Positions 1-64,000 of a stretch of DNA of 64,000 nt are shown piece by piece (the first letter of the stretch is position 1; every line of letters begins with the position of its first letter). The stretch covers positions 5,060 to 69,059 of the forward strand of contig JABBOG010000002.1 in NCBI GenBank assembly GCA_019351975.1, read 5' to 3'. The DNA is from Acidobacteriota bacterium (GTDB lineage Bacteria > Acidobacteriota > Terriglobia > Terriglobales > Acidobacteriaceae). The notes below the pieces were generated by a model. It ran no database searches. It was not told the origin of the DNA and saw only the letters and a list, made by a program, of their open reading frames with translations. A program made the translations under genes and the position numbers.

Positions 1-257
1 ATATACCGTATGTGCTGCTGCTGCATGTGGGCGCGTTCGACGCGAAGATGCTGCCGCAGCTGATTGCGCTGTTTCGGGAGCGGGGGTTTCGGTTTGTGAC
101 GCTGCCGCAGGCGGAGGCTGACCCGGCGTACAGCGTGGATCCGAAGGTGGGATATCCGGGGGGTGGGTTGATGATGGAGCTGGTGGCGGCGCAGCGGAAG
201 GTGGATACGCCGGATGCGAGCGAGCCGGAGAAGCAGCTCGATGCCATGTGCCGTTGA
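1..257 (+). CDS. Polysaccharide deacetylase, C-terminal part (5'-truncated by window edge)
   Basis: The frame is open from the first base to TGA at 255-257. It encodes about 84 residues, including the hallmark 'LLLHVGAFDAKMLP' and 'RERGFRFVTLPQAE', which match the last beta-strand region of NodB-type polysaccharide deacetylases. These enzymes deacetylate N- or O-acetylated sugars in cell-surface glycans and are usually secreted. The metal-binding N-terminal motifs would lie left of the window, so integrity and export cannot be judged. A near-identical copy of this 3' end recurs at 881-1137, beyond a toxin-antitoxin module. The family assignment rests on the C-terminal motif only. Confidence 0.7.
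   Translation, partial: IPYVLLLHVGAFDAKMLPQLIALFRERGFRFVTLPQAEADPAYSVDPKVGYPGGGLMMELVAAQRKVDTPDASEPEKQLDAMCR
1..257 (+). repeat. Direct repeat copy A (3' end of deacetylase gene)
   Basis: Positions 1-257 align without gaps to 881-1137 with 7 mismatches, about 97% identity. Both copies end at the same TGA. Five of the seven differences are synonymous in the deacetylase frame. The left boundary lies outside the window. Confidence 0.95.
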
Positions 258-261
258 GCGG

Positions 262-289
262 CACAAATGTGTACACATTTGTGTATGAT
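262..289 (+). promoter_or_regulatory. 22-bp perfect palindrome (262-283) abutting a -10-like TATGAT: probable BrnTA operator/promoter
   Basis: The half-site CACAAATGTGT is followed directly by its exact reverse complement, centred at 272/273. A -10-like hexamer TATGAT begins at the next base (284-289), 17 bases before the brnT GTG. BrnT-BrnA complexes are known to repress their own promoters, so a dyad here fits an autoregulatory operator. No good -35 was seen. The operator role is inferred from position and symmetry. Confidence 0.65.
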
Positions 290-306
290 GGTGTCAGGCA
301 GGGCGC

Positions 307-591
307 GTGGAACTGAATTTCGAGTGGGATGAGGAGAAAGCGAAAGCCAACCTCGCCAAGCATCGTGTTTCGTTTCTGACGGCTGCTGCGATGTTTGCCA
401 ACGAGATCATAGAGCGGATCGACGACCGCCAGGATTACGGAGAGACCCGATTCATCGCGCTTGGGATGGTCGATGCAGAGGTTTTCCGGGTGGTTTTCAC
501 ATGGCGCGGTGAAGATCTCATCCGCATCATCAGCGCACAGAAAGCGAGCAAAGATGAAAGAGCGATCTACCATCGTGCGACACTCCCTTAG
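307..591 (+). CDS. brnT: BrnT-family ribonuclease toxin
   Basis: This 94-aa protein with a GTG start has the full BrnT layout: an N-terminal 'FEWDEEKAKANLAKHRVSF', central 'ETRFIALGMVD', 'FRVVFTWRGEDLIRIISAQKASKDER' across the C-terminal half, and a terminal Tyr-His. BrnT is a RelE-fold toxin that cleaves RNA and blocks translation until bound by BrnA. The predicted RNase residues (His in 'AKHRVSF', the Arg/Lys of 'IISAQKASKDER') look intact. The start lies 17 bp after a -10-like hexamer and just after the palindrome, so the leader is short. brnA overlaps its 3' end. The module sits between two copies of a deacetylase 3' end, which suggests acquisition by recombination. Confidence 0.93.
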   Translation: MELNFEWDEEKAKANLAKHRVSFLTAAAMFANEIIERIDDRQDYGETRFIALGMVDAEVFRVVFTWRGEDLIRIISAQKASKDERAIYHRATLP

Positions 592-829
592 CCAGGTCAG
601 AACCATGCGGGAACGGGGCGAGGACAAATCCAGCGCTGATGCACCGGAAGCTGAGTCTCTGGGTGCGGAGTTCTGGAGCAGCGCCCGCGTGGTCATGCCG
701 GGAGGCAAGACTTCCGTTCATCTTCGTCTCGACAGCGATGTGGTGGAGTGGTTCAAGGCGAATGGGAAGGGACACCTTACGCGCATGAACGCGGTTCTGA
801 GGGCGTACGTTGAAGCACAGAGACGTTAG
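554..829 (+). CDS. brnA: BrnA-family antitoxin
   Basis: From ATG 554 the product is 91 aa: 'MKERSTIVRHSLSQVRTMRERGED' in outline, a short acidic linker, then the ribbon-helix-helix half 'KTSVHLRLDSDVVEWFKANG' and 'TRMNAVLRAYVEAQ'. This is the standard BrnA arrangement: a toxin-binding N-terminus and a DNA-binding C-terminal RHH that dimerises on the operator. ATG 554 is chosen because the MKERS...RGED opening is typical of the family. It overlaps brnT by 38 bp, consistent with translational coupling. GTG 575 and ATG 605 are in-frame alternatives. It should neutralise BrnT and repress from the palindrome at 262-283. Confidence 0.88.
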   Translation: MKERSTIVRHSLSQVRTMRERGEDKSSADAPEAESLGAEFWSSARVVMPGGKTSVHLRLDSDVVEWFKANGKGHLTRMNAVLRAYVEAQRR

Positions 830-849
830 CGGTTCGCAGTCCGCGCGCG

Positions 850-1137
850 ATGCGATACAACTGGCGGCTGTATGGGCGGAATATACCGTATGTGCTGCTG
901 CTGCATGTGGGCGCGTTCGACGCGAAGATGCTGCCGCAGCTGATTGCGCTGTTTCGGGAGCGGGGGTTTCGGTTTGTGACGCTGCCGCAGGCGGAGGCTG
1001 ACCCGGCGTACAACGTTGATCCGAAGGTGGGTTATCCGGGGCGTGGGCTGATGATGGAGCTGGTGGCGGCGCAGCGGAAGGTGGACACGCCGGATGCGAG
1101 CGAGCCGGAGAAGCAGCTCGATGCCATGTGCCGGTGA
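850..1137 (+). pseudogene. Duplicated 3' fragment of polysaccharide deacetylase
   Basis: The open frame starts 'MRYNWRLYGRNIPYVLLLHVG' and then runs as a near-copy of 1-257, with S-to-N and G-to-R changes. About 95 residues of the C-terminal barrel end are present, without the catalytic N-terminus, so on its own it cannot be an active deacetylase. The frame continues open upstream to about 826 without a recognisable start, up against the brnA stop. It has no obvious Shine-Dalgarno and is treated as a non-functional remnant. Confidence 0.75.
881..1137 (+). repeat. Direct repeat copy B (3' end of deacetylase gene)
   Basis: This is the partner of 1-257 at an exact offset of 880 bp. Seven substitutions and no indels were counted by eye. 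The deacetylase-like reading continues leftward to about 845 in this copy, so the true repeat probably extends beyond the window edge in copy A. Confidence 0.95.
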
Positions 1138-1181
1138 GGATGAGGCGATCGTCCGATGGACGACCATATCTACAGATGCAT

Positions 1182-1210
1182 TTGAAAATGGCCACATATC
1201 ATGCTATGCA
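1182..1210 (+). promoter_or_regulatory. Possible sigma70-type promoter for the small ORF/DUF6338 pair
   Basis: TTGAAA (1182-1187) and TATGCA (1205-1210) are separated by exactly 17 bp in a locally AT-rich stretch, 34 bp before the ATG at 1244. A second -10-like TATACT lies at 1220-1225. The call rests on consensus similarity only. Confidence 0.4.
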
Positions 1211-1243
1211 TATTCGGCCTATACTATTGACTGAGGAAGAGCT

Positions 1244-1441
1244 ATGCACAACGCCAAACGAGATACGAGAAGTATGGCTTTTGATTCAAGTAGCAAGCTC
1301 GACAACGGAAGCGATCTTTTTCGAAGCTTGAATACGCTGAGAGTGGAAAACAATGCCCCCAATCCTTTTGTGGTTGCGAAAACGGGCAATCCTCCTACGA
1401 CATCGACAGTACCTGCGGGAAGTTCAAGCGAACGTAAGTAG
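1244..1441 (+). CDS. Small protein of unknown function (65 aa) upstream of DUF6338
   Basis: A purine-rich ribosome-binding site (GAGGAAGAG) precedes ATG 1244 at good spacing. The product is hydrophilic and low in complexity towards the C-terminus: 'NNAPNPFVVAKTGNPPTTST' then Ser/Glu/Arg/Lys. It has no membrane segment or recognised domain. The stop is 21 bp before the TTG start of the DUF6338 gene, so the two would be co-transcribed. The good RBS and operon position support a real gene; the lack of a recognisable family keeps confidence moderate. Confidence 0.5.
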   Translation: MHNAKRDTRSMAFDSSSKLDNGSDLFRSLNTLRVENNAPNPFVVAKTGNPPTTSTVPAGSSSERK

Positions 1442-1462
1442 AAGTAGGGTGCGGAGTGCTGC

Positions 1463-2203
1463 TTGAAGCTTGATCTGTCGACAGTCTTCCTTGTCATCCT
1501 TTGCGTGATACCTGGATTGTTTGCACAACGAGGACGTAATCTTGTTCGTCCTCGATCATTTGAGAACCAGGGTGCGACTACTGAATTGGGGGAGTTGGTT
1601 GCGCTCGGTATAACAACCCACGTTCTTCTGTTCCTATTCTTTGCCTTTCTCCTTCTCCTTGCAGGAGTTCTCCACTGGAATCTGCTTTTTTATTTCCACC
1701 AGATCGACCGCTGGCATGGTCAGACGTGGGCTACCACCCACGTAGCCGAAGGTTTATCTCTCGCGTGCATTTATGTCTTCCTCACCTTCGCAGTCAGCCA
1801 TTGGTTAGGCGTATTTTATGGCACATGGACTCCGCTTCTCACAGCCTTCGGCATCCGTCGCATTCCCTATCTTCGTAGGCGTGTTCGCAGTCTGATCGGA
1901 GAACGGCCGATCGTCTACGAGGCATTTTCTCCGCGCCGTGAAGGTCCGGACAACACACCGAACCTGGTATTTGTAGAGGTTGAAATGAAAGGCGGCTTAG
2001 GCTTTTACGCCGGCCAACTCCATCAATTCTCTATCTTGAGCGACGAAGAGCCCCATAAGCCGATCTATCTGGCGAATGCATGGTTTAAGCTGCTGCGTGC
2101 GGATGAATACCAGGTGATCGAGGCTGATGGAATTCTCTTGGATTTGGCTGAGACGGTTCAAGTAAGCGTCCGCCAAACTTCTTCTCACTCTGAACCCGCA
2201 TAG
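1463..2203 (+). CDS. DUF6338-like membrane protein
   Basis: The start is TTG 1463, chosen because GGAG lies 6 bp upstream. The 246-aa product has an N-terminal hydrophobic helix ('TVFLVILCVIPGLFAQRG'), two further membrane segments near residues 50-70 and 95-115, and a soluble C-terminal half with beta-rich 'FVEVEMKGGLGFYAGQLHQF' and 'LANAWFKLLRADEY'. This fits the DUF6338 pattern: membrane helices followed by a small beta-barrel-like domain. The biochemical role of the family is unknown to me. It is lower in GC than its neighbours and sits in the accessory patch beside the toxin-antitoxin module, which suggests horizontal acquisition. Confidence 0.6.
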   Translation: MKLDLSTVFLVILCVIPGLFAQRGRNLVRPRSFENQGATTELGELVALGITTHVLLFLFFAFLLLLAGVLHWNLLFYFHQIDRWHGQTWATTHVAEGLSLACIYVFLTFAVSHWLGVFYGTWTPLLTAFGIRRIPYLRRRVRSLIGERPIVYEAFSPRREGPDNTPNLVFVEVEMKGGLGFYAGQLHQFSILSDEEPHKPIYLANAWFKLLRADEYQVIEADGILLDLAETVQVSVRQTSSHSEPA

Positions 2204-2277
2204 ATTATTGGCGTACAGTCCAATGTCTATGCACTATGTCCGGTCTCGGTGAGTGACGTTCGGTAGACTGTAAGTCT

Positions 2278-3645
2278 ATGAGCGAGAGCAACAATGTTAG
2301 CGAGAGCAGCAAGAATGTGAAGCCGGAGAAGTCGTCGCAGCAACGTCCTACCCTGAAAGCGGTGCGGGGGACGCGCGACCTGCTGCCTGACCAGACACCG
2401 CTGTGGAACCGGGTGGAGGCGACGGCGCGGGCGGTGTTTGCGCGGTATGGTTTTGGCGAGATACGCACGCCGATCTTCGAGGCGACGGAGCTGTTTGCGC
2501 GCGGCGTGGGCGAAGAGACCGACATCGTGAGCAAGGAGATGTTTACGTGGGAGGATCGCGCGCGTGCGGCCAGCGAGAAGGCGCAGTCGTTGACGCTGCG
2601 GCCGGAGTCTACGGCGGGGGTGGTGCGGGCGTACATTGAGCACAAGCTGGGTGAAACGGGGCAGTTGCAGAAGCTGTACTACATTGGGCCGCAGTTTCGG
2701 CGGGAGCGGCCGCAGCGGGGGCGTTATCGGCAGTTCTGGCAGATTGGCGCAGAGGTGATTGGGCCGCAGACGTCGGGGTCGGACTCGCCGGTGCGGGATG
2801 CGGAGGTGCTGGAGATGCTGGCGTCGCTGCTGGATGAGCTGGGGATTCGGGACTGGAGGCTGGAGCTGAACTCGGTGGGCAATGCAGAGGACCGCGTGCG
2901 GTACAACGCGGCGCTGCGGGAGGCGCTGGAGCCGGTGAAGCACCAGATGTGCGCGGACAATCAGCGGCGCGCGGAGACGAATCCGCTGCGGGTGCTGGAC
3001 AGCAAAGATGAGGCGGACCAGGAGATTATCAACGGGCTGCCGAAGATTGCCGACTACCTGGGGGCGGAGTCGGCGGCGCACTTTGCGCAGGTGCGGGCGG
3101 CGCTGGATGCGTGCGGTGTGCCGTATCACTTGAATCCGCGGCTGGTGCGCGGGCTGGACTACTACACGCGAACGACGTTCGAGTTCACGGTGACGACGGG
3201 ATTGGGAACGCAGAATGCGCTGCTGGGCGGAGGGCGGTACGACGGGCTTTCGGAGATGCTGGGCGGGCCGAAGGCTCCTGGGATAGGGTTTGCGATTGGC
3301 GAAGACCGGCTGATACTGACGCTGCAGGCGCAGATGGAGGCCGATGCTGCTGCGTCGGACGGTGCGCTGGAGGAGCCGAAGATGGACTACTACGTTGCTC
3401 CGCTGGGCGTTGAACAGAATGCGGCGGCGCTGCGGCTTGCGCAGGAGCTGCGGCGCAAGGGGATGACGGTCGAGGTCGGCGATGGCGGCTTCAGAGTCAA
3501 GAAGAGTTTTGAGGCGGCCGAGAAGGTGGCGAGGGCGATTGTGCTCCTGGGTGAGGATGAAGTGTCAACGGGCGTGCTGACGGTGAAGTCGTTCGCCACG
3601 GGCGTTCAGGCGAAGGTAGAACGCGCGCGTTTGTTTGAGGCGTGA
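2278..3645 (+). CDS. hisS: Histidine--tRNA ligase
   Basis: This 455-aa class II aminoacyl-tRNA synthetase attaches histidine to tRNA-His in the cytoplasm. It begins with the family-specific 'VRGTRDLLPDQTPLW'. It shows motif 1 ('FGEIRTPIFEATELFARGVG'), motif 2 ('FRRERPQRGRYRQFWQ'), the histidine-binding 'LVRGLDYYTRTTFEF', and motif 3 ('LGGGRYDGL' and 'GIGFAIGEDRL'). A C-terminal anticodon-binding domain follows ('YYVAPLGVEQNAAALRLAQE'). Length is normal. The first 25 residues are a Ser/Asn/Lys-rich extension before the conserved core, so a later start is conceivable. The gene appears monocistronic. Confidence 0.97.
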   Translation: MSESNNVSESSKNVKPEKSSQQRPTLKAVRGTRDLLPDQTPLWNRVEATARAVFARYGFGEIRTPIFEATELFARGVGEETDIVSKEMFTWEDRARAASEKAQSLTLRPESTAGVVRAYIEHKLGETGQLQKLYYIGPQFRRERPQRGRYRQFWQIGAEVIGPQTSGSDSPVRDAEVLEMLASLLDELGIRDWRLELNSVGNAEDRVRYNAALREALEPVKHQMCADNQRRAETNPLRVLDSKDEADQEIINGLPKIADYLGAESAAHFAQVRAALDACGVPYHLNPRLVRGLDYYTRTTFEFTVTTGLGTQNALLGGGRYDGLSEMLGGPKAPGIGFAIGEDRLILTLQAQMEADAAASDGALEEPKMDYYVAPLGVEQNAAALRLAQELRRKGMTVEVGDGGFRVKKSFEAAEKVARAIVLLGEDEVSTGVLTVKSFATGVQAKVERARLFEA

Positions 3646-3733
3646 TGCGTTGCGGTCGGCGCTGGGAAAGAAATGATTTGGACGTGCAGGAAGGTTGCCG
3701 GAATAGGGGCGAAATGATTGAATCTATAGCGAG

Positions 3734-5353
3734 ATGGACTCCAAGCAGATAACGAACCGGCCGAGCGAGGCTGAAGCTGGACTATTGTCGCAGCGCATTC
3801 ACGGATCGGGCGAGATGGCGGATCGTATACGACGCCACGCGTGGGAGAGGACGCCTCTTGGCGCGGTCGCGGGGTGGCCGACCGAACTGGTTGTAGCCGT
3901 GAACCTGATGCTGAGTTCGAAGCATATCGCGTGCATGATCTGGGGTCCGGAACGGATTCTGCTCCACAACGATCTCTACCGGCCACTGCTTGGAACGAAG
4001 CCGGCGAGTTTGGGCGAGCGGTTTCTGGATGTATGGCAGGAGATCCGCGAGCAAGCGTCGGCCATTATCAGCGAGCCGATGCAGACCGGGGAAGCGAACC
4101 TCTTCGAGAGGGTCGGGTTTCGCATCCTGATCGACGGAGAACTCGTGGAGCGGATATGTACGCTTTCGAACAATCCTATTTGGGGCGAGACGCCGAACGG
4201 ACCGAAGATCATGGGACTGTATCAGTCGATCAGCGATTACACGGAGGCGGAACAGACAGCAAGGAAGCTGCGTGAGAGCGAAGCGCAGCTTTCGGCGATC
4301 TACGATAGCGGCGCGGTCGCGGCGGCGTTGATCGATGCGAAGACGTTCCGCTATCTCCGGGTCAACTCGAAGCTCGCCGAGATGTTAGATCATTCTGTGG
4401 AGGAGCTTACGGGAACAAGCGTGTTCGAGCTGGCGGGAGATGTGAAGGGTCTGCGGGCACAACTGGAGGCTGTGGCGCGCGGAGAGTCACTCATCGGTGT
4501 GGACGCCGAAGGCTCACTCAGCAATACACCGGGAGTGCACAGACACTGGCACAGCAACTACGTGCCTGTACGCTCGGCCGACGGCGAGGTGACAGGCATC
4601 GCCGGCGCGACTATTGAGACAACGCAACAGAAGCTGGCCGAGGCAGCGCTGATCCAGGCCGAGAAGCTTGCTGCAGTGGGACGACTGGCGGCATCGATTG
4701 CACACGAGATCAACAACCCGCTTGAATCGGTGACGAACCTTCTTTATCTGGCAAAGACGGCGCGGGAGAAGGACGAAGTTGAAGAGTATCTGGAGACTGC
4801 GGAAGTAGAGTTGCGCAGGGCATCCGCGATTACAAACCAGACGCTGCGCTTTCATAAACAGTCTACGAATGCGCTGAGGCTGACGGGCGCAAGTTTATTC
4901 AGCAGCGTGCTGTCGATCCATCAAGGCCGTCTTCTGAACTCGGGTATCAGGGTCCAGGAGCGGATGAGGGATCGACGGCCTATCGAGGTCTTTGATGGCG
5001 AGATCCGCCAAGCGTTGAATCATCTGGTTGGGAACGCCATTGACGCACTGCCTCCGGATGGGGGACGCCTTCTGGTTCGAAGCCGCGAGGGGACGGATTG
5101 GCGGAGCGGCGCGAAGGGGTTGGTTCTTACCGTAGGAGATACGGGATCGGGTCTTCCTACGGAGATACGAGAGAAGATCTTCCAGCCGTTTTATACGACG
5201 AAGGGCCTGGCAGGAACCGGACTTGGGCTGTGGGTGAGCAAAGAGATCGTGGATCGCCACAAGGGGTTCATTCGGGTTCGGAGCAGCCGAAGGCCCGGGC
5301 GTAGCGGGACGGTGTTCACGGTGTTTCTTCCGTATGAAGCTGCGCGCCGATAA
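3734..5353 (+). CDS. Soluble PAS-domain sensor histidine kinase
   Basis: This 539-aa kinase has no transmembrane segment. The order is a divergent N-terminal PAS-like module ('TPLGAVAGWPTELVVAVNLM', 'MIWGPERILLHNDLYRPLLG'), a second PAS (about residues 185-300), then a HisKA dimerisation domain with phospho-acceptor His324 in 'SIAHEINNP'. A HATPase_c domain follows, with N-box 'NHLVGNAIDAL', G1 'DTGSGLP' and G2 'GTGLGLWVSKEIV'. It should autophosphorylate in response to a cytoplasmic cue and pass phosphate to a response regulator. No regulator gene is adjacent, so it is an orphan kinase here. The Shine-Dalgarno before ATG 3734 is weak. Confidence 0.9.
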   Translation: MDSKQITNRPSEAEAGLLSQRIHGSGEMADRIRRHAWERTPLGAVAGWPTELVVAVNLMLSSKHIACMIWGPERILLHNDLYRPLLGTKPASLGERFLDVWQEIREQASAIISEPMQTGEANLFERVGFRILIDGELVERICTLSNNPIWGETPNGPKIMGLYQSISDYTEAEQTARKLRESEAQLSAIYDSGAVAAALIDAKTFRYLRVNSKLAEMLDHSVEELTGTSVFELAGDVKGLRAQLEAVARGESLIGVDAEGSLSNTPGVHRHWHSNYVPVRSADGEVTGIAGATIETTQQKLAEAALIQAEKLAAVGRLAASIAHEINNPLESVTNLLYLAKTAREKDEVEEYLETAEVELRRASAITNQTLRFHKQSTNALRLTGASLFSSVLSIHQGRLLNSGIRVQERMRDRRPIEVFDGEIRQALNHLVGNAIDALPPDGGRLLVRSREGTDWRSGAKGLVLTVGDTGSGLPTEIREKIFQPFYTTKGLAGTGLGLWVSKEIVDRHKGFIRVRSSRRPGRSGTVFTVFLPYEAARR

Positions 5354-5937
5354 CGTTTGGCGTTGGTGCGTCAGCGCGGCGTTTGCAGGGACGGGCATCG
5401 GGCGGCGTGCTCTATCCCAGGACCTGATGTCGCCGACGTTGTGGCTGCATCTATCTCCTCAGGCCGCGTTATCTTCACGTCGTGTACACGGGTAAGACCA
5501 TCGACCTCTCCCAACGAGGGTGGAGGCAAGCGGTGCCTGCTGCCGCGGTGCGAGGCTTGATCACCGTCGGTCTGGCATGGCTGCTTGCCTGCACGTCGGT
5601 CTTCCGGCTGAAGCTCAAGCGGTGGCTCAGGCTTGGGCCGCATCTCGAAGGCGACCAGCGTCTCCTACGTGGCCTGCAGAGCGGACATCCCGGAGATTAC
5701 GTTCTCTATCTTACTGTCGGGCTGGCGCTATTCGGCTCGGCCGCTATGCTACTTCTCCGCTCGTAAGTGTCGATCGACGCAAGATCCATGAGCGGCCATA
5801 GCTCCTGTAAGGCGCACGGCCATTGGTGGAGCAAGGCATGGCTACTATACAGCGCCTCGTTCACGCCTGACCGCATCAACAGGGCAGCGCGCCAGCTTCG
5901 CGCAGCATCGCAATGAAGGTGACCGCAGGAGGCTGCG
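5354..5937 (+). other. Gene-poor, apparently decayed stretch with a possible 94-aa membrane ORF at 5482-5766
   Basis: No intact known gene is seen between the kinase and the HPP gene. A GTG-started ORF at 5482-5766 encodes 94 aa with two hydrophobic stretches ('LITVGLAWLLACTSVF' and 'YVLYLTVGLALFGSAAMLLL') that end exactly at the stop, like the C-terminus of a larger membrane protein. A TGA lies in the same frame at 5425-5427. I do not recognise its family. The stretch most resembles the eroded 3' end of a lost gene. Confidence 0.4.
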
Positions 5938-6438
5938 ATGGCTAGAGACGATTACTGGGTGGCCCCGCTGCTGGAAGCGGCGTTGATCGGGACTGTCGCC
6001 CTCTGCGGCTGGCTCACCCACCAACCGCTGGTATTCGCCAGCTTAGGTCCCACAGCGTTCGAGATGGTTGAGACACCGACGCGGCCCAGCGCACGTCCAT
6101 ACAACATCATCGTCGGCAATCTGGTCGCTTTACTCGCCGCCTATGGGGCTCTGTGGCTGACTCAGGCATGGTGTGCACCCAGCGTCTCCGCACAGGGCGT
6201 ACCGCTTGCCCGCGTGTGGGCTGCGATGCTGGCAGCGCTCTTCACTGTCCTGTTCACACTGCTCTTGAAAGCGACACAACCGGCCGCACTCTCAACCACA
6301 CTGCTGGTTGCGCTCGGAGTCATGCAGACGCCAAGAGATGGGGCTCTCATCCTTGCTGCAGTTATCTGGATGACTCTGCTCGGACTGCCAGTGAGACGGT
6401 GGCGGGAAAGAAAGACGATAGCCGCAGCGCAAAGGTGA
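5938..6438 (+). CDS. HPP family membrane protein
   Basis: The 166-aa product begins with ATG 5938 behind a GGAGG ribosome-binding site. It contains the HPP-family signature 'VFASLGPTAFEM', followed by 'PSARPYNIIVGNLVALLAAY' and three more hydrophobic helices ('AAMLAALFTVLFTLLL', 'PAALSTTLLVALGVMQTP', 'LILAAVIWMTLLGLPV'). HPP proteins are small integral membrane proteins; some have been linked to nitrite transport, but the function here is unknown. It overlaps the downstream MscS-like fragment by 4 bp. It is the only apparently intact gene in this otherwise decayed patch. Confidence 0.8.
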   Translation: MARDDYWVAPLLEAALIGTVALCGWLTHQPLVFASLGPTAFEMVETPTRPSARPYNIIVGNLVALLAAYGALWLTQAWCAPSVSAQGVPLARVWAAMLAALFTVLFTLLLKATQPAALSTTLLVALGVMQTPRDGALILAAVIWMTLLGLPVRRWRERKTIAAAQR

Positions 6439-6764
6439 GGTGCAACTTGGAGCAACTAAAGCTTGTCGGCCCAGAGCGGAATCTACAGATCTTCGGCATC
6501 AAGGTCCTGGAAGACAAATGCTCCACCGGGTCGGCAGACCTTGCACCGCGAGTTTTTGTACGTCTTACCGACAACTGGGTAGAGCTCACGGTGCGCTTTC
6601 TCTGTCAGGACCATGACATTCGCGCTTTGAAGGACCGTATGAGCCGCACCATCAAGGCCAGACTCGATGCGGCAAACATCGGCATCGCCTCAAGTACCTA
6701 TGACATTGCCGGCATGCCGCCTATCCAGGTTGAAATGACGTCCCCGAGGCCAGAACACAGATAA
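6435..6764 (+). pseudogene. Truncated mechanosensitive channel (MscS-like) C-terminal domain
   Basis: From a GTG at 6435 the frame reads about 109 residues, including 'PRVFVRLTDNWVELTVRFLC' and 'ALKDRMSRTIKARLDAANIG'. This strongly resembles the cytoplasmic alpha/beta C-terminal domain of MscS-family channels. The membrane helices and pore that should precede it are absent, because the upstream sequence is the HPP gene in another frame. It is read as the 3' remnant of a deleted channel gene, although an expressed small soluble domain cannot be excluded given the 4-bp overlap with the HPP gene. Confidence 0.55.
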
Positions 6765-6848
6765 ATAGCGCACTGCCTTCGATGAAGAAATTCGGGCCCA
6801 TGCTGATGGTCTCTCAACCCATGTGCAGAAGCGCTACTGGCGCAGGGC

Positions 6849-6869
6849 GGCCGCGGTTCGTCCGTGGCC
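6849..6869. terminator. Possible terminator hairpin between convergent genes
   Basis: GGCCGCGG and CCGTGGCC pair over 8 bp (one G-T wobble) around a 5-nt loop, just beyond the stop of the minus-strand cytochrome gene. There is no clear T-run on either side, so Rho-independent function is doubtful. Confidence 0.3.
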
Positions 6870-6875
6870 CCAAGG

Positions 6876-7253
6876 TCACTTTAGCGTTTCCAGATACGCT
6901 GCGACATCGCGCGATTCTGATTCGGAGAGACCAAGCGTGGGCATCGCAGTCTTCGGTTTTAGTTTCTGGGGAGCCATGATCCATCGGGTGAGCATCTCCG
7001 GATTGTTCGGGAAGTTGCCACCGATATATGTACGGCGTCCGACAGATTGGAGCGGAGGTCCAACGACACCATTCGCTCCGCGAATGCCGGGGATGGTGTG
7101 ACACTTGCCGCACCCATAGGTACGTATCGCCGCTCTCCCGCGTGAGGGCGAATCAGCCGTTTGGGCAGCTACTGAAGTACTTTGCTTGCAGCCTGAGATC
7201 AACCCGGCAGCAAGGCAGAGCGCAAGCTTGAACTTGTGGGGACACATGCACAT
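6876..7253 (-). CDS. Monohaem c-type cytochrome lipoprotein
   Basis: This 125-aa product has a lipoprotein signal ('ALCLAAGLISGC', predicted lipidation at the Cys) and one haem-binding CGKCH within 'TYGCGKCHTIPGIRG'. A candidate sixth ligand Met lies in 'KTAMPTLGLSESE'. It should be a membrane-tethered periplasmic electron carrier. It is divergent from the qcrCAB genes and is a clear paralogue of the cytochrome at 13806-14207: both share 'YGCG.CH.IPGIR', 'VGPPL', 'GG/GE.LPN.P..L.RWI' and 'AMP.LG'. The pair brackets the bc-oxidase cluster, which suggests both shuttle electrons between the bc complex and the oxidase. Confidence 0.85.
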   Translation of the reverse strand: MCMCPHKFKLALCLAAGLISGCKQSTSVAAQTADSPSRGRAAIRTYGCGKCHTIPGIRGANGVVGPPLQSVGRRTYIGGNFPNNPEMLTRWIMAPQKLKPKTAMPTLGLSESESRDVAAYLETLK

Positions 7254-7453
7254 GCCATCTCCTTCTACTTCTACGGTGCAAGATCTAGACCACCACCAAG
7301 GCCTTTTGCCAATGGTGTGGCGTTCGTGATGCGGAGATAGATGCAGGATTCAGTTGAAGCGGCATGCCCTGCAAGGAAGGAACGATTAAAATATATCTGA
7401 GTGCGAGTCAACCATGCAGCACCCCCTGCATCCAAGCAAACGTGGGCAACAAC

Positions 7454-8191
7454 ATGGCAGAGAACAAAGCACGCGCACGCTGCAGGTTCATCCTTGGATG
7501 TGCGATGGCGTGTCTCGCACTGTGGGTGTTGTGCTGGCCTGCCTCGGGACAGACACCGGAGCCCAACGCCAAACCTGACGGAGGGGCAATCTTCGCCCAG
7601 AGGTGTGCCGCCTGCCACGGAGATCGGGGCCAGGGCATTGCAGCTGCGGTGACGATTGCAGGACCTTCGTTGCAGGCCGAACATGATCTGGGAATGGTGA
7701 TGACGGCGGTCGAATCAGGTCCGAGTCATATGCCCGTTTTCTCCAGGGTTCTGAAGTCCGCGCAGATTCAAGCCGTGGCCCGCTATGTGACCACAGACCT
7801 TGCGGTCATTCCATTGGCACACGGGAACATCGGTGAAGGCGGAAAAACTTTCCGCATGTATTGTGCTGCCTGCCACCGCACGGCGGTGCGCGGCGGAGTG
7901 CTGGCCTTCGCAGGACGCAATGCACCGGATCTCAAGAATAAATCCGCAGCGCTGATCGCAGGCACCATTCGGTGGGGACCTGGGACGATGCCGAAGTTTC
8001 CTTCATCCGTTCTCAGCGACGAGCAACTGGCTTCGACGGTTGACTATGTTCGATTCGTGCAGCACCCGCCGAACCCGGGAGGCAATCCTCTCAAGCAGGT
8101 AGGACCGGTGTCCGAGGGCGGCGTCGGAGCGATCGCCGTGCTGTTTCTCATTGGGATTACTGGTTGGATTGAGCGAGGAGGCAAGGGATGA
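7454..8191 (+). CDS. qcrC: Dihaem cytochrome c subunit of the bc complex (QcrC-like)
   Basis: From ATG 7454 the 245-aa product starts with a signal/anchor ('FILGCAMACLALWVLCWPAS'). It carries two haem sites, CAACH in 'RCAACHGDRGQG' and CAACH in 'MYCAACHRTAVRGG', and ends with a membrane helix ('GGVGAIAVLFLIGITGWI'). This two-domain cytochrome c with a C-terminal anchor is the QcrC form found in actinobacterial bcc complexes, where it replaces cytochrome c1 and hands electrons to the oxidase. The stop overlaps the Rieske gene start by 4 bp (ATGA). An upstream in-frame ATG at 7364 exists but would bury the signal peptide. Confidence 0.88.
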   Translation: MAENKARARCRFILGCAMACLALWVLCWPASGQTPEPNAKPDGGAIFAQRCAACHGDRGQGIAAAVTIAGPSLQAEHDLGMVMTAVESGPSHMPVFSRVLKSAQIQAVARYVTTDLAVIPLAHGNIGEGGKTFRMYCAACHRTAVRGGVLAFAGRNAPDLKNKSAALIAGTIRWGPGTMPKFPSSVLSDEQLASTVDYVRFVQHPPNPGGNPLKQVGPVSEGGVGAIAVLFLIGITGWIERGGKG

Positions 8192-9234
8192 CAGACGACG
8201 GGAAACAGCGGAAGAGTGGCCTTACAGCATTTCTCGATCTGTGCCGGGAGACGCTGGAACTCGGCGGAAAGACGCTGGATTTCCTGTCCACCGCGATGCG
8301 GCAGATGCAAGCGCCCAGGCGTCCTCCAGAGCCGCTTGCAAAGAGTGGACGTTCCGAAGACCGCGAGCTCGAAACTGAGGCGCAGATCCAGCGGCGTGAG
8401 CGAATTGGCACCGGTCTGGTCATCTGCTTTTTTCTGCTCGCTGTATTGGGAGGGATCGGATTTCTGATCGCGTATTGGTCGGGGCGAAACAATACTCAGG
8501 TGCTCGGCGGAAGCCTTGCGCTGTTCCTGTGCGGGATGGGCATCACGCTGGTGCTTTGGGCGCGGTTGCTCGTGGTCCAAAAAGAAGCGGTGGAGCAGCG
8601 GCATCCGCTGCAATCGAGCCCATTGGCGCAGAAGGTAGCGGCAAAGGCTTTCTGCGATGGCGCGCATGACATCCGCAGGCGAAGGCTGCTGGCGTGGATG
8701 GGCGTTGGCGGAGCAGGTCTATTCGGAGCGATGGTGCTCTCGCTGCTGCGGTCGCTGGGAATGTCTCCTGACAAGTCGCTGTACAGTCGGATTTGGAAGG
8801 GCGGTCAGCGCCTTGTGACCTCCGATGGAAAGCCGCTGTCGCTGAGCTCGCTGGAAACGGGAAGCATGGTCACCGTGTTTCCCGAAGATCAGATTGGTGC
8901 TGAGCGCGCACAGACCATCCTTGTACGCGTGAAAGAGCATCTCCTGCAGCTGCCATCGGAACGCGCGGGATGGGCGCCGAGTGGCTACGTTGCCTACTCG
9001 CGCGTGTGCACCCACGCGGGATGCCCGGTGGGCGAATTCGAGGCCGAGCAATCGATCCTCCTCTGCCCGTGTCATCAGTCCACCTTCGATGTCCTCCGCG
9101 CAGCAGCACCGACAGGCGGCCCTGCTGCCAGACCACTACCCCAATTGCCGCTGTACGCAGATGCGGACGGCACCCTGCGTGCAGGTGGAGGGTTCACGGC
9201 GCCGCCGGGCCCCGGCTTCTGGGGGATCTCATGA
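8188..9234 (+). CDS. qcrA: Rieske iron-sulfur subunit with three TM helices (QcrA-like)
   Basis: The 348-aa protein has three predicted TM helices (about residues 72-97, 108-130 and 170-190). A C-terminal Rieske domain follows, with both [2Fe-2S] ligand motifs, CTHAGC and CPCHQS. Three helices before the Rieske fold is the actinobacterial QcrA form; mitochondrial and proteobacterial Rieske proteins have one. The soluble domain accepts electrons from quinol and passes them to QcrC. The gene overlaps its neighbours by ATGA on both sides. The N-terminal 70 residues are a charged cytoplasmic extension. Confidence 0.92.
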   Translation: MTDDGKQRKSGLTAFLDLCRETLELGGKTLDFLSTAMRQMQAPRRPPEPLAKSGRSEDRELETEAQIQRRERIGTGLVICFFLLAVLGGIGFLIAYWSGRNNTQVLGGSLALFLCGMGITLVLWARLLVVQKEAVEQRHPLQSSPLAQKVAAKAFCDGAHDIRRRRLLAWMGVGGAGLFGAMVLSLLRSLGMSPDKSLYSRIWKGGQRLVTSDGKPLSLSSLETGSMVTVFPEDQIGAERAQTILVRVKEHLLQLPSERAGWAPSGYVAYSRVCTHAGCPVGEFEAEQSILLCPCHQSTFDVLRAAAPTGGPAARPLPQLPLYADADGTLRAGGGFTAPPGPGFWGIS

Positions 9235-10655
9235 TCACAGAGAAGATCGCGCGCCAGGCCAGTGAAGCCATCGACTCCCGTCTGCGTGCCGCAAAGTTCA
9301 TACGAACGGCGCTCAACCACGTCTTTCCCGACCACTGGTCGTTCATGCTGGGCGAGATTGCGCTTTATTCGTTCATGATTCTGGTGGTCACGGGAACCTA
9401 CCTTGCTTTGTTCTTTCACGCCAGCTCAGCCAAGGTAATTTACAACGGTTCGTACCACGCGCTGGACGGTCAGAAAGTCTCGGTCGCCTACCGCTCCGTG
9501 CTCAACATCTGCTTCGATGTGCCTGCCGGTTTGCTGGTACGCCAGATGCATCATTGGGCTGCCCTGATCTTCCTCTGGGCCATTCTCGCGCACATGGCGC
9601 GCATCTTTTTGACCGCAGCGTACCGCAAGCCTCGAGAGATGAATTGGCTCATCGGGTTGACCTTGTTGGTGCTGGCGCTGGTGAACGGATTCTTCGGCTA
9701 TTCCATGCTCGACGATCTGCTCTCAGGGACTGGCTTGCGCATTGGATACGCGATCCTTATCTCCATCCCATTGGTCGGCCCATGGCTGGCCTTTTTGTTT
9801 ATGGGTGGAACGGTTCCCAATCCGGCCACACTTCCGCGCATGTTCGCGCTGCATATCTTCCTGGTTCCTGGGTTGATCACTGCTCTGCTGGGACTTCACC
9901 TCTTCATGATCTGGCGTCAGCTGCACACGAACTATCCGGGCCCGAAACGGACCAACCGAACCATCGTGGGATCCCGGCTGTGGCCGGCCTATACGGGAAA
10001 GTCCATCGGTCTGCTCCTTCTGGTCTTTGGCGTGATTGCTGGCCTGGGCGCTTTCTTCCAGATCGATCCCGTGTGGACCTACGGACCCTATGATCCAGCG
10101 AGCACCATGGCCGGCGCGCAGCCGGACTGGTACCTTGGCTGGGTGGAGGGAGCGCTCCGCCTGTTTCCCGGTGTCAATCTGCGCCTCGGCCATTGGCTGA
10201 TTCCGGAGATCTTCTTCCCTGCCGTCCTGATGCCATCCCTGCTGTTCCTTTTCCTGTACTCCTGGCCCTTCACCGAGAAGCTATTTTCGAAGGACACGGG
10301 AGATCAGAATGTACTCCGACTGCCCTATGAACAGCCCTTTCTGACGGCCGGTGGAGCCGGGCTATTTATCTTTCTGCTGGTGCTTCTGGTCTCTGGGGGA
10401 GACGACTTTTTGGCTCTTGCGGTCGGCGGATCGGTGGTAGAGATTCGAACCATTCTTCGCATTGTCGTGTTGATTGCGCCGCCATGCGCCGCCGTGCTCA
10501 CCTACTTCATTTGCGTTCGCGTCATGCGACGTAAGGCTCTGCGCACCAGGATGACATCGCCAGAGGCGTCGGCGGAAGCCGCCGCTCCAGACGAGATGGC
10601 TCTCGAGCCCCGGCCGCCGGTGGACGTGCACGAACTTACTCCAGGAGGGGAATGA
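9231..10655 (+). CDS. qcrB: Cytochrome b subunit of the bc complex (QcrB-like)
   Basis: From ATG 9231, overlapping the qcrA stop, the product is 474 aa. It shows cytochrome b features: 'GLLVRQMHHWAALIFLWAIL' followed by 'AHMARIFLTAAYRKPREMNW' (haem ligand histidines of helix B and the start of the C-helix region), the quinol-site stretch 'GYSMLDDLLSGTGLRIG', and the helix-D pair in 'ALHIFLVPGLITALLGLHLF'. A PDWY motif ('AGAQPDWYLGW') matches the PEWY position of the Qo site. The fused single-chain form with a charged C-terminal tail resembles actinobacterial QcrB. It oxidises quinol in the membrane and pumps via the Q-cycle. Confidence 0.93.
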   Translation: MITEKIARQASEAIDSRLRAAKFIRTALNHVFPDHWSFMLGEIALYSFMILVVTGTYLALFFHASSAKVIYNGSYHALDGQKVSVAYRSVLNICFDVPAGLLVRQMHHWAALIFLWAILAHMARIFLTAAYRKPREMNWLIGLTLLVLALVNGFFGYSMLDDLLSGTGLRIGYAILISIPLVGPWLAFLFMGGTVPNPATLPRMFALHIFLVPGLITALLGLHLFMIWRQLHTNYPGPKRTNRTIVGSRLWPAYTGKSIGLLLLVFGVIAGLGAFFQIDPVWTYGPYDPASTMAGAQPDWYLGWVEGALRLFPGVNLRLGHWLIPEIFFPAVLMPSLLFLFLYSWPFTEKLFSKDTGDQNVLRLPYEQPFLTAGGAGLFIFLLVLLVSGGDDFLALAVGGSVVEIRTILRIVVLIAPPCAAVLTYFICVRVMRRKALRTRMTSPEASAEAAAPDEMALEPRPPVDVHELTPGGE

Positions 10656-10873
10656 TGTCTGGCAACTCCATAGCGATCCCTCCGCATCTTGATCAGTGTC
10701 GCGCACGCCCCCGACATGCAAACCTGGAGGCCGTCCGATGCTCACCAGGACGAGACCTGCTACGTACCATCGAGCGCCGTGTTCGCTTCGGCGCGGGTTC
10801 CAAAGTACTCGTTTGGCATACAGAGATATCTGCATCACAGACTGAACACAGCACACTTCAGGAGACCGAATGA
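10652..10873 (+). other. Possible 73-aa linking ORF filling the qcrB-ctaD gap
   Basis: A strong AGGAGGGG precedes ATGATG at 10652, which overlaps the qcrB stop. The frame runs to a TGA that overlaps the ctaD ATG (10870). Both junctions are of the type used for translational coupling. However, the encoded sequence is Arg/His/Ser-rich with no recognisable domain or membrane segment, and looks non-coding. The alternative is a 214-bp leader with its own promoter for ctaD. Confidence 0.3.
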
Positions 10874-12747
10874 GCACGCTGGCGGCAGAGGAGCAGCTAA
10901 CCAGGCTTTGGGAGACTCCCAAAACTATCTACGGATGGTTTGCGTCCGTAGACCACAAAGATCTTGGAATTCGCTACCTTACTACCGCTTTCATCTTTCT
11001 GATCATCGGTGGTGTAGAAGCACTCATCATGCGGCTTCAGCTCACCCATGCCAACGGCGCACTCCTGACGCCGGAGGCGTACAACGAGCTCTTCTCGATG
11101 CACGGCATAACGATGATCTTCTGGTATGCTTCACCGATCCTGTCGGGCTTCTCGGTGTACCTTGTTCCATTGATGACGGGTGCGCGTGACGTTGCATATC
11201 CAAGGTTGAACTCGTTCACCTATTGGTCGTTTCTGTTTTCAGGAATTTTGTTGTACATAGGTCCCTTCACGGGCCAGGCTCCGCACGCAGGCTGGTTCTC
11301 GTACATGCCCTACACCAACATCGTCTATTCGCCGGGTCATGGGATGGATTTCTATGCGCTCTCGCTCATCATGCTCGGGATCTCGACCACGGGCGCGGCG
11401 ATCAACTTCATCGCAACCATCCTATTTTTCCGCGCTCCCGGCATGGCCATCAGCAAGATGCCGCTCTTTCTCTACAGCACCCTCACCATCTCGTGCACCA
11501 TCCTCTTCGCCATGCCTGCGCTCACACTTGCATGTGTCTTCCTGGAGTTGGAGCGGCGCTGGGGCATGCACTTCTTCGGTTCGGCGAGCGGCGGAAGCCC
11601 GCTGCTCTGGCAGCAGTTGTTCTGGTTCTTCGGCCATCCCTGGGTGTACGTTATCTTCCTTCCTGCGACGGGCATGATTTCAATCATCATCCCCGTCTTC
11701 TCGCGGCGTCCCATCGTCGGCTATCCCTATGTGGCCATGTCCACGGTCCTGACGGGCGTCGTGGGTTTCAGCGTCTGGCTGCACCATATGTTCACGGTCG
11801 GCATGTCGGACCTGACGATGAGCTTCTTCAGCGCGGGCAGCATGATGATCTCTCTCTTCACCACGATCACGATCTTCGCCTGGCTGGCAACGGTGTGGAA
11901 GGGGCGTCCTGTGGTTACGACGTCCATGTTGTACGCTCTCGGCTCTGTCGCGTTGCTGGTCATTGGAGGTCTGAGCGGCGTGGTCGCCGGGATCATTCCT
12001 GTCGACTGGCAGCTGCACAACACCTACTACGTCGTCGCTCACATCCACTATGTACTGATCGGTGCGAACGTCTTTCCGGTGTTCGCGGGCCTCTACTTCT
12101 GGCTGCCCAAGATGACGGGCCGCATGATGGATGAGCGGATCGGCAAATGGAGCTTCTGGGTCATGTTCGTCGGGTTCAACGTTGGGTTCTTTCCCATGCA
12201 CATCGTCGGCCTGATGGGTATGCCGCGACGCATCTATACCTATGCAGCCAATCTCGGTCTGCAACCCATGAACGAGGTGATGACCTTCGGCGCATTCTTA
12301 TTCGGCGTCGGAATGCTTATCAGCATCGTCAACCTGTTCTACAGCCTTCGGCACGGCGAGCTTGCCGGCAACAATCCATGGAACGCCGATGGCCTGGAGT
12401 GGGCCATGTCGTCGCCGCCGCCGGACTACGAGGTCGTACGCATTCCAGCGGTCGCCACAAGGCATCCGCTGTGGGACACGTTCGACGAGGACGAAGATCC
12501 AGGCGATCTGCGCGTCCTCTCACAGGCGCGGCTTTGCATCACGTCGAACATGCTGGACGCTGTACCGCAGGCGGCCGCAACCATGCCAAACCTCTCCCTG
12601 GTTCCAATGTTTCTTGCTCTGGCCCTCTTCGTCTTCTTCCTGGCGCTTGTCTACCAATGGATGTGGGTGTGTCTGGCGGCCCTGATCCTCACCTTTCTGC
12701 TGGGCTGTACCTGGCTCTGGCCGCGGCCCATTAAGGGGCACCTATGA
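10870..12747 (+). CDS. ctaD: Cytochrome c oxidase subunit I with altered proton-channel residues (aa3 family)
   Basis: This 625-aa haem-copper oxidase subunit I keeps the metal ligands: 'FSMHGITMIFWY' (low-spin haem), 'GHPWVY' with the CuB His and cross-linked Tyr, 'LHHMFTVGM' (CuB pair), and 'YYVVAHIHYVL' (haem histidines). The D-channel entry Asp107/Asn114 ('RDVAYPRLN') is present. Unusual features are Trp258 in place of the helix-VI Glu (HPEVY becomes HPWVY, without the YS substitute) and Thr334 where the K-channel Lys is expected ('TTITIFAW' versus 'TGIKVFSW'). The C-terminus adds two helices. It reduces O2 with electrons from the CuA/cyt c subunit at 14220. Confidence 0.95.
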   Translation: MSTLAAEEQLTRLWETPKTIYGWFASVDHKDLGIRYLTTAFIFLIIGGVEALIMRLQLTHANGALLTPEAYNELFSMHGITMIFWYASPILSGFSVYLVPLMTGARDVAYPRLNSFTYWSFLFSGILLYIGPFTGQAPHAGWFSYMPYTNIVYSPGHGMDFYALSLIMLGISTTGAAINFIATILFFRAPGMAISKMPLFLYSTLTISCTILFAMPALTLACVFLELERRWGMHFFGSASGGSPLLWQQLFWFFGHPWVYVIFLPATGMISIIIPVFSRRPIVGYPYVAMSTVLTGVVGFSVWLHHMFTVGMSDLTMSFFSAGSMMISLFTTITIFAWLATVWKGRPVVTTSMLYALGSVALLVIGGLSGVVAGIIPVDWQLHNTYYVVAHIHYVLIGANVFPVFAGLYFWLPKMTGRMMDERIGKWSFWVMFVGFNVGFFPMHIVGLMGMPRRIYTYAANLGLQPMNEVMTFGAFLFGVGMLISIVNLFYSLRHGELAGNNPWNADGLEWAMSSPPPDYEVVRIPAVATRHPLWDTFDEDEDPGDLRVLSQARLCITSNMLDAVPQAAATMPNLSLVPMFLALALFVFFLALVYQWMWVCLAALILTFLLGCTWLWPRPIKGHL

Positions 12748-13370
12748 GTTCTCTCGCGACACCTCCTGTTGCACCCGAGACGCCGCACACAGGCGTCTGG
12801 CCGATCGAAGCGAACCGTGGTGTCTATGGCGTGACCATGGTCATCCTCACCGAAGCGACGCTTTTTGTCTGCCTCTTCGGCAGCTATTACTTCCTCGGTG
12901 CGGACAAGTACCGGTGGGCGGTCGACCACCCGCCCAAACTCGCCAAGGCATTCATCATGCTGGGAATCCTGTTCGCCAGCAGCCTCGTCGTCATGTGGGG
13001 CGAGCGACTCGTCGAGCAGGGGCGCTATCGGCTCGCACGCGGTGCCGTGTTCACAACAATCCTGATGGGTCTGGTATTTCTTGCGGTGCAGGCATTCGAG
13101 TACAAGGAGCACTGGAAGACGCTGACGCCGCTGACCGACTCGTACGGCTCCATCTTCTACACGATCACGACCTTCCATGCCGCGCACGTCATCATGGGCC
13201 TGCTTATGCTCGGCTATCTCTCCATCCTTCCGGACTACGGACCGACGCAGCTTCCGCCGCATCGTCCCTACCATGTGGTGGCTTTGTACTGGCACTTCGT
13301 GGATGTGATCTGGTTCTTCGTCGTCCTTCTCCTATATGTAATTCCACACTTTCAGTTCTATGGATTTTGA
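12744..13370 (+). CDS. ctaE: Cytochrome c oxidase subunit III
   Basis: The 208-aa product overlaps the ctaD stop by 4 bp. It is the short, five-helix form of subunit III (extra subunit I helices are often found with this form). It starts near 'VTMVILTEATLFVCLFGSYY' and contains the family signature 'FHAAHVIMGLLMLGYL' and the terminal 'ALYWHFVDVIWFFVVLLLYV'. Subunit III has no cofactors and stabilises proton uptake and turnover in subunit I. Its first helix retains the conserved 'LTEA.LF'. Confidence 0.93.
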   Translation: MSSLATPPVAPETPHTGVWPIEANRGVYGVTMVILTEATLFVCLFGSYYFLGADKYRWAVDHPPKLAKAFIMLGILFASSLVVMWGERLVEQGRYRLARGAVFTTILMGLVFLAVQAFEYKEHWKTLTPLTDSYGSIFYTITTFHAAHVIMGLLMLGYLSILPDYGPTQLPPHRPYHVVALYWHFVDVIWFFVVLLLYVIPHFQFYGF

Positions 13371-13371
13371 G

Positions 13372-13809
13372 ATGACAAACCCTATGAGCAGCGACCCGCG
13401 ACACGACAACGCAAGGCATCCAGAGACGCCCCCGAACAAGCGTCTATGGTTCGAATTTGCCGCGTCGGTCTTTGCGTGGCTGAGCCTCGGCAGCCTGGAC
13501 TGCGTAGTCGCGTGGCGAGCCTGCGTTCATCAGGAACAATTCGGAGGTGCAAGCTACCACCCTGGAGCTCGCGTTCTTTACTTCGTCTTGTGGATCGCGT
13601 TATTCGGGATTGCATTCCTGAGCGGCAGCATGGCCTACCGCACGTGGCGCAGGCTCTCCGATGCCAGCGGACTTCTCAGCGCGGAGGGTCGCGAGCGGCG
13701 CGAGTTCATGTCGCTCTGCGGATTATTCATAACGCTGACGCTGGGCTGCGGCTTCTTTTGGATGTGCCTGCCTCTTTTCATCCTGCAGATGTGTCTGAGG
13801 GCGCGATGA
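13372..13809 (+). CDS. Unknown three-TM membrane protein in the oxidase operon
   Basis: From ATG 13372 (2 bp after the subunit III stop) the product is 145 aa with three hydrophobic helices: 'LWFEFAASVFAWLSLGSLDC', 'VLYFVLWIALFGIAFLSGSM', and 'LCGLFITLTLGCGFFWMCLP', the last running to the C-terminus. I recognise no family. Its position between subunit III and a monohaem lipoprotein, with 1-4 bp junctions on both sides, suggests an accessory oxidase subunit (a subunit IV analogue) or an assembly factor. An earlier in-frame ATG at 13360 lies inside the subunit III gene. Confidence 0.75.
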   Translation: MTNPMSSDPRHDNARHPETPPNKRLWFEFAASVFAWLSLGSLDCVVAWRACVHQEQFGGASYHPGARVLYFVLWIALFGIAFLSGSMAYRTWRRLSDASGLLSAEGRERREFMSLCGLFITLTLGCGFFWMCLPLFILQMCLRAR

Positions 13810-14207
13810 GACAAAGACCCCGCCAGCCCGCCTTCACTCTCCTTGTTAGCTGCCTTGCGACTACTTGCTGCCTGCTCTCCGGGTGCATCGGAAGTCATCC
13901 CATGGGAGGCTATCAACCTGCGATGAGCGGCAACCCCGCTGCCGGAAAAGCTCTCATCCAAAGCTACGGATGCGGCTCCTGCCACGTCATCCCCGGAATC
14001 CGAACAGCGCGAGGCATGGTTGGGCCGCCGCTCTTTTACTACAGCCGCAGAACCATCATCGCCGGCGAACTTCCGAATACGCCCGACAACCTGGTGCGGT
14101 GGATCGAAAACCCGCCGGCTATCGAGCCCGGAACCGCCATGCCAAACCTCGGCGTTACAGACAGTCAGGCGCATGATATCGCCGCTTATCTCTACACCTT
14201 GCGATAG
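13806..14207 (+). CDS. Monohaem c-type cytochrome lipoprotein (paralogue of 6876-7253)
   Basis: The ATG at 13806 overlaps the previous stop (ATGA). The 133-aa product has a lipoprotein signal ('CLATTCCLLSGC') and one CGSCH haem motif in 'SYGCGSCHVIPGIRTARG'. 'VGPPL', 'LVRWIENPPAIEPG' and the probable Met ligand 'TAMPNLGVTDSQ' follow. It is the sister of the divergent cytochrome at 6876, sharing length and motif order. Within this operon it probably delivers electrons to the CuA/cyt c subunit encoded next, 12 bp downstream. Confidence 0.88.
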   Translation: MRQRPRQPAFTLLVSCLATTCCLLSGCIGSHPMGGYQPAMSGNPAAGKALIQSYGCGSCHVIPGIRTARGMVGPPLFYYSRRTIIAGELPNTPDNLVRWIENPPAIEPGTAMPNLGVTDSQAHDIAAYLYTLR

Positions 14208-14219
14208 CAAAGGAACTTC

Positions 14220-15257
14220 ATGGGTCGTGCTGCTAAATTCGTTGCCTCTCTACTTCCGCTGTTCCTGGCAGGCTGCGCCACGGTGCAGTCAACCTCCAAT
14301 GCGCACGGACCGGCAGCGCACAGCATCGCTCGCCTCTCCTCCGCGTTGACGATCACCTTCGTGATTACGATTCTCATCATGTGGGCTCTCCTTGCGATCG
14401 CTCTGAAGAAGAACCGAGGCAGCCTGAAGGAGCACATGCCGATCGACGTTGGCGGAGGTCAGGCATGGGTGGCGATCGGTGGAATTGCAATTCCTTTCCT
14501 TGTGCTGTCAGTCTTCTTCTTCCTTGGTCTTGACCTGCTCACTACTTTCCCGATCCATGGCGATCATGGAGCGATGAACATGGGTGCGGCGGCAGCGAAA
14601 TCCAAGCCGGACATCCTGATCATCGGCCACCAGTGGTGGTGGGAGGTCCACTATCTCGGAGCGGCGAATCAGCAGGTCATCACCGCCAACGAAATCCATA
14701 TTCCAGCACACCGCCCCGTCAACATCGAGCTCCGTTCCGCCGACGTCATCCACTCCTTCTGGGTCCCGAGTCTTCACGGCAAGGTCGATCTCATTCCCGG
14801 TGACGTCAACTTCATTCGCATCGAAGCCAGCCAGCCCGGAGACTATGTCGGTCAATGCGCGGAGTACTGCGGCAGCCAGCACGCAAACATGCACATTCTG
14901 CTTGTAGCGCAGGAGCCCGCCGCCTTCAACCAATGGCTTGCCAATCAAGCCAGGCCCGGCGTAGAACCCACCAACCCAGAGACGATGCAGGGACAACAGG
15001 CGTTCCTCGATGGCCCCTGTACCAAGTGCCACACCGTCCGCGGAACTGCGGCGGCGGGACGATTCGGTCCGGATCTGACCCATATCGGCAGCCGCAAAGA
15101 GATCGGTGCCGACTCTTTCCCAAACAACGATGGCTACCTGGAAGGATGGATCACGAACGCGCAATCCCTCAAGCCCGGATGCAAGATGCCGAAGATCACC
15201 CAGTACAACGGGACGCAGTTGCGCTCACTGGTCGCATATCTGCGTCAGCTCCAATAA
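14220..15257 (+). CDS. ctaC: Cytochrome c oxidase subunit II with fused C-terminal cytochrome c
   Basis: The 345-aa product is preceded by AAAGGAA. It has a lipoprotein-like N-terminus ('LLPLFLAGCATVQS'), two TM helices, and a cupredoxin domain with aromatic stretch 'IGHQWWWEVHYLG'. The full CuA ligand set is present: His in 'VIHSFWVPSLHGK' and the Cys/Glu/Cys/His/Met of 'CAEYCGSQHANM'. A C-terminal cytochrome c domain (CTKCH, with 'CKMPKI' as likely Met ligand) makes it a caa3-type subunit II. Here subunit II comes after I and III, the reverse of the usual II-I-III order seen in the second oxidase of this window. Confidence 0.95.
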   Translation: MGRAAKFVASLLPLFLAGCATVQSTSNAHGPAAHSIARLSSALTITFVITILIMWALLAIALKKNRGSLKEHMPIDVGGGQAWVAIGGIAIPFLVLSVFFFLGLDLLTTFPIHGDHGAMNMGAAAAKSKPDILIIGHQWWWEVHYLGAANQQVITANEIHIPAHRPVNIELRSADVIHSFWVPSLHGKVDLIPGDVNFIRIEASQPGDYVGQCAEYCGSQHANMHILLVAQEPAAFNQWLANQARPGVEPTNPETMQGQQAFLDGPCTKCHTVRGTAAAGRFGPDLTHIGSRKEIGADSFPNNDGYLEGWITNAQSLKPGCKMPKITQYNGTQLRSLVAYLRQLQ

Positions 15258-15278
15258 CAAACACCGGAGACGGATAAC

Positions 15279-16409
15279 ATGGATCGCAGAGATTTTCTAC
15301 GAGCTGTGGCGATGGCAGCTCCCGCCTTTGGCATCGCGACGCGTTCAGTTGAGGCCGAATCTTACGGCGATTTGACATCGAAGACTCCAGGTTCCGGATG
15401 GCGAACGTATGAGGTGGTGACGAGCGTCAGGGTGCTCAGACCGTCTGGCCGAACCCACGTATGGCTGCCACAGCCGCTCGCTCAAAATACCGAGTTCCAG
15501 AGAACGCTTTCAAGCTCCTTGCAGTGTGAAGGAGGTAAGACTTTTTTGCATGAGGACGCGCGGACCGGCCTGAAGATACTCTGCGCCAGCTTTCCCTCGG
15601 GCGCCGCTCCGGCAATCACGACGGTGCAACGAGTGGCTACACGGGATTGGTCGGTTGATCTGAACGCAGCAGTTGAGTCTTCCACGGCACGACTGCCTTC
15701 GGTTCCGGCAGATGCTGCGAGCTTTCTAAGGCCCACCACGTATGTTCCCACCGATGGCATCGTTAAGGCGACGTCTGAAAAGATCACTGCTGGCGCGCGT
15801 ACCGACGTAGAGAAGACCCGTGCAGTCTACGAATGGATCGTCAAGAATACTTATCGCAAGCCTGCCGTACGCGGTTGCGGCGTGGGTGATATCCGGCCGA
15901 TGTTGGAGACCGGCGACCTGGGAGGCAAGTGCGCCGACTTGAACGGACTTTTCGTCGGGTTGGTGAAGGCGTCGGGCGTTCCGGCAAGAGATGTCTATGG
16001 CTTGCGCGTCGGTCGTTCGGATTTGGAATGTTCGAGTCTGGGGACGTCATCGGGTGATGTATCAAAGGCTCAGCACTGCCGCGCGGAGGTGTACCTTTCG
16101 GGTTTTGGATGGGTGCCGATGGATCCGGCGGACGTCCGAAAGGTGATCCTGGAGGAGCCCCCCGGAGATCTCTCTCTAACGGGCATCAAGGTCGAGTCCG
16201 CGAGACACCGGCTCTTCGGATCCTGGGAGATGAACTGGATTGCCTATAACTACGCTCAGGACGTATCGCTGCCTGGATCGTCGGGCCCTACACTGCCCTT
16301 CTTGATGTACCCGCAGGCAGAAACCGAGCTGGGCAGGCTGGATTGTCTCGATCCGGAGAGCTTCCGGTATTCAATCACTTCGCGCGAACTGACAGACGAG
16401 TCTAGCTGA
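15279..16409 (+). CDS. Exported transglutaminase-like protein
   Basis: The 376-aa product starts 'MDRRDFLRAVAMAAPAFGIA', a twin-arginine-type signal (RRDFLR). A transglutaminase-like core follows, with the probable catalytic Cys in 'GGKCADLNGLFVGLVKASG', His in 'HCRAEVYLSG' and Asp in 'WVPMDPADV'. Such domains act as cysteine proteases or amide-bond enzymes; the substrate is unknown. It lies 21 bp after the oxidase subunit II gene on the same strand, so it is probably co-transcribed, and it converges with the formate dehydrogenase operon. Whether it is tied to oxidase maturation is speculative. Tat export would suggest folding before secretion. Confidence 0.85.
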   Translation: MDRRDFLRAVAMAAPAFGIATRSVEAESYGDLTSKTPGSGWRTYEVVTSVRVLRPSGRTHVWLPQPLAQNTEFQRTLSSSLQCEGGKTFLHEDARTGLKILCASFPSGAAPAITTVQRVATRDWSVDLNAAVESSTARLPSVPADAASFLRPTTYVPTDGIVKATSEKITAGARTDVEKTRAVYEWIVKNTYRKPAVRGCGVGDIRPMLETGDLGGKCADLNGLFVGLVKASGVPARDVYGLRVGRSDLECSSLGTSSGDVSKAQHCRAEVYLSGFGWVPMDPADVRKVILEEPPGDLSLTGIKVESARHRLFGSWEMNWIAYNYAQDVSLPGSSGPTLPFLMYPQAETELGRLDCLDPESFRYSITSRELTDESS

Positions 16410-16420
16410 TACACCCGATC

Positions 16421-17572
16421 TCAGAACTTACGTCTGAGGACGAAGAACGCAGTTGCCAGGACGCAGATGGCACCGGCGGCTTTGGCGATCACGCGACCGG
16501 TGGACCGTTTCGCTGTGGTGGGCATCGCCACTTCCTTCGGCGCTTCGATCTCAAGTGCAAGCCGCCAGTCTCGCGCTGAAGACTTACCTGCTTGAACCCA
16601 GCCGTAGCGTGTGAAGAGGGAACCCACAATTCCGGCGCAGGCGGCGAGACGACGCAGCGCAACGCTGCGCTCAGGTAGAAACACCGAACCTATGCGAAAC
16701 AGCAGCGGTACCGGACCGGAGAGCCATGCCCCCGTGCTCACGAGTACTCCGCTGCCTCCGTGTTTGAGCGGAAGAAGCGCACGCGCGTTTGACTTTGAGA
16801 TGTCTATCTTCTCCCATGTCTCCATGGACGCGCTCAGCACACCCAGCAGATTAAGGGCTCGATTGTCTTCGTGCCCCATCAACTCAAGAATGCTCACCCC
16901 GGATTGCAGACCTGACATGCCGAAGTGCCCGGGAAGCGAATTCGCGCGCGCGTTCCAGACCGGCATTGCAGTCGTCGCCAGCAGAACCCCGGTGTAGTTA
17001 TGGAAAGGCATCCCAAAAATCACGGAACCGAATCGTCCCATGCCACGCAGCAAGTGAGAGAGCAGGTTTGCTCCCCAAAGGGCATCCATCGCGTCCGCTG
17101 CGGATGATATGGACGCAAAAACCGAGAATCCTGACAGTATCCAGGAGCCCATCGACATTGTGCTCTGCGGCTTGAACACACGAAGCATATTGAGAAATCT
17201 GCTGGATCTTCCCAGATCCGTAACGAGCAAAGCCCCGGAAAGAACGGACCCTCCAAACGCCAGCCAACGTGCCTGCTCGGCCAGCCTCTTCTCGTCTCCC
17301 AGCACGTCAGCCAGTGATCCAATGACACCTAGTGATCCGGCAGCTCCACCCACGAAAAAATAAAAGGGAATCAGTTGCGTCCACTGAGGCTCTTTTAAAA
17401 GCGGCTGTTGGTAGTAGCCGGTCTGTGGCGACGCGATCGGAAACGGGGAACCCTCAGGTCGCACTCCTGGACTTTTGACTTGCCCAGTCAACTCGGCCTC
17501 GCGGCGAATTTCGAGCAGGTGCTCCTCGCGTTGATCCACCAGCTGTTCGATCAGCATCTGCGTCTCAGACAT
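16421..17572 (-). CDS. NrfD/PsrC-like membrane subunit of formate dehydrogenase
   Basis: From ATG 17572 the product is 383 aa; GTG 17593 and ATG 17581 are alternatives that overlap the ferredoxin gene more. After a charged N-terminus come helices starting 'WTQLIPFYFFVGGAAGSLGV', the typical NrfD opening, then 'WLAFGGSVLSGALLVTDLGR' and 'MSMGSWILSGFSVFASISSA'. NrfD-type subunits bind quinone and anchor an Fe-S/molybdopterin pair without haem, unlike the haem-b subunit FdnI. It is the last gene of the fdh operon and should pass formate-derived electrons to the quinone pool. Confidence 0.88.
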   Translation of the reverse strand: MSETQMLIEQLVDQREEHLLEIRREAELTGQVKSPGVRPEGSPFPIASPQTGYYQQPLLKEPQWTQLIPFYFFVGGAAGSLGVIGSLADVLGDEKRLAEQARWLAFGGSVLSGALLVTDLGRSSRFLNMLRVFKPQSTMSMGSWILSGFSVFASISSAADAMDALWGANLLSHLLRGMGRFGSVIFGMPFHNYTGVLLATTAMPVWNARANSLPGHFGMSGLQSGVSILELMGHEDNRALNLLGVLSASMETWEKIDISKSNARALLPLKHGGSGVLVSTGAWLSGPVPLLFRIGSVFLPERSVALRRLAACAGIVGSLFTRYGWVQAGKSSARDWRLALEIEAPKEVAMPTTAKRSTGRVIAKAAGAICVLATAFFVLRRKF

Positions 17573-18404
17573 GGATTCCATCCTTCCGTCCACTGCGTGC
17601 CGCCATGAATGCAGCCGCGACTCCGGCGAGCAGGAGAAAGCCGTCGCGGGCGGCCGACTTCCATCCGTCGCGCAGATAGATGGTGGGCACCTCGGGATTC
17701 GGTGGCAAATTATACGTCTCAGGCTCGCCGCGAATCAGGAACAACGCGTGGATGCCCTTGACGCTGGTGTGCGTCGGATTGTAGATCTGCGCATCAGCCA
17801 TGCCGCGGTCCTGCAGGACGGCGAGCCGGTCGGCGGCTTTTTCTTCCATCGTCTCCAGAACTCCGAACTGAATCGACTGCGTTGGGCAGGCCTTTGCGCA
17901 TGCAGGTTCGAGTCCGACCTTTTGCCGATCGGTGCAGAAGGTGCATTTGAACGCGCGGCCATCCTCTTCGTTCTTCTGCACCACGCCGAACGGGCACGAT
18001 ATGACACAGTAGGCGCAACCGTTGCAAATGTCCGGCTGGAGAAATACGCCGCCAAACTCCGTCCGCACCAGCGCACCGGTCGGGCAGGCTTCCAGGCAGC
18101 CGGCAACCTCGCAATGCTTACAGACGTCGGAGGAAAACTCCCAGCTATTGTGGTCGGGCGAATTCCCTCCCAATCCGGGAATAGGCGTGTCTTCCACGAA
18201 CTTCACATGTCGCCAGGTCGAGGCGCCGAGCCCCACAGTATTGTCATAGGAGAAGCCGGAAAAGTTATACCCGTCAGCCTCCAGACCATTCCATTCCTTG
18301 CACGCTACCTCGCACGCCTTGCAGCCAATGCATGTGGTGGAGTCAGTGAAGAATGCGGTCTTCTTTCCAGGTTGAACTTCAAAGTTTCCCATCTTCTCGC
18401 TCAT
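17565..18404 (-). CDS. fdhB: Formate dehydrogenase four-cluster ferredoxin subunit
   Basis: The 279-aa product has four Cys clusters for four [4Fe-4S] centres: 'CIGCKACEVACKEWNG', 'CKHCEVAGCLEACP', 'CNGCAYCVISCPFG' and 'CTFCTDRQKVG' with 'CAKACP'. A C-terminal helix ('DGFLLLAGVAAAFMAAR') could anchor it. It resembles FdnH/FdoH beta subunits and wires the catalytic subunit to the NrfD-like protein. Its ATG overlaps the catalytic-subunit stop by 4 bp, so translation is coupled. Confidence 0.95.
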   Translation of the reverse strand: MSEKMGNFEVQPGKKTAFFTDSTTCIGCKACEVACKEWNGLEADGYNFSGFSYDNTVGLGASTWRHVKFVEDTPIPGLGGNSPDHNSWEFSSDVCKHCEVAGCLEACPTGALVRTEFGGVFLQPDICNGCAYCVISCPFGVVQKNEEDGRAFKCTFCTDRQKVGLEPACAKACPTQSIQFGVLETMEEKAADRLAVLQDRGMADAQIYNPTHTSVKGIHALFLIRGEPETYNLPPNPEVPTIYLRDGWKSAARDGFLLLAGVAAAFMAARSGRKDGIHV

Positions 18405-21400
18405 GTGCGCTCCTTGAGAAGCTTATTCAGTTCCTTGAGTGCTGCCGGACCTTGCTTGCGACGGCCTGGGATCAGGTTGCAGACGAGCGCCTTCGATTCC
18501 ATGATGCGCACGTTCGGGCTCTCCGAGATCGCGAGAAGATCGTTCACCACGTCTCCCGTGGTGATGCCTTTCCATCCCCAGTGATAGGGCAGCCCGACCT
18601 GGTGCACCATCTTTCCATTAACCTTCAAAGGGGCCATGCGTCCGGTCACAAGGGCCTTTGCGGAGAGCAGACCTCGTGGCGAGTAAATGGTCACCCATTC
18701 GCCATGCTTGACGCCACACATTGCAGCAAGTTCCGGCGAGATTTCAGTGAAGAGCTCCGGCTGTAATTCGGCCAGATGGCTCAGGCCGCGCGACATGCCT
18801 CCAGCCGTATGATGTTCCGTGAGCCGATAGGTGGTCAACACATACGGAAAACGCGGGTCGTCCGGAGACTTCGCATACGGATTGTCCGGGCGCTCCTTCT
18901 TGTGCGCCGGCGGATTCGTCTGCTCGGACGGATAGACAGGGTTGTGCACAAGCGATTCAAGGGGTTCAAAGTGCGTTGGCAGTGGGCCATCTTTCAAGCC
19001 ACTCGTGACGAACAACCATCCGCGACCATCGGGGTGCAGCGTAAACGGCTGGTCGCCGCTGAGCGCCTCAAGTCCACGCTTGTTGGGATCACCTTTGTAA
19101 TCAGGCGGCATATCGGGCTTGAAATCGCTGACATCTTCGCCTACCCACTTCCCTTTTTCCCCCGCGGCAGGGTCCCACCAGATGAGCTTCTTGCGCTCGC
19201 TCCACGGAGTTCCATCGGGCTTCGCGGAGGCCCGGTTGTAAAGGATGCGTGTGTCCTTGGGCCATGCAAAGCCCCATCCGTGGCCGAGCGAATCGTGCGA
19301 CTCCCTTGTATTTGGGAGGTTTTTGTCAGGAGCTGGCATGAGCCCAGCGTAGATCCAGCAACCGCACGCCGTCGAACCATCGGGCTTCAACTCGTCGTAC
19401 GTCTTGATGTGCATCTTCGTGTCCCAATGGCAGCCGTTGATCTCCGCCAGGATAGCCTCGGCGACGGGCTCCGCGATGGCTCCTTCGGTGGGATAGCTCC
19501 ACGTCAGATTGTTGATCGCAATGTTCTTCGGTCCCGGCTCCCTGGCGGCCTTCTCCTTGATACGCCGACCCAGGTGATACATGAACCATGTCTCACTGCG
19601 CGAGTCTCCCGGCGGGTCAACCGCCTTGTTATGCCACTGCACCAGACGCTGCGTATTGGTGAAGCTGCCGTTCTTCTCTGCCTGACCCGCTGCGGGCATC
19701 AGAAAGACCTCGGTCGCGATTGTTTCAGGCACCAGCTCGCCGCGTTTGACTTCAGGCGAATCCAGCCAGAAACTTGCTGTTTCGGTTTCCACCATGTCGC
19801 GCACGACCATCCACTTCAGGTTCTGCATGGCGGAGCGTTGCAGTCGGCCGTTGGGTGCGCCTACTGCGGGATTCTGGCCCATGACGAATAGACCTTCCAT
19901 CTTTCCGTCCGCCATATCGAGCCAGTAACCCAGTTCCGAGTGGTCGCCCGTTACCCGCGGCATCCACTGAAAGCCCCACTCGTTCTCAGCCGTGGCCGCG
20001 TCGCCGTACCAGGACTTCAGCAGCGAGATGATGTACGCGTCAAAGTGCGCCCAGACACCTGCCTTGTCCGAATGCTTGTCGATGTATTTGCTGAGGCTCG
20101 TCGAATCATCCTCGAAGAAGGGCATCGCAAGGTAGCCGGGCAGGATGTCATAGAGCGTAGGAATATCGGTAGAGCCCTGAATCGAGGCATGTCCGCGCAG
20201 CGCAAGTATGCCGCCGCCGGGTCTTCCCATATTCCCCAGCAAAAGCTGCAGGATGGCTGCGCTGCGAATAATCTGAACACCGGTCGAGTGATGGGTCCAT
20301 CCCACGGCGTAGCAGATCGCGGCGGTCTTGTCCGGCCCAGAAGCACTTGTGAATGCTTCGGCCACCTCGAGGAACACATGCTTCGGCATTCCGCAGCCTT
20401 GCTCCACCATCTCCGGCGTGTATCGGGAGAAGTGCCGCTTCAGCACCTGGAAGACGCAGCGGGGATTCTGGAGGGTGGGATCGGTGGTGTACTGGTGCGT
20501 ATTCCCGGCTTCACCGCCGCGATCCTTGCCGTGGCCGCCATCGGCGGGATGATGCCCAGGCGCAGGCTGCGAAGGGTGACGCTTCTTCTCAGAGCCCTCA
20601 TAGAGCCAGGTATCCGGACTGTACTCCTTCTTCTCCGCGTCCCATCCCGAAAACAGTCCATCAAGATCCTCGGTATCGCGATAGTCCTCGCGCAGGATTG
20701 TCGATGCGTTGGTGTACGTGAGGACGTAGTCCTTAAACCACTTATCATGCTCGATCGCGTAGTGAATCAGACCGCCAAGGAAGAGAATATCTGTACCGGC
20801 GCGCACAGGCGCCCAGATATCCGCGCTCGCTGACGTGCGCGTAAACCGCGGGTCAACGTGGATGACCTTGCCACCGCGCTCCCGCGCTTCCATCACCCAT
20901 TGAAAGCCCACCGGATGCTGCTCTGCCATCGAGGAGCCCATAATCATGATGGCGTCGGAATCTGCCAGCGAGGTAAGTGCCGTTGTGGCTCCGCCCCGTC
21001 CTACCGTGGTGCCCAGACCGGGCACCGTAGAGCTGTGTCAAATTCGGGCCTGGTTGCTGACGCAGACCAAGCCGAGACCTCCGCTAAACAGTTTTTTGAT
21101 CAGGTAGTTCTCTTCGTTGTCCAGCGTCGCTCCGCCCAGATGAGCCACCTTCGTGGTGTTCATCACCGCGCGGCCCTCTTTCGACTCGACGAAGCTGTTG
21201 TCACGCGACTCCCACAGCCGGTCGGCAATCATGTCCATCGCCTGCTCCAGCGGCAACTCTTCCCAATCCGTTCCGTAAGGCTTGCGGTACTTCACCTTCT
21301 CAAGTCGATTGGGAGCAGTGTGCAACTGGAAGGTGTTGGCACCCTTGGGGCACAGGTGCCCGCGCGAGATCGGCGAGTGAGGGTCACCCTCAATCGAAAT

Positions 21401-21598
21401 AAGCTTGCCTTCCTTGTGATAAATCATCTGCCCGCAACCGACCGCGCAGTAGGGGCAGATGGACCGCGCAACATCAGCGCCTGCCGTCTTCGGCTGCAGC
21501 GTTCTCGTCCGCTCACTCCAGGACTCAGAGCCGTTCCCATTCGAGCGATTTTTGATCTGCTGATACACAGGCCACTTCGATAAAAGTTCCTTGATCAA
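18401..21598 (-). CDS. fdhA: Formate dehydrogenase catalytic subunit, selenoprotein (in-frame UGA = Sec187)
   Basis: Two abutting frames join through one TGA (21038-21040). Reading it as Sec gives 'NQARI-U-HSSTVPGLG', the exact active-site context of formate dehydrogenases. The 1065-aa product has an N-terminal [4Fe-4S] motif 'CPYCAVGCGQ', bis-MGD molybdopterin domains and a C-terminal 'FPYVLTTYRLTEHHTAGG' domain. It oxidises formate to CO2. The start is TTG 21598, fixed by AAGGAGG 5 nt upstream. No Tat signal is visible, so the subunit may face the cytoplasm. A His/Gly-rich insert (about 20495-20608) precedes the conserved 'TTDPTLQNPRCVF'. Co-location with selA/selB/selD/selC supports Sec decoding. 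Confidence 0.96.
21008..21040 (-). promoter_or_regulatory. Bacterial SECIS element with UGA codon
   Basis: Directly after UGA (21040-21038) and an 11-nt spacer, GGTGCCC pairs perfectly with GGGCACC around the loop GGTCT. The spacing and the GGUCU apical sequence match what I recall of the Escherichia coli fdhF SECIS, whose loop is AGGUCU. SelB-GTP-Sec-tRNA binds this hairpin to recode UGA. The element lies inside the coding sequence, as usual in bacteria. Confidence 0.93.
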
Positions 21599-21733
21599 GG
21601 GATCCTCCTTCGGACCGCACCGTTCGCGGAGACAACTATGTCGCTATAGGACGCAAGCTCGAGGAAAAGGGTTGTGACGCTCAAATCCGGCAAGCCGCCG
21701 ATCCATCTGGCCGCTCCCGCGAGCCAATCTTGG

Positions 21734-23659
21734 TTAAAGTACGATGCGCGAATTTCCTACTCTTCGCGTGATTCTCTGCCGGTCCAGATACTCCAGCAGC
21801 GGGATAGCGTACTTGCGCGACAAGCCTGTGATTTGCTTCAGCCGACCCACGTCGAGGCTCTGGCCTTTGAGCCCGCGAACCGTCTTCTCCAGAGCTTCGA
21901 TCGCCTCGCCGCACATGAATATATCGTCGACCGCTACCTTGATCAGAGTCTTGTCGCGCAGCAGAACCGTAACGAACGCTCGTGCATCCTTCTCGGTGAA
22001 GCGAAGCTCTCGTAGCGCCTCGGAGAACAATGGAGGATTGAGACCGGCACGCTGATAGAGTTTGGCCAGCGCTGCAATCCGCGCCGCGTTCGGATCGGGT
22101 GCTTCGAGTTTTGGACCGGGGAGGTAAACCAGTTCGCCTCCAGGCTCGCCGCGCAACTCAATGCGTTTCTGTTGCGCCAGCGTCGCCATCACAGCGCTGA
22201 AGACCTCCGGCGCAAGCTGCGAGTGGCTCCGCAGTTCGTTGATGCGCACCCCCGCTGTCGCCCTGTTTGCAGCTGCTGTGGGAAGGGTCTTCAGCAGCTG
22301 TTCCGCCGCATGATGCAGTGCTGTGCTACCAATCAGCAGCTTCTGTGAGAGCAACTGCATTGATCCACGCTTCGTCATCGTTTGTATCGCCGCCTGGATG
22401 GCATCGACGGTCCAGCCCGCCTCCTGGGCCAGTTCACGAAGCCCGATCCCGGCTTGCTCGCGACGGTCAACCCGGAGCTGTAGCTGCTCCGTCTCTGAAG
22501 CGTTCTTTATCTGCTCGAGCCACTCGGATGCTTTCTTCTTCGGCGTGCGCGGTAGAGGAGACGCGTCGATGACACGTCCTCCGCCGATGGTTTGTGCCGG
22601 GGAAAGCCGACGCAGCACGAAGCGGTCTCCGGGAACGAGCACAATGGAGTTCGCGAGCTTCAGACGCACGATACGGCTGCATCCCGCCGCTACTGGGTGG
22701 TATCCATACATCGAGACCGTTGCTATGGTCTCCGAAGAGAAACCATGCAATCGAACGCGAGAGCGGTGTACGAGATCCGGCGCTCCTGGCAGCAGCGCGA
22801 TCTCCGCGTCGAGAGTATCCACGGAACGCAGAGTCGAAGGCATCACGAGTGTATCTCCTCGACGCACCTCGCCAACCTCAATCCCACTCAGATTCAGCGC
22901 GGCCCTTGAGCCAGCGCGCGCCTCCTGGCAATTGTGTCCGTGCCTCTGTATTCCACGAACCCGCACCTGCTTTCCACCGGGTTCGATCGCAAGGGTCTGT
23001 CCAGCCTTCAGAATCCCGGATTGCAGGGTTCCGGTAACTACCGTGCCAAAGCCCTTCATCACAAAAGCCCTGTCGAGCGGAAGGCGTGGCAAACCCGCAC
23101 AGCCGCGGACCGGAGCCTCCTGCGCTACTCGCCGCAGTGCGGTGCGGAGCGCAGCCATGCCGAATCCTGACTTCACACTCACCGGCGTAATGACTGCATC
23201 CTTGAGGAACGACATTCGAAGTGCGAAGCGTACTTCTTCGCACACAACTCCGAGCTGTTGCTCGCTCACCAGATCGGCCTTCGTCAGAACGACAAGACCT
23301 CTCCGAACACCCAGTAAACCGCAGATCGCCAGATGCTCTTCGGTCTGCGGCATGACGCCCTCGGCGGCTGAGATGACCAGCATTACCGCATCGATTCCAC
23401 CCGCTCCGGCAAGCATATTGCGAACAAACTGCCGATGTCCGGGAACATCGATGATGTCGAGCCAAAGCCTGCCTCCCGAAGACGACTCCAGCTCACACCG
23501 GGCGAAGCCCAGATCGACTGTAATGCCGCGGCGCTTCTCTTCCGGCAGCCGGTCGGTGTCAATCCCCGTCAGTGCCCGTACCAGCACCGTCTTTCCATGG
23601 TCGATGTGGCCAGCGGTTCCGACCACGATGGTACGTTGCGATTGATCCTGCAGCATCAT
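21734..23659 (-). CDS. selB: Selenocysteine-specific elongation factor
   Basis: This 641-aa GTPase opens with the G1 loop 'GTAGHIDHGKTVLVRAL', then 'EEKRRGITVDLGFA' (G2), 'DVPGHRQF' (G3) and 'LTKADLV' (G4). EF-Tu-like beta-barrel domains follow, then C-terminal winged-helix repeats that bind the SECIS hairpin. It delivers Sec-tRNA-Sec to the ribosome at the fdhA UGA. The start overlaps the selA stop by 4 bp. A gap of 135 bp without an obvious hairpin separates it from fdhA, so sel and fdh genes may share a transcript. Confidence 0.96.
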   Translation of the reverse strand: MMLQDQSQRTIVVGTAGHIDHGKTVLVRALTGIDTDRLPEEKRRGITVDLGFARCELESSSGGRLWLDIIDVPGHRQFVRNMLAGAGGIDAVMLVISAAEGVMPQTEEHLAICGLLGVRRGLVVLTKADLVSEQQLGVVCEEVRFALRMSFLKDAVITPVSVKSGFGMAALRTALRRVAQEAPVRGCAGLPRLPLDRAFVMKGFGTVVTGTLQSGILKAGQTLAIEPGGKQVRVRGIQRHGHNCQEARAGSRAALNLSGIEVGEVRRGDTLVMPSTLRSVDTLDAEIALLPGAPDLVHRSRVRLHGFSSETIATVSMYGYHPVAAGCSRIVRLKLANSIVLVPGDRFVLRRLSPAQTIGGGRVIDASPLPRTPKKKASEWLEQIKNASETEQLQLRVDRREQAGIGLRELAQEAGWTVDAIQAAIQTMTKRGSMQLLSQKLLIGSTALHHAAEQLLKTLPTAAANRATAGVRINELRSHSQLAPEVFSAVMATLAQQKRIELRGEPGGELVYLPGPKLEAPDPNAARIAALAKLYQRAGLNPPLFSEALRELRFTEKDARAFVTVLLRDKTLIKVAVDDIFMCGEAIEALEKTVRGLKGQSLDVGRLKQITGLSRKYAIPLLEYLDRQRITRRVGNSRIVL

Positions 23660-25104
23660 CCCAGTCCCTCCACCGCTGCACGAACCGCGCTGGAAAGCAC
23701 CTTGTCATGTTCGGGAGGAACCGTCCTCAGGTCAAGAAGGACACAGTCGTTGTGCACGCGTGCAACGACTGGCGGGGTCTGCCGGCGAAGAGCCGCAAGC
23801 AAACCCGACGATGAGCCAGCGCGAGGACGCAGCGAAAGTGCAAAGCTCTCCAGCGCTGTACCAGGAGTCGTGCCGCCGCCGATGACGCTTTGAACCGCGA
23901 CGATCGCGGCTTCTAGCGTGTCTGCTGTAATGTCCTGACGTACCGCTTCGCAGCGCTGACGCAGCTCTTCTGTGGGGATCCGCAGCATGCGTATGGTCGG
24001 TATCTCATGCTCCTGATGCGACGCGTAGCTCAGCAACGTCGCCTCCAGCGCAGCATAGGTCAGCTTATCTACGCGAAGTGCACGAAAGAGCGGGTTCCCC
24101 CGAATTCTGTCCACCAGACTGCTCCTTCCCAGCAAAAGCCCACACTGCGGCCCACCCAGAAGCTTGTCCCCACTGGAAGCGATCAGGTCTGGTGCTTGAC
24201 GAAGGCTCTCCGTGAGCGACGATTCGCTTTTGATGCCCATGCGTTCGAGGGGAATCAGAAGGCCAGTTCCCTGGTCCTCAAAGACGACAAGGTTCGCACG
24301 TTTTCCCAGCTCGACCAGCGCTGCAAGCTCTGGCCTTTCCGTAAATCCGTCCATCCTGAAGTTCGACTGATGAACTCGCAAGATCATGCGCGTATTGCCG
24401 GTGATTGCCTCGGCGTAGTCTGATACCCGTGTCCGGTTGGTCGTTCCGACTTCGCGCAAGGTAACGCCGGCCTTGCGCAAGATATCTGGCACACGAAAGC
24501 CACCGCCAATCTCCACCAACTCGCCGCGTGAAACCAGCACTTCCCCGCCTTCGGCCAGCGAGTTGAGAGCGAGAAAGGTGGCAGCGGCGCAGTTGTTGAC
24601 CACCGCGACACTCCATTCGCTGGCAAGCTTTTCGAGCGGCTCATCCATGAGTGAGGCTAAGGCCTGCAGCAGCATCGGCTCTGCGTGCCGGTCGCGACGT
24701 CCGCGGCTGCCCGTCTCCAGATCGAATTCTAGGTTCGAATAGCCGCCTGCCACTTCGACGATGGCACGCAGTGCTGGCTCACTCAATGGCGCGCGGCCAA
24801 GGTTGGTGTGCAGGATCACTCCGGTAGCATTCAGCACATGCATTAGAGTTGGCTGCGTCGCTTCGACCATCCTTCTCTCTATGACTTCCCCCAGTCTCTC
24901 TATGTACCCGATCAACGTCTCCTGGGTCTGAAGACCCTGAACAACATCCGCTCGCGCGCGAGCAAGTTCCTCCCGTACGGCCTTTGCCAGTGCGAGCCGC
25001 GAAACCTCTTTCCCGAGAGCCATAAACTCCGGGCGCCGGAGTAGCTCGTCCACGGATGGAAGAAGACGATAGAGTTCTTGGGGAGCGTTCTCTCCTTGGG
25101 TCAT
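23656..25104 (-). CDS. selA: L-seryl-tRNA(Sec) selenium transferase
   Basis: From ATG 25104 (4-bp overlap with the selD stop) the product is 482 aa. It has the SelA N-terminal domain ('LYRLLPSVDELLRRP'), the PLP-fold core ('HVLNATGVILHTNLGRAPLS', 'VVNNCAAATFLALNSLA') and the PLP lysine region 'SSGDKLLGGPQCGLLLG'. It converts Ser-tRNA-Sec to Sec-tRNA-Sec using selenophosphate. Longer in-frame starts up to 25149 would overlap selD by about 50 bp and look unlikely. Confidence 0.96.
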   Translation of the reverse strand: MTQGENAPQELYRLLPSVDELLRRPEFMALGKEVSRLALAKAVREELARARADVVQGLQTQETLIGYIERLGEVIERRMVEATQPTLMHVLNATGVILHTNLGRAPLSEPALRAIVEVAGGYSNLEFDLETGSRGRRDRHAEPMLLQALASLMDEPLEKLASEWSVAVVNNCAAATFLALNSLAEGGEVLVSRGELVEIGGGFRVPDILRKAGVTLREVGTTNRTRVSDYAEAITGNTRMILRVHQSNFRMDGFTERPELAALVELGKRANLVVFEDQGTGLLIPLERMGIKSESSLTESLRQAPDLIASSGDKLLGGPQCGLLLGRSSLVDRIRGNPLFRALRVDKLTYAALEATLLSYASHQEHEIPTIRMLRIPTEELRQRCEAVRQDITADTLEAAIVAVQSVIGGGTTPGTALESFALSLRPRAGSSSGLLAALRRQTPPVVARVHNDCVLLDLRTVPPEHDKVLSSAVRAAVEGLG

Positions 25105-26222
25105 CCCCAGCTCCTCGCATCGGTCGGTCCGGAGGTCAACTCGATCCATGAATCTCCCCGCGTGGCAGGATTCGCCGCGAGCACGCAGCCAATTCGGGCC
25201 GCAGGCAGGCCCGAGGCCTTGAGTTCCGCCAGGAACGGCCCGGCGTGATCTGGACTGACGGCCAGCAAGAGCCCTCCCGCCGTCTGCGGATCATAGAGAA
25301 GCGATCGCACTTCGTCGGAAATGTACTCATCCCTCATGTCTTTCACCACGCACTGTGCGAAGTCGCGGTTCGATAGCAAGCCTGCCGGGACTGCGCCGAG
25401 CCGCACCGCTTCGATAGCTCCCTGGAGCAGCGGAATCGCCGATACGTCGATCAAAAGTCGCACGCCACTTCCGAGAGCCATCTCCCGTGCATGGCCCATC
25501 AGCCCAAACCCTGTAACATCTGTCACCGCGTGGATCTCGTAGGTGCGTGCCAGATGGATTCCGGTTTTGTTGAGGGTTGTCATGGAGCGCACGGCCCCCT
25601 CCACCCACTCCGGCATAGCCTTTCGCTGCTTCAGCGCCGTCGTGATCACGCCCGTTCCGATCGCCTTGGTCAGCAGCAGAACATCGCCCGCCTGAGCCCC
25701 CGAATTCGTAAACACCTCCTCGGGATGAACGACGCCGGTTACGGCATAGCCGAACTTCATCTCTACGTCGCGAACGCTGTGGCCGCCGGCCACTGTGCAT
25801 CCGGCCTCGCACATCTTCGACAACCCGCCGAGCATTATCTTTTCGAGCACATCCATATCGCCGTCTTGAGGAAAGCACACCAGCGAAAGTGCAGTCACAG
25901 GTTTGCCGCCCATGGCATACACATCGCTCAGCGCGTTTGTTGCGGCGATCTGACCGTAGGTATACGGATCGTCCACCATGGGCGTAAAAAAGTCGACGGT
26001 CTGGACTATCGCCAGGTTCGGAGCGATCCGGTAGACTCCTGCGTCGTCGGCCTTATCGAAACCTACCAGCACGTTTGGATCGTGCTGAGCAGGCAGTCGA
26101 GCCAGCACAGAATGCAGCAGCCCAGGCGGCAATTTGCTGGCACAGCCACCAGCTTTCACCTGTTCAGTAAGTCGCACCGGCTCAGCAGTAACTAAGTCCG
26201 CGGTCAGATTCTCACTCTTCAT
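25101..26222 (-). CDS. selD: Selenide, water dikinase (selenophosphate synthase)
   Basis: The 373-aa protein begins near 'LTEQVKAGGCASKLPPG', where the catalytic position is Cys rather than Sec and the Lys two residues later is present. ATP-binding Gly-rich segments follow ('VGFDKADDAGVYRI', 'DVYAMGGKPVTALSLV', 'TGFGLMGHAREMA'). It makes selenophosphate from selenide and ATP. It leads the minus-strand selD-selA-selB series and stands 54 bp from the divergent selC gene, so the shared 26223-26276 interval must hold both promoters. Confidence 0.96.
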   Translation of the reverse strand: MKSENLTADLVTAEPVRLTEQVKAGGCASKLPPGLLHSVLARLPAQHDPNVLVGFDKADDAGVYRIAPNLAIVQTVDFFTPMVDDPYTYGQIAATNALSDVYAMGGKPVTALSLVCFPQDGDMDVLEKIMLGGLSKMCEAGCTVAGGHSVRDVEMKFGYAVTGVVHPEEVFTNSGAQAGDVLLLTKAIGTGVITTALKQRKAMPEWVEGAVRSMTTLNKTGIHLARTYEIHAVTDVTGFGLMGHAREMALGSGVRLLIDVSAIPLLQGAIEAVRLGAVPAGLLSNRDFAQCVVKDMRDEYISDEVRSLLYDPQTAGGLLLAVSPDHAGPFLAELKASGLPAARIGCVLAANPATRGDSWIELTSGPTDARSWG

Positions 26223-26276
26223 GCGCTCCCTCTAGGTCTTTGCATCAAATCAATAGATGCACTCTAACGGGGCGAT

Positions 26277-26372
26277 GGAAGCGCTCAGGAATCCGGTGAT
26301 CCTCCCGGTCTTCAAAACCGGTGGTCGTCCTTCACGGGCGACGGTGTGTTCGACTCACACGCGCTTCCGCCA
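26277..26372 (+). tRNA. selC: tRNA-Sec (anticodon TCA), CCA encoded
   Basis: An 8-bp acceptor stem (GGAAGCGC with GCGCTTCC) encloses a D arm (AGGA/TCCT) and an anticodon arm CCGGT-CTTCAAA-ACCGG with anticodon TCA. A 7-bp variable arm (GTCGTCC/GGGCGAC) and a T arm GTGTG-TTCGACT-CACAC follow. G and CCA come after it. The extended acceptor stem and long variable arm are diagnostic of bacterial tRNA-Sec. A T-rich stretch (ATTCTTTT) follows immediately. It is divergent from selD and supplies the tRNA for fdhA UGA decoding. Confidence 0.97.
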
Positions 26373-26752
26373 TTCTTTTCCCCTCTCAGTACCTCAACCC
26401 ACTCTCGCGAATACGTTTGATCCTCGTACCCCAGTTGGCTTGACCGCTCCCAAGCTGGAAATAGTGCGGACCACCTAAAGATAAAAGCTGAGGTTGAGTT
26501 TGCGCGAGGATGTCCGTACTCATGTACGTTCTGCAATAACACTATTCCGCAACAAGTATCGCGAGCGCGATTTGAGCGTCGTGCTGGCGCATCAATACCT
26601 CGGGTTGCCTCCGAACCGCACTAAAGCCGCTCGCCTTTCCCATCTCCCATCCGCCTGATGCAGCGCTGTCGACAGATGATACGTGGAGAAAAGAATTGGT
26701 GCGAATAGCTGGTGCAGTTCTTCCGCAATCTCGGAGATAGGCGGGCACGTCC
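26373..26752. other. Gene-free stretch downstream of selC
   Basis: No intact gene is seen over 380 bp. Two short plus-strand frames look like protein C-termini: one contains 'ALFRNKYRERDLSVV'-like sequence ending at about 26659, the other ends 'WRKELVRIAGAVLPQSRR' at about 26741. Neither has a start nor a family I recognise. A 68-aa minus-strand ORF at 26542-26748 overlaps these and lacks support. The stretch could be erosion of an insert next to the tRNA gene. Confidence 0.4.
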
Positions 26753-28552
26753 TCAACTGTTCAGATCCTTATGCCGTATCGAGGTCCCTGCTTGCAAAGA
26801 GAGCGCCGCATTAATCAATCCGATATGCGAGAACGCCTGAGGCATGTTTCCAATCAGGCCATGCTTATGGTCGTACTCCTCCGAGAGAAGACCAAGATCG
26901 TTGCGGAGCTTGAGCAGTTTTTCAAAATGTACCCGGGCCTCCTCGTGCCGCCCCTGAAGAACATACACCTCAACCAACCAGAAGTTGCAGGCAAGGAAGG
27001 CCCCCTCTCCAGCCGGAAAGCCATCGTCGACCTTTGCGGAGTTGTACCGGAGCAGCAGTCCATTTCTGAGCAATCGTTTCTCAACCATCTTCACGGTTCC
27101 GACTATCCTCGGGTCATCGATCGGCAAGAACCCAACCAGCGGCAGCAGCAGCAGACTTGCGTCCATCAGCTTATTATTGAAGCTCTGGGTGAAGCTGTTC
27201 AAGCCTCGATTGAACCCCTGACTGCACACTGTTTTATGGATCTTGTCCCGAACCCTGCGCCACCGGTCAACGGGGCCGTCTATTCCGAACTGTTCCGCCG
27301 CGCGAACACCCCGATCAAACGCTACCCATGCCATCACCTTGGACTGCGTAAACTGTCGGTTGCCGCTCCGCATCTCCCAAAGGCCGCGGTCAGGCTGGTC
27401 CCATACGGTTTCCAGATGCCGCAGTAACGGAACCTCAAGACCTTGTCCACTCTTGTCCTGGATGGGATACAGATGGTGTCGACGAGCGCGCAGCAGCGCA
27501 TCCATCACCTCCCCGAAGGTATCAAGTTGCAGCTGACTCGAAGCCTTGTTTCCGAAGTGAACAGGCCTGGAGTTCTCGTATCCCGAAAGCCAATCCGCCG
27601 TCCATTCACTATGCTCCCGCCTTCCCGAAATGCCGTACACCACCTTCAACTCCTTCGGATCTCCCTGTAGGCATCGGCTCAGCCACTGCAGCCACACCTT
27701 CGCATCCTCGTGCAACCCGCAATGGACCAGCCCCAGAAGGCTGAACGTCGTGTCGCGGAGCCAGCAATAGCGGTAATCCCAATTGCGGACGCCGCCTACC
27801 TTTTCCGGAAGTGAACTGCTCGGGGCTGCGACAAATCCCCCGGACTCCATGTCGGTTAAGGACTTAAGCGTCAGCAAGGATCGGTTCACCGCCTCCTGGT
27901 AGGGGCCTCTGTAGATGCTTTGGCCAATCCAGTTTCGCCATCCTTCCTCGGTCTCTGCTTTCGCCGCGAATTGGTCGAACGCCTCCGGCGTACTCTCACC
28001 GTAGGATCTGCTGTACTCCAAAACGAAGCTCGCACAATCGCCCTTGCTGACACGCCATTCCGCCAGCAGCGCTCCATCCTCGAGCTTCAGAGAAACGCTG
28101 GTCCTCAGTGTCAGTCTGTGCGGTCCGCTGACCGCCGTCCATTCGCCCCCTTTTCCCTGTTCGAACAACGGTCGCGTATTGCCATAATCGAATCTGGGAG
28201 CAAAGCGCATCTGCATCTTCGCCGCCCCCGCAGTACCTCGCACGATCCGCACCAGTGAAGAGCGCGCTCCGGACATCGGCATGAAGTCCGCCACCGCAAC
28301 AGTGCCCCCGAAGCGCACGTCATAGACCGACTCCAATGTCATGGTGTCAGGCATATAGGATCTTTTTGTGCTGTACGCATGCTTTGGTGCCAGGCTCCAA
28401 ACGCCGTTGTCGTCGCTCCCGATCAACATGGCAAAGCATGCATCCGAATCGAAGGCTGGCCAGCACAACCAGACGATTTCGCCCCTACCGCTCAGCAGTG
28501 CAGCTGTGCGTTGATTACTGATCATCGCGAGCTTTGGAATACAGGAATTCAT
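26753..28552 (-). CDS. Glycoside hydrolase family 15 protein (glucoamylase/trehalase-like)
   Basis: The 599-aa product has no signal peptide, so it should be cytoplasmic. It has the N-terminal super-sandwich start 'ISNQRTAALLSGRGEIVWLC' and the GH15 (alpha/alpha)6 core with 'RNWDYRYCWLRDTTFSL'. 'EVPLLRHLETVWDQPDRGLW' and the C-terminal 'YDHKHGLIGNMPQAFSHIGL' follow. Catalytic acids are expected in the WDYRYCWLRD region and in the second half. Family members hydrolyse alpha-glucosides such as maltooligosaccharides, dextrans or trehalose; the substrate cannot be decided. It stands alone, reading towards selC. Confidence 0.92.
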   Translation of the reverse strand: MNSCIPKLAMISNQRTAALLSGRGEIVWLCWPAFDSDACFAMLIGSDDNGVWSLAPKHAYSTKRSYMPDTMTLESVYDVRFGGTVAVADFMPMSGARSSLVRIVRGTAGAAKMQMRFAPRFDYGNTRPLFEQGKGGEWTAVSGPHRLTLRTSVSLKLEDGALLAEWRVSKGDCASFVLEYSRSYGESTPEAFDQFAAKAETEEGWRNWIGQSIYRGPYQEAVNRSLLTLKSLTDMESGGFVAAPSSSLPEKVGGVRNWDYRYCWLRDTTFSLLGLVHCGLHEDAKVWLQWLSRCLQGDPKELKVVYGISGRREHSEWTADWLSGYENSRPVHFGNKASSQLQLDTFGEVMDALLRARRHHLYPIQDKSGQGLEVPLLRHLETVWDQPDRGLWEMRSGNRQFTQSKVMAWVAFDRGVRAAEQFGIDGPVDRWRRVRDKIHKTVCSQGFNRGLNSFTQSFNNKLMDASLLLLPLVGFLPIDDPRIVGTVKMVEKRLLRNGLLLRYNSAKVDDGFPAGEGAFLACNFWLVEVYVLQGRHEEARVHFEKLLKLRNDLGLLSEEYDHKHGLIGNMPQAFSHIGLINAALSLQAGTSIRHKDLNS

Positions 28553-28949
28553 GGCAGCACCTCTACCTAATGGCCTTTGGATTGTTGTTCCCGCCCCGCT
28601 CTTCGAACACGTGAGCGAGGGGAGTCGTTCAGACGTTACACTTGCATCCTTGGCGGACCGGTGAAATTCCCCGTTCGAGGCAAGGAATCAGCCTTCGCTC
28701 CGTCGATAGATAAGATGCATCCTTGCGCCGCTGTAGGAGCTGGGACTTTGGAGAGGGACTCTGCAGGTCCAGTCCGGTCGGTCTTCCGAGTTGATAATGA
28801 TTGTCGTGCACATCGTGCGGAGACGTGCTTTGCGCAAAGGGTATGTCCAGTGGAGGCGAGGTAAAGGGCATCAAGCTTTCCGTTATCGGCCGGTTGAATC
28901 CCCTGACGACCGGCAGAAGGATGAACGACCATGTCAGCATTCTTCCGCC

Positions 28950-29105
28950 TCACCTTCGGTCTTGATTTGTTTGTCGTGGGAGTTCGAGCCCCAACGCCAC
29001 ACCGATCGAAATAAGAATGACCCCAATCCAGCGTTCCATCTGCACATGCTCTCCGAGGACGAACTCACTCAGAAATGCCGTCATCGCATACGAGGATGCG
29101 ACCAG
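28950..29105 (-). pseudogene. C-terminal remnant of a DMT/EamA-type transporter
   Basis: The last 50 residues before a TGA read 'SYAMTAFLSEFVLGEHV' then 'RWIGVILISIGVALG', the typical final helix pair of drug/metabolite transporters. Upstream (from about 29105) the similarity stops abruptly and the frame becomes Pro/Arg/Ser-rich nonsense. No start or remaining helices exist, so this is a gene end left after deletion or rearrangement. Confidence 0.6.
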
Positions 29106-29107
29106 TG

Positions 29108-29240
29108 AGCCTGATTCTGGTTTCGGCGTGGGCGTGCTTTGCGCTACAGGCTGTGAACTACGCCGCGTTTTCGCTGTTTGTGACGCTGTACATCGTGTAC
29201 CTGTTCCGGTTCGGCGGATTTTCGCAGACCACGGCGGGGC
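29108..29240 (+). pseudogene. FUSC-like membrane protein fragment
   Basis: The plus-strand frame reads 'VNYAAFSLFVTLYIVYLFRF' then GG, resembling the middle helix of FUSC-family inner-membrane proteins. It loses sense after about 29240. It starts within 3 bp of where the opposite-strand DMT remnant breaks off, as if two gene fragments were joined at a recombination point. Assignment is from one helix only. Confidence 0.4.
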
Positions 29241-29361
29241 GTACATCCGGCTGTACAACACGGCGCTGGACGGGACGATGCGATCGTCGTGGATGTGGCG
29301 TGGAAGGTGTTTGTGCCGAAGATGCGCTGAGCAGGGCCAAAGTTCGTACAATAGAAACATT

Positions 29362-31233
<1,872 letters not shown>

Positions 31234-31306
31234 GGGACACAGAGCTCAAGCGGCGCGGCTTCGTGCGGAACTGCGCCTTTCTTCACTGCGCCAACATCCA
31301 ATAGAT

Positions 31307-32551
31307 ATGCCGACTGCCGCCGCATCTCCTGAGTCTTCCGCTGCAATGCGGAACGCGCCGGACAAGGTGCCAGGCGCTGCGGCGCACGTCTTCGCGGTGT
31401 TTCTCTGCGGCATGTTCGCGTTTCTTGATCTGTATTGCGTGCAGCCGTTGCTGCCGCTGCTATCGCACGTCTTTCGCGCGTCCGAGGGGCGGGTAGGCAT
31501 CACGATCAGCGCGTCAACGGTCGGTGTAGCGATCTCCGCCGTTTTGCTGGCGATCTTCGGGGAGCGACTCCCGCGCAAGCCCACCATTGTGGCTTCGATG
31601 GCGGCGCTGGCGGTGGCGGCGCTGCTCACCTCCACGGCTACAAGTCTAGTGTCGCTTGCATGCTGGAGGTTTGTGCAGGGGCTCGTCACTCCAGGCATCT
31701 TTATCATCACCATCGCGTACATTACCGAGGAGTGGCCGGCGCTGATGGTGCCTCGCGTGATGAGCGTGTATGTGGCGGGCACGGTCTTCGGCGGCTTTGT
31801 CGGAAGGCTGCTGGGTGGCCTCATCGCAGAGCATCTCGGCTGGCGCGATGTCTTCTTTGTTCTCGGCTGCATCGGCGTCTTTGGAGCACTTGCGACGCAG
31901 CGGATGCTTCCTGCGGCGCGACGCCGTGCGTCCGTAGCGCCGCCTACGGGACGCCTTGATGCTCTGTTCGCGAGCCTGCGCAACCCGCGGCTGGTGGCTA
32001 CGTTTGCCATCGGGTTCTGCATGCTGTTTACGCTGATCTCGATCTTCAGCTTCATCACGTTTTACGTGAGCGCGGCACCGTTTCATCTTTCGACGACCGC
32101 GATCAGTTATCTCTTCGGTGTCTACCTGGTGGGTCTTGCTGCAACGCTGGCCGCTGGAACGGTGTTGGCGCGCATCGGTCTTCGGCACGGAATGCTGGCG
32201 GCGGTGGGGCTGTGCCTGGGCGGCCTCGGCTTCACGCTCGTACATTCTCTTCCCTTTGTTGCACTGGGGCTCGCGTTTGCGAGCTCCGGAGTGTTCATTG
32301 CGCAGACCTGCGCGAACAGCTTTCTGCGTGACGCCGCACCTGCGGGCAGCCGCGTCTCGGCTGCGGGCCTGTACATCTGCAGCTACTACATCGGCGGAAG
32401 CGTGGGCGGTGTTCTTCCGGGGCTTGCATGGAGCGCGGGAGGCTGGCCCGCGTGCGCGGCGCTCACCGCTGCCTTCCTCGTCATCGCGGGTGCGACCGCC
32501 TTCTTCGGATGGCCGCCGCACAACACCGCTCCCGACCCGATTCCGCTGTAG
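31307..32551 (+). CDS. Major facilitator superfamily transporter
   Basis: The 414-aa protein has about 12 hydrophobic helices. The first is 'AAHVFAVFLCGMFAFLDLYC', followed by 'PLLPLLSHVFRASEGRVG' and loop 2-3 'FGERLPRKPTIVA', the MFS A-motif position. The pattern 'FLDLYCVQPLLPLL' recalls AraJ/YnfM-like efflux proteins, but the substrate is unknown. It follows aspS by 73 bp on the same strand with a weak ribosome-binding site. No regulator is adjacent. Confidence 0.88.
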   Translation: MPTAAASPESSAAMRNAPDKVPGAAAHVFAVFLCGMFAFLDLYCVQPLLPLLSHVFRASEGRVGITISASTVGVAISAVLLAIFGERLPRKPTIVASMAALAVAALLTSTATSLVSLACWRFVQGLVTPGIFIITIAYITEEWPALMVPRVMSVYVAGTVFGGFVGRLLGGLIAEHLGWRDVFFVLGCIGVFGALATQRMLPAARRRASVAPPTGRLDALFASLRNPRLVATFAIGFCMLFTLISIFSFITFYVSAAPFHLSTTAISYLFGVYLVGLAATLAAGTVLARIGLRHGMLAAVGLCLGGLGFTLVHSLPFVALGLAFASSGVFIAQTCANSFLRDAAPAGSRVSAAGLYICSYYIGGSVGGVLPGLAWSAGGWPACAALTAAFLVIAGATAFFGWPPHNTAPDPIPL

Positions 32552-32606
32552 TCGCTGTATCATTTCTGCGAGACAATCGCTTGTTCTGTGGGGTATCCTG
32601 TTGCCC

Positions 32607-34337
32607 ATGCGGCAAGTACACCTTCGCTCCACGTTCCTCTGCACCATCGCCCTGGTTGCTTCAGCCGCCGTTGCGCAGACGCCGCAGCAGCCTGACTTCG
32701 GCTCCAATGTAGCGGTGCTTTCGCCGTCGACGCCTCAGGCGCAGATGCAGGCGGAGATTGATCGCGTGTACGCCATCCAGCAGCACAACGAGTTTGGTAC
32801 GCAGCGCAATGCGTTTCTGCTGATGCCGGGCGACTATCACCTCAACGTACCCATTGGCTTCTACACCGAGGTCGAAGGGCTGGGCGCTACGCCTGACGCA
32901 ACGCACATCTACGGCGATGTGCATGTGGATGCGGCGGCGCGCAACAACAATGCGACGACAACCTTCTGGCGCGCAGCGGAAAACTTCGCGGTGACGCCGA
33001 GCTCAGGGACGATGCAGTGGGCTGTGTCGCAGGCGGTGCCGATGCGGCGGATGCACATTCTCGGCAACCTTGTGCTGAACCAGAAGCATGGCTGGGCATC
33101 CGGCGGATGGATGTCGGACACGCTGGTGGACGGCAACGTGGATTCGGGTACGCAGCAGCAGTGGATCTCGCGCAACGACGAGTGGAAAAGATGGACTGGC
33201 GCGAACTGGAACATGGTCTTCGTTGGCGTTCCGGAAGCGCCTGCCAGGGAGTGGCCGAAGCCGCCGTATACCGAGGTCGCGCGCACTCCGGTGGTGCGCG
33301 AAAAACCTTATCTGCAAGCCGATGCAGAGGGGCACTGGAGCATTCACGTTCCGGCGCTCACGCATGACACCGCGGGCGTCTCCTGGCGAACGCCCACTAG
33401 CGATCGGGTGATTCCCTTCTCCGAGGTGTACCTTGCGCACGCCGCACGCGATACCGCTGCGACGATCAACGGGCAACTCGCGCGTGGCAAGAACCTGCTG
33501 CTGACGCCGGGTGTCTACAACCTCAGCACGCCGCTGCGCGTGACGCACGCGAATACCGTTGTGCTTGGCCTGGGCTTCGCAACGCTGCGCCCCATCCACG
33601 GCACTGCCGCGCTCACTACAGCAGACGTGGACGGCATCACTGTCGCAGGATTGCTGATCGATGCGGGCGAGAAACTTTCGCCCGTGCTCATGCAGGTAGG
33701 GCCGCGTGGCAGCCACGCCAGCCACGCGCGAAATCCCGTTGTGCTGCACGATGTGTTCTTTCGCGTCGGCGGCGCTGGCGTTGGCCGTGCGGGCATCAAT
33801 CTGGAGATCAACAGCAACAGCACTATCGTGGACCATACGTGGATCTGGCGCGCGGACCACGGCAACGGCGTCGGATGGGACAAGAACCTCAGCCGCAACG
33901 GGCTTGTCGTCAACGCCGACGATGTCACCATCTATGGGCTCTTCGTCGAGCACCATCAGCAGTTTCAGGTGCTGTGGAACGGCAATCGCGGGCGCACGTA
34001 TTTTTATCAGTCGGAGATACCCTACGACCCGCCCACGCAGGCCGCCTACAGCAGCGCGCCTGGCGTTGACGGATGGGCGTCGTACAAGGTCGCGAATCGC
34101 GTCACGCAGCATGAGGCGTGGGGGCTCGGCGCCTACAGCGTGTTTACGTATCCGAACGTCTTTCTTACGCGCGCCATCGAGGTGCCTACGACGCCGAAGG
34201 TCGTCTTCCACGACATGATTACGGTCTGCCTGGAGACGCGCGGCGGCATCCGCAACGTGATCGACGACACAGGCGGCGCAACCTCATGCGCCACCCACTT
34301 CACGCCGAAGGTAACGCTGTATCCGCCAGCGAAGTAG
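32607..34337 (+). CDS. Secreted right-handed beta-helix protein (putative glycan-active)
   Basis: From ATG 32607 the 576-aa product has a signal peptide ('FLCTIALVASAAVAQ', cleavage near AVA-QT). Two beta-helix blocks follow: 'NAFLLMPGDYHLNVPIGFYT' with 'GTMQWAVSQAVPMRRMHILG', and 'KNLLLTPGVYNLSTPLRV' with 'NLEINSNSTIVDHTWIWRAD'. It resembles proteins often labelled 'coagulation factor 5/8 type' or pectin-lyase-like in soil bacteria, probably polysaccharide-degrading. No catalytic residues can be named with confidence. Its 3' end overlaps the convergent molybdopterin oxidoreductase gene by 38 bp. Confidence 0.75.
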   Translation: MRQVHLRSTFLCTIALVASAAVAQTPQQPDFGSNVAVLSPSTPQAQMQAEIDRVYAIQQHNEFGTQRNAFLLMPGDYHLNVPIGFYTEVEGLGATPDATHIYGDVHVDAAARNNNATTTFWRAAENFAVTPSSGTMQWAVSQAVPMRRMHILGNLVLNQKHGWASGGWMSDTLVDGNVDSGTQQQWISRNDEWKRWTGANWNMVFVGVPEAPAREWPKPPYTEVARTPVVREKPYLQADAEGHWSIHVPALTHDTAGVSWRTPTSDRVIPFSEVYLAHAARDTAATINGQLARGKNLLLTPGVYNLSTPLRVTHANTVVLGLGFATLRPIHGTAALTTADVDGITVAGLLIDAGEKLSPVLMQVGPRGSHASHARNPVVLHDVFFRVGGAGVGRAGINLEINSNSTIVDHTWIWRADHGNGVGWDKNLSRNGLVVNADDVTIYGLFVEHHQQFQVLWNGNRGRTYFYQSEIPYDPPTQAAYSSAPGVDGWASYKVANRVTQHEAWGLGAYSVFTYPNVFLTRAIEVPTTPKVVFHDMITVCLETRGGIRNVIDDTGGATSCATHFTPKVTLYPPAK

Positions 34338-36531
34338 ACGCTTCTGGCGGCGTTGGACGGTTTGCGCGCGCGACCTCCACGAGCGTGGAGTAGAAGGTCG
34401 CGCCGCCGCCAAGGTCGGTCAGCCGCTCGCTGGTTAGCGTGTTGACGTTTGCGCCGTTGTGCGAGAGCTTCTGCCAGTCCAGCCGCGCGGCAACGACGCC
34501 AGTGGCCACCGTGGTGCCGACCCGCGCCTTCAGCGTGATGCGCCCGCGCGCGTTCCACACAGAAACCGCATCGCCCGATGCAATGCCTCGCGCCCGTGCA
34601 TCTTCGATGTGCATCTCCAAGATGCCGTCGGTGCGGCGCTCCATCTGCTGATGTCCTGGGAGGTTCGCAAACGTGGAGTTCATGAAGTTGTCCGCCTTGC
34701 GCGGCAGAAACTCTAATGGATAGGCACCGTCGCCCGCTGCACCGCTGCGCGACTCCTGCGGCGCGACAAACACTGGCACGGGCAGCAGCTCACCACGGCC
34801 GCTTGGCGTTGCGAACCACTCTGGCGTGCTGAAGGGCAGCGACTCGCCGCGCTCGTTCTTCGGCAGCGACAATGCGACGTGGCCCTCGCGTTCCAACCGC
34901 GCCTTGGTGATGCCGTTGAAGAATGAATGGTCGGTTTCCAGTGCCTGCGCGATCAACGCGTCTTCGTCGTCGTTGAACGCCGGATCGTCAAACATGCGCC
35001 GCCCGAGCGCACCGAAGAGCCACACGTTCGAGCGCGCCTCGCCTAACGGCGCGATTGCCTGTTGCGAGATCTGCGCAAAGAGATGGCCGTAGGCACCCAT
35101 GACATCTTTGGCCTCAAGAAACGTCGTTGCTGGCAGAAGGATGTCGGCGTAGTCCGCCGTGTCGGTGAAGAACTGCTCGTGCACGACGGTGAAGAGATCC
35201 TCGCGGCGCAGCCCTGCAAGTACGCGCACAGAATCCGGCGCAACCGCTGCTGCGTTGCAGTTGTAGACGAAGAGCGCCTTCACCGGCGGGCCGTCGCCTG
35301 CGCGTGAGCCAAGCTCCGTTAACGCCATCCCCAGCTCGTTCATGTTCACGACGCGTGAGGCTCGGCCAAGTCGACTTGCATGCATGAACTCGGGCATCTG
35401 CAGACGGTTTGCATTGAAGGGAAACGAGCCGCTGGTGGAGAGCAGCAGGCCGCCGCCCCGCTGCTTCCAGCTACCGGTGATGAGCGGCAGCATCGCCACA
35501 GCGCGCACGGCTGTACCGCCGTTTTCGCTGCGCTGCACACCGTAGTTCAGGCGTATCACGGCAGGCGCGCGGCCTTCGCGGCCAGCCTTACCGTAGGCCT
35601 GCGCGAGCCGCTCGATGGCCTCTGCTGTAATGCCGGTGATCGCCGCGGCACGTTCAGGTGCATGCTCGGGCAGCAGCGCGTGCATCTTCAGCGCTTCAGC
35701 GCCGCGGGTGCAGTCGTGCATGTAGGCTGCATCATCGTACCCATCGCGGAAGAGGACGTGCATGATCGCCAGCGCGAGCAGCACGTCGGTGCCGGGGCGA
35801 ATTGAGAGATGCTCATCGGCCAGCGCCGCCGTGCGCGTGCGGTAGGGGTCGATCACGATAAGCTTTGCGCCGTTGCGCCGCGCCTCTTCGATGAACGGCC
35901 ACAGATGCACGTTGTTGCCGTGGATGTTCGCTCCCCACGCGAGGATCAGGCCGGCGTGCACGAAGTCCTGCGGCACGGTGCCGAGCTTCATGCCATAGAC
36001 GCTCATCATCGCAGCACCGCCAGCACTCGCGCAGATCGTGCGGTCCAGCTGCGACGCTCCGAGCCGATGAAAGAATCGGCGGTCCATCGAGCCATAGCCG
36101 AGCTGCCCGATGGTGCCCGCGTAGCTGTACGGAAGAATACTCTCCGGCCCAAAGGCGGCGGCGGTCCGCTCCAACCTTTGCGCCACAAGCTCCAGCGCTT
36201 CATCCCAGGAGATGCGCTCAAACGCCTCTGCCTCGCGGCCCTGTGGCAGCGGGCCTTTCAGCACGCCGGGCCTGCGCCGCATCGGATACAGCAGCCTCTC
36301 CGGTGAGTACACACGGTCGAGATAGCGCGCCACTTTGCCGCACAGAAATCCACGCGTTACGGGGTGCGAGGGATCGCCTTGCACCTTCGTCGCGCGGCCA
36401 CTCTGCGTGTCCACCGTCACCAGAACGGCGCACGAGTCGGGGCAGTCATGTGTGCAGACCGCGTGCACGGTCTTCGACCCGCGCACAGCTTCATCCGCGA
36501 CGGCAGCGCACGTATTGGGTATCATCGGCAT
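34300..36531 (-). CDS. Molybdopterin oxidoreductase family protein (formate dehydrogenase/BisC-like)
   Basis: The 743-aa protein has an N-terminal [4Fe-4S] motif ('CTHDCPDSCAVLVTVD', with Cys in 'GFLCGKVARY'). Molybdopterin domains follow: 'ISWDEALELVAQRLERTAAA', 'GANIHGNNVHLWPFI', 'IDPYRTRTAALADEHLSIRP', 'LPATTFLEAKDVMGAYG', and the C-terminal dinucleotide-binding 'MHIEDARARGIASGDAVSVW'. It has no Tat signal and no partner subunit gene beside it, so it is a free-standing cytoplasmic oxidoreductase. The Mo-ligand region is around 'TICASAGGAAMM'. The substrate cannot be assigned. It is divergent from the gene at 36605. Confidence 0.88.
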   Translation of the reverse strand: MPMIPNTCAAVADEAVRGSKTVHAVCTHDCPDSCAVLVTVDTQSGRATKVQGDPSHPVTRGFLCGKVARYLDRVYSPERLLYPMRRRPGVLKGPLPQGREAEAFERISWDEALELVAQRLERTAAAFGPESILPYSYAGTIGQLGYGSMDRRFFHRLGASQLDRTICASAGGAAMMSVYGMKLGTVPQDFVHAGLILAWGANIHGNNVHLWPFIEEARRNGAKLIVIDPYRTRTAALADEHLSIRPGTDVLLALAIMHVLFRDGYDDAAYMHDCTRGAEALKMHALLPEHAPERAAAITGITAEAIERLAQAYGKAGREGRAPAVIRLNYGVQRSENGGTAVRAVAMLPLITGSWKQRGGGLLLSTSGSFPFNANRLQMPEFMHASRLGRASRVVNMNELGMALTELGSRAGDGPPVKALFVYNCNAAAVAPDSVRVLAGLRREDLFTVVHEQFFTDTADYADILLPATTFLEAKDVMGAYGHLFAQISQQAIAPLGEARSNVWLFGALGRRMFDDPAFNDDEDALIAQALETDHSFFNGITKARLEREGHVALSLPKNERGESLPFSTPEWFATPSGRGELLPVPVFVAPQESRSGAAGDGAYPLEFLPRKADNFMNSTFANLPGHQQMERRTDGILEMHIEDARARGIASGDAVSVWNARGRITLKARVGTTVATGVVAARLDWQKLSHNGANVNTLTSERLTDLGGGATFYSTLVEVARANRPTPPEASTSLADTALPSA

Positions 36532-36604
36532 ACCTCTATTCTAGGCTCTGGCGCTCGTCGTCCCCTGCTGACGCGTGCCCTTGCCAAGGCTACACGGAGC
36601 ACCC

Positions 36605-37069
36605 ATGTATCGTCTCGCATCCGCCATTCTGCTCTGCGCGCCGCTTGTCGCAGCCGCCCAAACCGCACCTCCGCCGCCGGAGACCACCGCCATCGTCAGC
36701 GCGCTCAACCAATCTGCCGATGCATGGAACCGCGGCGACATCGACGCCTTCGCCGCCAGCTACAAGAACTCGCCTGACATCCTCTTCATGAGCCGGACGA
36801 TCCAGCACGGCTACGCGCAGATGCTGACGCGCTACAAGGCGGCCTATCCGACACCCGCAGCGATGGGCAAGCTCAGCTTCACGCATCTCGATGTGCAGCC
36901 GTTGGACAGCCGCTTCGCCACCGTCACCGGCAACTTCCACCTGCAGCGAACCCGCGCCGGCGGCGGCGATGCGGACGGCTACTTCCTGCTGGTGCTGGAG
37001 CACACGCCCGCAGGCTGGAAGATCGTCCGCGACGATACCACAGCGCTTCCGCCAACTGCGGCAAAGTAG
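36605..37069 (+). CDS. Exported SnoaL-like/DUF4440 protein
   Basis: The 154-aa product has a signal peptide ('RLASAILLCAPLVAAAQ') and one NTF2-fold domain: 'ALNQSADAWNRGDIDAFAAS', 'PDILFMSRTIQHGYAQML' and 'GYFLLVLEHTPAGWKIVRDD'. Such domains bind small ligands or act as ketosteroid-isomerase-like enzymes; the function here is unknown. The ABC ATPase gene starts 31 bp downstream on the same strand, which may indicate an operon. Confidence 0.8.
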   Translation: MYRLASAILLCAPLVAAAQTAPPPPETTAIVSALNQSADAWNRGDIDAFAASYKNSPDILFMSRTIQHGYAQMLTRYKAAYPTPAAMGKLSFTHLDVQPLDSRFATVTGNFHLQRTRAGGGDADGYFLLVLEHTPAGWKIVRDDTTALPPTAAK

Positions 37070-37100
37070 CTTCTGCGGTAGGCTCTCAACAGGAGTTTCC

Positions 37101-37910
37101 ATGTCTGACGAGCCGCTGCTCGAAGCCCACAACCTCGTCAAGGACTACGCCACCGCGCGTGTCATCGACAACGTTTCGCTGCACCTGAATCGCGGCGAAA
37201 CGCTTGGCCTGGTGGGCGAATCCGGCTCCGGCAAAAGCACCATCGCGCGGCTCTTGCTGCGGCTCGTCGAGCCTACCAGCGGCAGCATCACGTTCCGCGC
37301 CTCACGCGCAGATGACACGGCGTTACGCACCTACGATCTTATGCGCGTGACGCCAGCCGAGATGCGCCGCCTCCGCCGCAAGCTCTCCATCGTCTTCCAG
37401 GACCCCTACGCCGCCCTCAACCCACGCATGTCGGTCCGCCAAATACTAGCCGAGCCCTTCGCCATCCACCGCGAACAGCCGCCCAGTGGACTCGACGCTC
37501 GCCTCCACGAACTCCTCGCCGAAGTCGGCCTCGAACCCTCCGCCCTCCGCCGCTACCCGCATGAGTTCTCCGGCGGCCAGCGCCAGCGCATCAACATCGC
37601 CCGCGCCCTCGCCCTCCGCCCCGAACTCCTCGTCCTCGACGAGCCCGTCAGCGCCCTCGACGTCTCCGTCGGCGCACAAGTCATCAACCTCCTCCGCGAC
37701 CTCCAGCAGCGCTACGGCCTCACCTATCTCTTCATCTCGCACTCCATGCCGCTCGTGCGCTATCTCTGCCACCGCGTCGCTGTGATGCAGCGCGGCCGCA
37801 TCGTCGAAACGGGCACCTGGAGCGAAGTCTGCGACCACCCCCGCGAACCCTACACCCAGCAACTCCTCGCCGCCACCCCGGAGCTGCCGCCGCTTGATCT
37901 ACGCGACTGA
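37101..37910 (+). CDS. ABC transporter ATP-binding protein (Dpp/Opp F-type)
   Basis: The ATG at 37101 follows CAGGAG. The 269-aa ATPase has Walker A 'GLVGESGSGKSTIARLLLR', the Q-loop at 'SIVFQDPYAALNPRMSVRQI', signature 'EFSGGQRQRINIARAL', Walker B 'LLVLDEPVSALD', and H-loop 'FISHSMPLVRYL'. The 'DPYAALNPRMSV' stretch and the C-terminal 'PREPYTQQLLAATPELPP' tail are typical of the peptide/nickel DppF/OppF ATPases. No permease, binding protein or partner ATPase lies nearby, so it must work with components encoded elsewhere. The 3' half is strikingly rich in C-ending codons. Confidence 0.92.
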   Translation: MSDEPLLEAHNLVKDYATARVIDNVSLHLNRGETLGLVGESGSGKSTIARLLLRLVEPTSGSITFRASRADDTALRTYDLMRVTPAEMRRLRRKLSIVFQDPYAALNPRMSVRQILAEPFAIHREQPPSGLDARLHELLAEVGLEPSALRRYPHEFSGGQRQRINIARALALRPELLVLDEPVSALDVSVGAQVINLLRDLQQRYGLTYLFISHSMPLVRYLCHRVAVMQRGRIVETGTWSEVCDHPREPYTQQLLAATPELPPLDLRD

Positions 37911-38333
37911 GGCACCCTGCTTCTTCGCCTCAACATCACACACATTCCGCAGATAATCCCACGAGTACAGCCCTGCCTCGTGACCGTCGTTCCACTTGAA
38001 GCGCACCGCATACTTGCCCACCGGCGTCACCTCCACGGGACGCGGCGGAGCCTCATACATCGGCAGCAATGACGCAGGTTTCGGTTTCGCCACGCCCGGT
38101 GCGCGGCCCTCTTTTTCGCGCTCCTCATGGCATGTGGCGCAGGGGCACGCGGCGCGGAGCCACGCAAAGTTCCACGCGCTGCGGTGGCCATCCTTCCACT
38201 CGATCACGACGCCGCTGCCGCCGCTCTTATCCACGCGCACCTTGGCCGGAAGGATCGCATCGCCCGTCAGCTTGGGGTGCTCCTCGCGCTGCGCTTCTTC
38301 GGCACTCACAAATCGAATTCCTTCATGACTCAT
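37899..38333 (-). CDS. DUF971 family protein (gamma-butyrobetaine hydroxylase-like N-terminal domain)
   Basis: The 144-aa product carries the DUF971 fold: 'GVVIEWKDGHRSAWNFAWLR', a metal-binding-like 'CPCATCHEERE', and 'YAVRFKWNDGHEAGLYSWDY' ending with 'LRNVC'. The Cys/His cluster suggests Zn or Fe-S binding. These small proteins are often found near Fe-S or Mrp genes, but their role is not settled. It converges with the ABC ATPase gene (12-bp overlap) and lies upstream of the SemiSWEET gene on the same strand. Confidence 0.85.
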   Translation of the reverse strand: MSHEGIRFVSAEEAQREEHPKLTGDAILPAKVRVDKSGGSGVVIEWKDGHRSAWNFAWLRAACPCATCHEEREKEGRAPGVAKPKPASLLPMYEAPPRPVEVTPVGKYAVRFKWNDGHEAGLYSWDYLRNVCDVEAKKQGASVA

Positions 38334-38361
38334 TGCATCTCTCCTTTGCTAACCACCGACA

Positions 38362-38670
38362 TCAGCGCGGCGCTCCCGCAGGCTGTTTCGGATGCGTTGC
38401 ATGTCGATCGAACCGCAGCTTCAACACCAGGATCGTCATCGAGAGCACGAACGTCAGCGCATTTGCCACCCACACCGGCGCAGAGTGCACCATGATGCCG
38501 TACACCAGCCACGCAAACGTCCCCGCGGAGAAGATCAGAAACATTCCCAGCGAGATATCTCGCGCCGACCGCAACCGGATCACGCGCAGCAGCTGCGGCA
38601 CAAACGACACTGTCGTCATCGTGGCTGCAGCGTAGCCAATGCCGTCGATCTCCATCTTCGATACTGTCAT
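38362..38670 (-). CDS. SemiSWEET-like sugar transporter
   Basis: From ATG 38670, overlapping the upstream TauE/SafE stop by 4 bp, the product is 102 aa with three TM helices. The first contains 'AATMTTVSFVPQLLRVIR', with the PQ motif typical of the SWEET/PQ-loop superfamily, then 'SLGMFLIFSAGTFAWLVYGI' and 'WVANALTFVLSMTILVLKL'. SemiSWEETs dimerise to form a sugar uniporter. The substrate is unknown. Confidence 0.88.
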   Translation of the reverse strand: MTVSKMEIDGIGYAAATMTTVSFVPQLLRVIRLRSARDISLGMFLIFSAGTFAWLVYGIMVHSAPVWVANALTFVLSMTILVLKLRFDRHATHPKQPAGAPR

Positions 38671-39452
38671 CCCTGCGCCTGTCTCCAGAAGAAATATGCC
38701 GCGATCACGCAGCCCGTCGCAACGACGATCGCGCGCAGCACATCGCCGTTGACGCGCCGCGCAAACCGCGCTCCCACCCATCCGCCAAACGCTGCGAAGA
38801 CCATCGAGACCACGCAGTAGTGCCACACGATTGCGCCCTGAAAGATGAACGTAATGATCGCCACAAAGTTTGAAAGCAGCGCTGCAAATACCTTCATCGC
38901 ATTGAGCGTGTGCATCTTTTCCATGCCGAAGAGCGCAAGGATTGTCATCACCAGAAAGCCACCGCCAGCGCCAAAGTATCCGATGTAAAAGCACACCGGA
39001 AAGAGCGCGGCTGCGAGCGCGAGCCTCGGGATGTGCGGCTCCGCCTCATCCTGCTTTGCGCGTCGGCGCATCCACTTGGAGACCGGACCACTGACGCCAA
39101 AGATCAGGGTGCCGCCGAGAATCAACCATGGAATGAGGTTCATGAACGTGCGCTGTTTGGTATGCAACAGCACCTCCGCACCCAGCACACCGCCTACGAT
39201 GCACGTTGCGGCAACCGCTGGCAGCAGGTCCTTGCGCACGTCGCCGCGCAGCGTCGCCAGCGACGTAAGCTGCCCCGGCCACAGCGCCACGGTGTTGGTT
39301 GCGTTCGCCTGCACCGGCAGCACGCCCATGCCGAGCATCGCGGGAAACGACAGAAACGAGCCTCCGCCGGCCATGGCGTTCATCACACCCGCAATCGTCG
39401 ACGCCGCTACCAGCCAGATGTAACGCAGATGTGGGATGTGGTCGAAGAACAT
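38667..39452 (-). CDS. TauE/SafE (DUF81) family permease
   Basis: From ATG 39452 the product is 261 aa with about eight TM helices. It shows the two TauE/SafE half-repeats: 'IAGVMNAMAGGGSFLSFPAM' with 'NATNTVALWPGQLTSL', and 'CFYIGYFGAGGGFLVMTILA' with 'NAMKVFAALLSNFVAIITFI'. Members export sulfite, sulfoacetate or other organic anions. A longer frame to 39680 exists but reads as non-membrane sequence. It is translationally coupled to the SemiSWEET gene. Confidence 0.9.
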   Translation of the reverse strand: MFFDHIPHLRYIWLVAASTIAGVMNAMAGGGSFLSFPAMLGMGVLPVQANATNTVALWPGQLTSLATLRGDVRKDLLPAVAATCIVGGVLGAEVLLHTKQRTFMNLIPWLILGGTLIFGVSGPVSKWMRRRAKQDEAEPHIPRLALAAALFPVCFYIGYFGAGGGFLVMTILALFGMEKMHTLNAMKVFAALLSNFVAIITFIFQGAIVWHYCVVSMVFAAFGGWVGARFARRVNGDVLRAIVVATGCVIAAYFFWRQAQG

Positions 39453-39499
39453 GCTCTCTTGATTGTAGTCAACCGGTGGGCGCGGATTCACCGTCGGCG

Positions 39500-40054
39500 T
39501 TAGACGAGCCCGGTGAGCTGCAACGCTTCCTCTGCCGTATCGGCGACGAGGAGGATCCCACGGTTGCCGCGGAGCATCCCCTGCGCATCGCAGACATCCA
39601 GAAACTGCAACAGCGTGTCGTAGAAGCCTGCCACATTCAGCAGCACGACGGGTTTCGCGTGGATCTTCAGCGTCTGCCACGCCAGCACCTCGAACATCTC
39701 CTCCAGCGTGCCGTAACCGCCAGGGAGGATGATGAACGCGTCTGCGCGCTCCGCCATCAGCGCTTTACGCGTATGCATCGTGCTGGTCACATGCAGCTCC
39801 GAAACGCCCTGATGCGCCACTTCGAGGTCCACAAGTACATGCGGGATCACCCCAACTACATGGCCGCCCTCAGCCAGCGCAGCATCTGCGACTGCGGCCA
39901 TCAGCCCCGTCTTTCCGCCGCCATAGATCAGTCCTAGGTTTCTGCGTGCAAGGACTCTGCCTAGCGCTTCAGCCGCCGTGCGATATTCTGGCAGCTGCCC
40001 GTCCGCCGATGCGCAGAATACCGCCACACTCGTTGTTACGCGCTCATGATTCAT
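39500..40054 (-). CDS. LOG-family nucleoside 5'-monophosphate phosphoribohydrolase
   Basis: The 184-aa TIGR00730-type protein shows 'VAVFCASADGQLPEYRTAAE', the nucleotide-binding 'LIYGGGKTGLMAAVADAAL', and the catalytic signature 'PGGYGTLEEMFEVLAWQTL'. Such enzymes release the base from cytokinin nucleotides or other NMPs and are often annotated as lysine decarboxylase-like by error. It is a cytoplasmic single gene, divergent from the RNase T2 gene; the 69-bp gap carries short repeats of CGATATCCTG. Confidence 0.92.
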   Translation of the reverse strand: MNHERVTTSVAVFCASADGQLPEYRTAAEALGRVLARRNLGLIYGGGKTGLMAAVADAALAEGGHVVGVIPHVLVDLEVAHQGVSELHVTSTMHTRKALMAERADAFIILPGGYGTLEEMFEVLAWQTLKIHAKPVVLLNVAGFYDTLLQFLDVCDAQGMLRGNRGILLVADTAEEALQLTGLV

Positions 40055-40123
40055 AGCTTCAGGATATCCTGCTCCGGTCGCGATATCCTGAGGTCGCGAT
40101 CCTGTCGCAACGAGGTCTCACGT

Positions 40124-40750
40124 ATGCCGCTTCGCAAGCCGCTTTTGGCCCTTGCCATGCTCATCTCAATCTGCCTCGCACCTGCTCTCGGTGCGCAGCA
40201 GAAGGGCCAGCCCGGCAAGTTCGACTTCTACCTGATGAACCTCTCGTGGTCGCCGGAGTTCTGCGCGATCCGTGGCACGTCGCCGGAGTGCAAAGCGCAT
40301 CCCGGCTTCATCCTCCACGGACTTTGGCCCCAGAACAATGACGGCACCTACCCGGTCTTCTGTAGCGACGAAGCAGGTCCGGCCAACCCGCAACAAAACC
40401 TCGACATTACTCCGGATCTCAGCCTGCTGGAGCATGAGTGGGCTAAGCATGGCACCTGCTCCGCTCTGGGCCCGCAAGGCTTCTTCGCGCTGGAGCGTCA
40501 AGCCTTCCATGCGTTGAGAGTACCCTCGCAAATCAGCGGCCTGACGCAGCAGATCAGCATGAGGCCGGACCAGATCCTGGGCCTGTTCTACGCGGCGAAT
40601 CCCGGCTTCCCCCAGGGCAGCATTGTGCTAAGCTGCGGCCACAATCAGCTCACAGCCATGGAAGCCTGCTTCAGCAAGGATCTGCATCCGATCGCCTGCC
40701 AGAATCTTCGTAGCTGTCGCGCCAACGCCGTGCAGATCACACCTCCCTGA
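40124..40750 (+). CDS. Secreted ribonuclease T2 family protein
   Basis: From ATG 40124 the product is 208 aa with a signal peptide ('PLLALAMLISICLAPALGAQ'). It has both T2 active-site segments: CAS I 'FILHGLWPQ' and CAS II 'EHEWAKHGTC', with their catalytic histidines. Eight or more Cys residues would form disulfides after export. It should degrade RNA in the periplasm or outside the cell, probably for nutrient scavenging. A strong hairpin follows 23 bp after the stop. Confidence 0.93.
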   Translation: MPLRKPLLALAMLISICLAPALGAQQKGQPGKFDFYLMNLSWSPEFCAIRGTSPECKAHPGFILHGLWPQNNDGTYPVFCSDEAGPANPQQNLDITPDLSLLEHEWAKHGTCSALGPQGFFALERQAFHALRVPSQISGLTQQISMRPDQILGLFYAANPGFPQGSIVLSCGHNQLTAMEACFSKDLHPIACQNLRSCRANAVQITPP

Positions 40751-40772
40751 CGGAGGTTAAATGCCAAAGGAA

Positions 40773-40799
40773 AAGGCCCCACCCGTTGGGTGAGGCCTT
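40773..40799. terminator. Rho-independent-type hairpin between convergent genes
   Basis: AAGGCC-C-CACCC pairs with GGGTG-A-GGCCTT around the 3-nt loop GTT, with one internal C/A mismatch. It is flanked by A-rich sequence on the left (AAAGGAAAAGG) and TTACG on the right. It lies between the RNase T2 gene and the minus-strand cox genes and could stop transcription from both sides. Confidence 0.75.
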
Positions 40800-40824
40800 A
40801 CGTACTCGTATGGTGCGCTTTCCT

Positions 40825-41178
40825 TTACCAGAGGCCCCACGAACGGCTGACATAGTCACTCAGCGTCATCGTAATGAGCACGAAGAAGATGAAAAACCCG
40901 GCGGCGATGGTCATCTTGATCAGACGCGACTGGAAGACGACATGCATAAAGAAGAGGATGACCAGCACACCTTTAATCGTAGCGATTCCCAGTGCAATGA
41001 CCGGATTCGCCCATCCCAGATCCACGTAAGCTGCGCCGACGGTCGCTCCGGTGAAAATCAGCAGAGCTACGTACACCAGCGAATACTGCAACGGTGTGAT
41101 CAGCCGATGCTCAGCATGCTCGGGGTTCGTTATATTCTGGGGGTCGTTCGCATCCGTGTGTACCACTTGATGAGCCAT
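40825..41178 (-). CDS. Cytochrome c oxidase subunit IV (prokaryotic, CyoD-like)
   Basis: The 117-aa product has three TM helices: 'YSLVYVALLIFTGATVGAAY', 'NPVIALGIATIKGVLVILFF' (with 'MHVVFQS' after it), and 'IAAGFFIFFVLITMTLSDYV'. The central 'ATIKG.LV..FFMH' is the signature of the prokaryotic COX4 family. It is the last gene of the second oxidase block (II-I-III-IV) and stabilises the complex. The terminator at 40773-40799 follows. Confidence 0.9.
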   Translation of the reverse strand: MAHQVVHTDANDPQNITNPEHAEHRLITPLQYSLVYVALLIFTGATVGAAYVDLGWANPVIALGIATIKGVLVILFFMHVVFQSRLIKMTIAAGFFIFFVLITMTLSDYVSRSWGLW

Positions 41179-41205
41179 TTCAGTTCCTTACAAGATTTTG
41201 GAGCG

Positions 41206-41964
41206 CTATTTGAGCGGGTGGCGGTTGATCAGATAGAGCAGTGGAAATAAAAAGATCCACACAATATCGACGAAGTGCCAGTACAAACCAAAGTTTTCTA
41301 TGGGCGCAACGTACCCCGACGTGAAATCACCGCGGTGCGCTCGCAATGTAAGCCATGCAAGAATTCCGATACCGATGATCATGTGGAGTGCGTGCATTCC
41401 GGTCATTGCGAAGTACAGAAAGAAAAAGATCTGCGTCTTCTGCGCCATGTCCGGTGACAGCGGATCTTCCTTCAGACCATATGCGGCAGGGTTGACGAAC
41501 ATGGCTGTGCTAAAGCTCGCACCCGGAATGTGATGCTTCTCGTATTTCTCGTGGTACTCATCGGCCTTGACGCCGAGAAAGATGAACCCAAAGAACGTTG
41601 TAAGGAGCAGCATGACCACGAGCAGACCCTTCTGACGGACCTCTGCAGCCCACACGCCCAGCGCCATGCAGAAACCTGACGTAATCAGGATTGCAGTATT
41701 TACCGCTCCTAAAGGAACGCTCAACTGGTTCGAAGCTACGACAAACGCCTCATAGTACCAGTTGCGATACAGCAAATATGCAAAGAACATGCCGCCGAAA
41801 AACATGATTTCGGTCAACAGAAAGAGCCACATACCGAAGCTGCCTGCCTCGCGCTGCTGCTCTTCGGTCTCAAAGTGATGGCGGTGCTGCGGCAGCACCG
41901 CATGCTCGTGCTCCTCGTGCACTGCGGGAGTGTATGGAGGATACAACGTAGGGTCTGTCGTCAT
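41206..41964 (-). CDS. ctaE: Cytochrome c oxidase subunit III (second oxidase)
   Basis: ATG 41964 gives 252 aa; a TTG at 41991 overlapping the subunit I stop is the longer alternative. A His/Glu-rich N-terminus precedes helices with '[20 protein letters not shown]', '[20 protein letters not shown]' and the final '[20 protein letters not shown]'. It is larger than the subunit III at 12744 and resembles the caa3 A2-type partner. It belongs to the minus-strand ctaC-ctaD-ctaE-COX4 set. Confidence 0.94.
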
Positions 41965-41983
41965 GCCCGTAGATGTGATCGCG

Positions 41984-43660
41984 TTATCCAACCGTCGTCA
42001 CCTCGTGTTTCGTCTTGTTAGCAAGCCATTCATAGTCGTACGCCTCATGGTCCATGATGGGCGTCTCTACAAAGTTCTCCGTCAATGGCGGAGACTGAAT
42101 CTGCCACTCCAGGCCAGTGGCCTGCCATGGGTTATTACCGGCGATGGCACCGTACTTCAGCGACCATCCGAGATACAGCAGCGGCAGCATGTAACCTACA
42201 CCCAACACCGTAGCTCCCGCCGTTGAAAGCACGTTAAGCACCTGGAATTCGGGTGGGTAGGAGTGATACCGGCGCGGCATCCCCAGATACCCCAGGATGA
42301 ACTGCGGCATGAACGTCAGGTTGAAGCCGATGAATGTCGTAACGGCTGCCAGCTTCGACAGCGATTCGGGATACATGCGGCCCGTCATCTTGGGCCACCA
42401 GAAGTGGATCCCCGCAAGGAAGGCCATCAACATTCCGCCCACCATCACGAAGTGAAAGTGCGCCACGATGAAATAGGTCTCCGTCAAGTGGATGTCCATG
42501 CCGAGCGAACCAAGGAACACGCCTGTGAGGCCACCGATCGTGAACAGGCCCATGAAGCCGAAGGCATACAGCATCGGCGTCTCAAACGTGATAGACCCCT
42601 TCTGCAGAGTAAACGCCCAGTTGAAGATCTTGATCGCCGAGGGTACCGCAACGAGCATCGTCAGCAAGCTGAAGACAAGCGCCGAATAATTGGAGACGCC
42701 CATGATGAACATGTGGTGCTCCCACACGAAAAAGCCGAAGAGCGCGATGGCAACCGAACTGAACGCTACGGCCGTATATCCGAAGACGCGCTTACGGCTG
42801 AAGGTCGAGATCACCTCGGAGATGACGCCCATCCCGGGCAGAATCATAATATAGACCGCCGGGTGCGAGTAGAACCAGAACAGATGCTGGAACAGCAGTG
42901 GATCTCCACCCTTGGTGGGGTCGAAGACGCCGATGCCGAAGGTGCGCTCCAGCGCGACCAGAACCAGCGCGATCGCCAGCACCGGGGTTCCGAGCACCAT
43001 CAGCAGCGAAGCGGCGTAGTGCGACCATACGAACAGCGGCATCCGGAACCATGTCATTCCCGGGCAGCGCATCCGGTGAATGGTCACGATGAAGTTCAGC
43101 CCGGTGAAGATCGAAGCGAAGCCCGCGACGAAGATACCCATCGCCGTTGTAATGACGTGGGTATTCAGATAGTGGGTGGAAAGAGGCGTCGTGAACGTCC
43201 AGCCGGTATCCACTCCACCGAGAACCAGCGCAGTCAGCGTAAACAACCCGCCGATCACATACAGGTACCAGCTAAGCAGATTGATCTTGGGAAACGCGAG
43301 GTCCTTCGCGCCCAGCATGATCGGAATCAGGAAGTTCCCCAGCGTAGCCGGCACTGATGGAACCAGAAACAGGAAGATCATGATAATGCCGTGCATGCTG
43401 AAGAACTTGTTGTACGTGTCCGACGACACCAGATCCGGCTGCGGCGTGAGCAACTCCAGCCGAATGAGCCCTGCGAACGCTCCTCCTATGAAGAAAAAGA
43501 AGGTGATCGAGATCAAATACAGGATGGCGATGCGTTTATGGTCGCCCGTCAACAGCCAGCTCAACAGACCGTGTTCGTTGTTGATGTAGTTGCGCTTAGG
43601 CAGCCGCGCAGTGGACTGGTCGGGGAGAGAAACGATCGTGTTACCTATCGCTGTGCTCAT
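41984..43660 (-). CDS. ctaD: Cytochrome c oxidase subunit I, A2 (YS) type
   Basis: This 558-aa haem-copper subunit I has '[20 protein letters not shown]' (low-spin haem), '[18 protein letters not shown]' (CuB His and cross-linked Tyr), '[12 protein letters not shown]' (CuB pair), the K-channel lysine in '[10 protein letters not shown]', and '[14 protein letters not shown]' (haem histidines). The YSHPAVY pattern defines the A2 subfamily, in which Tyr-Ser replaces the helix-VI Glu. It thus differs from the subunit I at 10870, which lacks both solutions and the lysine. The start overlaps the subunit II stop by 4 bp. Confidence 0.97.
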
Positions 43661-44715
43661 GGCTTCACCATTTCCGTTGTGCCCTGTGTGGGCGTTGTTG
43701 GAGCTGCTTGGTTCGACTCCGAAGTCACCAGCGTCTGCTGGATCCGGTAGTTCGATTGCATATCCTTAATATATTCGACGAGGTCGATCAATCCATCTTC
43801 GCTGATCTGACCTTGATAAGTCGGCATGATCGGAGCAAAACCCGCGGTCACGTGCTGCGACGGGTTCAAAATCGCGTCACGTATGTAGGCGTCGTTCACC
43901 AAAACCTGGCTCCCGTCGGTCAACGTTAGGCGCGAGCCGTAAACGCCTGCGAGGTTCGGTCCACGTGCTGCTGCATTGCCGCTGTGGCACGAGTTGCATC
44001 CCATGCTTGCGAAGAGACGCTCGCCGTTCTGCGCCAGACTCATCCCGGAATTCGACTGCGCCAGCCACTTCTTGTAGTCCTCCGGAGTAAGCACCGTCAC
44101 TTCGCCAATCATGCCCGAGTGCTGCGTACCGCAGTACTGCGTGCAGAAGATATGGTACGTGCCTACCTGCGTCGGCTCAAACCAGACCGTCGAATACCGG
44201 CCGGGAATCACTTCGCGCTTGATGCGGAAGTCCGGGATCGAGAAGCTGTGGAAGACGTCCTGCGAAATCATCGTCAACTGAACCGGCTGCCCCGTCGGGA
44301 CGTGCAGTGCGTTGATCTCGTGCTGGCCTCCCGGGTGCTCTGCCTTCCACATCCACTGCTTGCCCACGACGTAGATGTTCATGGCATTGGTCGGCGGGTT
44401 GTAGATGCGGAAGTACAACAGCGCGCCCCATACAAACGTCACCAGAAAGATCGCGAGCGGAATGATCGTCCAGGTCGCCTCCAGTAGCGTCGAGCCCTCG
44501 ATCTGTGTCGCCACCGGATTCTTTTCACGCCGGTAGCGGATCGAAAACACAAGAAGAAGCACTGCGACGAGCGCCGTACCGACGATCGTCATCAACAGCA
44601 GGAAGACATACAGCGCGTCAACGTATGGCGAAATGCCGCTCGCCTCTGCCGGGAACAGCGCAGAGTTGTGCAGCCACTTCACCAAAAATTCCCACAATAC
44701 TGGACTAAGTCCCAT
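43657..44715 (-). CDS. ctaC: Cytochrome c oxidase subunit II with fused cytochrome c (second oxidase)
   Basis: The 352-aa product has two N-terminal TM helices, a cupredoxin domain ('[15 protein letters not shown]', CuA ligands from '[13 protein letters not shown]' and '[12 protein letters not shown]') and a C-terminal cytochrome c domain with CNSCH and a candidate Met in '[12 protein letters not shown]'. Gln sits where the bridging Glu usually lies in CuA; that residue binds through its backbone, so function is probably kept. A Thr/Pro-rich tail ends the protein. It lies 2 bp after the SCO gene. Confidence 0.95.
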
Positions 44716-44717
44716 CG

Positions 44718-45659
44718 TTAACCTTTATCCGTTTCGCCGGTCTTGCCCGGCTTTGATGTGTCTTGATCGTGCGAAAGCTGGATATCTCGCCGAAACATGA
44801 GGAATATGAACCCGCCCAAGGAGGCCACTGTGATAATGCCACCCAACTGCACAGCACGCACCACCATCAGGGAGTGCTTGTCGATCTGAGGGTCGTACCT
44901 GTAGCAGTACGTCAGGATGTTTGCTACAGGCGAACCAATCTTGTTGCCCGACGCATCAATCAGCCCAAGCAGCACATCCTTGGGGGAGTATTCGACGCCA
45001 AGATAGTACTGCGCCAGCTTCCCCTCCGGTGTTGCGATCTCAATCGAGCTCGCATGCGCAAACTGGTCGAGCTTGCCGTCCGGACCTGCGACCCGCAAAT
45101 ACCCAAAGCCGGTCGCATGGGTCACGGCATCGATCGCAGGCTGCTTCCCCGTTAGATAATGCCATCCGCTTGCTGTCTCCGGATGACCGTAGCGCCTCAG
45201 ATAAAACGCCTTCTTTTGAGCAGCGAGTTGCGGTGTTTCACTAGGATCGATGCTGATCACGACGACCTGAAAGTCCTTCCCAGGCGTGAGGTGAACCATC
45301 TCTAATGCGCTGGTCAGCCCATCCATCTCCTCAGAGCAAAGCATCGGGCAGTTGTAGTACACCGTGGTAAGCAGCACCGGGTGCTTTCCATCGAAGTACG
45401 TACCGAGGGTGACGGCGTGGCCGGTATCATCCACAAACTGGGAGTCCAGCGGTAACTGCGCGTTCAGATGCTGACGGACTTGAATCTTCTGCAGCACCGT
45501 TGGGAGCTGATCGCCCACATTCTCGCCTTCGGTCTTGTCGCCATAGCTCGACACCTGCGCGGAGCTCCGCAGCGGCAGCATAGACAGGCCGAACGCGAGC
45601 AGAAGCCCCGCTATCGCCGTCGCTCTTCGAGTTATAGAACCTGCCGTCAAGGTGTACAT
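44718..45659 (-). CDS. SCO1/SenC family copper chaperone
   Basis: The 313-aa protein has an N-terminal signal/anchor ('AIAGLLLAFGLSMLPLRSSA') and a thioredoxin-like domain with the copper-binding CxxxC in 'YYNCPMLCSEEMDG'. A likely His ligand lies downstream ('FAHASSIEIATPEG'), and a second TM helix near the C-terminus ('LGGIITVASLGGFIFLMF'). SCO proteins load the CuA site of oxidase subunit II, and the ctaC gene follows 2 bp downstream. It connects the act genes to the oxidase genes. Confidence 0.93.
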   Translation of the reverse strand: MYTLTAGSITRRATAIAGLLLAFGLSMLPLRSSAQVSSYGDKTEGENVGDQLPTVLQKIQVRQHLNAQLPLDSQFVDDTGHAVTLGTYFDGKHPVLLTTVYYNCPMLCSEEMDGLTSALEMVHLTPGKDFQVVVISIDPSETPQLAAQKKAFYLRRYGHPETASGWHYLTGKQPAIDAVTHATGFGYLRVAGPDGKLDQFAHASSIEIATPEGKLAQYYLGVEYSPKDVLLGLIDASGNKIGSPVANILTYCYRYDPQIDKHSLMVVRAVQLGGIITVASLGGFIFLMFRRDIQLSHDQDTSKPGKTGETDKG

Positions 45660-45740
45660 ATCCTAATCTTACTTCTTGCAGTGCAACTCTTGGGCTGAAC
45701 ATTTGACCGCTCCAGCCTGCGTTTGTGTGACCCTACAGAG

Positions 45741-46418
45741 CTAGCGCTTTTCCTGCGCCTGCTTGAACTCATTCCTCTCGTTACGCGCCTCGATGGTCTG
45801 CAACTCATATCCGGTTCGCGCAAAGCCATTCGTCAGCGGAGCGGTGACAACCGGTTTTGACTCGCCCGCCATCAACGTAACCGGTTGGTCGGACGCAGCT
45901 GCCTGAGGCAGGCCGCGCTGCACAACAAGCTGCATCGCGCGGTCAATCGGGATGCGAATCGTGCCGGAGGGTAAGTCCGCCGAAGAACTGTAGTAGTGCA
46001 GCAATAAATCCTCGCGTGCGTGCAGATCGGCCAGATCCTGATTGCCGTCATCGGTCTCCAGGCGGGGCGTCGGAAAGACCTGCGTCATGCGCTGTAGCTG
46101 GCGCTGCTCCAGGGTGGCGTTCGACGTGAGATCCTCACGCTTCTGCCCATACTTCGTGACGCCCACAGAGGAAAGATTCGTATGCCACTTGTCCGCCGGT
46201 CCGTCATGCTTTGCAAGGGCGTAGTTGATCGCCTTGCCCATGGCGAAGCAGAAGAAGAAGAAGATCGTGACAAACCCTGCCAGACCCGCCAGGAACGTGA
46301 CGACGCCTCCAATGTTGACGTCCTGTGTCTCGTAGCCCGGGTGCTCAGTGTCATGCTGCGGCGCAGCGTGTGCGGCAACGCCCTCCGGCTTCCCCATATC
46401 GTGTCCCTTAGTGTGCAT
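45741..46418 (-). CDS. Unknown single-TM protein between actF and SCO
   Basis: From ATG 46418 (11-bp overlap with the actF stop; ATG 46397 is an alternative) the product is about 225 aa. A His-rich N-terminus precedes one strong membrane helix ('VTFLAGLAGFVTIFFFFCFA'). A soluble, probably periplasmic domain follows, with 'QVFPTPRLETDDGNQDLADL' and 'IPIDRAMQLVVQRGLP'. It has no cofactor motif. Its fixed place between Complex III and oxidase genes suggests a structural link or assembly subunit of the ACIII-caa3 complex, but I recognise no named family. Confidence 0.8.
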   Translation of the reverse strand: MHTKGHDMGKPEGVAAHAAPQHDTEHPGYETQDVNIGGVVTFLAGLAGFVTIFFFFCFAMGKAINYALAKHDGPADKWHTNLSSVGVTKYGQKREDLTSNATLEQRQLQRMTQVFPTPRLETDDGNQDLADLHAREDLLLHYYSSSADLPSGTIRIPIDRAMQLVVQRGLPQAAASDQPVTLMAGESKPVVTAPLTNGFARTGYELQTIEARNERNEFKQAQEKR

Positions 46419-47754
46419 GCTCAGGCTCCAATAGCTCTTCCGTGTGAGGATCATTCACGTTGATCAGTGGCCGCTTCATCAGTTCGGTAAGGTAGATCAC
46501 CATCCAGACCGCAACCACGGCGACGGGGACTGTTACATAGGCCAGAATCCCGACGTTCCCTCGAATGTGAAGATTGCTCGCTGCATCCTTGAAGTTTGGC
46601 TCGATCAGCCAGAACATATCCACCAGGCGCGCAAACAGCATGAACACACACAGCCAGATCATCTTGTGCTTGGACCGTTTGAAGTCCCGTGACAGCAGGA
46701 TGCAGAACGGGATCAACCAGTGGCAGACCACATCCAGCGTGCAGATCATCCACCATCCACCGTGGATCCGGTGCAGATACCACGGAATTTCGTCGGGGAC
46801 GTTGCCCGACCAGATGATCAGGAACTCCGCAAATGTCAGGTAGATGTTCAACATCACAAACGCGAACGTCAGCTTGCCGAGATCGTGAAGCTCAGTGACA
46901 CGGAACATCGTCTTGATCGGCTCGTAGCGCGACAACAGGATAAGGGTCAACATACCGAGCGCCAGCACGGCGTAGCCCTGCGCCACCAGAAACTGCAGGC
47001 CGTAGACCGACGAATACCATGTCACATCCAGCGATTTCACGAAGACGATGACAAACGCCGTCATCATAACGACGTAGACCAGGATCGACGGCCCGGATAA
47101 ATTCTCGAACCGAATGCGCCAACGATCATAGCTGGCAAGGGTACCCGCGTCGCTGTCCTGATCGCGCTGGACCGACCAGCGATTCAAGAGGGTGATCACC
47201 AGCGCCATGAAGCCCAGCACTATGGCTGCCTGGACCACGGCGGCCGTTGGATTCAGCATCGTGTGTTTGGAGTTCGCCGTGAGCTGCTGCTCCTGGGTCA
47301 TCAAACCCTGCTTGAAAGCCTGCAGCGTCGCCGCCTTGTTTGGGAACGCGGCCCACTGGTACAAGTGCTTCATGAGGAACAGGATGGGAAGAAGCATCAC
47401 GACAAGCGCCCAGATGGTGCGAGTCATCGCCTCCAGAGGCCGCCGCAGAATGTCACCCCATTTGCCGCCCGACACATACTGCACCATCAAGAATGCGAGC
47501 GCGCCGCCACAGAAGTTGAAGCACGTCATGTAGCCCATAAGATAGGCGCGGAGCAGGTGCTCTCTCCCCAGCGGAACAAAGAGGAACACCAGCGAGATGA
47601 GGGCAAAGACTACCGCCACGATAGCGGCGCGTACTCGCCACACACCCACCGCGTCGGGCGCCGTGAGTACCGCAGGCAGCGTGTTCACCCCTTGATACCG
47701 CGCCACTTCAGGACGCTGGAGGTTTCCTCCGTGATGTTCGTGTGCCATTTCCAT
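46408..47754 (-). CDS. actF: Alternative Complex III subunit ActF (NrfD-like quinone-site subunit)
   Basis: The 448-aa protein has about ten TM helices, including 'HLLRAYLMGYMTCFNFCGGA', 'LGFMALVITLLNRWSVQRDQ' and 'CHWLIPFCILLSRDFKRSKH'. It resembles ActF, a paralogue of ActC with the NrfD fold. In ACIII it lies in the membrane with ActC and may help proton translocation. A 51-bp gap separates it from actE. The His-rich ends ('MAHEHHGG', 'EPEHAH') have no known role. Confidence 0.9.
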   Translation of the reverse strand: MEMAHEHHGGNLQRPEVARYQGVNTLPAVLTAPDAVGVWRVRAAIVAVVFALISLVFLFVPLGREHLLRAYLMGYMTCFNFCGGALAFLMVQYVSGGKWGDILRRPLEAMTRTIWALVVMLLPILFLMKHLYQWAAFPNKAATLQAFKQGLMTQEQQLTANSKHTMLNPTAAVVQAAIVLGFMALVITLLNRWSVQRDQDSDAGTLASYDRWRIRFENLSGPSILVYVVMMTAFVIVFVKSLDVTWYSSVYGLQFLVAQGYAVLALGMLTLILLSRYEPIKTMFRVTELHDLGKLTFAFVMLNIYLTFAEFLIIWSGNVPDEIPWYLHRIHGGWWMICTLDVVCHWLIPFCILLSRDFKRSKHKMIWLCVFMLFARLVDMFWLIEPNFKDAASNLHIRGNVGILAYVTVPVAVVAVWMVIYLTELMKRPLINVNDPHTEELLEPEHAH

Positions 47755-47805
47755 GCTTCAGTCGCCTTCGAATTCCAGAATCAAAGATTGGTGCATCGTC
47801 ATTAC

Positions 47806-48666
47806 TTACTCAGGACGCTGATACGGTGTCCCATCGGAGGAGCGAGCCATAGGTGCTCCCCCTGAGTCGCGCTGTCCAGAGTTACTCGTTGCGGCTTGAC
47901 CGTAGTGTGCGCCCGCACCGTTGGGCGGTGTGCCCATCGGCTGGCCGGGAATACCGTTATTCTGCCCGTTCGGCGTTCCGTAAACTGCGGTTCCTGGAAG
48001 CTCCCACGGATCAGCAAACCCGGGAGGCATTCCATCATCCTTCGCGATCGCATGCAGATCTTCCACATGATCGCCCGAGGCAACATCGCTGGACTTGGCA
48101 TTCTGGCTTAACTGCAGCGCGCGAATGTACGCCGCAATTGCCCACCGGTCCGCAGGTGTTACCTGTGCTGCATAATCCGGCATCGCTCCGTAGCCATTGC
48201 TGATCACAGCGAAGAAGTGGCCGAGCGGCGCATTGCGCAACCGGTCAGTATGAAAGTTCCCGGCCGGGAGATATCCGCGCTGCACGATCATACCTTCGCC
48301 ATTGCCGACCCGCGAGTGGCAGGGCGTGCAGTAGATGTTGTACCGTTCTTGCCCACGCGCCATCGTCGCGGGCGTCAGTGGAATTGGCAGCCCGTCGCCT
48401 TCTTTGCCGTTCTGAATTCCAGTGTAGAAGTACGAATCCTCTACCCCTTGATTCCGAGCCACCGTATCCTCAACCTGCGGCCTCACAGAACGGCCCGAAG
48501 CGTAAAAGGACGTACCGCGCTGCGGAATGAACTTTGGCTGGTTATGCATGTCTTGACGGCAGCCGGCGAGCAGCAGCATCGCCGCCATTGCGCTGACAGC
48601 ACCCAACGTAGTTGCGAATCTCATCGGTCGTCCTACTCTTTTGTGCATCCGCTCCAGGTTCCGCAT
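47806..48666 (-). CDS. actE: Alternative Complex III subunit ActE (monohaem cytochrome c lipoprotein)
   Basis: The 286-aa product has a lipoprotein signal ('MAAMLLLAGC') and one CTPCH in 'YCTPCHSRVGNGEG', with a likely Met ligand in 'GYGAMPDYAAQV'. A Gly/Asn/Pro-rich tail of about 60 residues closes it. ActE receives electrons from the pentahaem ActA and passes them to the oxidase cytochrome domain. The start overlaps the actD stop by one base. Confidence 0.92.
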   Translation of the reverse strand: MRNLERMHKRVGRPMRFATTLGAVSAMAAMLLLAGCRQDMHNQPKFIPQRGTSFYASGRSVRPQVEDTVARNQGVEDSYFYTGIQNGKEGDGLPIPLTPATMARGQERYNIYCTPCHSRVGNGEGMIVQRGYLPAGNFHTDRLRNAPLGHFFAVISNGYGAMPDYAAQVTPADRWAIAAYIRALQLSQNAKSSDVASGDHVEDLHAIAKDDGMPPGFADPWELPGTAVYGTPNGQNNGIPGQPMGTPPNGAGAHYGQAATSNSGQRDSGGAPMARSSDGTPYQRPE

Positions 48667-49208
48667 CAGTGGTCAACCTCCACAACGGAAACAGGAGAAA
48701 ATTGCTCTAAAAACTGCCTCGTCTGCGCGCGGTCAAAGCGCGGATCGTGAGACTCCAGGCACAGGAAAAACTTGTCGGATGTTGCTCCGCTCGCAAAATT
48801 GGGTGCATTGAAGAGCGGATGATAGAGCTGTGGCAGACCATTCTGCGCGATCATGCCGAACGCAGTTGAAAGACCCGCAAACAGGATCGTCATCTCATAC
48901 TCTGGAATCACGAACGCTGGCCAGCTGAACAGCGGCATCGCGCGGAGATTCAACGGATATCCCCAGACGTTAATCCACGTCTCCAGCAGAAATCCCGTGG
49001 TGAGACCCGCCAGCCCGCCCAAGAGACACATCAGCGGAACCCGTGTCTTATGGAAGCGCAGCGCCTCAGCCGCCTCTTCTACGGGGTACGGCGTATAGCA
49101 CTCCATCCGGCGATACCCTTCGCGGTGCGCCATCTCGGTTGCATGCACCAGCTCGCTGGGCGTATTGAACTCGGCCAAAAGGCCATAGATACCTTCACGC
49201 GGTGGCAT
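48666..49208 (-). CDS. actD: Alternative Complex III subunit ActD (DUF3341)
   Basis: The 180-aa DUF3341 protein starts 'GIYGLLAEFNTPSELVHATE'. Two membrane helices follow ('VPLMCLLGGLAGLTTGFLLE', 'YEMTILFAGLSTAFGMIAQN'), then a cytoplasmic C-terminal domain with 'SDKFFLCLESHDPRFD'. In ACIII it is a membrane subunit without cofactors. Its start overlaps the actC stop by one base. Confidence 0.93.
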   Translation of the reverse strand: MPPREGIYGLLAEFNTPSELVHATEMAHREGYRRMECYTPYPVEEAAEALRFHKTRVPLMCLLGGLAGLTTGFLLETWINVWGYPLNLRAMPLFSWPAFVIPEYEMTILFAGLSTAFGMIAQNGLPQLYHPLFNAPNFASGATSDKFFLCLESHDPRFDRAQTRQFLEQFSPVSVVEVDH

Positions 49209-50647
49209 TAGAGCGCCTCCTGTACAACAACTTCAGCATCGGCACCGCCGGGGCGAATCTTGGTCTGCGGCAGCATCATGCGAATCTCGGACATGGGAAT
49301 CATCGGTGCGAGACGAGCGAAGAGCAGAAACAGCATCGTGAAGAGACCCCACGTTCCGATAAACAGCATGTAATCCCACTTCGTTGCCCGGTACGTGCCC
49401 CAGCTCGACGGAAGATAATCGCGGTACAGCGTCGTCACAACGATCACAAACCGTTCAAACCACATGCCTATGTTCACGATGAACGACAGCACGAAGAGGT
49501 ACGCCACATTCACCCGCAACTTGCGGCTCCACAGCGTAGTGAGGGGGATGGCGATATTGGTCAGAATCAGGATCCAGTACGCCCAGCCCATCGGCCCAAA
49601 CATACGGTTCCACATCATGAAGAACTCCCAGTGGCTGGCCGAGTACCAGCTCATGAAGACCTCCATGCCGTACCCATACGCCACGATCGAGCCCGTCGCC
49701 AGCATGACCTTGGCCATATTATCCAGGTGCCGCAACGTCACAAGATCTTCCAGGTGATAGAATTTGCGGATCGGAATCGCCAGCGTCAACACCATCGCAA
49801 AGCCGGAGTACACCGCACCCGCAACGAAGTAGGGCGGAAAGATCGTCGTGTGCCATCCCGCCATTGCGGCGACCGCGAAGTCGAAGCTGATCGTCGTATG
49901 CACCGACAGCACAAGCGGCGTGGACAGCCCGGCCAGCAGCAATGAAGCCGACTCATACCGGATCCAATGCCGTGTCGATCCCCTCCAGCCCAAGGACAGC
50001 ATACCGTACACATACTTGGCCAGCGGCATCGTCGCGCGGTCGCGCAGTGTTCCCAGGTCAGGGATCATACCGATATACCAGAACACCACCGAGATCGTTG
50101 CGTACGTCGATACCGCGAAGACGTCCCAAGCCAGCGGGCTGCGGAACTGCGGCCATACGTTCATGGAGTTCGGATACGGAAGCAGCCAGTACCCCAGCCA
50201 CGGACGCCCGATGTGCAGCAGCGGGAACATGCCTGCGCAGACCACCGCGAAGATCGTCATCGCCTCCGCAAACCGGTTGATCGAGTTGCGCCAGGTCTGC
50301 TTGAACAGCAGCAGAATCGCCGAAATCAGCGTTCCCGCGTGACCGATACCGATCCACCACACAAAGTTGATGATCGCAAAGCCCCAGGCGCCAGGGATGG
50401 TGATACCCCAGATGCCGACGCCCTTCAGCACCAGCCAGGTTACTGCAATCACGACGCCCGTCGCGATAGTTGCCGCTAGAAACAGACCGCCAACCCATGC
50501 CCACGGCGTGTTTGCCGTCAGCACAATGCCGGCGATCTTCTGCGTCACACTCTTGAAGGTATGACCGGGTGCGATGACCGCGTACTCGCCGGTGCGCGGG
50601 TCAATCATCGGATCGACGATTTCAGGAATGGGTCCTTGGGTTGCCAT
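49208..50647 (-). CDS. actC: Alternative Complex III subunit ActC (NrfD-like)
   Basis: From ATG 50647 (1 bp after the actB stop; an upstream start at 50656 would overlap) the product is 479 aa with ten or so TM helices. Typical NrfD/ActC segments include 'IPGAWGFAIINFVWWIGIGH', 'LIRYE'-type periplasmic loops ('RHWIRYESASLLLAGLSTPL'), 'YGMEVFMSWYSASHWEFFMM' and 'NIGMWFERFVIVVTTLYRDY'. It contains the quinol oxidation site next to the Fe-S domain of ActB. Confidence 0.95.
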   Translation of the reverse strand: MATQGPIPEIVDPMIDPRTGEYAVIAPGHTFKSVTQKIAGIVLTANTPWAWVGGLFLAATIATGVVIAVTWLVLKGVGIWGITIPGAWGFAIINFVWWIGIGHAGTLISAILLLFKQTWRNSINRFAEAMTIFAVVCAGMFPLLHIGRPWLGYWLLPYPNSMNVWPQFRSPLAWDVFAVSTYATISVVFWYIGMIPDLGTLRDRATMPLAKYVYGMLSLGWRGSTRHWIRYESASLLLAGLSTPLVLSVHTTISFDFAVAAMAGWHTTIFPPYFVAGAVYSGFAMVLTLAIPIRKFYHLEDLVTLRHLDNMAKVMLATGSIVAYGYGMEVFMSWYSASHWEFFMMWNRMFGPMGWAYWILILTNIAIPLTTLWSRKLRVNVAYLFVLSFIVNIGMWFERFVIVVTTLYRDYLPSSWGTYRATKWDYMLFIGTWGLFTMLFLLFARLAPMIPMSEIRMMLPQTKIRPGGADAEVVVQEAL

Positions 50648-50648
50648 G

Positions 50649-53600
50649 TTATGCAAGCTCCGCGTTCGGGTTGATGACGCCAGCGGTATAACTTGTGCGC
50701 GGACGATAGTTCAGATCTTCAAGGACGTGATAATCGCGCTCGGCTGCCTTGAGCTTGGTCACACGCGCCTTTGGATCGTTCAGGTTACCAAAAACGATAG
50801 CATCGGTCGGGCAGGCCTGCTGGCAAGCTGTCTGGATCTCGCCATCTGCGATCGCCCGATTGTTCTTGTCGGCCTCGATCTTCACTTCTGCAATGCGCTG
50901 GATGCAGTAGCTGCACTTCTCCATCACACCGCGCGACCGCACCGTTACATCTGGGTTGCGCATGAACTTGAGGCTCTCGGTGTCATAGTCCGAGTACAGC
51001 AGGAAATTGAACCGGCGCACCTTGTACGGGCAGTTATTCGAGCAGTACCGGGTCCCAACGCAACGGTTGTATACCATCGTGTTGATTCCCTCTGGCGTGT
51101 GAACCGTCGCTCCTACCGGGCAGACCTGCTCGCACCCTGCACTCTCGCAGTGCTGGCAGGCCATCGGTTGGAAGTGAGCCTTGGGTGCATGCAGATCGCC
51201 CTCGAAGTATGTATCGATGCGGATCCACTGCATGATGCGGCCAATCAGTACCTGTTCACGCCCAACCACAGCAATGTTGTTCTCTGCGTAGCAGCTTACA
51301 ATGCACGCATTGCAGCCCACGCAGGAGTTCAGATCGATCGACATGCCCCACTTGTTCTGCAACACCTTCGCATTATTGCCAACGACCTCAACGTGGTCGT
51401 ACCGCCAGTTGTCCGGGAAAAAGCTCTCGTCGTGCGGAACATGCTCTCCCTGCGGATTGTACCCAACCTTATTGACCAGCGTTCCGTCAGAGTCCTTCGT
51501 CCCCAGGTGCGCGTAATCCGGATTCTTCAGCGCCTCTTCGTAGGTCGCATACCGGATAATCGAGCGCTCCATCGCCTCATGTCCCGCCAGCGAGTAGGTC
51601 CCCTGCGTGTCGTACTCAGGACGCTCCAGATCATGCTGCGCATACGCCCCGCGGTGCTCAATATTGTGCACCTTGGTCACGCAGAGCTCGTACATGCCTT
51701 TGCCGCGCGCCACCGTCAGGCCACCCTGGTACTGCGGGTGATCCGCGGTGCGCAGCGCGTAGGCACTGAAGCCTACGCCCGCGCCAACTCGTCCGCACTC
51801 CGCACGCCGTCCCAGACCCAGGCTCACCGTGATAGCGCCATCAGGATGCCCCGGGCACATCAGGACAGGCGTGATGATCTTGCGGCCGTTGAGCGTCAGC
51901 TCAATGGCCTCATTCTCCTCAATTCCCAGCTTGCCCATCAGGTCCATGTTCATCAGCGCGGCATTGTCCCACGAGATGTTCGTGACCTGCTTCGGCAACT
52001 CCTGCAGCCAGCCATTATTGCCATAGCGCCCGTCATAGATCGACGCATCCGGCACAAAGTTAATCTCCAGGCCCGTCGCCTGTTCACTAGCCATCCCGGC
52101 CCCAGCCTTGGGCGCGCCCAACGTCTTCGGAGTGAATGCCGTATTTTCTACCCAGCCATCGTGGACAGCCTTACGCCACGCCTTGCCGAAGTCTGCCGGA
52201 TTACCCTTGCCGCCGCCGATATACGTCTTCGCATTCGCAACCACCGCGTCATACGCACTCACGGATGGATCCAGCAGCGTCTGCAGCACGTCATGCGCGC
52301 TCTTGCCGCCATACAGCGGCGCAATCATCGGCTGCACAATCGAGATCGTGCCGTCATACGCCCGCGCGTCCGTCCAGCTCTCCAGGTAATGAGCTTTATT
52401 GATATGCCACGTGGAGTAGAAGCCCGTCTCATCCAGATGCATCCCCAGATGCACGCTGTTCGGCACCTTGTTGAAGGCATCTTCAAAGTTCAAATCGACC
52501 GGAGCGTTGTAGAGTGGATTGACGCCCAGCATCACCAGCCACTGCACCTTGCCCGCGTTCATGTCCGCGACCAGCGCCTTCAGATCTGACGTATGCTCGC
52601 TCGGAATCGGTGCGACCGTCTCGGTATACATCACCGTCTTGCCCACAGCACCCTGTGCGTTCACCGTCAGCGCAGCGTTATGTGCTGCCTGCGAGCTCTG
52701 CGGCCCAACGATGACAGCAAATCTTCCGCCCGACTTCTTGATATCGCCCAGCACAGCTGTCAGGAACTTCTGCGTCTCAGGCTTGTTCAGCCCCGCACCA
52801 CTGCCACCCGCCAATGCGTTCGCAAAGGCGTCGATCTCGCTCGGCGTCAAGGCCAAACGATGGTCCGCCTTGAAGCCCGTCACCGTCGGCATCGTCTCGA
52901 CGACATACATCCGGCTCATCGGCTTGTCTTTATCGAACCTCCGCCGCGCGCCCCACGATGCGGAAAGCGGCAAATTCCCTGGGAATCCAATCCCCCCGAG
53001 GAAGTCCGCATCGATGGCCAGAATCACGTCCGCGGCGTCCAGTTTGTACTGTGTATCGTAGTAGTCCCCGAACGCCGCCTTGGAGGCCGCACGCGCCGTA
53101 TCGTTATTGATCGGCTCATACTGGATCAGCTTTGCCTGCGGATACTTCGCCTGCACCTGCTTCCACTGCGCAGCGAGCGTCGGCGACGTGACCGTCTCCG
53201 ACATGAATACCAGGCCTTCACCGGTCTTGGTCGCGTTGATTCCATTCGCGAACGCCGTCTGGAACGATGCAAAATCCGACACATCGCCGCGGTACCGCGG
53301 ATGATGCGAACGGTCCGGATCATACAGATCCAGCAGCGAAGCCTGCGTAAACGCATCCGACTTGCCCTTCGACATCGGGTGCTCCGGATTGCCATCGACC
53401 TTGATCGGGCGGAACGCATCGGACTTTACCAGCACCGGAATCGCACCCGTCGGGAACGGATGGGCCGACGCAAAGTACATCGACTTGCCCAGCACCAGGT
53501 CCTCTGGCTGCTTCACATACGGAAAGATCGCCTCCTCAGGCTGCTTGGTACATCCAGCCAGACCCGCCATCGCGAAGCTCGCCCCCATCACCTTCAGGAA

Positions 53601-53849
53601 GCTGCGGCGGCTGACCGCATCGACCCACTCCCCGGCCGAAGCCTGGCGCGGGAACTCCTCCTGCATCAACTCCTGGAACGCCGGCGTATCCGCCAGTTCA
53701 TCCAGGCTCTTCCAATAGCGCTTGCCGCTCTGGCCGTCGAGCTTCGCCCGCACCTCGGCGAGCGTCATCTTGGCCGGCGCAATCGCCGTAACTACGTGGG
53801 GCTGGTTCTCTGCCATCGGCTGTTCGATATCCATTCGCGTTTCGCTCAT
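50649..53849 (-). CDS. actB: Alternative Complex III subunit ActB (molybdopterin-like domain fused to Fe-S domain)
   Basis: ATG 53849 gives 1066 aa. After about 80 residues comes a Tat motif, 'SRRSFLKVMGASFAMAG' followed by LAGC. A large domain related to molybdopterin oxidoreductases but without an obvious Mo ligand follows. The C-terminal ferredoxin part carries 'CVGCNACIVSCYAENN', 'CQHCESAGCEQVCPVG', 'CVGTRYCSNNCPYKVRR' and 'CSYCIQRIAEVK'. This is the fused B1-B2 form of ActB. Clusters pass electrons from quinol at ActC to the haems of ActA. Its start overlaps the actA stop by 4 bp (ATGA). Confidence 0.96.
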   Translation of the reverse strand: MSETRMDIEQPMAENQPHVVTAIAPAKMTLAEVRAKLDGQSGKRYWKSLDELADTPAFQELMQEEFPRQASAGEWVDAVSRRSFLKVMGASFAMAGLAGCTKQPEEAIFPYVKQPEDLVLGKSMYFASAHPFPTGAIPVLVKSDAFRPIKVDGNPEHPMSKGKSDAFTQASLLDLYDPDRSHHPRYRGDVSDFASFQTAFANGINATKTGEGLVFMSETVTSPTLAAQWKQVQAKYPQAKLIQYEPINNDTARAASKAAFGDYYDTQYKLDAADVILAIDADFLGGIGFPGNLPLSASWGARRRFDKDKPMSRMYVVETMPTVTGFKADHRLALTPSEIDAFANALAGGSGAGLNKPETQKFLTAVLGDIKKSGGRFAVIVGPQSSQAAHNAALTVNAQGAVGKTVMYTETVAPIPSEHTSDLKALVADMNAGKVQWLVMLGVNPLYNAPVDLNFEDAFNKVPNSVHLGMHLDETGFYSTWHINKAHYLESWTDARAYDGTISIVQPMIAPLYGGKSAHDVLQTLLDPSVSAYDAVVANAKTYIGGGKGNPADFGKAWRKAVHDGWVENTAFTPKTLGAPKAGAGMASEQATGLEINFVPDASIYDGRYGNNGWLQELPKQVTNISWDNAALMNMDLMGKLGIEENEAIELTLNGRKIITPVLMCPGHPDGAITVSLGLGRRAECGRVGAGVGFSAYALRTADHPQYQGGLTVARGKGMYELCVTKVHNIEHRGAYAQHDLERPEYDTQGTYSLAGHEAMERSIIRYATYEEALKNPDYAHLGTKDSDGTLVNKVGYNPQGEHVPHDESFFPDNWRYDHVEVVGNNAKVLQNKWGMSIDLNSCVGCNACIVSCYAENNIAVVGREQVLIGRIMQWIRIDTYFEGDLHAPKAHFQPMACQHCESAGCEQVCPVGATVHTPEGINTMVYNRCVGTRYCSNNCPYKVRRFNFLLYSDYDTESLKFMRNPDVTVRSRGVMEKCSYCIQRIAEVKIEADKNNRAIADGEIQTACQQACPTDAIVFGNLNDPKARVTKLKAAERDYHVLEDLNYRPRTSYTAGVINPNAELA

Positions 53850-54760
53850 CGGTGGCACACCTCGCAGCTTGCCAACTGGTTGGCATCGCGGATGTGATAC
53901 TGCTTCATCAGGTAGTGGCCAAGGTCGATCTGGCTGGTGAACTTCACATAGTTCGCAGGCATCTCGATCACCGGCGTGTTCGTAACGTCTTCATCGCCCG
54001 CACTGGACTCAAGAGGTTGCAGCGATCCAGGCTGCAGGCTCGCACCCGACTGCTGCTTGCCAATCCCTTGCGCCGCGGTCAGCTGCGCAATCTGCGGGTT
54101 CATCGTCGCCGGGTCCGAAGACACGCACGTCACACCCTGCGCCGTTGGCCCATCGCTGCCCGTCGTCGCGCACCATAGCGGACGGTCTGTCGTCGGTCCA
54201 GCCCACGCCATGTTGTAAATCTGAGCCGTAGGCCGCAGATTCACCGCTGGATTCCGATGGCAATTCAGGCACCACTCCATCTGCAGCGAGTTCTGCATGT
54301 ACATCAGCGGCATCTCGTCCACACGGCCATGGCAGCTTGAGCAGCCGATGCCCTTGTTCACGTGAATCTCGTGGTTGAAGTACACATAGTCGGGCAGGTC
54401 ATGCACCTTGATCCACTGGATCGACTGGCCCGTCGCCCAGCTCTGCCGTACCGGCTCCAGCAGCTGCGCATTCGTCCAGATCTGCGAGTGGCAGTTCATG
54501 CATGTCTTCGTCGGCGGGATACCCGCATACGAGCTCTTCTCCACGGACGTATGACAGTACTGGCATTGGAGCCCCAGCCCTGTGACGTGGTGCTTGTGAC
54601 TGAACGGTACGGGCTGGTCCGGCCGCTGTCCCTGCCGGGTCACCCACGGTGACCGCTGCAACGAGTTCAGCGCCACACCCAGCGCGATGACGATCAAGCC
54701 CGTCAGCACGAGGCTCGCGCGAGCCAGGGCGTTCGAACTGCGGTCAAATACTTGCGCCAT
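53846..54760 (-). CDS. actA: Alternative Complex III subunit ActA (pentahaem cytochrome c)
   Basis: The 304-aa protein has an N-terminal anchor helix ('SLVLTGLIVIALGVALNSLQ') and exactly five CxxCH motifs: CQYCH, CMNCH, CSSCH, CLNCH and CEVCH, the last two residues from the C-terminus. This matches ActA, which collects electrons from ActB clusters in the periplasm. As the first gene of the act-cox series it should follow the operon promoter in 54761-55288. All gene junctions from here to COX4 are short or overlapping, consistent with one long transcript. Confidence 0.96.
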   Translation of the reverse strand: MAQVFDRSSNALARASLVLTGLIVIALGVALNSLQRSPWVTRQGQRPDQPVPFSHKHHVTGLGLQCQYCHTSVEKSSYAGIPPTKTCMNCHSQIWTNAQLLEPVRQSWATGQSIQWIKVHDLPDYVYFNHEIHVNKGIGCSSCHGRVDEMPLMYMQNSLQMEWCLNCHRNPAVNLRPTAQIYNMAWAGPTTDRPLWCATTGSDGPTAQGVTCVSSDPATMNPQIAQLTAAQGIGKQQSGASLQPGSLQPLESSAGDEDVTNTPVIEMPANYVKFTSQIDLGHYLMKQYHIRDANQLASCEVCHR

Positions 54761-55288
54761 GAATGCGTTCCTGCTTCCTCTGCGTCAAAAAACCACTGTG
54801 GAGGTCAAATTCTTCCCAGCATGTCTCGCTGCGTGGTCAATCCAGCACAGACATCTCGTCCATTAACGATGTCGATTGAAAGCTACAAAACTGTGGCTTA
54901 CGAAAATCGAGTATAGCAGTCCAAATTGGTTGCACACAGCCCGATGCTTTCCCATATCTTTTTATAAGCAATTACCTGAACGCTTATCGGCCATCTTTTT
55001 GCGCCAGATTCCAAAAACATAGGGCGTTTCCACTAATTTCTGCTTATCTTTCTTGCAACTACGTCCACATCAGTCCGAATTCAGCGGTGGATTTTTCTCT
55101 CCACCTTTCGCCGTGCTCCCCTCCTGCGACTCTCTCTCCCTACACCCTCACCACGTCGACGCACCAGCACCCACAACCCCTTGCCGACCTCCGCCCAGAA
55201 GCCCGGAAAAACCCATCCTTCTCAAAGCACGCAACTTCCACCTCCACTCCGGGTCTTCACGATGGCAGTCAGGAATTGGAGAGATCAA
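54761..55288. other. Intergenic region between the act operon and a small secreted protein gene
   Basis: This 528-bp divergent spacer is AT-richer than its surroundings between about 54880 and 55060 and contains no convincing gene. It should hold promoters for actA (minus) and possibly for the gene at 55289 (plus). A CT-rich plus-strand stretch at about 55090-55160 is notable. No operator dyad or riboswitch was recognised. Confidence 0.6.
54910..54918 (-). promoter_or_regulatory. actA: Possible extended -10 promoter of the act-cox operon
   Basis: On the minus strand TGC-TATACT forms an extended -10 element about 150 bp upstream of the actA ATG, at the AT-rich part of the spacer. No consensus -35 lies 17 bp further up. 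The call is tentative. Confidence 0.35.
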
Positions 55289-55648
55289 ATGATGAAGATC
55301 AAATACCTCGTAGCAGTCGCATGTATAGCATTCCTCGCGTCGACTGCCTTCGCCCAGTCAACCACCTACAAGCAGCGTCACACCATCAACGCCCGCGACG
55401 CGCGCCAGCAAAACCGCATCAACAAGGGTGTCGCCGATGGACAGATCACACCCAAAGGCGCGGCCGCAGCCGACGCGCACCAGGCAAGACTTCGCAATGA
55501 GCAGAGCAACATGCGCGCAGCCGATGGCGGCCATCTCACCGCGCAGGATCGTCACAAGATCGCCCGTCAGCAAGACCGCACCTCCCAGAACATCTACAAC
55601 CGTAACCACAACGCAGCTACCGATCCCGGCGTCACGCCGCACGACTAA
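55289..55648 (+). CDS. Small exported helical protein of unknown function
   Basis: ATG 55289 lies behind GGAGAG. The 119-aa product has a clean signal peptide ('YLVAVACIAFLASTAFAQ') and a charged, all-helical mature part. Two related segments occur: 'QQNRINKGVADGQITPKGAA' and 'RNEQSNMRAADGGHLTAQDR', each a Gln/Arg helix, a 'DG.(I/L)T' turn and a further helix. The chain ends near 'QDRTSQNIYNRNHN'. Similar small periplasmic proteins occur in many soil bacteria, without known function that I can name. A long hairpin follows 33 bp after the stop. Confidence 0.8.
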   Translation: MMKIKYLVAVACIAFLASTAFAQSTTYKQRHTINARDARQQNRINKGVADGQITPKGAAAADAHQARLRNEQSNMRAADGGHLTAQDRHKIARQQDRTSQNIYNRNHNAATDPGVTPHD

Positions 55649-55681
55649 CCTCCTGCGGCCACATGAACCCCCAACAGGTGC

Positions 55682-55722
55682 TCCGTGCAGCCTGAACCAA
55701 CCTCCGGTTCAGGCTGCACGGA
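55682..55722. terminator. 17-bp perfect inverted repeat (hairpin)
   Basis: Arms at 55682-55698 and 55706-55722 are exact reverse complements (starting TCCGTGCAGCCTGAACC) around a 7-nt loop. It lies between two plus-strand genes. There is no T-run, so it may be a structural or REP-like transcript stabiliser as much as a terminator. Confidence 0.6.
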
Positions 55723-55769
55723 CCAAACAATCCGCCACGTCGGGCCGCCCACGCAGTATCATTCCCCTC

Positions 55770-56492
55770 ATGCCCCGCCCCACCCAGCGCGCTGCCCACC
55801 TCCCCTACAACCGCGCCGAAGCCGTCACCGAGCTCTCCGCCGCCGACCCCAAACTTGTCGCCCTCATCGCCCGCGCCGGCCCCTTCACCATGCGCCTCGC
55901 CGCCACCCAGTCCCCCTTCGAGGCGCTCACCGAGTCCATCATCTACCAGCAGCTCCACAGCAAAGCCGCCGCCACCATCCACGCCCGCCTGCTCTCCAGC
56001 TTCGAACCCCTCTGCGGCCCTGGTTCCCCCCGCAAATCCGCCCACCCCTCACCACAGCACATCCTCGACTGCCCCACACCCCAGCTCCGCGCCGCCGGCC
56101 TCTCCCACAACAAAACCCTCGCCCTCCGCGACCTCGCCGCCAAAACCCTCGACGGCACCATCCCCTCCCTCACCCGCATCCGCCGCATGCCCGACGACAT
56201 CGTCATCGACCACCTCACCCAGGTCCGCGGCATCGGCATCTGGACCGCCCAGATGATGCTCATCTTCCGTCTCGGCCGTCCCGACGTCCTCCCCACCACC
56301 GACTACGGCATCCGCAAAGGCTTCGCCCTCACCTTCCAGGGCCTCAGCCCCACCACCAAAGTCACCGCCGACCTCCTCGCCACCCCCGCCGACATCGAAC
56401 GCCGCGCCCGCCGCTGGGCCCCATGGCGCTCCGTCGCCAGCTGGTACCTCTGGCGCGCCTGCGACCTCGCTAGGACCAGTGAAAGTATTTAG
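55770..56492 (+). CDS. DNA-3-methyladenine glycosylase II-like (AlkA, HhH-GPD)
   Basis: From ATG 55770 the product is 240 aa. It has the HhH-GPD fold: 'PFEALTESIIYQQLHSKAAA', the hairpin-helix-hairpin 'LTQVRGIGIWTAQMMLIF', and the catalytic Asp in 'DVLPTTDYGIRKGF'. It excises alkylated purines from DNA in the cytoplasm. The sequence is extremely rich in CC-containing codons, giving very long antisense open frames. It lacks the extra N-terminal domain of the larger AlkA proteins. Confidence 0.92.
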   Translation: MPRPTQRAAHLPYNRAEAVTELSAADPKLVALIARAGPFTMRLAATQSPFEALTESIIYQQLHSKAAATIHARLLSSFEPLCGPGSPRKSAHPSPQHILDCPTPQLRAAGLSHNKTLALRDLAAKTLDGTIPSLTRIRRMPDDIVIDHLTQVRGIGIWTAQMMLIFRLGRPDVLPTTDYGIRKGFALTFQGLSPTTKVTADLLATPADIERRARRWAPWRSVASWYLWRACDLARTSESI

Positions 56493-56644
56493 TCGGAGAT
56501 TCCCCAACGCCATCTGAAGAGCAGATAGAAAGCACCGATTCAAGCACCTCAGAATCGATGGCGACGCCAAGGATCAAGTTAGGTGCCGGGTACAAGGCAT
56601 AGTTATACTCACCCAATCACCAAAATGATTTGCCGGGGAGGCAG

Positions 56645-58384
56645 ATGCAGCTTCTGAAGAGGTTCCGTATTCCAGCCATATGCTGCGCCTTGGCCGTACT
56701 CCTTTGTGAGCTGCTAAGCCGTCCTTACGCAGAGATGGGAATCTCTGACGACCTTGCCTACATCGTCAGCGCACATAATCTGGCTCTCACAGGGCACCTC
56801 CATTATGTGGGCGCCGCTGCTGCTATGCTCGCTGCCCAACTTTATGTAGGGGCGGCCTTTATCAAGGTCTTTGGCTTTTCATTCACCATCGTTCGCATGG
56901 CAACGCTGCTGTTTTCGATGCTCTCCGCGTTCTTCTTGCAGCGCTGCATGGTGCGGTCGGGGCTAACCGAGTGGAACGCGACCTTTGGCACGCTCGCCCT
57001 CGTTCTCTCTCCCTTGTTTCTTATCCTCTCCGTTACGTATATGAGCGACATCTACGGCGTGTTTGCCGTTGTAATCTGCTTTTATTGCTGCCTGCGAACG
57101 CTACAAGCCGCAAGCACGATGGCGAGCATCGGCTGGCTGTTCGCCGCCGTCGCCGCGAACGCGGTATTTGGAACTGCCCGGCAGGTAGCATGGCTAGGCA
57201 TCCTCGTCATGGTTCCATGCACCCTTTGGCTCATGCGACGCAATCGCCGCCTCATGCTTGCGGGTGCCTTGTTCACGTTGGCCGGAACGACCTTCGTCTT
57301 TTGCTGCATGGCCTGGTACAAGCACCAGCTATATTCGCTACCAGTCCCCCTGGGCGGTGGCAGCTTGGAGCTGGCGCACACTCTGGGTCAACTCACCCAT
57401 CTTTTTCTGGACATCCCGTTCCTTCTCCTCCCCGTCTTTGTTCTCTTCATCCCACAGATACGGCACAGCAGCAAACGCGGGTTTGCCATAATCGCTTTCG
57501 TATGCGCAGGCTACTTCCTGCTTGCTTTGCACTGGCGTATTTCGCATCCGGATTTCCTGCTCGAACCCACCGAAGGAGCTCTCGGCGGATGGGTCGGATT
57601 ACACGGAATCCATGAGGGAACGCACCTACAAGGAAATCCGCCTCTCCTTCTAACCACTCCACTACAGATCGTGCTCACTGCGCTCTGTGTCGCGGGCGTC
57701 ATCGGCGTCTGCGTCTTCCTTGCCCGAAAACATCCCACCCAAAGCCAGAGGTTGAGCGGGTACGACATGCGATGGAGAGATTTGATCGTATTGCTGGGCC
57801 CATTTTCCATCGCCTACACCGTCCTTCTTTTTCCAAGCGCCACCAACGTGCTCTTTGACCGTTACGCGCTAGAGCTACTGTTGGTGTTGTCCCTCTGCCT
57901 CGGACGCCTCTATCAGGATTATGTGCAGACGCGCATTCCAGGACCTGCCATCATTGTCCTTGCGGCGATGGTTCTTCTCGGAGTGGGCTTGACCCACAAC
58001 ACCTTCGCGCTATATCGCGCACGCCTTCTTCTTATAAACGAGATCCATTCTGCGGGAGTTCCCGACACCGCCGTCGATAACGGCTGGGAGTACAACTTCG
58101 AAGTGGAGCTTGAGCACAGCGACCACATCAACGACCCAGGCATCCGTGTGCCCGATCATGCCTACATCCCGGAACGTTCGACCGACACGGGCGTGTGTCC
58201 CAGCTTTGTCATGGGAAAGACCCCCCACATCCACCCCATCTACGGCGTCTCTTACTCACCCAACGCCTGTTACGGCCCCGCCCCCTTCGCCCCCGTCCAT
58301 TACTCCCGCTGGCTGGCCTCCTCCCCCGGCACGCTCTACGTCGTCAAGTACCTCCCACCGGACGCGCCTCAATATCGCCACTGA
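56645..58384 (+). CDS. Multi-pass membrane glycosyltransferase (GT39/ArnT-like)
   Basis: ATG 56645 follows GGGGAGG at ideal spacing; the longer TTG at 56630 would lose this site. The 579-aa product has about 11 TM helices. The first luminal loop carries 'AEMGISDDLAYIVSAHNLAL', with the paired acidic residues typical of dolichyl/undecaprenyl-phosphate sugar transferases. 'PLFLILSVTYMSDIYGVFAV' follows. A periplasmic C-terminal segment has several Cys residues. The acceptor is unknown. Lower GC than the following genes suggests different origin or constraint. Confidence 0.72.
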   Translation: MQLLKRFRIPAICCALAVLLCELLSRPYAEMGISDDLAYIVSAHNLALTGHLHYVGAAAAMLAAQLYVGAAFIKVFGFSFTIVRMATLLFSMLSAFFLQRCMVRSGLTEWNATFGTLALVLSPLFLILSVTYMSDIYGVFAVVICFYCCLRTLQAASTMASIGWLFAAVAANAVFGTARQVAWLGILVMVPCTLWLMRRNRRLMLAGALFTLAGTTFVFCCMAWYKHQLYSLPVPLGGGSLELAHTLGQLTHLFLDIPFLLLPVFVLFIPQIRHSSKRGFAIIAFVCAGYFLLALHWRISHPDFLLEPTEGALGGWVGLHGIHEGTHLQGNPPLLLTTPLQIVLTALCVAGVIGVCVFLARKHPTQSQRLSGYDMRWRDLIVLLGPFSIAYTVLLFPSATNVLFDRYALELLLVLSLCLGRLYQDYVQTRIPGPAIIVLAAMVLLGVGLTHNTFALYRARLLLINEIHSAGVPDTAVDNGWEYNFEVELEHSDHINDPGIRVPDHAYIPERSTDTGVCPSFVMGKTPHIHPIYGVSYSPNACYGPAPFAPVHYSRWLASSPGTLYVVKYLPPDAPQYRH

Positions 58385-58421
58385 CCCCCACCCGCCCGCG
58401 CACCTTGGTATCCTGAAACCG

Positions 58422-61091
58422 ATGGCAGCCCAACGCAAGCAGCTCCCCGCGTCCTCACAGCCTCAGCCCCGGCGCTACGTCTGCGTCCACGGCCACTTCT
58501 ACCAGCCGCCGCGCGAAAACCCCTGGCTTGAAACCATCGAGCTTCAGGAGTCCGCCGCTCCCTACCATGACTGGAACGAGCGCATCACCTCCGAGTGCTA
58601 CGCCCCCAACGGCGCCTCGCGCATCGTCAACAAGCAAAACCAGATCATCCGCATCGTCAACAACTACGCGCGCATGAGCTTCAACTTCGGCCCCACCCTC
58701 CTCAGCTGGCTCGAAGACTTCGCTCCACGCACCTATCGCATGATCCAGGACGCCGACCAGGCCAGCGCCGCACGCTACTCCAACCACGGCTCCGCCATCG
58801 CCCAGGTTTACAACCACATCATCATGCCCCTCGCCTCCGAGCGCGACGCACGCACCCAGATCCGCTGGGGCATCGCCGACTTCGAGCACCGCTTCGGCCG
58901 CCGCCCCGAAGGCATGTGGCTGGCCGAAACCGCCGTCTCCCGCGCCACCCTCGACCTCCTCGCCCAGGAGCGCATCAAGTTCACCATCCTCGCCCCCCAC
59001 CAGGCCGCCCGCATCCGCAAGCTTCCAAACGCAACCCCTTTGCACGAGCCCGCCCCAAACGCTTTGAAGGGGACGGGCTTCAGCCCGTCCGATAGTTCGC
59101 CCGGCCAGGATGGGGCTTCAGCCCCAGAGGCAGACCTCCCCTGGATCGACACCCCCAACGCCACCGTCGACACCACCCACCCCTACATCGTTCACCTCGA
59201 CGAAGGCCGTTCCATCGCCGTCTTCTTCTACGACGGCCCCGCCTCCCGCTCCATCGCCTTCGAAGGCATCCTCAACGACGGCGAAGCCTTTGGCCGCCGC
59301 CTCGTCTCCGCCTTCGACCCCAACGCCACCGAGCCTCAGCTCTCCCACGTCGCCACCGACGGCGAAAGCTACGGCCATCACCATCGCCACGGCGAAATGG
59401 CCCTCAGCTACGCCCTCCACTGGATCGAAGAGAACAACCTCGCCCAGCCCACCAACTACGGCGAGTTCCTTGAGAAATTCCCGCCAACGTGGGAGGCCGA
59501 AGTCGTCGACGACACCTCCTGGAGCTGCGCCCACGGCGTTGAGCGCTGGCGCTCCGACTGCGGCTGCAACGGCGGCCACGCCGGCTGGAACCAGCGCTGG
59601 CGCGGTCCCCTTCGCGAAGCCCTCGACATGCTCCGCGACCGCACCGCTCCTCTCGCCGAAGCCGTCGCCGCACCCCTGCTCAAAGACCTCTGGGCCGCCC
59701 GCGACGCCTACATCCACGTCATCCTCGACCGCAGCTCCGACAACCTCGACCGCTTCTTCGCCACCCACGCCACCCATACCCTCTCCCCCGCCGAGCGCAT
59801 CACCGCCTTCGAGCTGCTCGAACTCGAGCGCCACACCCAGCTCATGTACACCTCCTGCGGCTGGTTCTTCGACGAGATCGCCGGCATCGAAACCGTCCAG
59901 ATCATCGCCTACGCCGGCCGCGTCATCCAGCTCGCCGCCAAGCTCTTCCCCAACCATCCCCTCTTCGGCGACTCCGCCTCCACCCTCGAAGCCGACTTCC
60001 TCGAGATCCTCTCCCGCGCCCATAGCAACGACCCCTCCATGGGCAACGGTGCCGAAGTCTACCGCCGCTTCGTCAACGCCGGCCGCCTCGACCTCGAAAG
60101 CGTCGGCGCACACTACGCCATCAGCTCCATGTTCCGAAGCTACCCCGACTCCGGCAGCATCTTCTGCTTCGAGGTCCAGCGCCAGAGCTACGACACCATG
60201 GTCTCCGGCCGCGGCCGCTTCGCCGTCGGCCGCGCCTGCCTCCGCTCCCGCATCACCGAAGAGACCGAAGACATCTGCTTCGCCGTCCTCCACCTCGGCG
60301 ACCAGAACCTCTCCGCCGCCATCAAGCGCTTCCGCTCCGACGACACCGCCGCCTGGGACGACTTCATCGCCAACGCCCGCGCCTCCATCCGCCGCGCCAA
60401 CCTCCCCGAGCTCGTCCGCTACATCGATGCCTTCTTCAGCGGTGCCAACGACGGCCGCTACCTTCCCCCAGGCGTCCAGAACAGCTCCCTCTACTCCCTC
60501 ACCTCCCTCTTCGCCGACGAGCAGCACCGCATCCTTCGCAGCATCCTCAACCAGACCCTCTCCGAGGTCGAAAGCTCCCTCGTCCGCATCTACGAAGAGC
60601 ACTCCACCCTCCTCGACTTCCTCGCCGAAGCCAACGTCCCCACGCCGCCCGCCCTCGCCGTCACCGCCAGCTTCGCCATCAACGCCAGCCTCCGCCACGC
60701 CCTCGAAGCCGACCACTACGACACCGCTGAGATCGCCCGCCTCCTCCGCCGCTCACGCACCGACCACGTCACCCTCGACTCCGACCTCATCGCCTTCACC
60801 GCCGACCGCCGCATGAAGCGCGCCATGGTCCAGCTCGAAGCCGCCGCCGAGCTCCAGACCCCGCAGTCCATGAACACCCTCTACGAGACCCTCGCCATCG
60901 CCGACAGCCTCCGCACCCTCCCCATGGAGGTCAACCTCTGGCAGGCCCAGAACATCTGGAATGACCTCCTCCGCCGCTCCGACGCCACCTACTGGTCCCG
61001 CGAGTGGCGCGACGGCTTCCGCAAAATCGGCCTCGCCCTCAACATCGCCGTCGATGAGCTCGTCATCGACTACGGCGTCCGCGCCTTCTAG
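58422..61091 (+). CDS. Glycoside hydrolase family 57 protein with DUF3536 domain
   Basis: From ATG 58422 the product is 889 aa without a signal peptide. It opens with the GH57 motif 'RRYVCVHGHFYQPPRENPWL'. It has 'MSFNFGPTLLSWLEDFAP', 'RPEGMWLAETAVSR' (nucleophile Glu region), 'HVATDGESYGHHHRHGEMAL' (acid Asp region), and 'TTSWSCAHGVERW'-like 'DDTSWSCAHGVERWRSDCGC'. The C-terminal half is the DUF3536 helical domain. Such proteins act on alpha-glucans. An insert of about 25 residues ('NALKGTGFSPSDSSPGQDGA') interrupts a loop and derives from palindromic repeat DNA (59071-59126). Confidence 0.92.
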   Translation: MAAQRKQLPASSQPQPRRYVCVHGHFYQPPRENPWLETIELQESAAPYHDWNERITSECYAPNGASRIVNKQNQIIRIVNNYARMSFNFGPTLLSWLEDFAPRTYRMIQDADQASAARYSNHGSAIAQVYNHIIMPLASERDARTQIRWGIADFEHRFGRRPEGMWLAETAVSRATLDLLAQERIKFTILAPHQAARIRKLPNATPLHEPAPNALKGTGFSPSDSSPGQDGASAPEADLPWIDTPNATVDTTHPYIVHLDEGRSIAVFFYDGPASRSIAFEGILNDGEAFGRRLVSAFDPNATEPQLSHVATDGESYGHHHRHGEMALSYALHWIEENNLAQPTNYGEFLEKFPPTWEAEVVDDTSWSCAHGVERWRSDCGCNGGHAGWNQRWRGPLREALDMLRDRTAPLAEAVAAPLLKDLWAARDAYIHVILDRSSDNLDRFFATHATHTLSPAERITAFELLELERHTQLMYTSCGWFFDEIAGIETVQIIAYAGRVIQLAAKLFPNHPLFGDSASTLEADFLEILSRAHSNDPSMGNGAEVYRRFVNAGRLDLESVGAHYAISSMFRSYPDSGSIFCFEVQRQSYDTMVSGRGRFAVGRACLRSRITEETEDICFAVLHLGDQNLSAAIKRFRSDDTAAWDDFIANARASIRRANLPELVRYIDAFFSGANDGRYLPPGVQNSSLYSLTSLFADEQHRILRSILNQTLSEVESSLVRIYEEHSTLLDFLAEANVPTPPALAVTASFAINASLRHALEADHYDTAEIARLLRRSRTDHVTLDSDLIAFTADRRMKRAMVQLEAAAELQTPQSMNTLYETLAIADSLRTLPMEVNLWQAQNIWNDLLRRSDATYWSREWRDGFRKIGLALNIAVDELVIDYGVRAF
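59071..59126. repeat. Tandem palindromic (REP-like) element inside the GH57 coding sequence
   Basis: Two inverted repeats with the same TC centre lie 20 bp apart: GGACGGGCT-TC-AGCCCGTCC (59071-59090) and TGGGGCT-TC-AGCCCCA (59111-59126). They share the core GGGCTTCAGCCC or GGGGCTTCAGCCCC. The element is read in frame without stops. Similar GGGCTTCAGCCC repeats are usual between genes rather than within them. Confidence 0.85.
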
Positions 61092-61357
61092 CGCAGTCAA
61101 CCTGCAACGCGCCCAACACTGTCACCCCTCACCCCACCGGAGCCCCGGCAAGCGCTCTCGACTCGCCCGGTAGTCCAGCGAAGGTCCCACTTGCATCAGC
61201 ATGCGCACCAATCCCCGCCCCAAAACCCCTAATCCCGGCTACAAAGCCATTAATACAACCCAAAATGACGCCTGCACGCACCCACCCCTGCGAGAAAACG
61301 GTTTCTGCGATACACTTCCGCAGTCGGCACTTCTACCTCCCGAATGTGAGTGAACCT

Positions 61358-63274
61358 ATGCGATCCACCCTCCACCTCCTCATCGCCAGCCTCCTGTCCG
61401 CTGCCTGCCTGACTGCGTCCGCGCAAACTCCAGCGCACCTCACCATCGACACCGGCACCATCGCGCACCCCGCCAGCCCCGGCCTCTACGGCCTCATGAC
61501 CGAGGAGATCAACCACTCCTACGAGGGCGGCCTCTGGGCGGAACTCATTAGCAACAATACCTTTAAGGGCACATGGGACGGCGTCGAAGGATGGGGCGAC
61601 GTCGTCAAGGGCGACGCCCAGATCACCCAATCCATGGACAAGACCGACGGCCCCAGCACCGCCATCCCCTACAGCCTTAAGCTCCAGATCGCCTCCGCCT
61701 CCAAAGGCAACGAGGCCGGCGTCCGAAACTCCGGCTTCTGGGGCATCGCCGTTCGCCCCAACACCACCTACAACGGCTCCTTCTACGCCAAGACAGACAC
61801 CGACCTCGGCGCCGCCACCATCCGCTTAATCGCAGATAACACAGGAGATGTCCTCGCCTCCACAACCGTTCCCATGCACACCGGCGCGTGGTCGCAGTAT
61901 AAGTACACCCTCGCCACAGAGAACGTCCCAACCTCCTCCACCAACCACATCGAGTTCACCGTCGCCCATCCCGGCACGCTGCACCTCCAGCTTGTCTCCC
62001 TCTTTCCACCCACGTACGACAACCAGCCCAACGGCAACCGTCCTGATCTCATCGAAAAGATGCAGGCCATGCACCCCCACTTCATCCGCCTCCCGGGCGG
62101 CAACTACCTCGAAGGTGACACTCTCGCCGACTGGTACAACTGGAAGCAAACCATTGGCCCTCTTGTAGATAGGCCCGGCCACCAGGCCCCCTGGAGCTAC
62201 TGGTCCACCGACGGCTTCGGCCTCATGGAGTTCCTCAAGTGGACCGAAGACCTCCACGTCGAACCCATCCTCGCCGTCTACGCCGGCTACTCCCTCAAGG
62301 GCCAGCACATCACCCCCGGTAAAGACCTCGACCCCTACGTCCAGAGCGCCCTCGACGAAGTGGAGTACGTTACCGGCGACACGTCCACCAAATGGGGCGC
62401 CGAGCGCGCCAAAGACGGCCATCCCGCCCCCTTCCCGCTCCACTACATCGAGATCGGCAACGAAGACGAGTTCGACAAGAGCGGCAGCTATCCCGCTCGC
62501 TATGAGCAGTTTGCAAAGGCCCTCCGGCAGAAATATCCGCAATATAAACTCATCGCCACCACCCCCTTCAAGGTCATGCCAGCCGACGCACCCGACCTCA
62601 TCGACGACCACTACTACAAGTCCCCCGCCGACATGTTCGCTCTCGTCCACCACTACGACAACGCGCCCCGCACCGGCCCCAAGGTCTTCGTCGGCGAGTG
62701 GGCCACCCGCTCCGGCTCCCCCACACCCAACTTCGGCGACGCCCTCGGCGACGCTGCCTGGATGACCTCCATGGAGCGCAACAGCGACATCATCAAGATC
62801 GCCAGCTACGCTCCGCTGCTCGTCAACGTCAACCCAGGTGCCATGCAGTGGCCCACTGACCTCATTGGTTTCAACGCTTTAACCAGCTACGGCTCCCCCA
62901 GCTACTACGCCCAATGCATGTTCGGAGCGCACATGGGCGACGGAACACCGCAGAGCGAAGTCACCGGCATCGCCCCCGAGGCACGCTTCTTCTACTCCGC
63001 AACCATCTCCTCCGGTACCCACGTCCTGCACCTGAAGCTCGTCAACGCCACCAGCAACGCCCAACCCCTCGACATCGCCCTGAAAGGTCTCGGCGCAGGC
63101 TCCCACAGCGCAAGCCTGATCTCCCTCCACGGCGCCACCTTCGAGGCCACCAACAGCATCACCGATCCCAGCGCCATCACCCCCGCTGACAGCACCGTAC
63201 CCTTCACCGGCTCCACCCTGAACCACACCGTCCCCGCGCTCACCATCGAGGTCATGGACATCCCGCTACAGTAA
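61358..63274 (+). CDS. Exported alpha-L-arabinofuranosidase (GH51-like)
   Basis: From ATG 61358 the product is 638 aa with a signal peptide ('LLIASLLSAACLTASAQ'). It begins 'HPASPGLYGLMTEEINHSYE', the GH51 start. It has a carbohydrate-binding-like beta domain (about residues 90-215) and a TIM barrel with 'HFIRLPGGNYLEGD', the acid/base Glu in 'IEIGNEDEFDKSG' and the nucleophile Glu in 'PKVFVGEWATRSGS'. A C-terminal beta-sandwich ends it. It releases arabinose from plant arabinans or arabinoxylans outside the cytoplasm. It converges with the PrpD-family gene. Confidence 0.93.
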   Translation: MRSTLHLLIASLLSAACLTASAQTPAHLTIDTGTIAHPASPGLYGLMTEEINHSYEGGLWAELISNNTFKGTWDGVEGWGDVVKGDAQITQSMDKTDGPSTAIPYSLKLQIASASKGNEAGVRNSGFWGIAVRPNTTYNGSFYAKTDTDLGAATIRLIADNTGDVLASTTVPMHTGAWSQYKYTLATENVPTSSTNHIEFTVAHPGTLHLQLVSLFPPTYDNQPNGNRPDLIEKMQAMHPHFIRLPGGNYLEGDTLADWYNWKQTIGPLVDRPGHQAPWSYWSTDGFGLMEFLKWTEDLHVEPILAVYAGYSLKGQHITPGKDLDPYVQSALDEVEYVTGDTSTKWGAERAKDGHPAPFPLHYIEIGNEDEFDKSGSYPARYEQFAKALRQKYPQYKLIATTPFKVMPADAPDLIDDHYYKSPADMFALVHHYDNAPRTGPKVFVGEWATRSGSPTPNFGDALGDAAWMTSMERNSDIIKIASYAPLLVNVNPGAMQWPTDLIGFNALTSYGSPSYYAQCMFGAHMGDGTPQSEVTGIAPEARFFYSATISSGTHVLHLKLVNATSNAQPLDIALKGLGAGSHSASLISLHGATFEATNSITDPSAITPADSTVPFTGSTLNHTVPALTIEVMDIPLQ

Positions 63275-63300
63275 ATCTCACATTCCAAAACGGTTAAACT

Positions 63301-63325
63301 GAGCCTCTACACCACGTAGAGGCTC
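63301..63325. terminator. Hairpin between convergent GH51 and PrpD-family genes
   Basis: GAGCCTCTAC and GTAGAGGCTC form a perfect 10-bp stem around ACCAC. It overlaps the last codons and stop (63307-63309) of the minus-strand gene and lies 26 bp after the GH51 stop. A weak T-containing tail (AGTTTAACCGTTTT) follows on the minus strand. Confidence 0.6.
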
Positions 63326-64000
63326 ACATACTCATCCACAGCCATGCGCTCCAGCTTCGTCCGGTCGAGCGACGCCTCCAGAATTCTCCGCTGTGCCTCT
63401 TCGCTGAAGCGCCGCGCCAGATTTGTGCGGAACTTCTCCAGCAGCAGCGGAATCCCCTCCGCCCGCCGCAACCGATGGCCGATCGGATACTCCACCACCA
63501 CCTCCGGCAGCACGCTTCCATCCTCCAGTTCCACCGTGATCACGTTCGCAATGGATCGCTTCGCAGGATCGTGGTAGTCCGCCGTAAATTGCTTGTCCTC
63601 AACGCATTGGATTCGCCCGCGCACCGCATCGATACGCTGCCCCAACGTTGGATCCAGCGCGATCGTATCGTCGTAATCCTCCGCCGTCAGCCGTCCTAAG
63701 ATCAGCGGCACAGCCACCATGTACTGAATACAGTGGTCGCGGTCCGCCGGATTGTTGAGCGGCCCCTGCTTGTCGATGATCCGCAGGCACGCCTCATGCG
63801 TCCGGATGGTAACGCCCTTGATCGCCGCCGCCGTCTTTCCCATCGCCGCCAGCTGCCGGTACAGCGCCACCGCCGCCTCTACCGCCGTCTGTGCGTGAAA
63901 CTCCGCCGGGAAGCTGATCTTAAACAGCACATTCTCCATCACATACGACCCATAGGGCCGCTGAAGCCTGAACGTCTGACCGCGGAAACTCACGTCATAG
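63307..64000 (-). CDS. prpD: MmgE/PrpD family protein (2-methylcitrate dehydratase-like), 5' end outside window
   Basis: The frame is open to the window edge ('YDVSFRGQTFRLQRPYGSYV'), so at least 231 C-terminal residues are seen. Matching segments are 'VLFKISFPAEFHAQTAVEAA', 'LNNPADRDHCIQYMVAVPLI' and 'YHDPAKRSIANVITVELEDG', typical of PrpD, which dehydrates 2-methylcitrate in propionate breakdown in the cytoplasm. The N-terminal helical domain is missing. Whether methylcitrate synthase or lyase genes lie next to it cannot be seen. Confidence 0.88.
   Translation of the reverse strand, partial: YDVSFRGQTFRLQRPYGSYVMENVLFKISFPAEFHAQTAVEAAVALYRQLAAMGKTAAAIKGVTIRTHEACLRIIDKQGPLNNPADRDHCIQYMVAVPLILGRLTAEDYDDTIALDPTLGQRIDAVRGRIQCVEDKQFTADYHDPAKRSIANVITVELEDGSVLPEVVVEYPIGHRLRRAEGIPLLLEKFRTNLARRFSEEAQRRILEASLDRTKLERMAVDEYVSLYVV

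Follow-up and report, generated by a model that had tools for sequence, protein, structure and literature searches.

The two-channel A-type oxidases have Asp132 and Glu286 at the ends of one proton channel and Glu101 of subunit II and Lys362 at the ends of the other, and mutating these ends costs activity (PMC8239185). The canonical K channel of subtypes A1 and A2 consists of Lys354, Thr351 and Ser291 (Pd; PMC3084760, Table 2), and in the B and C families the only channel is K-like (PMC8239185, PMC8079940). Mutants that lack the K-channel Lys still perform the first reduction step (PMC8079940). In 2020-2021 Degli Esposti and co-workers sorted the K- and D-channel variants found in family A into classes, and for the archaeal K-channel variants seven losses were counted under a hypothesis that the authors themselves reject (PMC8239418). 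Those variants differ from the enzymes described here in being archaeal; three Thermoplasmata rows in our set carry Leu at the Lys site and keep the Glu. Part of the channel-loss finding presented below may already be tabulated in that paper or in the 2020 paper that it cites.

Two described gene clusters resemble the locus. The COX operons that Degli Esposti et al. (2014, PMC4013037) call type a-II are proteobacterial, often include a PQQ dehydrogenase and encode a long COX1, and the paper names Rhizobium, Sinorhizobium and Mesorhizobium for them; the plasmid-borne genes of what we call the E branch come from the same genera and have the same gene neighbours (our tree was built from other sequences than the named type a-II ones). 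Type a-II COX1 is, however, reported with a fused COX4. In the window, i.e. the whole stretch of 64,000 nucleotides of Acidobacteriota DNA analysed here, the small gene is separate and a PQQ dehydrogenase is missing. The XoxF3-Cox clusters of Acidobacteria and Gemmatimonadetes comprise xoxF3, xoxG, xoxJ, CoxI-III, CtaG and a protein of ~110 aa (PMC10875860), a set which, compared by gene content, resembles the E-branch neighbourhoods, but the window copy comes with a bc complex, and XoxF is absent both beside COX1 and in the genome. The first-pass annotation left room for membership in an already characterised clade. The resemblance to these two systems stands, while channel or pumping data were not found for the clade: the main text of PMC4013037 has no match for 'channel' or 'proton pump', and the accessible sections of PMC10875860 hold no analysis of oxidase residues. 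The coxMNOP oxidase of Pseudomonas pseudoalcaligenes KF707 has been deleted and was found to be weakly expressed (PMC5492768). A search of the open-licence literature (main texts) found no link of the operon clade to missing channels, to a Trp at the Glu site or to the subunit II Glu, and no measurement of pumping, rate or electrogenicity on a clade member. Within that literature the type a-II operons and the XoxF3-Cox clusters are already in print, and no paper was found that ties them to channel loss.

The first-pass annotation described subunit I of this locus (Table 1) as lacking both the helix-VI glutamate and the K-channel lysine, with all metal ligands, the cross-linked Tyr and the D-channel residues Asp107 and Asn114 kept, and we could confirm each of these points. 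The translation reads F254-G255-H256-P257-W258-V259-Y260 and F330-T331-T332-I333-T334-I-F-A-W (both inside 11635-11883), and in alignments with aa3-600 and a mycobacterial subunit I, ungapped through both sites, the HPEVY Glu is matched by W258 and the TGxKxF Lys by T334. The six His ligands (H78, H256, H305, H306, H391 and H393) and Y260 are retained, as are D107, N114, N179, S271 and T331. Phe-Gly instead of Tyr-Ser precedes HPWVY, so the enzyme has the solution of neither A1 nor A2, and proton delivery must therefore differ from that of textbook A-type enzymes, as had been claimed. The two altered sites correspond to Rs E286 and Rs K362. An AlphaFold2 model of subunit I (34-row alignment; mean pLDDT 88.6, pTM 0.91) superimposed on the R. 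sphaeroides oxidase 2gsm_A with Z 45.4 and rmsd 1.4 over 499 residues, and on E. coli bo3 with Z 47.8 and rmsd 2.1 over 583 residues; the predicted fold is ordinary.

Table 1. Features of the oxidase locus and its surroundings (positions in the window)
Feature	Position	Strand	Evidence
Dihaem cytochrome c (QcrC-like)	7364..8191	+	PF13442, 2 stretches
Rieske protein (QcrA-like)	8188..9234	+	PF19297, PF00355
Cytochrome b (QcrB-like)	9231..10655	+	PF13631, PF00033
COX1 (subunit I, 625 aa) of an A-type-like oxidase, W branch	10870..12747	+	translation; PF00115, 475.3 bits against a cut-off of 34.8
Asp107, D-channel entry, kept	11188..11190	+	22/22 W-branch rows
Asn114, D channel, kept	11209..11211	+	22/22 W-branch rows
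Asn179, D channel, kept	11404..11406	+	22/22 W-branch rows
Trp258 at the helix-VI Glu site	codon 11641..11643	+	translation and alignment; W in 22/22 W-branch rows
Thr334 at the K-channel Lys site	codon 11869..11871	+	translation and alignment
Subunit III (COX3)	12744..13370	+	PF00510
Small membrane protein, subunit IV position	13360..13809	+	no Pfam match; relatives have homologues at this place
Monohaem cytochrome c	13446..14207	+	PF00034, residues 165-252
Subunit II, CuA motif and C-terminal haem c (caa3 type)	14220..15257	+	PF00116, PF00034; one CxxCH
Subunit II Ala85, aligned with the K-channel entrance Glu of canonical enzymes	14472..14474	+	subunit II alignment
A2-type COX1, Lys kept	41984-43660	-	YSHPAVY motif

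By descent the enzyme belongs to family A, since subunit I nests among A-type sequences in a clade with 100/100 support and the ligands and Tyr are present in 22/22 rows; its score against NCBIfam CtaD_CoxA (657.1 bits) lies slightly below the cut-off of 670.75. Subunit II carries CuA and a haem c, which makes the enzyme a caa3 type. With A1 and A2 enzymes it has in common the fold, the six His, the Tyr, CuA and the D-channel entry, and it differs from them in having no helix-VI Glu, no Tyr-Ser, no K-channel Lys and no subunit II Glu. It falls into neither subtype, as the Glu that defines A1 is Trp in 22/22 rows and the site of the A2 Tyr-Ser directly ahead of HP has F254 in 22/22. Nor is the canonical K channel present, with Lys absent in 22/22 rows and the subunit II Glu in 19/19, and with Thr/Ser331 and Ser271 kept. 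Assignment to family B was rejected, because the sequence is far from ba3 (41 bits, against 475 for aa3-600), residue 271 is Ser and not Tyr, and the D-channel residues are kept. An NO reductase was likewise rejected: the cNOR/qNOR motif is H-H-x-Arom-Arom-x17-E (PMC3084760), and the window's subunit I reads H305-H306-M-F-T, with the second aromatic missing and Tyr260 kept.

Relatives were collected with the peptide patterns [MI]TMIFWY and LWQQLFW and from the genomes of one family and one phylum and from plasmids, so members elsewhere are under-sampled. A pattern scan across 84,980 species genomes gave 44 loci, 20 with HPWVY (L059-L076, L085 and L089) and one, L101, a fragment that stops short of the site. 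The HPWVY carriers in the scan were Acidobacteriota, the Gammaproteobacteria Modicisalibacter luteus, Methylophaga and Steroidobacteraceae, and one MAG each of Gemmatimonadetes, Alphaproteobacteria and a lineage labelled Actinomycetes. Twelve plasmid regions, sampled out of 937 matching records, divided evenly between HPWVY and HPEVY (six each), the former on plasmids of two Paraburkholderia, Caballeronia, Methylocella tundrae, Methylocystis iwaonis and Mesorhizobium sp. INR15. When 150 genomes of the window's own family were searched, four homologues at 65% identity were found, all with HPWVY. The best matches in three other genomes of the same genus were far weaker (E 1e-162, 3e-164 and 5e-114 vs <1e-286 for the 65% homologues), and the gene is thus patchy. 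The full-length set of HPWVY enzymes (the W branch) consists of the window and 21 relatives, 15 of which are 55-71% identical to the window subunit I and six, on plasmids, 50-55%. Trp occupies the Glu site in all 22, and decay or sequencing error was ruled out by this conservation.

In a maximum likelihood tree of 65 rows (the 87 available less 22 that were near copies or had long branches; support given as bootstrap/SH-aLRT) the 21 HPWVY rows formed a single clade (100/99). Its sister, at 99/93, is a COX1 from an Actinomycetota (L087, starting at 3955) that reads HPIVY and carries Thr in place of the Lys. HPIVY is a third state of the Glu site. The E branch is a sister clade of 24 rows (98/93) with HPEVY, in one case HPDVY, and Gln for Lys. 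Together the W branch, the E branch and L087 make up one clade of 46 rows (100/100), which groups with ordinary A1 rows of Acidobacteriota and Bacillota at 100/98, the root not being inferred. A quicker tree of 74 rows gave the same groups, with SH-aLRT of 99 for the union and for the W branch and 88 for the E branch. These trees are most simply read as showing that the Lys was lost once, at the base of the clade, and the Glu afterwards on the W side. The channel loss predates the window's genome and extends over two subunits. The Thermoplasmata rows (L095-L097), A-type COX1 sequences with Leu at the Lys site and the Glu kept, lay apart from the W and E branches in the 74-row tree and by their placement represent a separate loss of the K-channel Lys.

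We compared the channel residues on full-length rows (22 W, 31 E, 26 A1 and 4 A2, with L095-L097 outside the E set; the partial loci L070, L074, L076, L085, L087, L089 and L100 were excluded and L101 was too short to enter). The Lys site holds Gln (14), Ala (7) or Thr (1) in the W rows, Gln in 31/31 E rows and Lys in 30/30 A1/A2 rows; Thr is also seen in the partial relatives L070 and L074. The Glu site is Glu in 30 E rows, Asp in one, Glu in 26/26 A1 rows and Ala in 4/4 A2 rows, vs Trp throughout the W branch. Directly ahead of HP, the W rows have F254 without exception, followed by G255 in 17 and A255 in five. Each of the six His ligands and Tyr260 is found in 22/22 W rows. The entry Asp107 is present in 22/22 W rows, in 25/26 A1 rows and in only 4/31 E rows (Asn in 22), and Asn179 in 22/22 W and 30/30 A1/A2 rows vs 0/31 E rows (Glu in 18). 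Asn114 and S172 are also invariant in the W rows, and set against the E branch the four sites look maintained in the W branch. N96 of the D channel is gone in 9/22 W rows, the window among them. S271 and Thr/Ser331 are each kept in 22/22 W rows; the position after S271 (I272 in the window) is Glu in 28/30 canonical rows and in few clade rows, with Met (12), Asp (6) and others in the W rows and mostly Thr in the E rows. Polar residues gained by the W branch include Y86 (22/22), T174 (21/22), T206 (22/22), T373 (21/22) and N400 (22/22), Y86 and T174 being W-specific. Charges gained in the helices, counted when present in >=60% of W rows and <50% of canonical rows, were found at 35, 69, 186, 226 and 230, none of them within 25 residues of 258 or 334 in sequence. 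R35 and R/K186 are common to both branches, E69 has Asp as its E-branch counterpart and is also found in 11/30 canonical rows, and E226 and R230 occur in part of the W branch. A compensating acid or Lys nearby in subunit I, the finding that would have spoken against the first-pass annotation, was therefore rejected, as all helix charge gains are remote in sequence.

The subunit II alignment extends the loss to the entrance of the K channel. The entrance Glu is present in 13/13 A1 and 4/4 A2 rows and absent from all 19 W rows and all 21 rows of a set termed E_noK (which includes two Thermoplasmata rows, L095 and L096, outside the W+E clade), and none of these 40 K-less rows has an acid within three columns of it. 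In this count L087 (Val) and L100 (Glu) belong to no group, and seven duplicates were dropped. Judged from the two alignments, the K channel is stripped of key residues in two subunits, near both ends.

The E branch (L010-L020, L022, L026, L031, L035-L043, L077, L078 and L107-L112; HPEVY, or HPDVY in L022) includes genes on plasmids of R. etli (p42b), S. medicae and M. ciceri. Its D side is remodelled: position 170 is Glu in 31/31 E rows vs Gly in 29/30 canonical rows, position 92 is Glu in 21/31 and Gln in 8/31, and position 179 is Glu in 18/31, in a part of the alignment where S. medicae and M. smegmatis pair without gaps. The W branch has no acids of this kind. Position 92 presumably lies a single turn of the helix away from the D-channel residue Asn96. 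We take 170-179 to be on helix IV, lining the D channel; given these locations the acids look like a rebuilt D channel. In R. sphaeroides a carboxylate in the D-channel neck (N207D) is said to decouple pumping.

In the W branch the gene order COX1, COX3, small membrane protein, cytochrome c, PQQ dehydrogenase, MoxJ-like, cytochrome cL-like, COX2 recurs, and many Acidobacteriota and two gammaproteobacterial members have the dehydrogenase inside this COX1-to-COX2 stretch. In L061 it matches the NCBIfam methanol/ethanol family (621.4 bits, cut-off 480.05), and the next protein matches the quinoprotein-associated binding protein (281.9 bits, cut-off 212.15). A PQQ dehydrogenase of this family, most often accompanied by a binding protein and a cytochrome, adjoins 28 of 46 clade loci (W 16/27, E 12/19) vs 0/15 canonical loci, where 6 of the 11 W misses (L062, L067, L069, L076, L085 and L101) and one of the seven E misses (L048) fall on contigs that end too early, and the 27 W loci do not amount to 27 genomes because L070 with L101 and L062 with L074 are contig pairs of one MAG each. 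Five W loci have sufficient flank and no PQQ dehydrogenase (L060, L063, L104, L113 and L114). Three plasmid loci without one have a formate-dehydrogenase-like or sugar-oxidising gene nearby. This association suggests that the clade probably began as a dedicated oxidase for the dehydrogenase, and it favours the 'specialised oxidase' that the first-pass annotation had offered as one outcome. In L059 the Cys-Cys pair of the dehydrogenase (10329-12182) is replaced, AFRDVVDRG vs ACCDVVNRG in L061.

The window has no such gene beside its COX1. TIGR03075 gave 0 matches in its genome (95.1% complete), vs full-length ones in G145, G041 and G125, and a separate search, run without a positive control, was also empty, so that a PQQ alcohol dehydrogenase elsewhere in this genome was rejected. 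Neither was one found anywhere in G033, the genome of the W carrier L063. QcrC, Rieske and cytochrome b genes stand upstream of the oxidase both in the window and in L059, and L060 has a partial QcrC-like gene on the opposite strand where its contig begins. L059 has a PQQ dehydrogenase, and L060 and the window have none adjoining COX1. We infer that the window enzyme was re-wired from the alcohol dehydrogenase to the bc complex. The listed start of the monohaem cytochrome c overlaps the preceding gene, and its real start is probably more internal. Directly 3' of subunit II lies a transglutaminase-like protein (15279-16409, by eye), and an HPP-family membrane gene (5938-6438, PF04982) recurs near the oxidases, upstream of COX1 in L073 and L085.

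Four COX1 genes are present in the window's genome, namely the W copy, an ordinary A1 (contig 100), the A2-type gene and a divergent fourth (contig 28) with HPEVY and the Lys kept; the W enzyme is thus an extra oxidase, not the sole one. Around the A2-type gene (locus 41984-45659, minus strand) we noted by eye subunit II, subunit III and an SCO-like gene, and ahead of it putative genes for alternative complex III (45741-48666, by eye). At 17565-26222 (minus strand) formate-dehydrogenase-like iron-sulphur and catalytic subunits stand beside SelB-, SelA- and SelD-like genes (by eye), and the catalytic ORF seems to start mid-protein, which suggests a selenocysteine TGA.

Taken together, the sequence comparisons show a caa3-type oxidase from a conserved clade that is nested among A-type enzymes and has no K channel, and the tree points to a single ancestral loss of that channel. 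We regard a single D-type proton route with little or no pumping as the most likely mechanism, belief and doubt being evenly balanced. The window's enzyme would most likely receive its electrons from the QcrCAB-like bc complex encoded next to it, via the c haems to CuA, and O2 would be reduced at the haem a3-CuB-Tyr site, whose ligands are intact. The chemical protons would enter from the cytoplasm by the lower D channel, along D107, N114 and N179 and then S172/T173/T174, and would reach the active site along water past Trp258, with no carboxylate as a relay; such an enzyme would be electrogenic and pump few or no protons. D-channel retention is, however, equally expected of a full pump, and the loss of N96 in 9/22 W rows and a dehydrogenase link that is not universal also speak against the explanation as a whole. 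The K channel may besides matter less than this explanation assumes, as mutants without its Lys still carry out the first reduction step (PMC8079940). A full pump with a new, carboxylate-free gate, in which Trp258 and ordered water replace the Glu as the A2 tyrosine does, would fit the invariance of D107, N114 and N179, and A2 enzymes illustrate that the Glu is replaceable (PMC3084760; four A2 rows here). We nevertheless consider it rather unlikely, because the W rows have no Tyr-Ser and no new acid close by in sequence, and the pumped protons would have to manage without a K channel.

Residues that could make up a lysine-free K route of the B-family kind, from T334 over T331 and S271 to Tyr260, are partly in place: S271 and Thr/Ser331 are strictly kept, and B-type enzymes have Thr for Lys (PMC3084760, Table 2), as do the window, L070 and L074. 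Such a route is improbable when 21/22 full-length W rows have Gln or Ala instead of Thr and the subunit II entrance Glu is gone from all 19. PQQ dehydrogenases of the methanol/ethanol family are periplasmic. Hence the shared operon and a channel anatomy altered in both branches would agree with periplasmic proton uptake, which would make the oxidase a non-electrogenic electron sink beside a proton-releasing dehydrogenase; the strict retention of cytoplasmic D-channel residues in the W branch would then be unexpected, and this seems to us quite improbable. That two residues regarded as essential are missing might also indicate an enzyme that is non-functional or repurposed for NO or peroxide reduction, an idea we give very little credence, given that the six His and Tyr260 persist in 22/22 W rows, the gene has been conserved in several phyla, CuA and haem c are retained and neither NO-reductase motif of PMC3084760 is matched.

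A bolder reading concerns the clade as a whole. On this reading a multi-phylum A-type clade would run on one remodelled D-side route with no K channel and would have reached two solutions, a proposal that is possible but on balance doubtful. The E branch would have moved carboxylates into the helices that line the route and given up the entry Asp in most of its members; the W branch would have retained that Asp and used hydroxyl residues, with Trp at the position of the gate Glu. If true, the clade would mirror the B and C families, in which the K-like channel alone is kept.

The case for two channels and a gate Glu in A-type oxidases rests chiefly on mutants in which activity or pumping is lost. 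In this clade, functional-looking oxidases without the K channel or the gate Glu have persisted in evolution, in culturable bacteria among others: Methylocella tundrae T4 (plasmid p1) and Modicisalibacter luteus DSM 23508 carry W-branch enzymes, and Rhizobium etli CFN 42 (p42b) an E-branch one. This conserved and largely unstudied clade is therefore a natural experiment on what a proton-pumping oxidase needs, as one proton entrance is gone and the key acid of the other is gone as well. Alcohol oxidation via such operons may end on an oxidase of lower energy yield than has been assumed.
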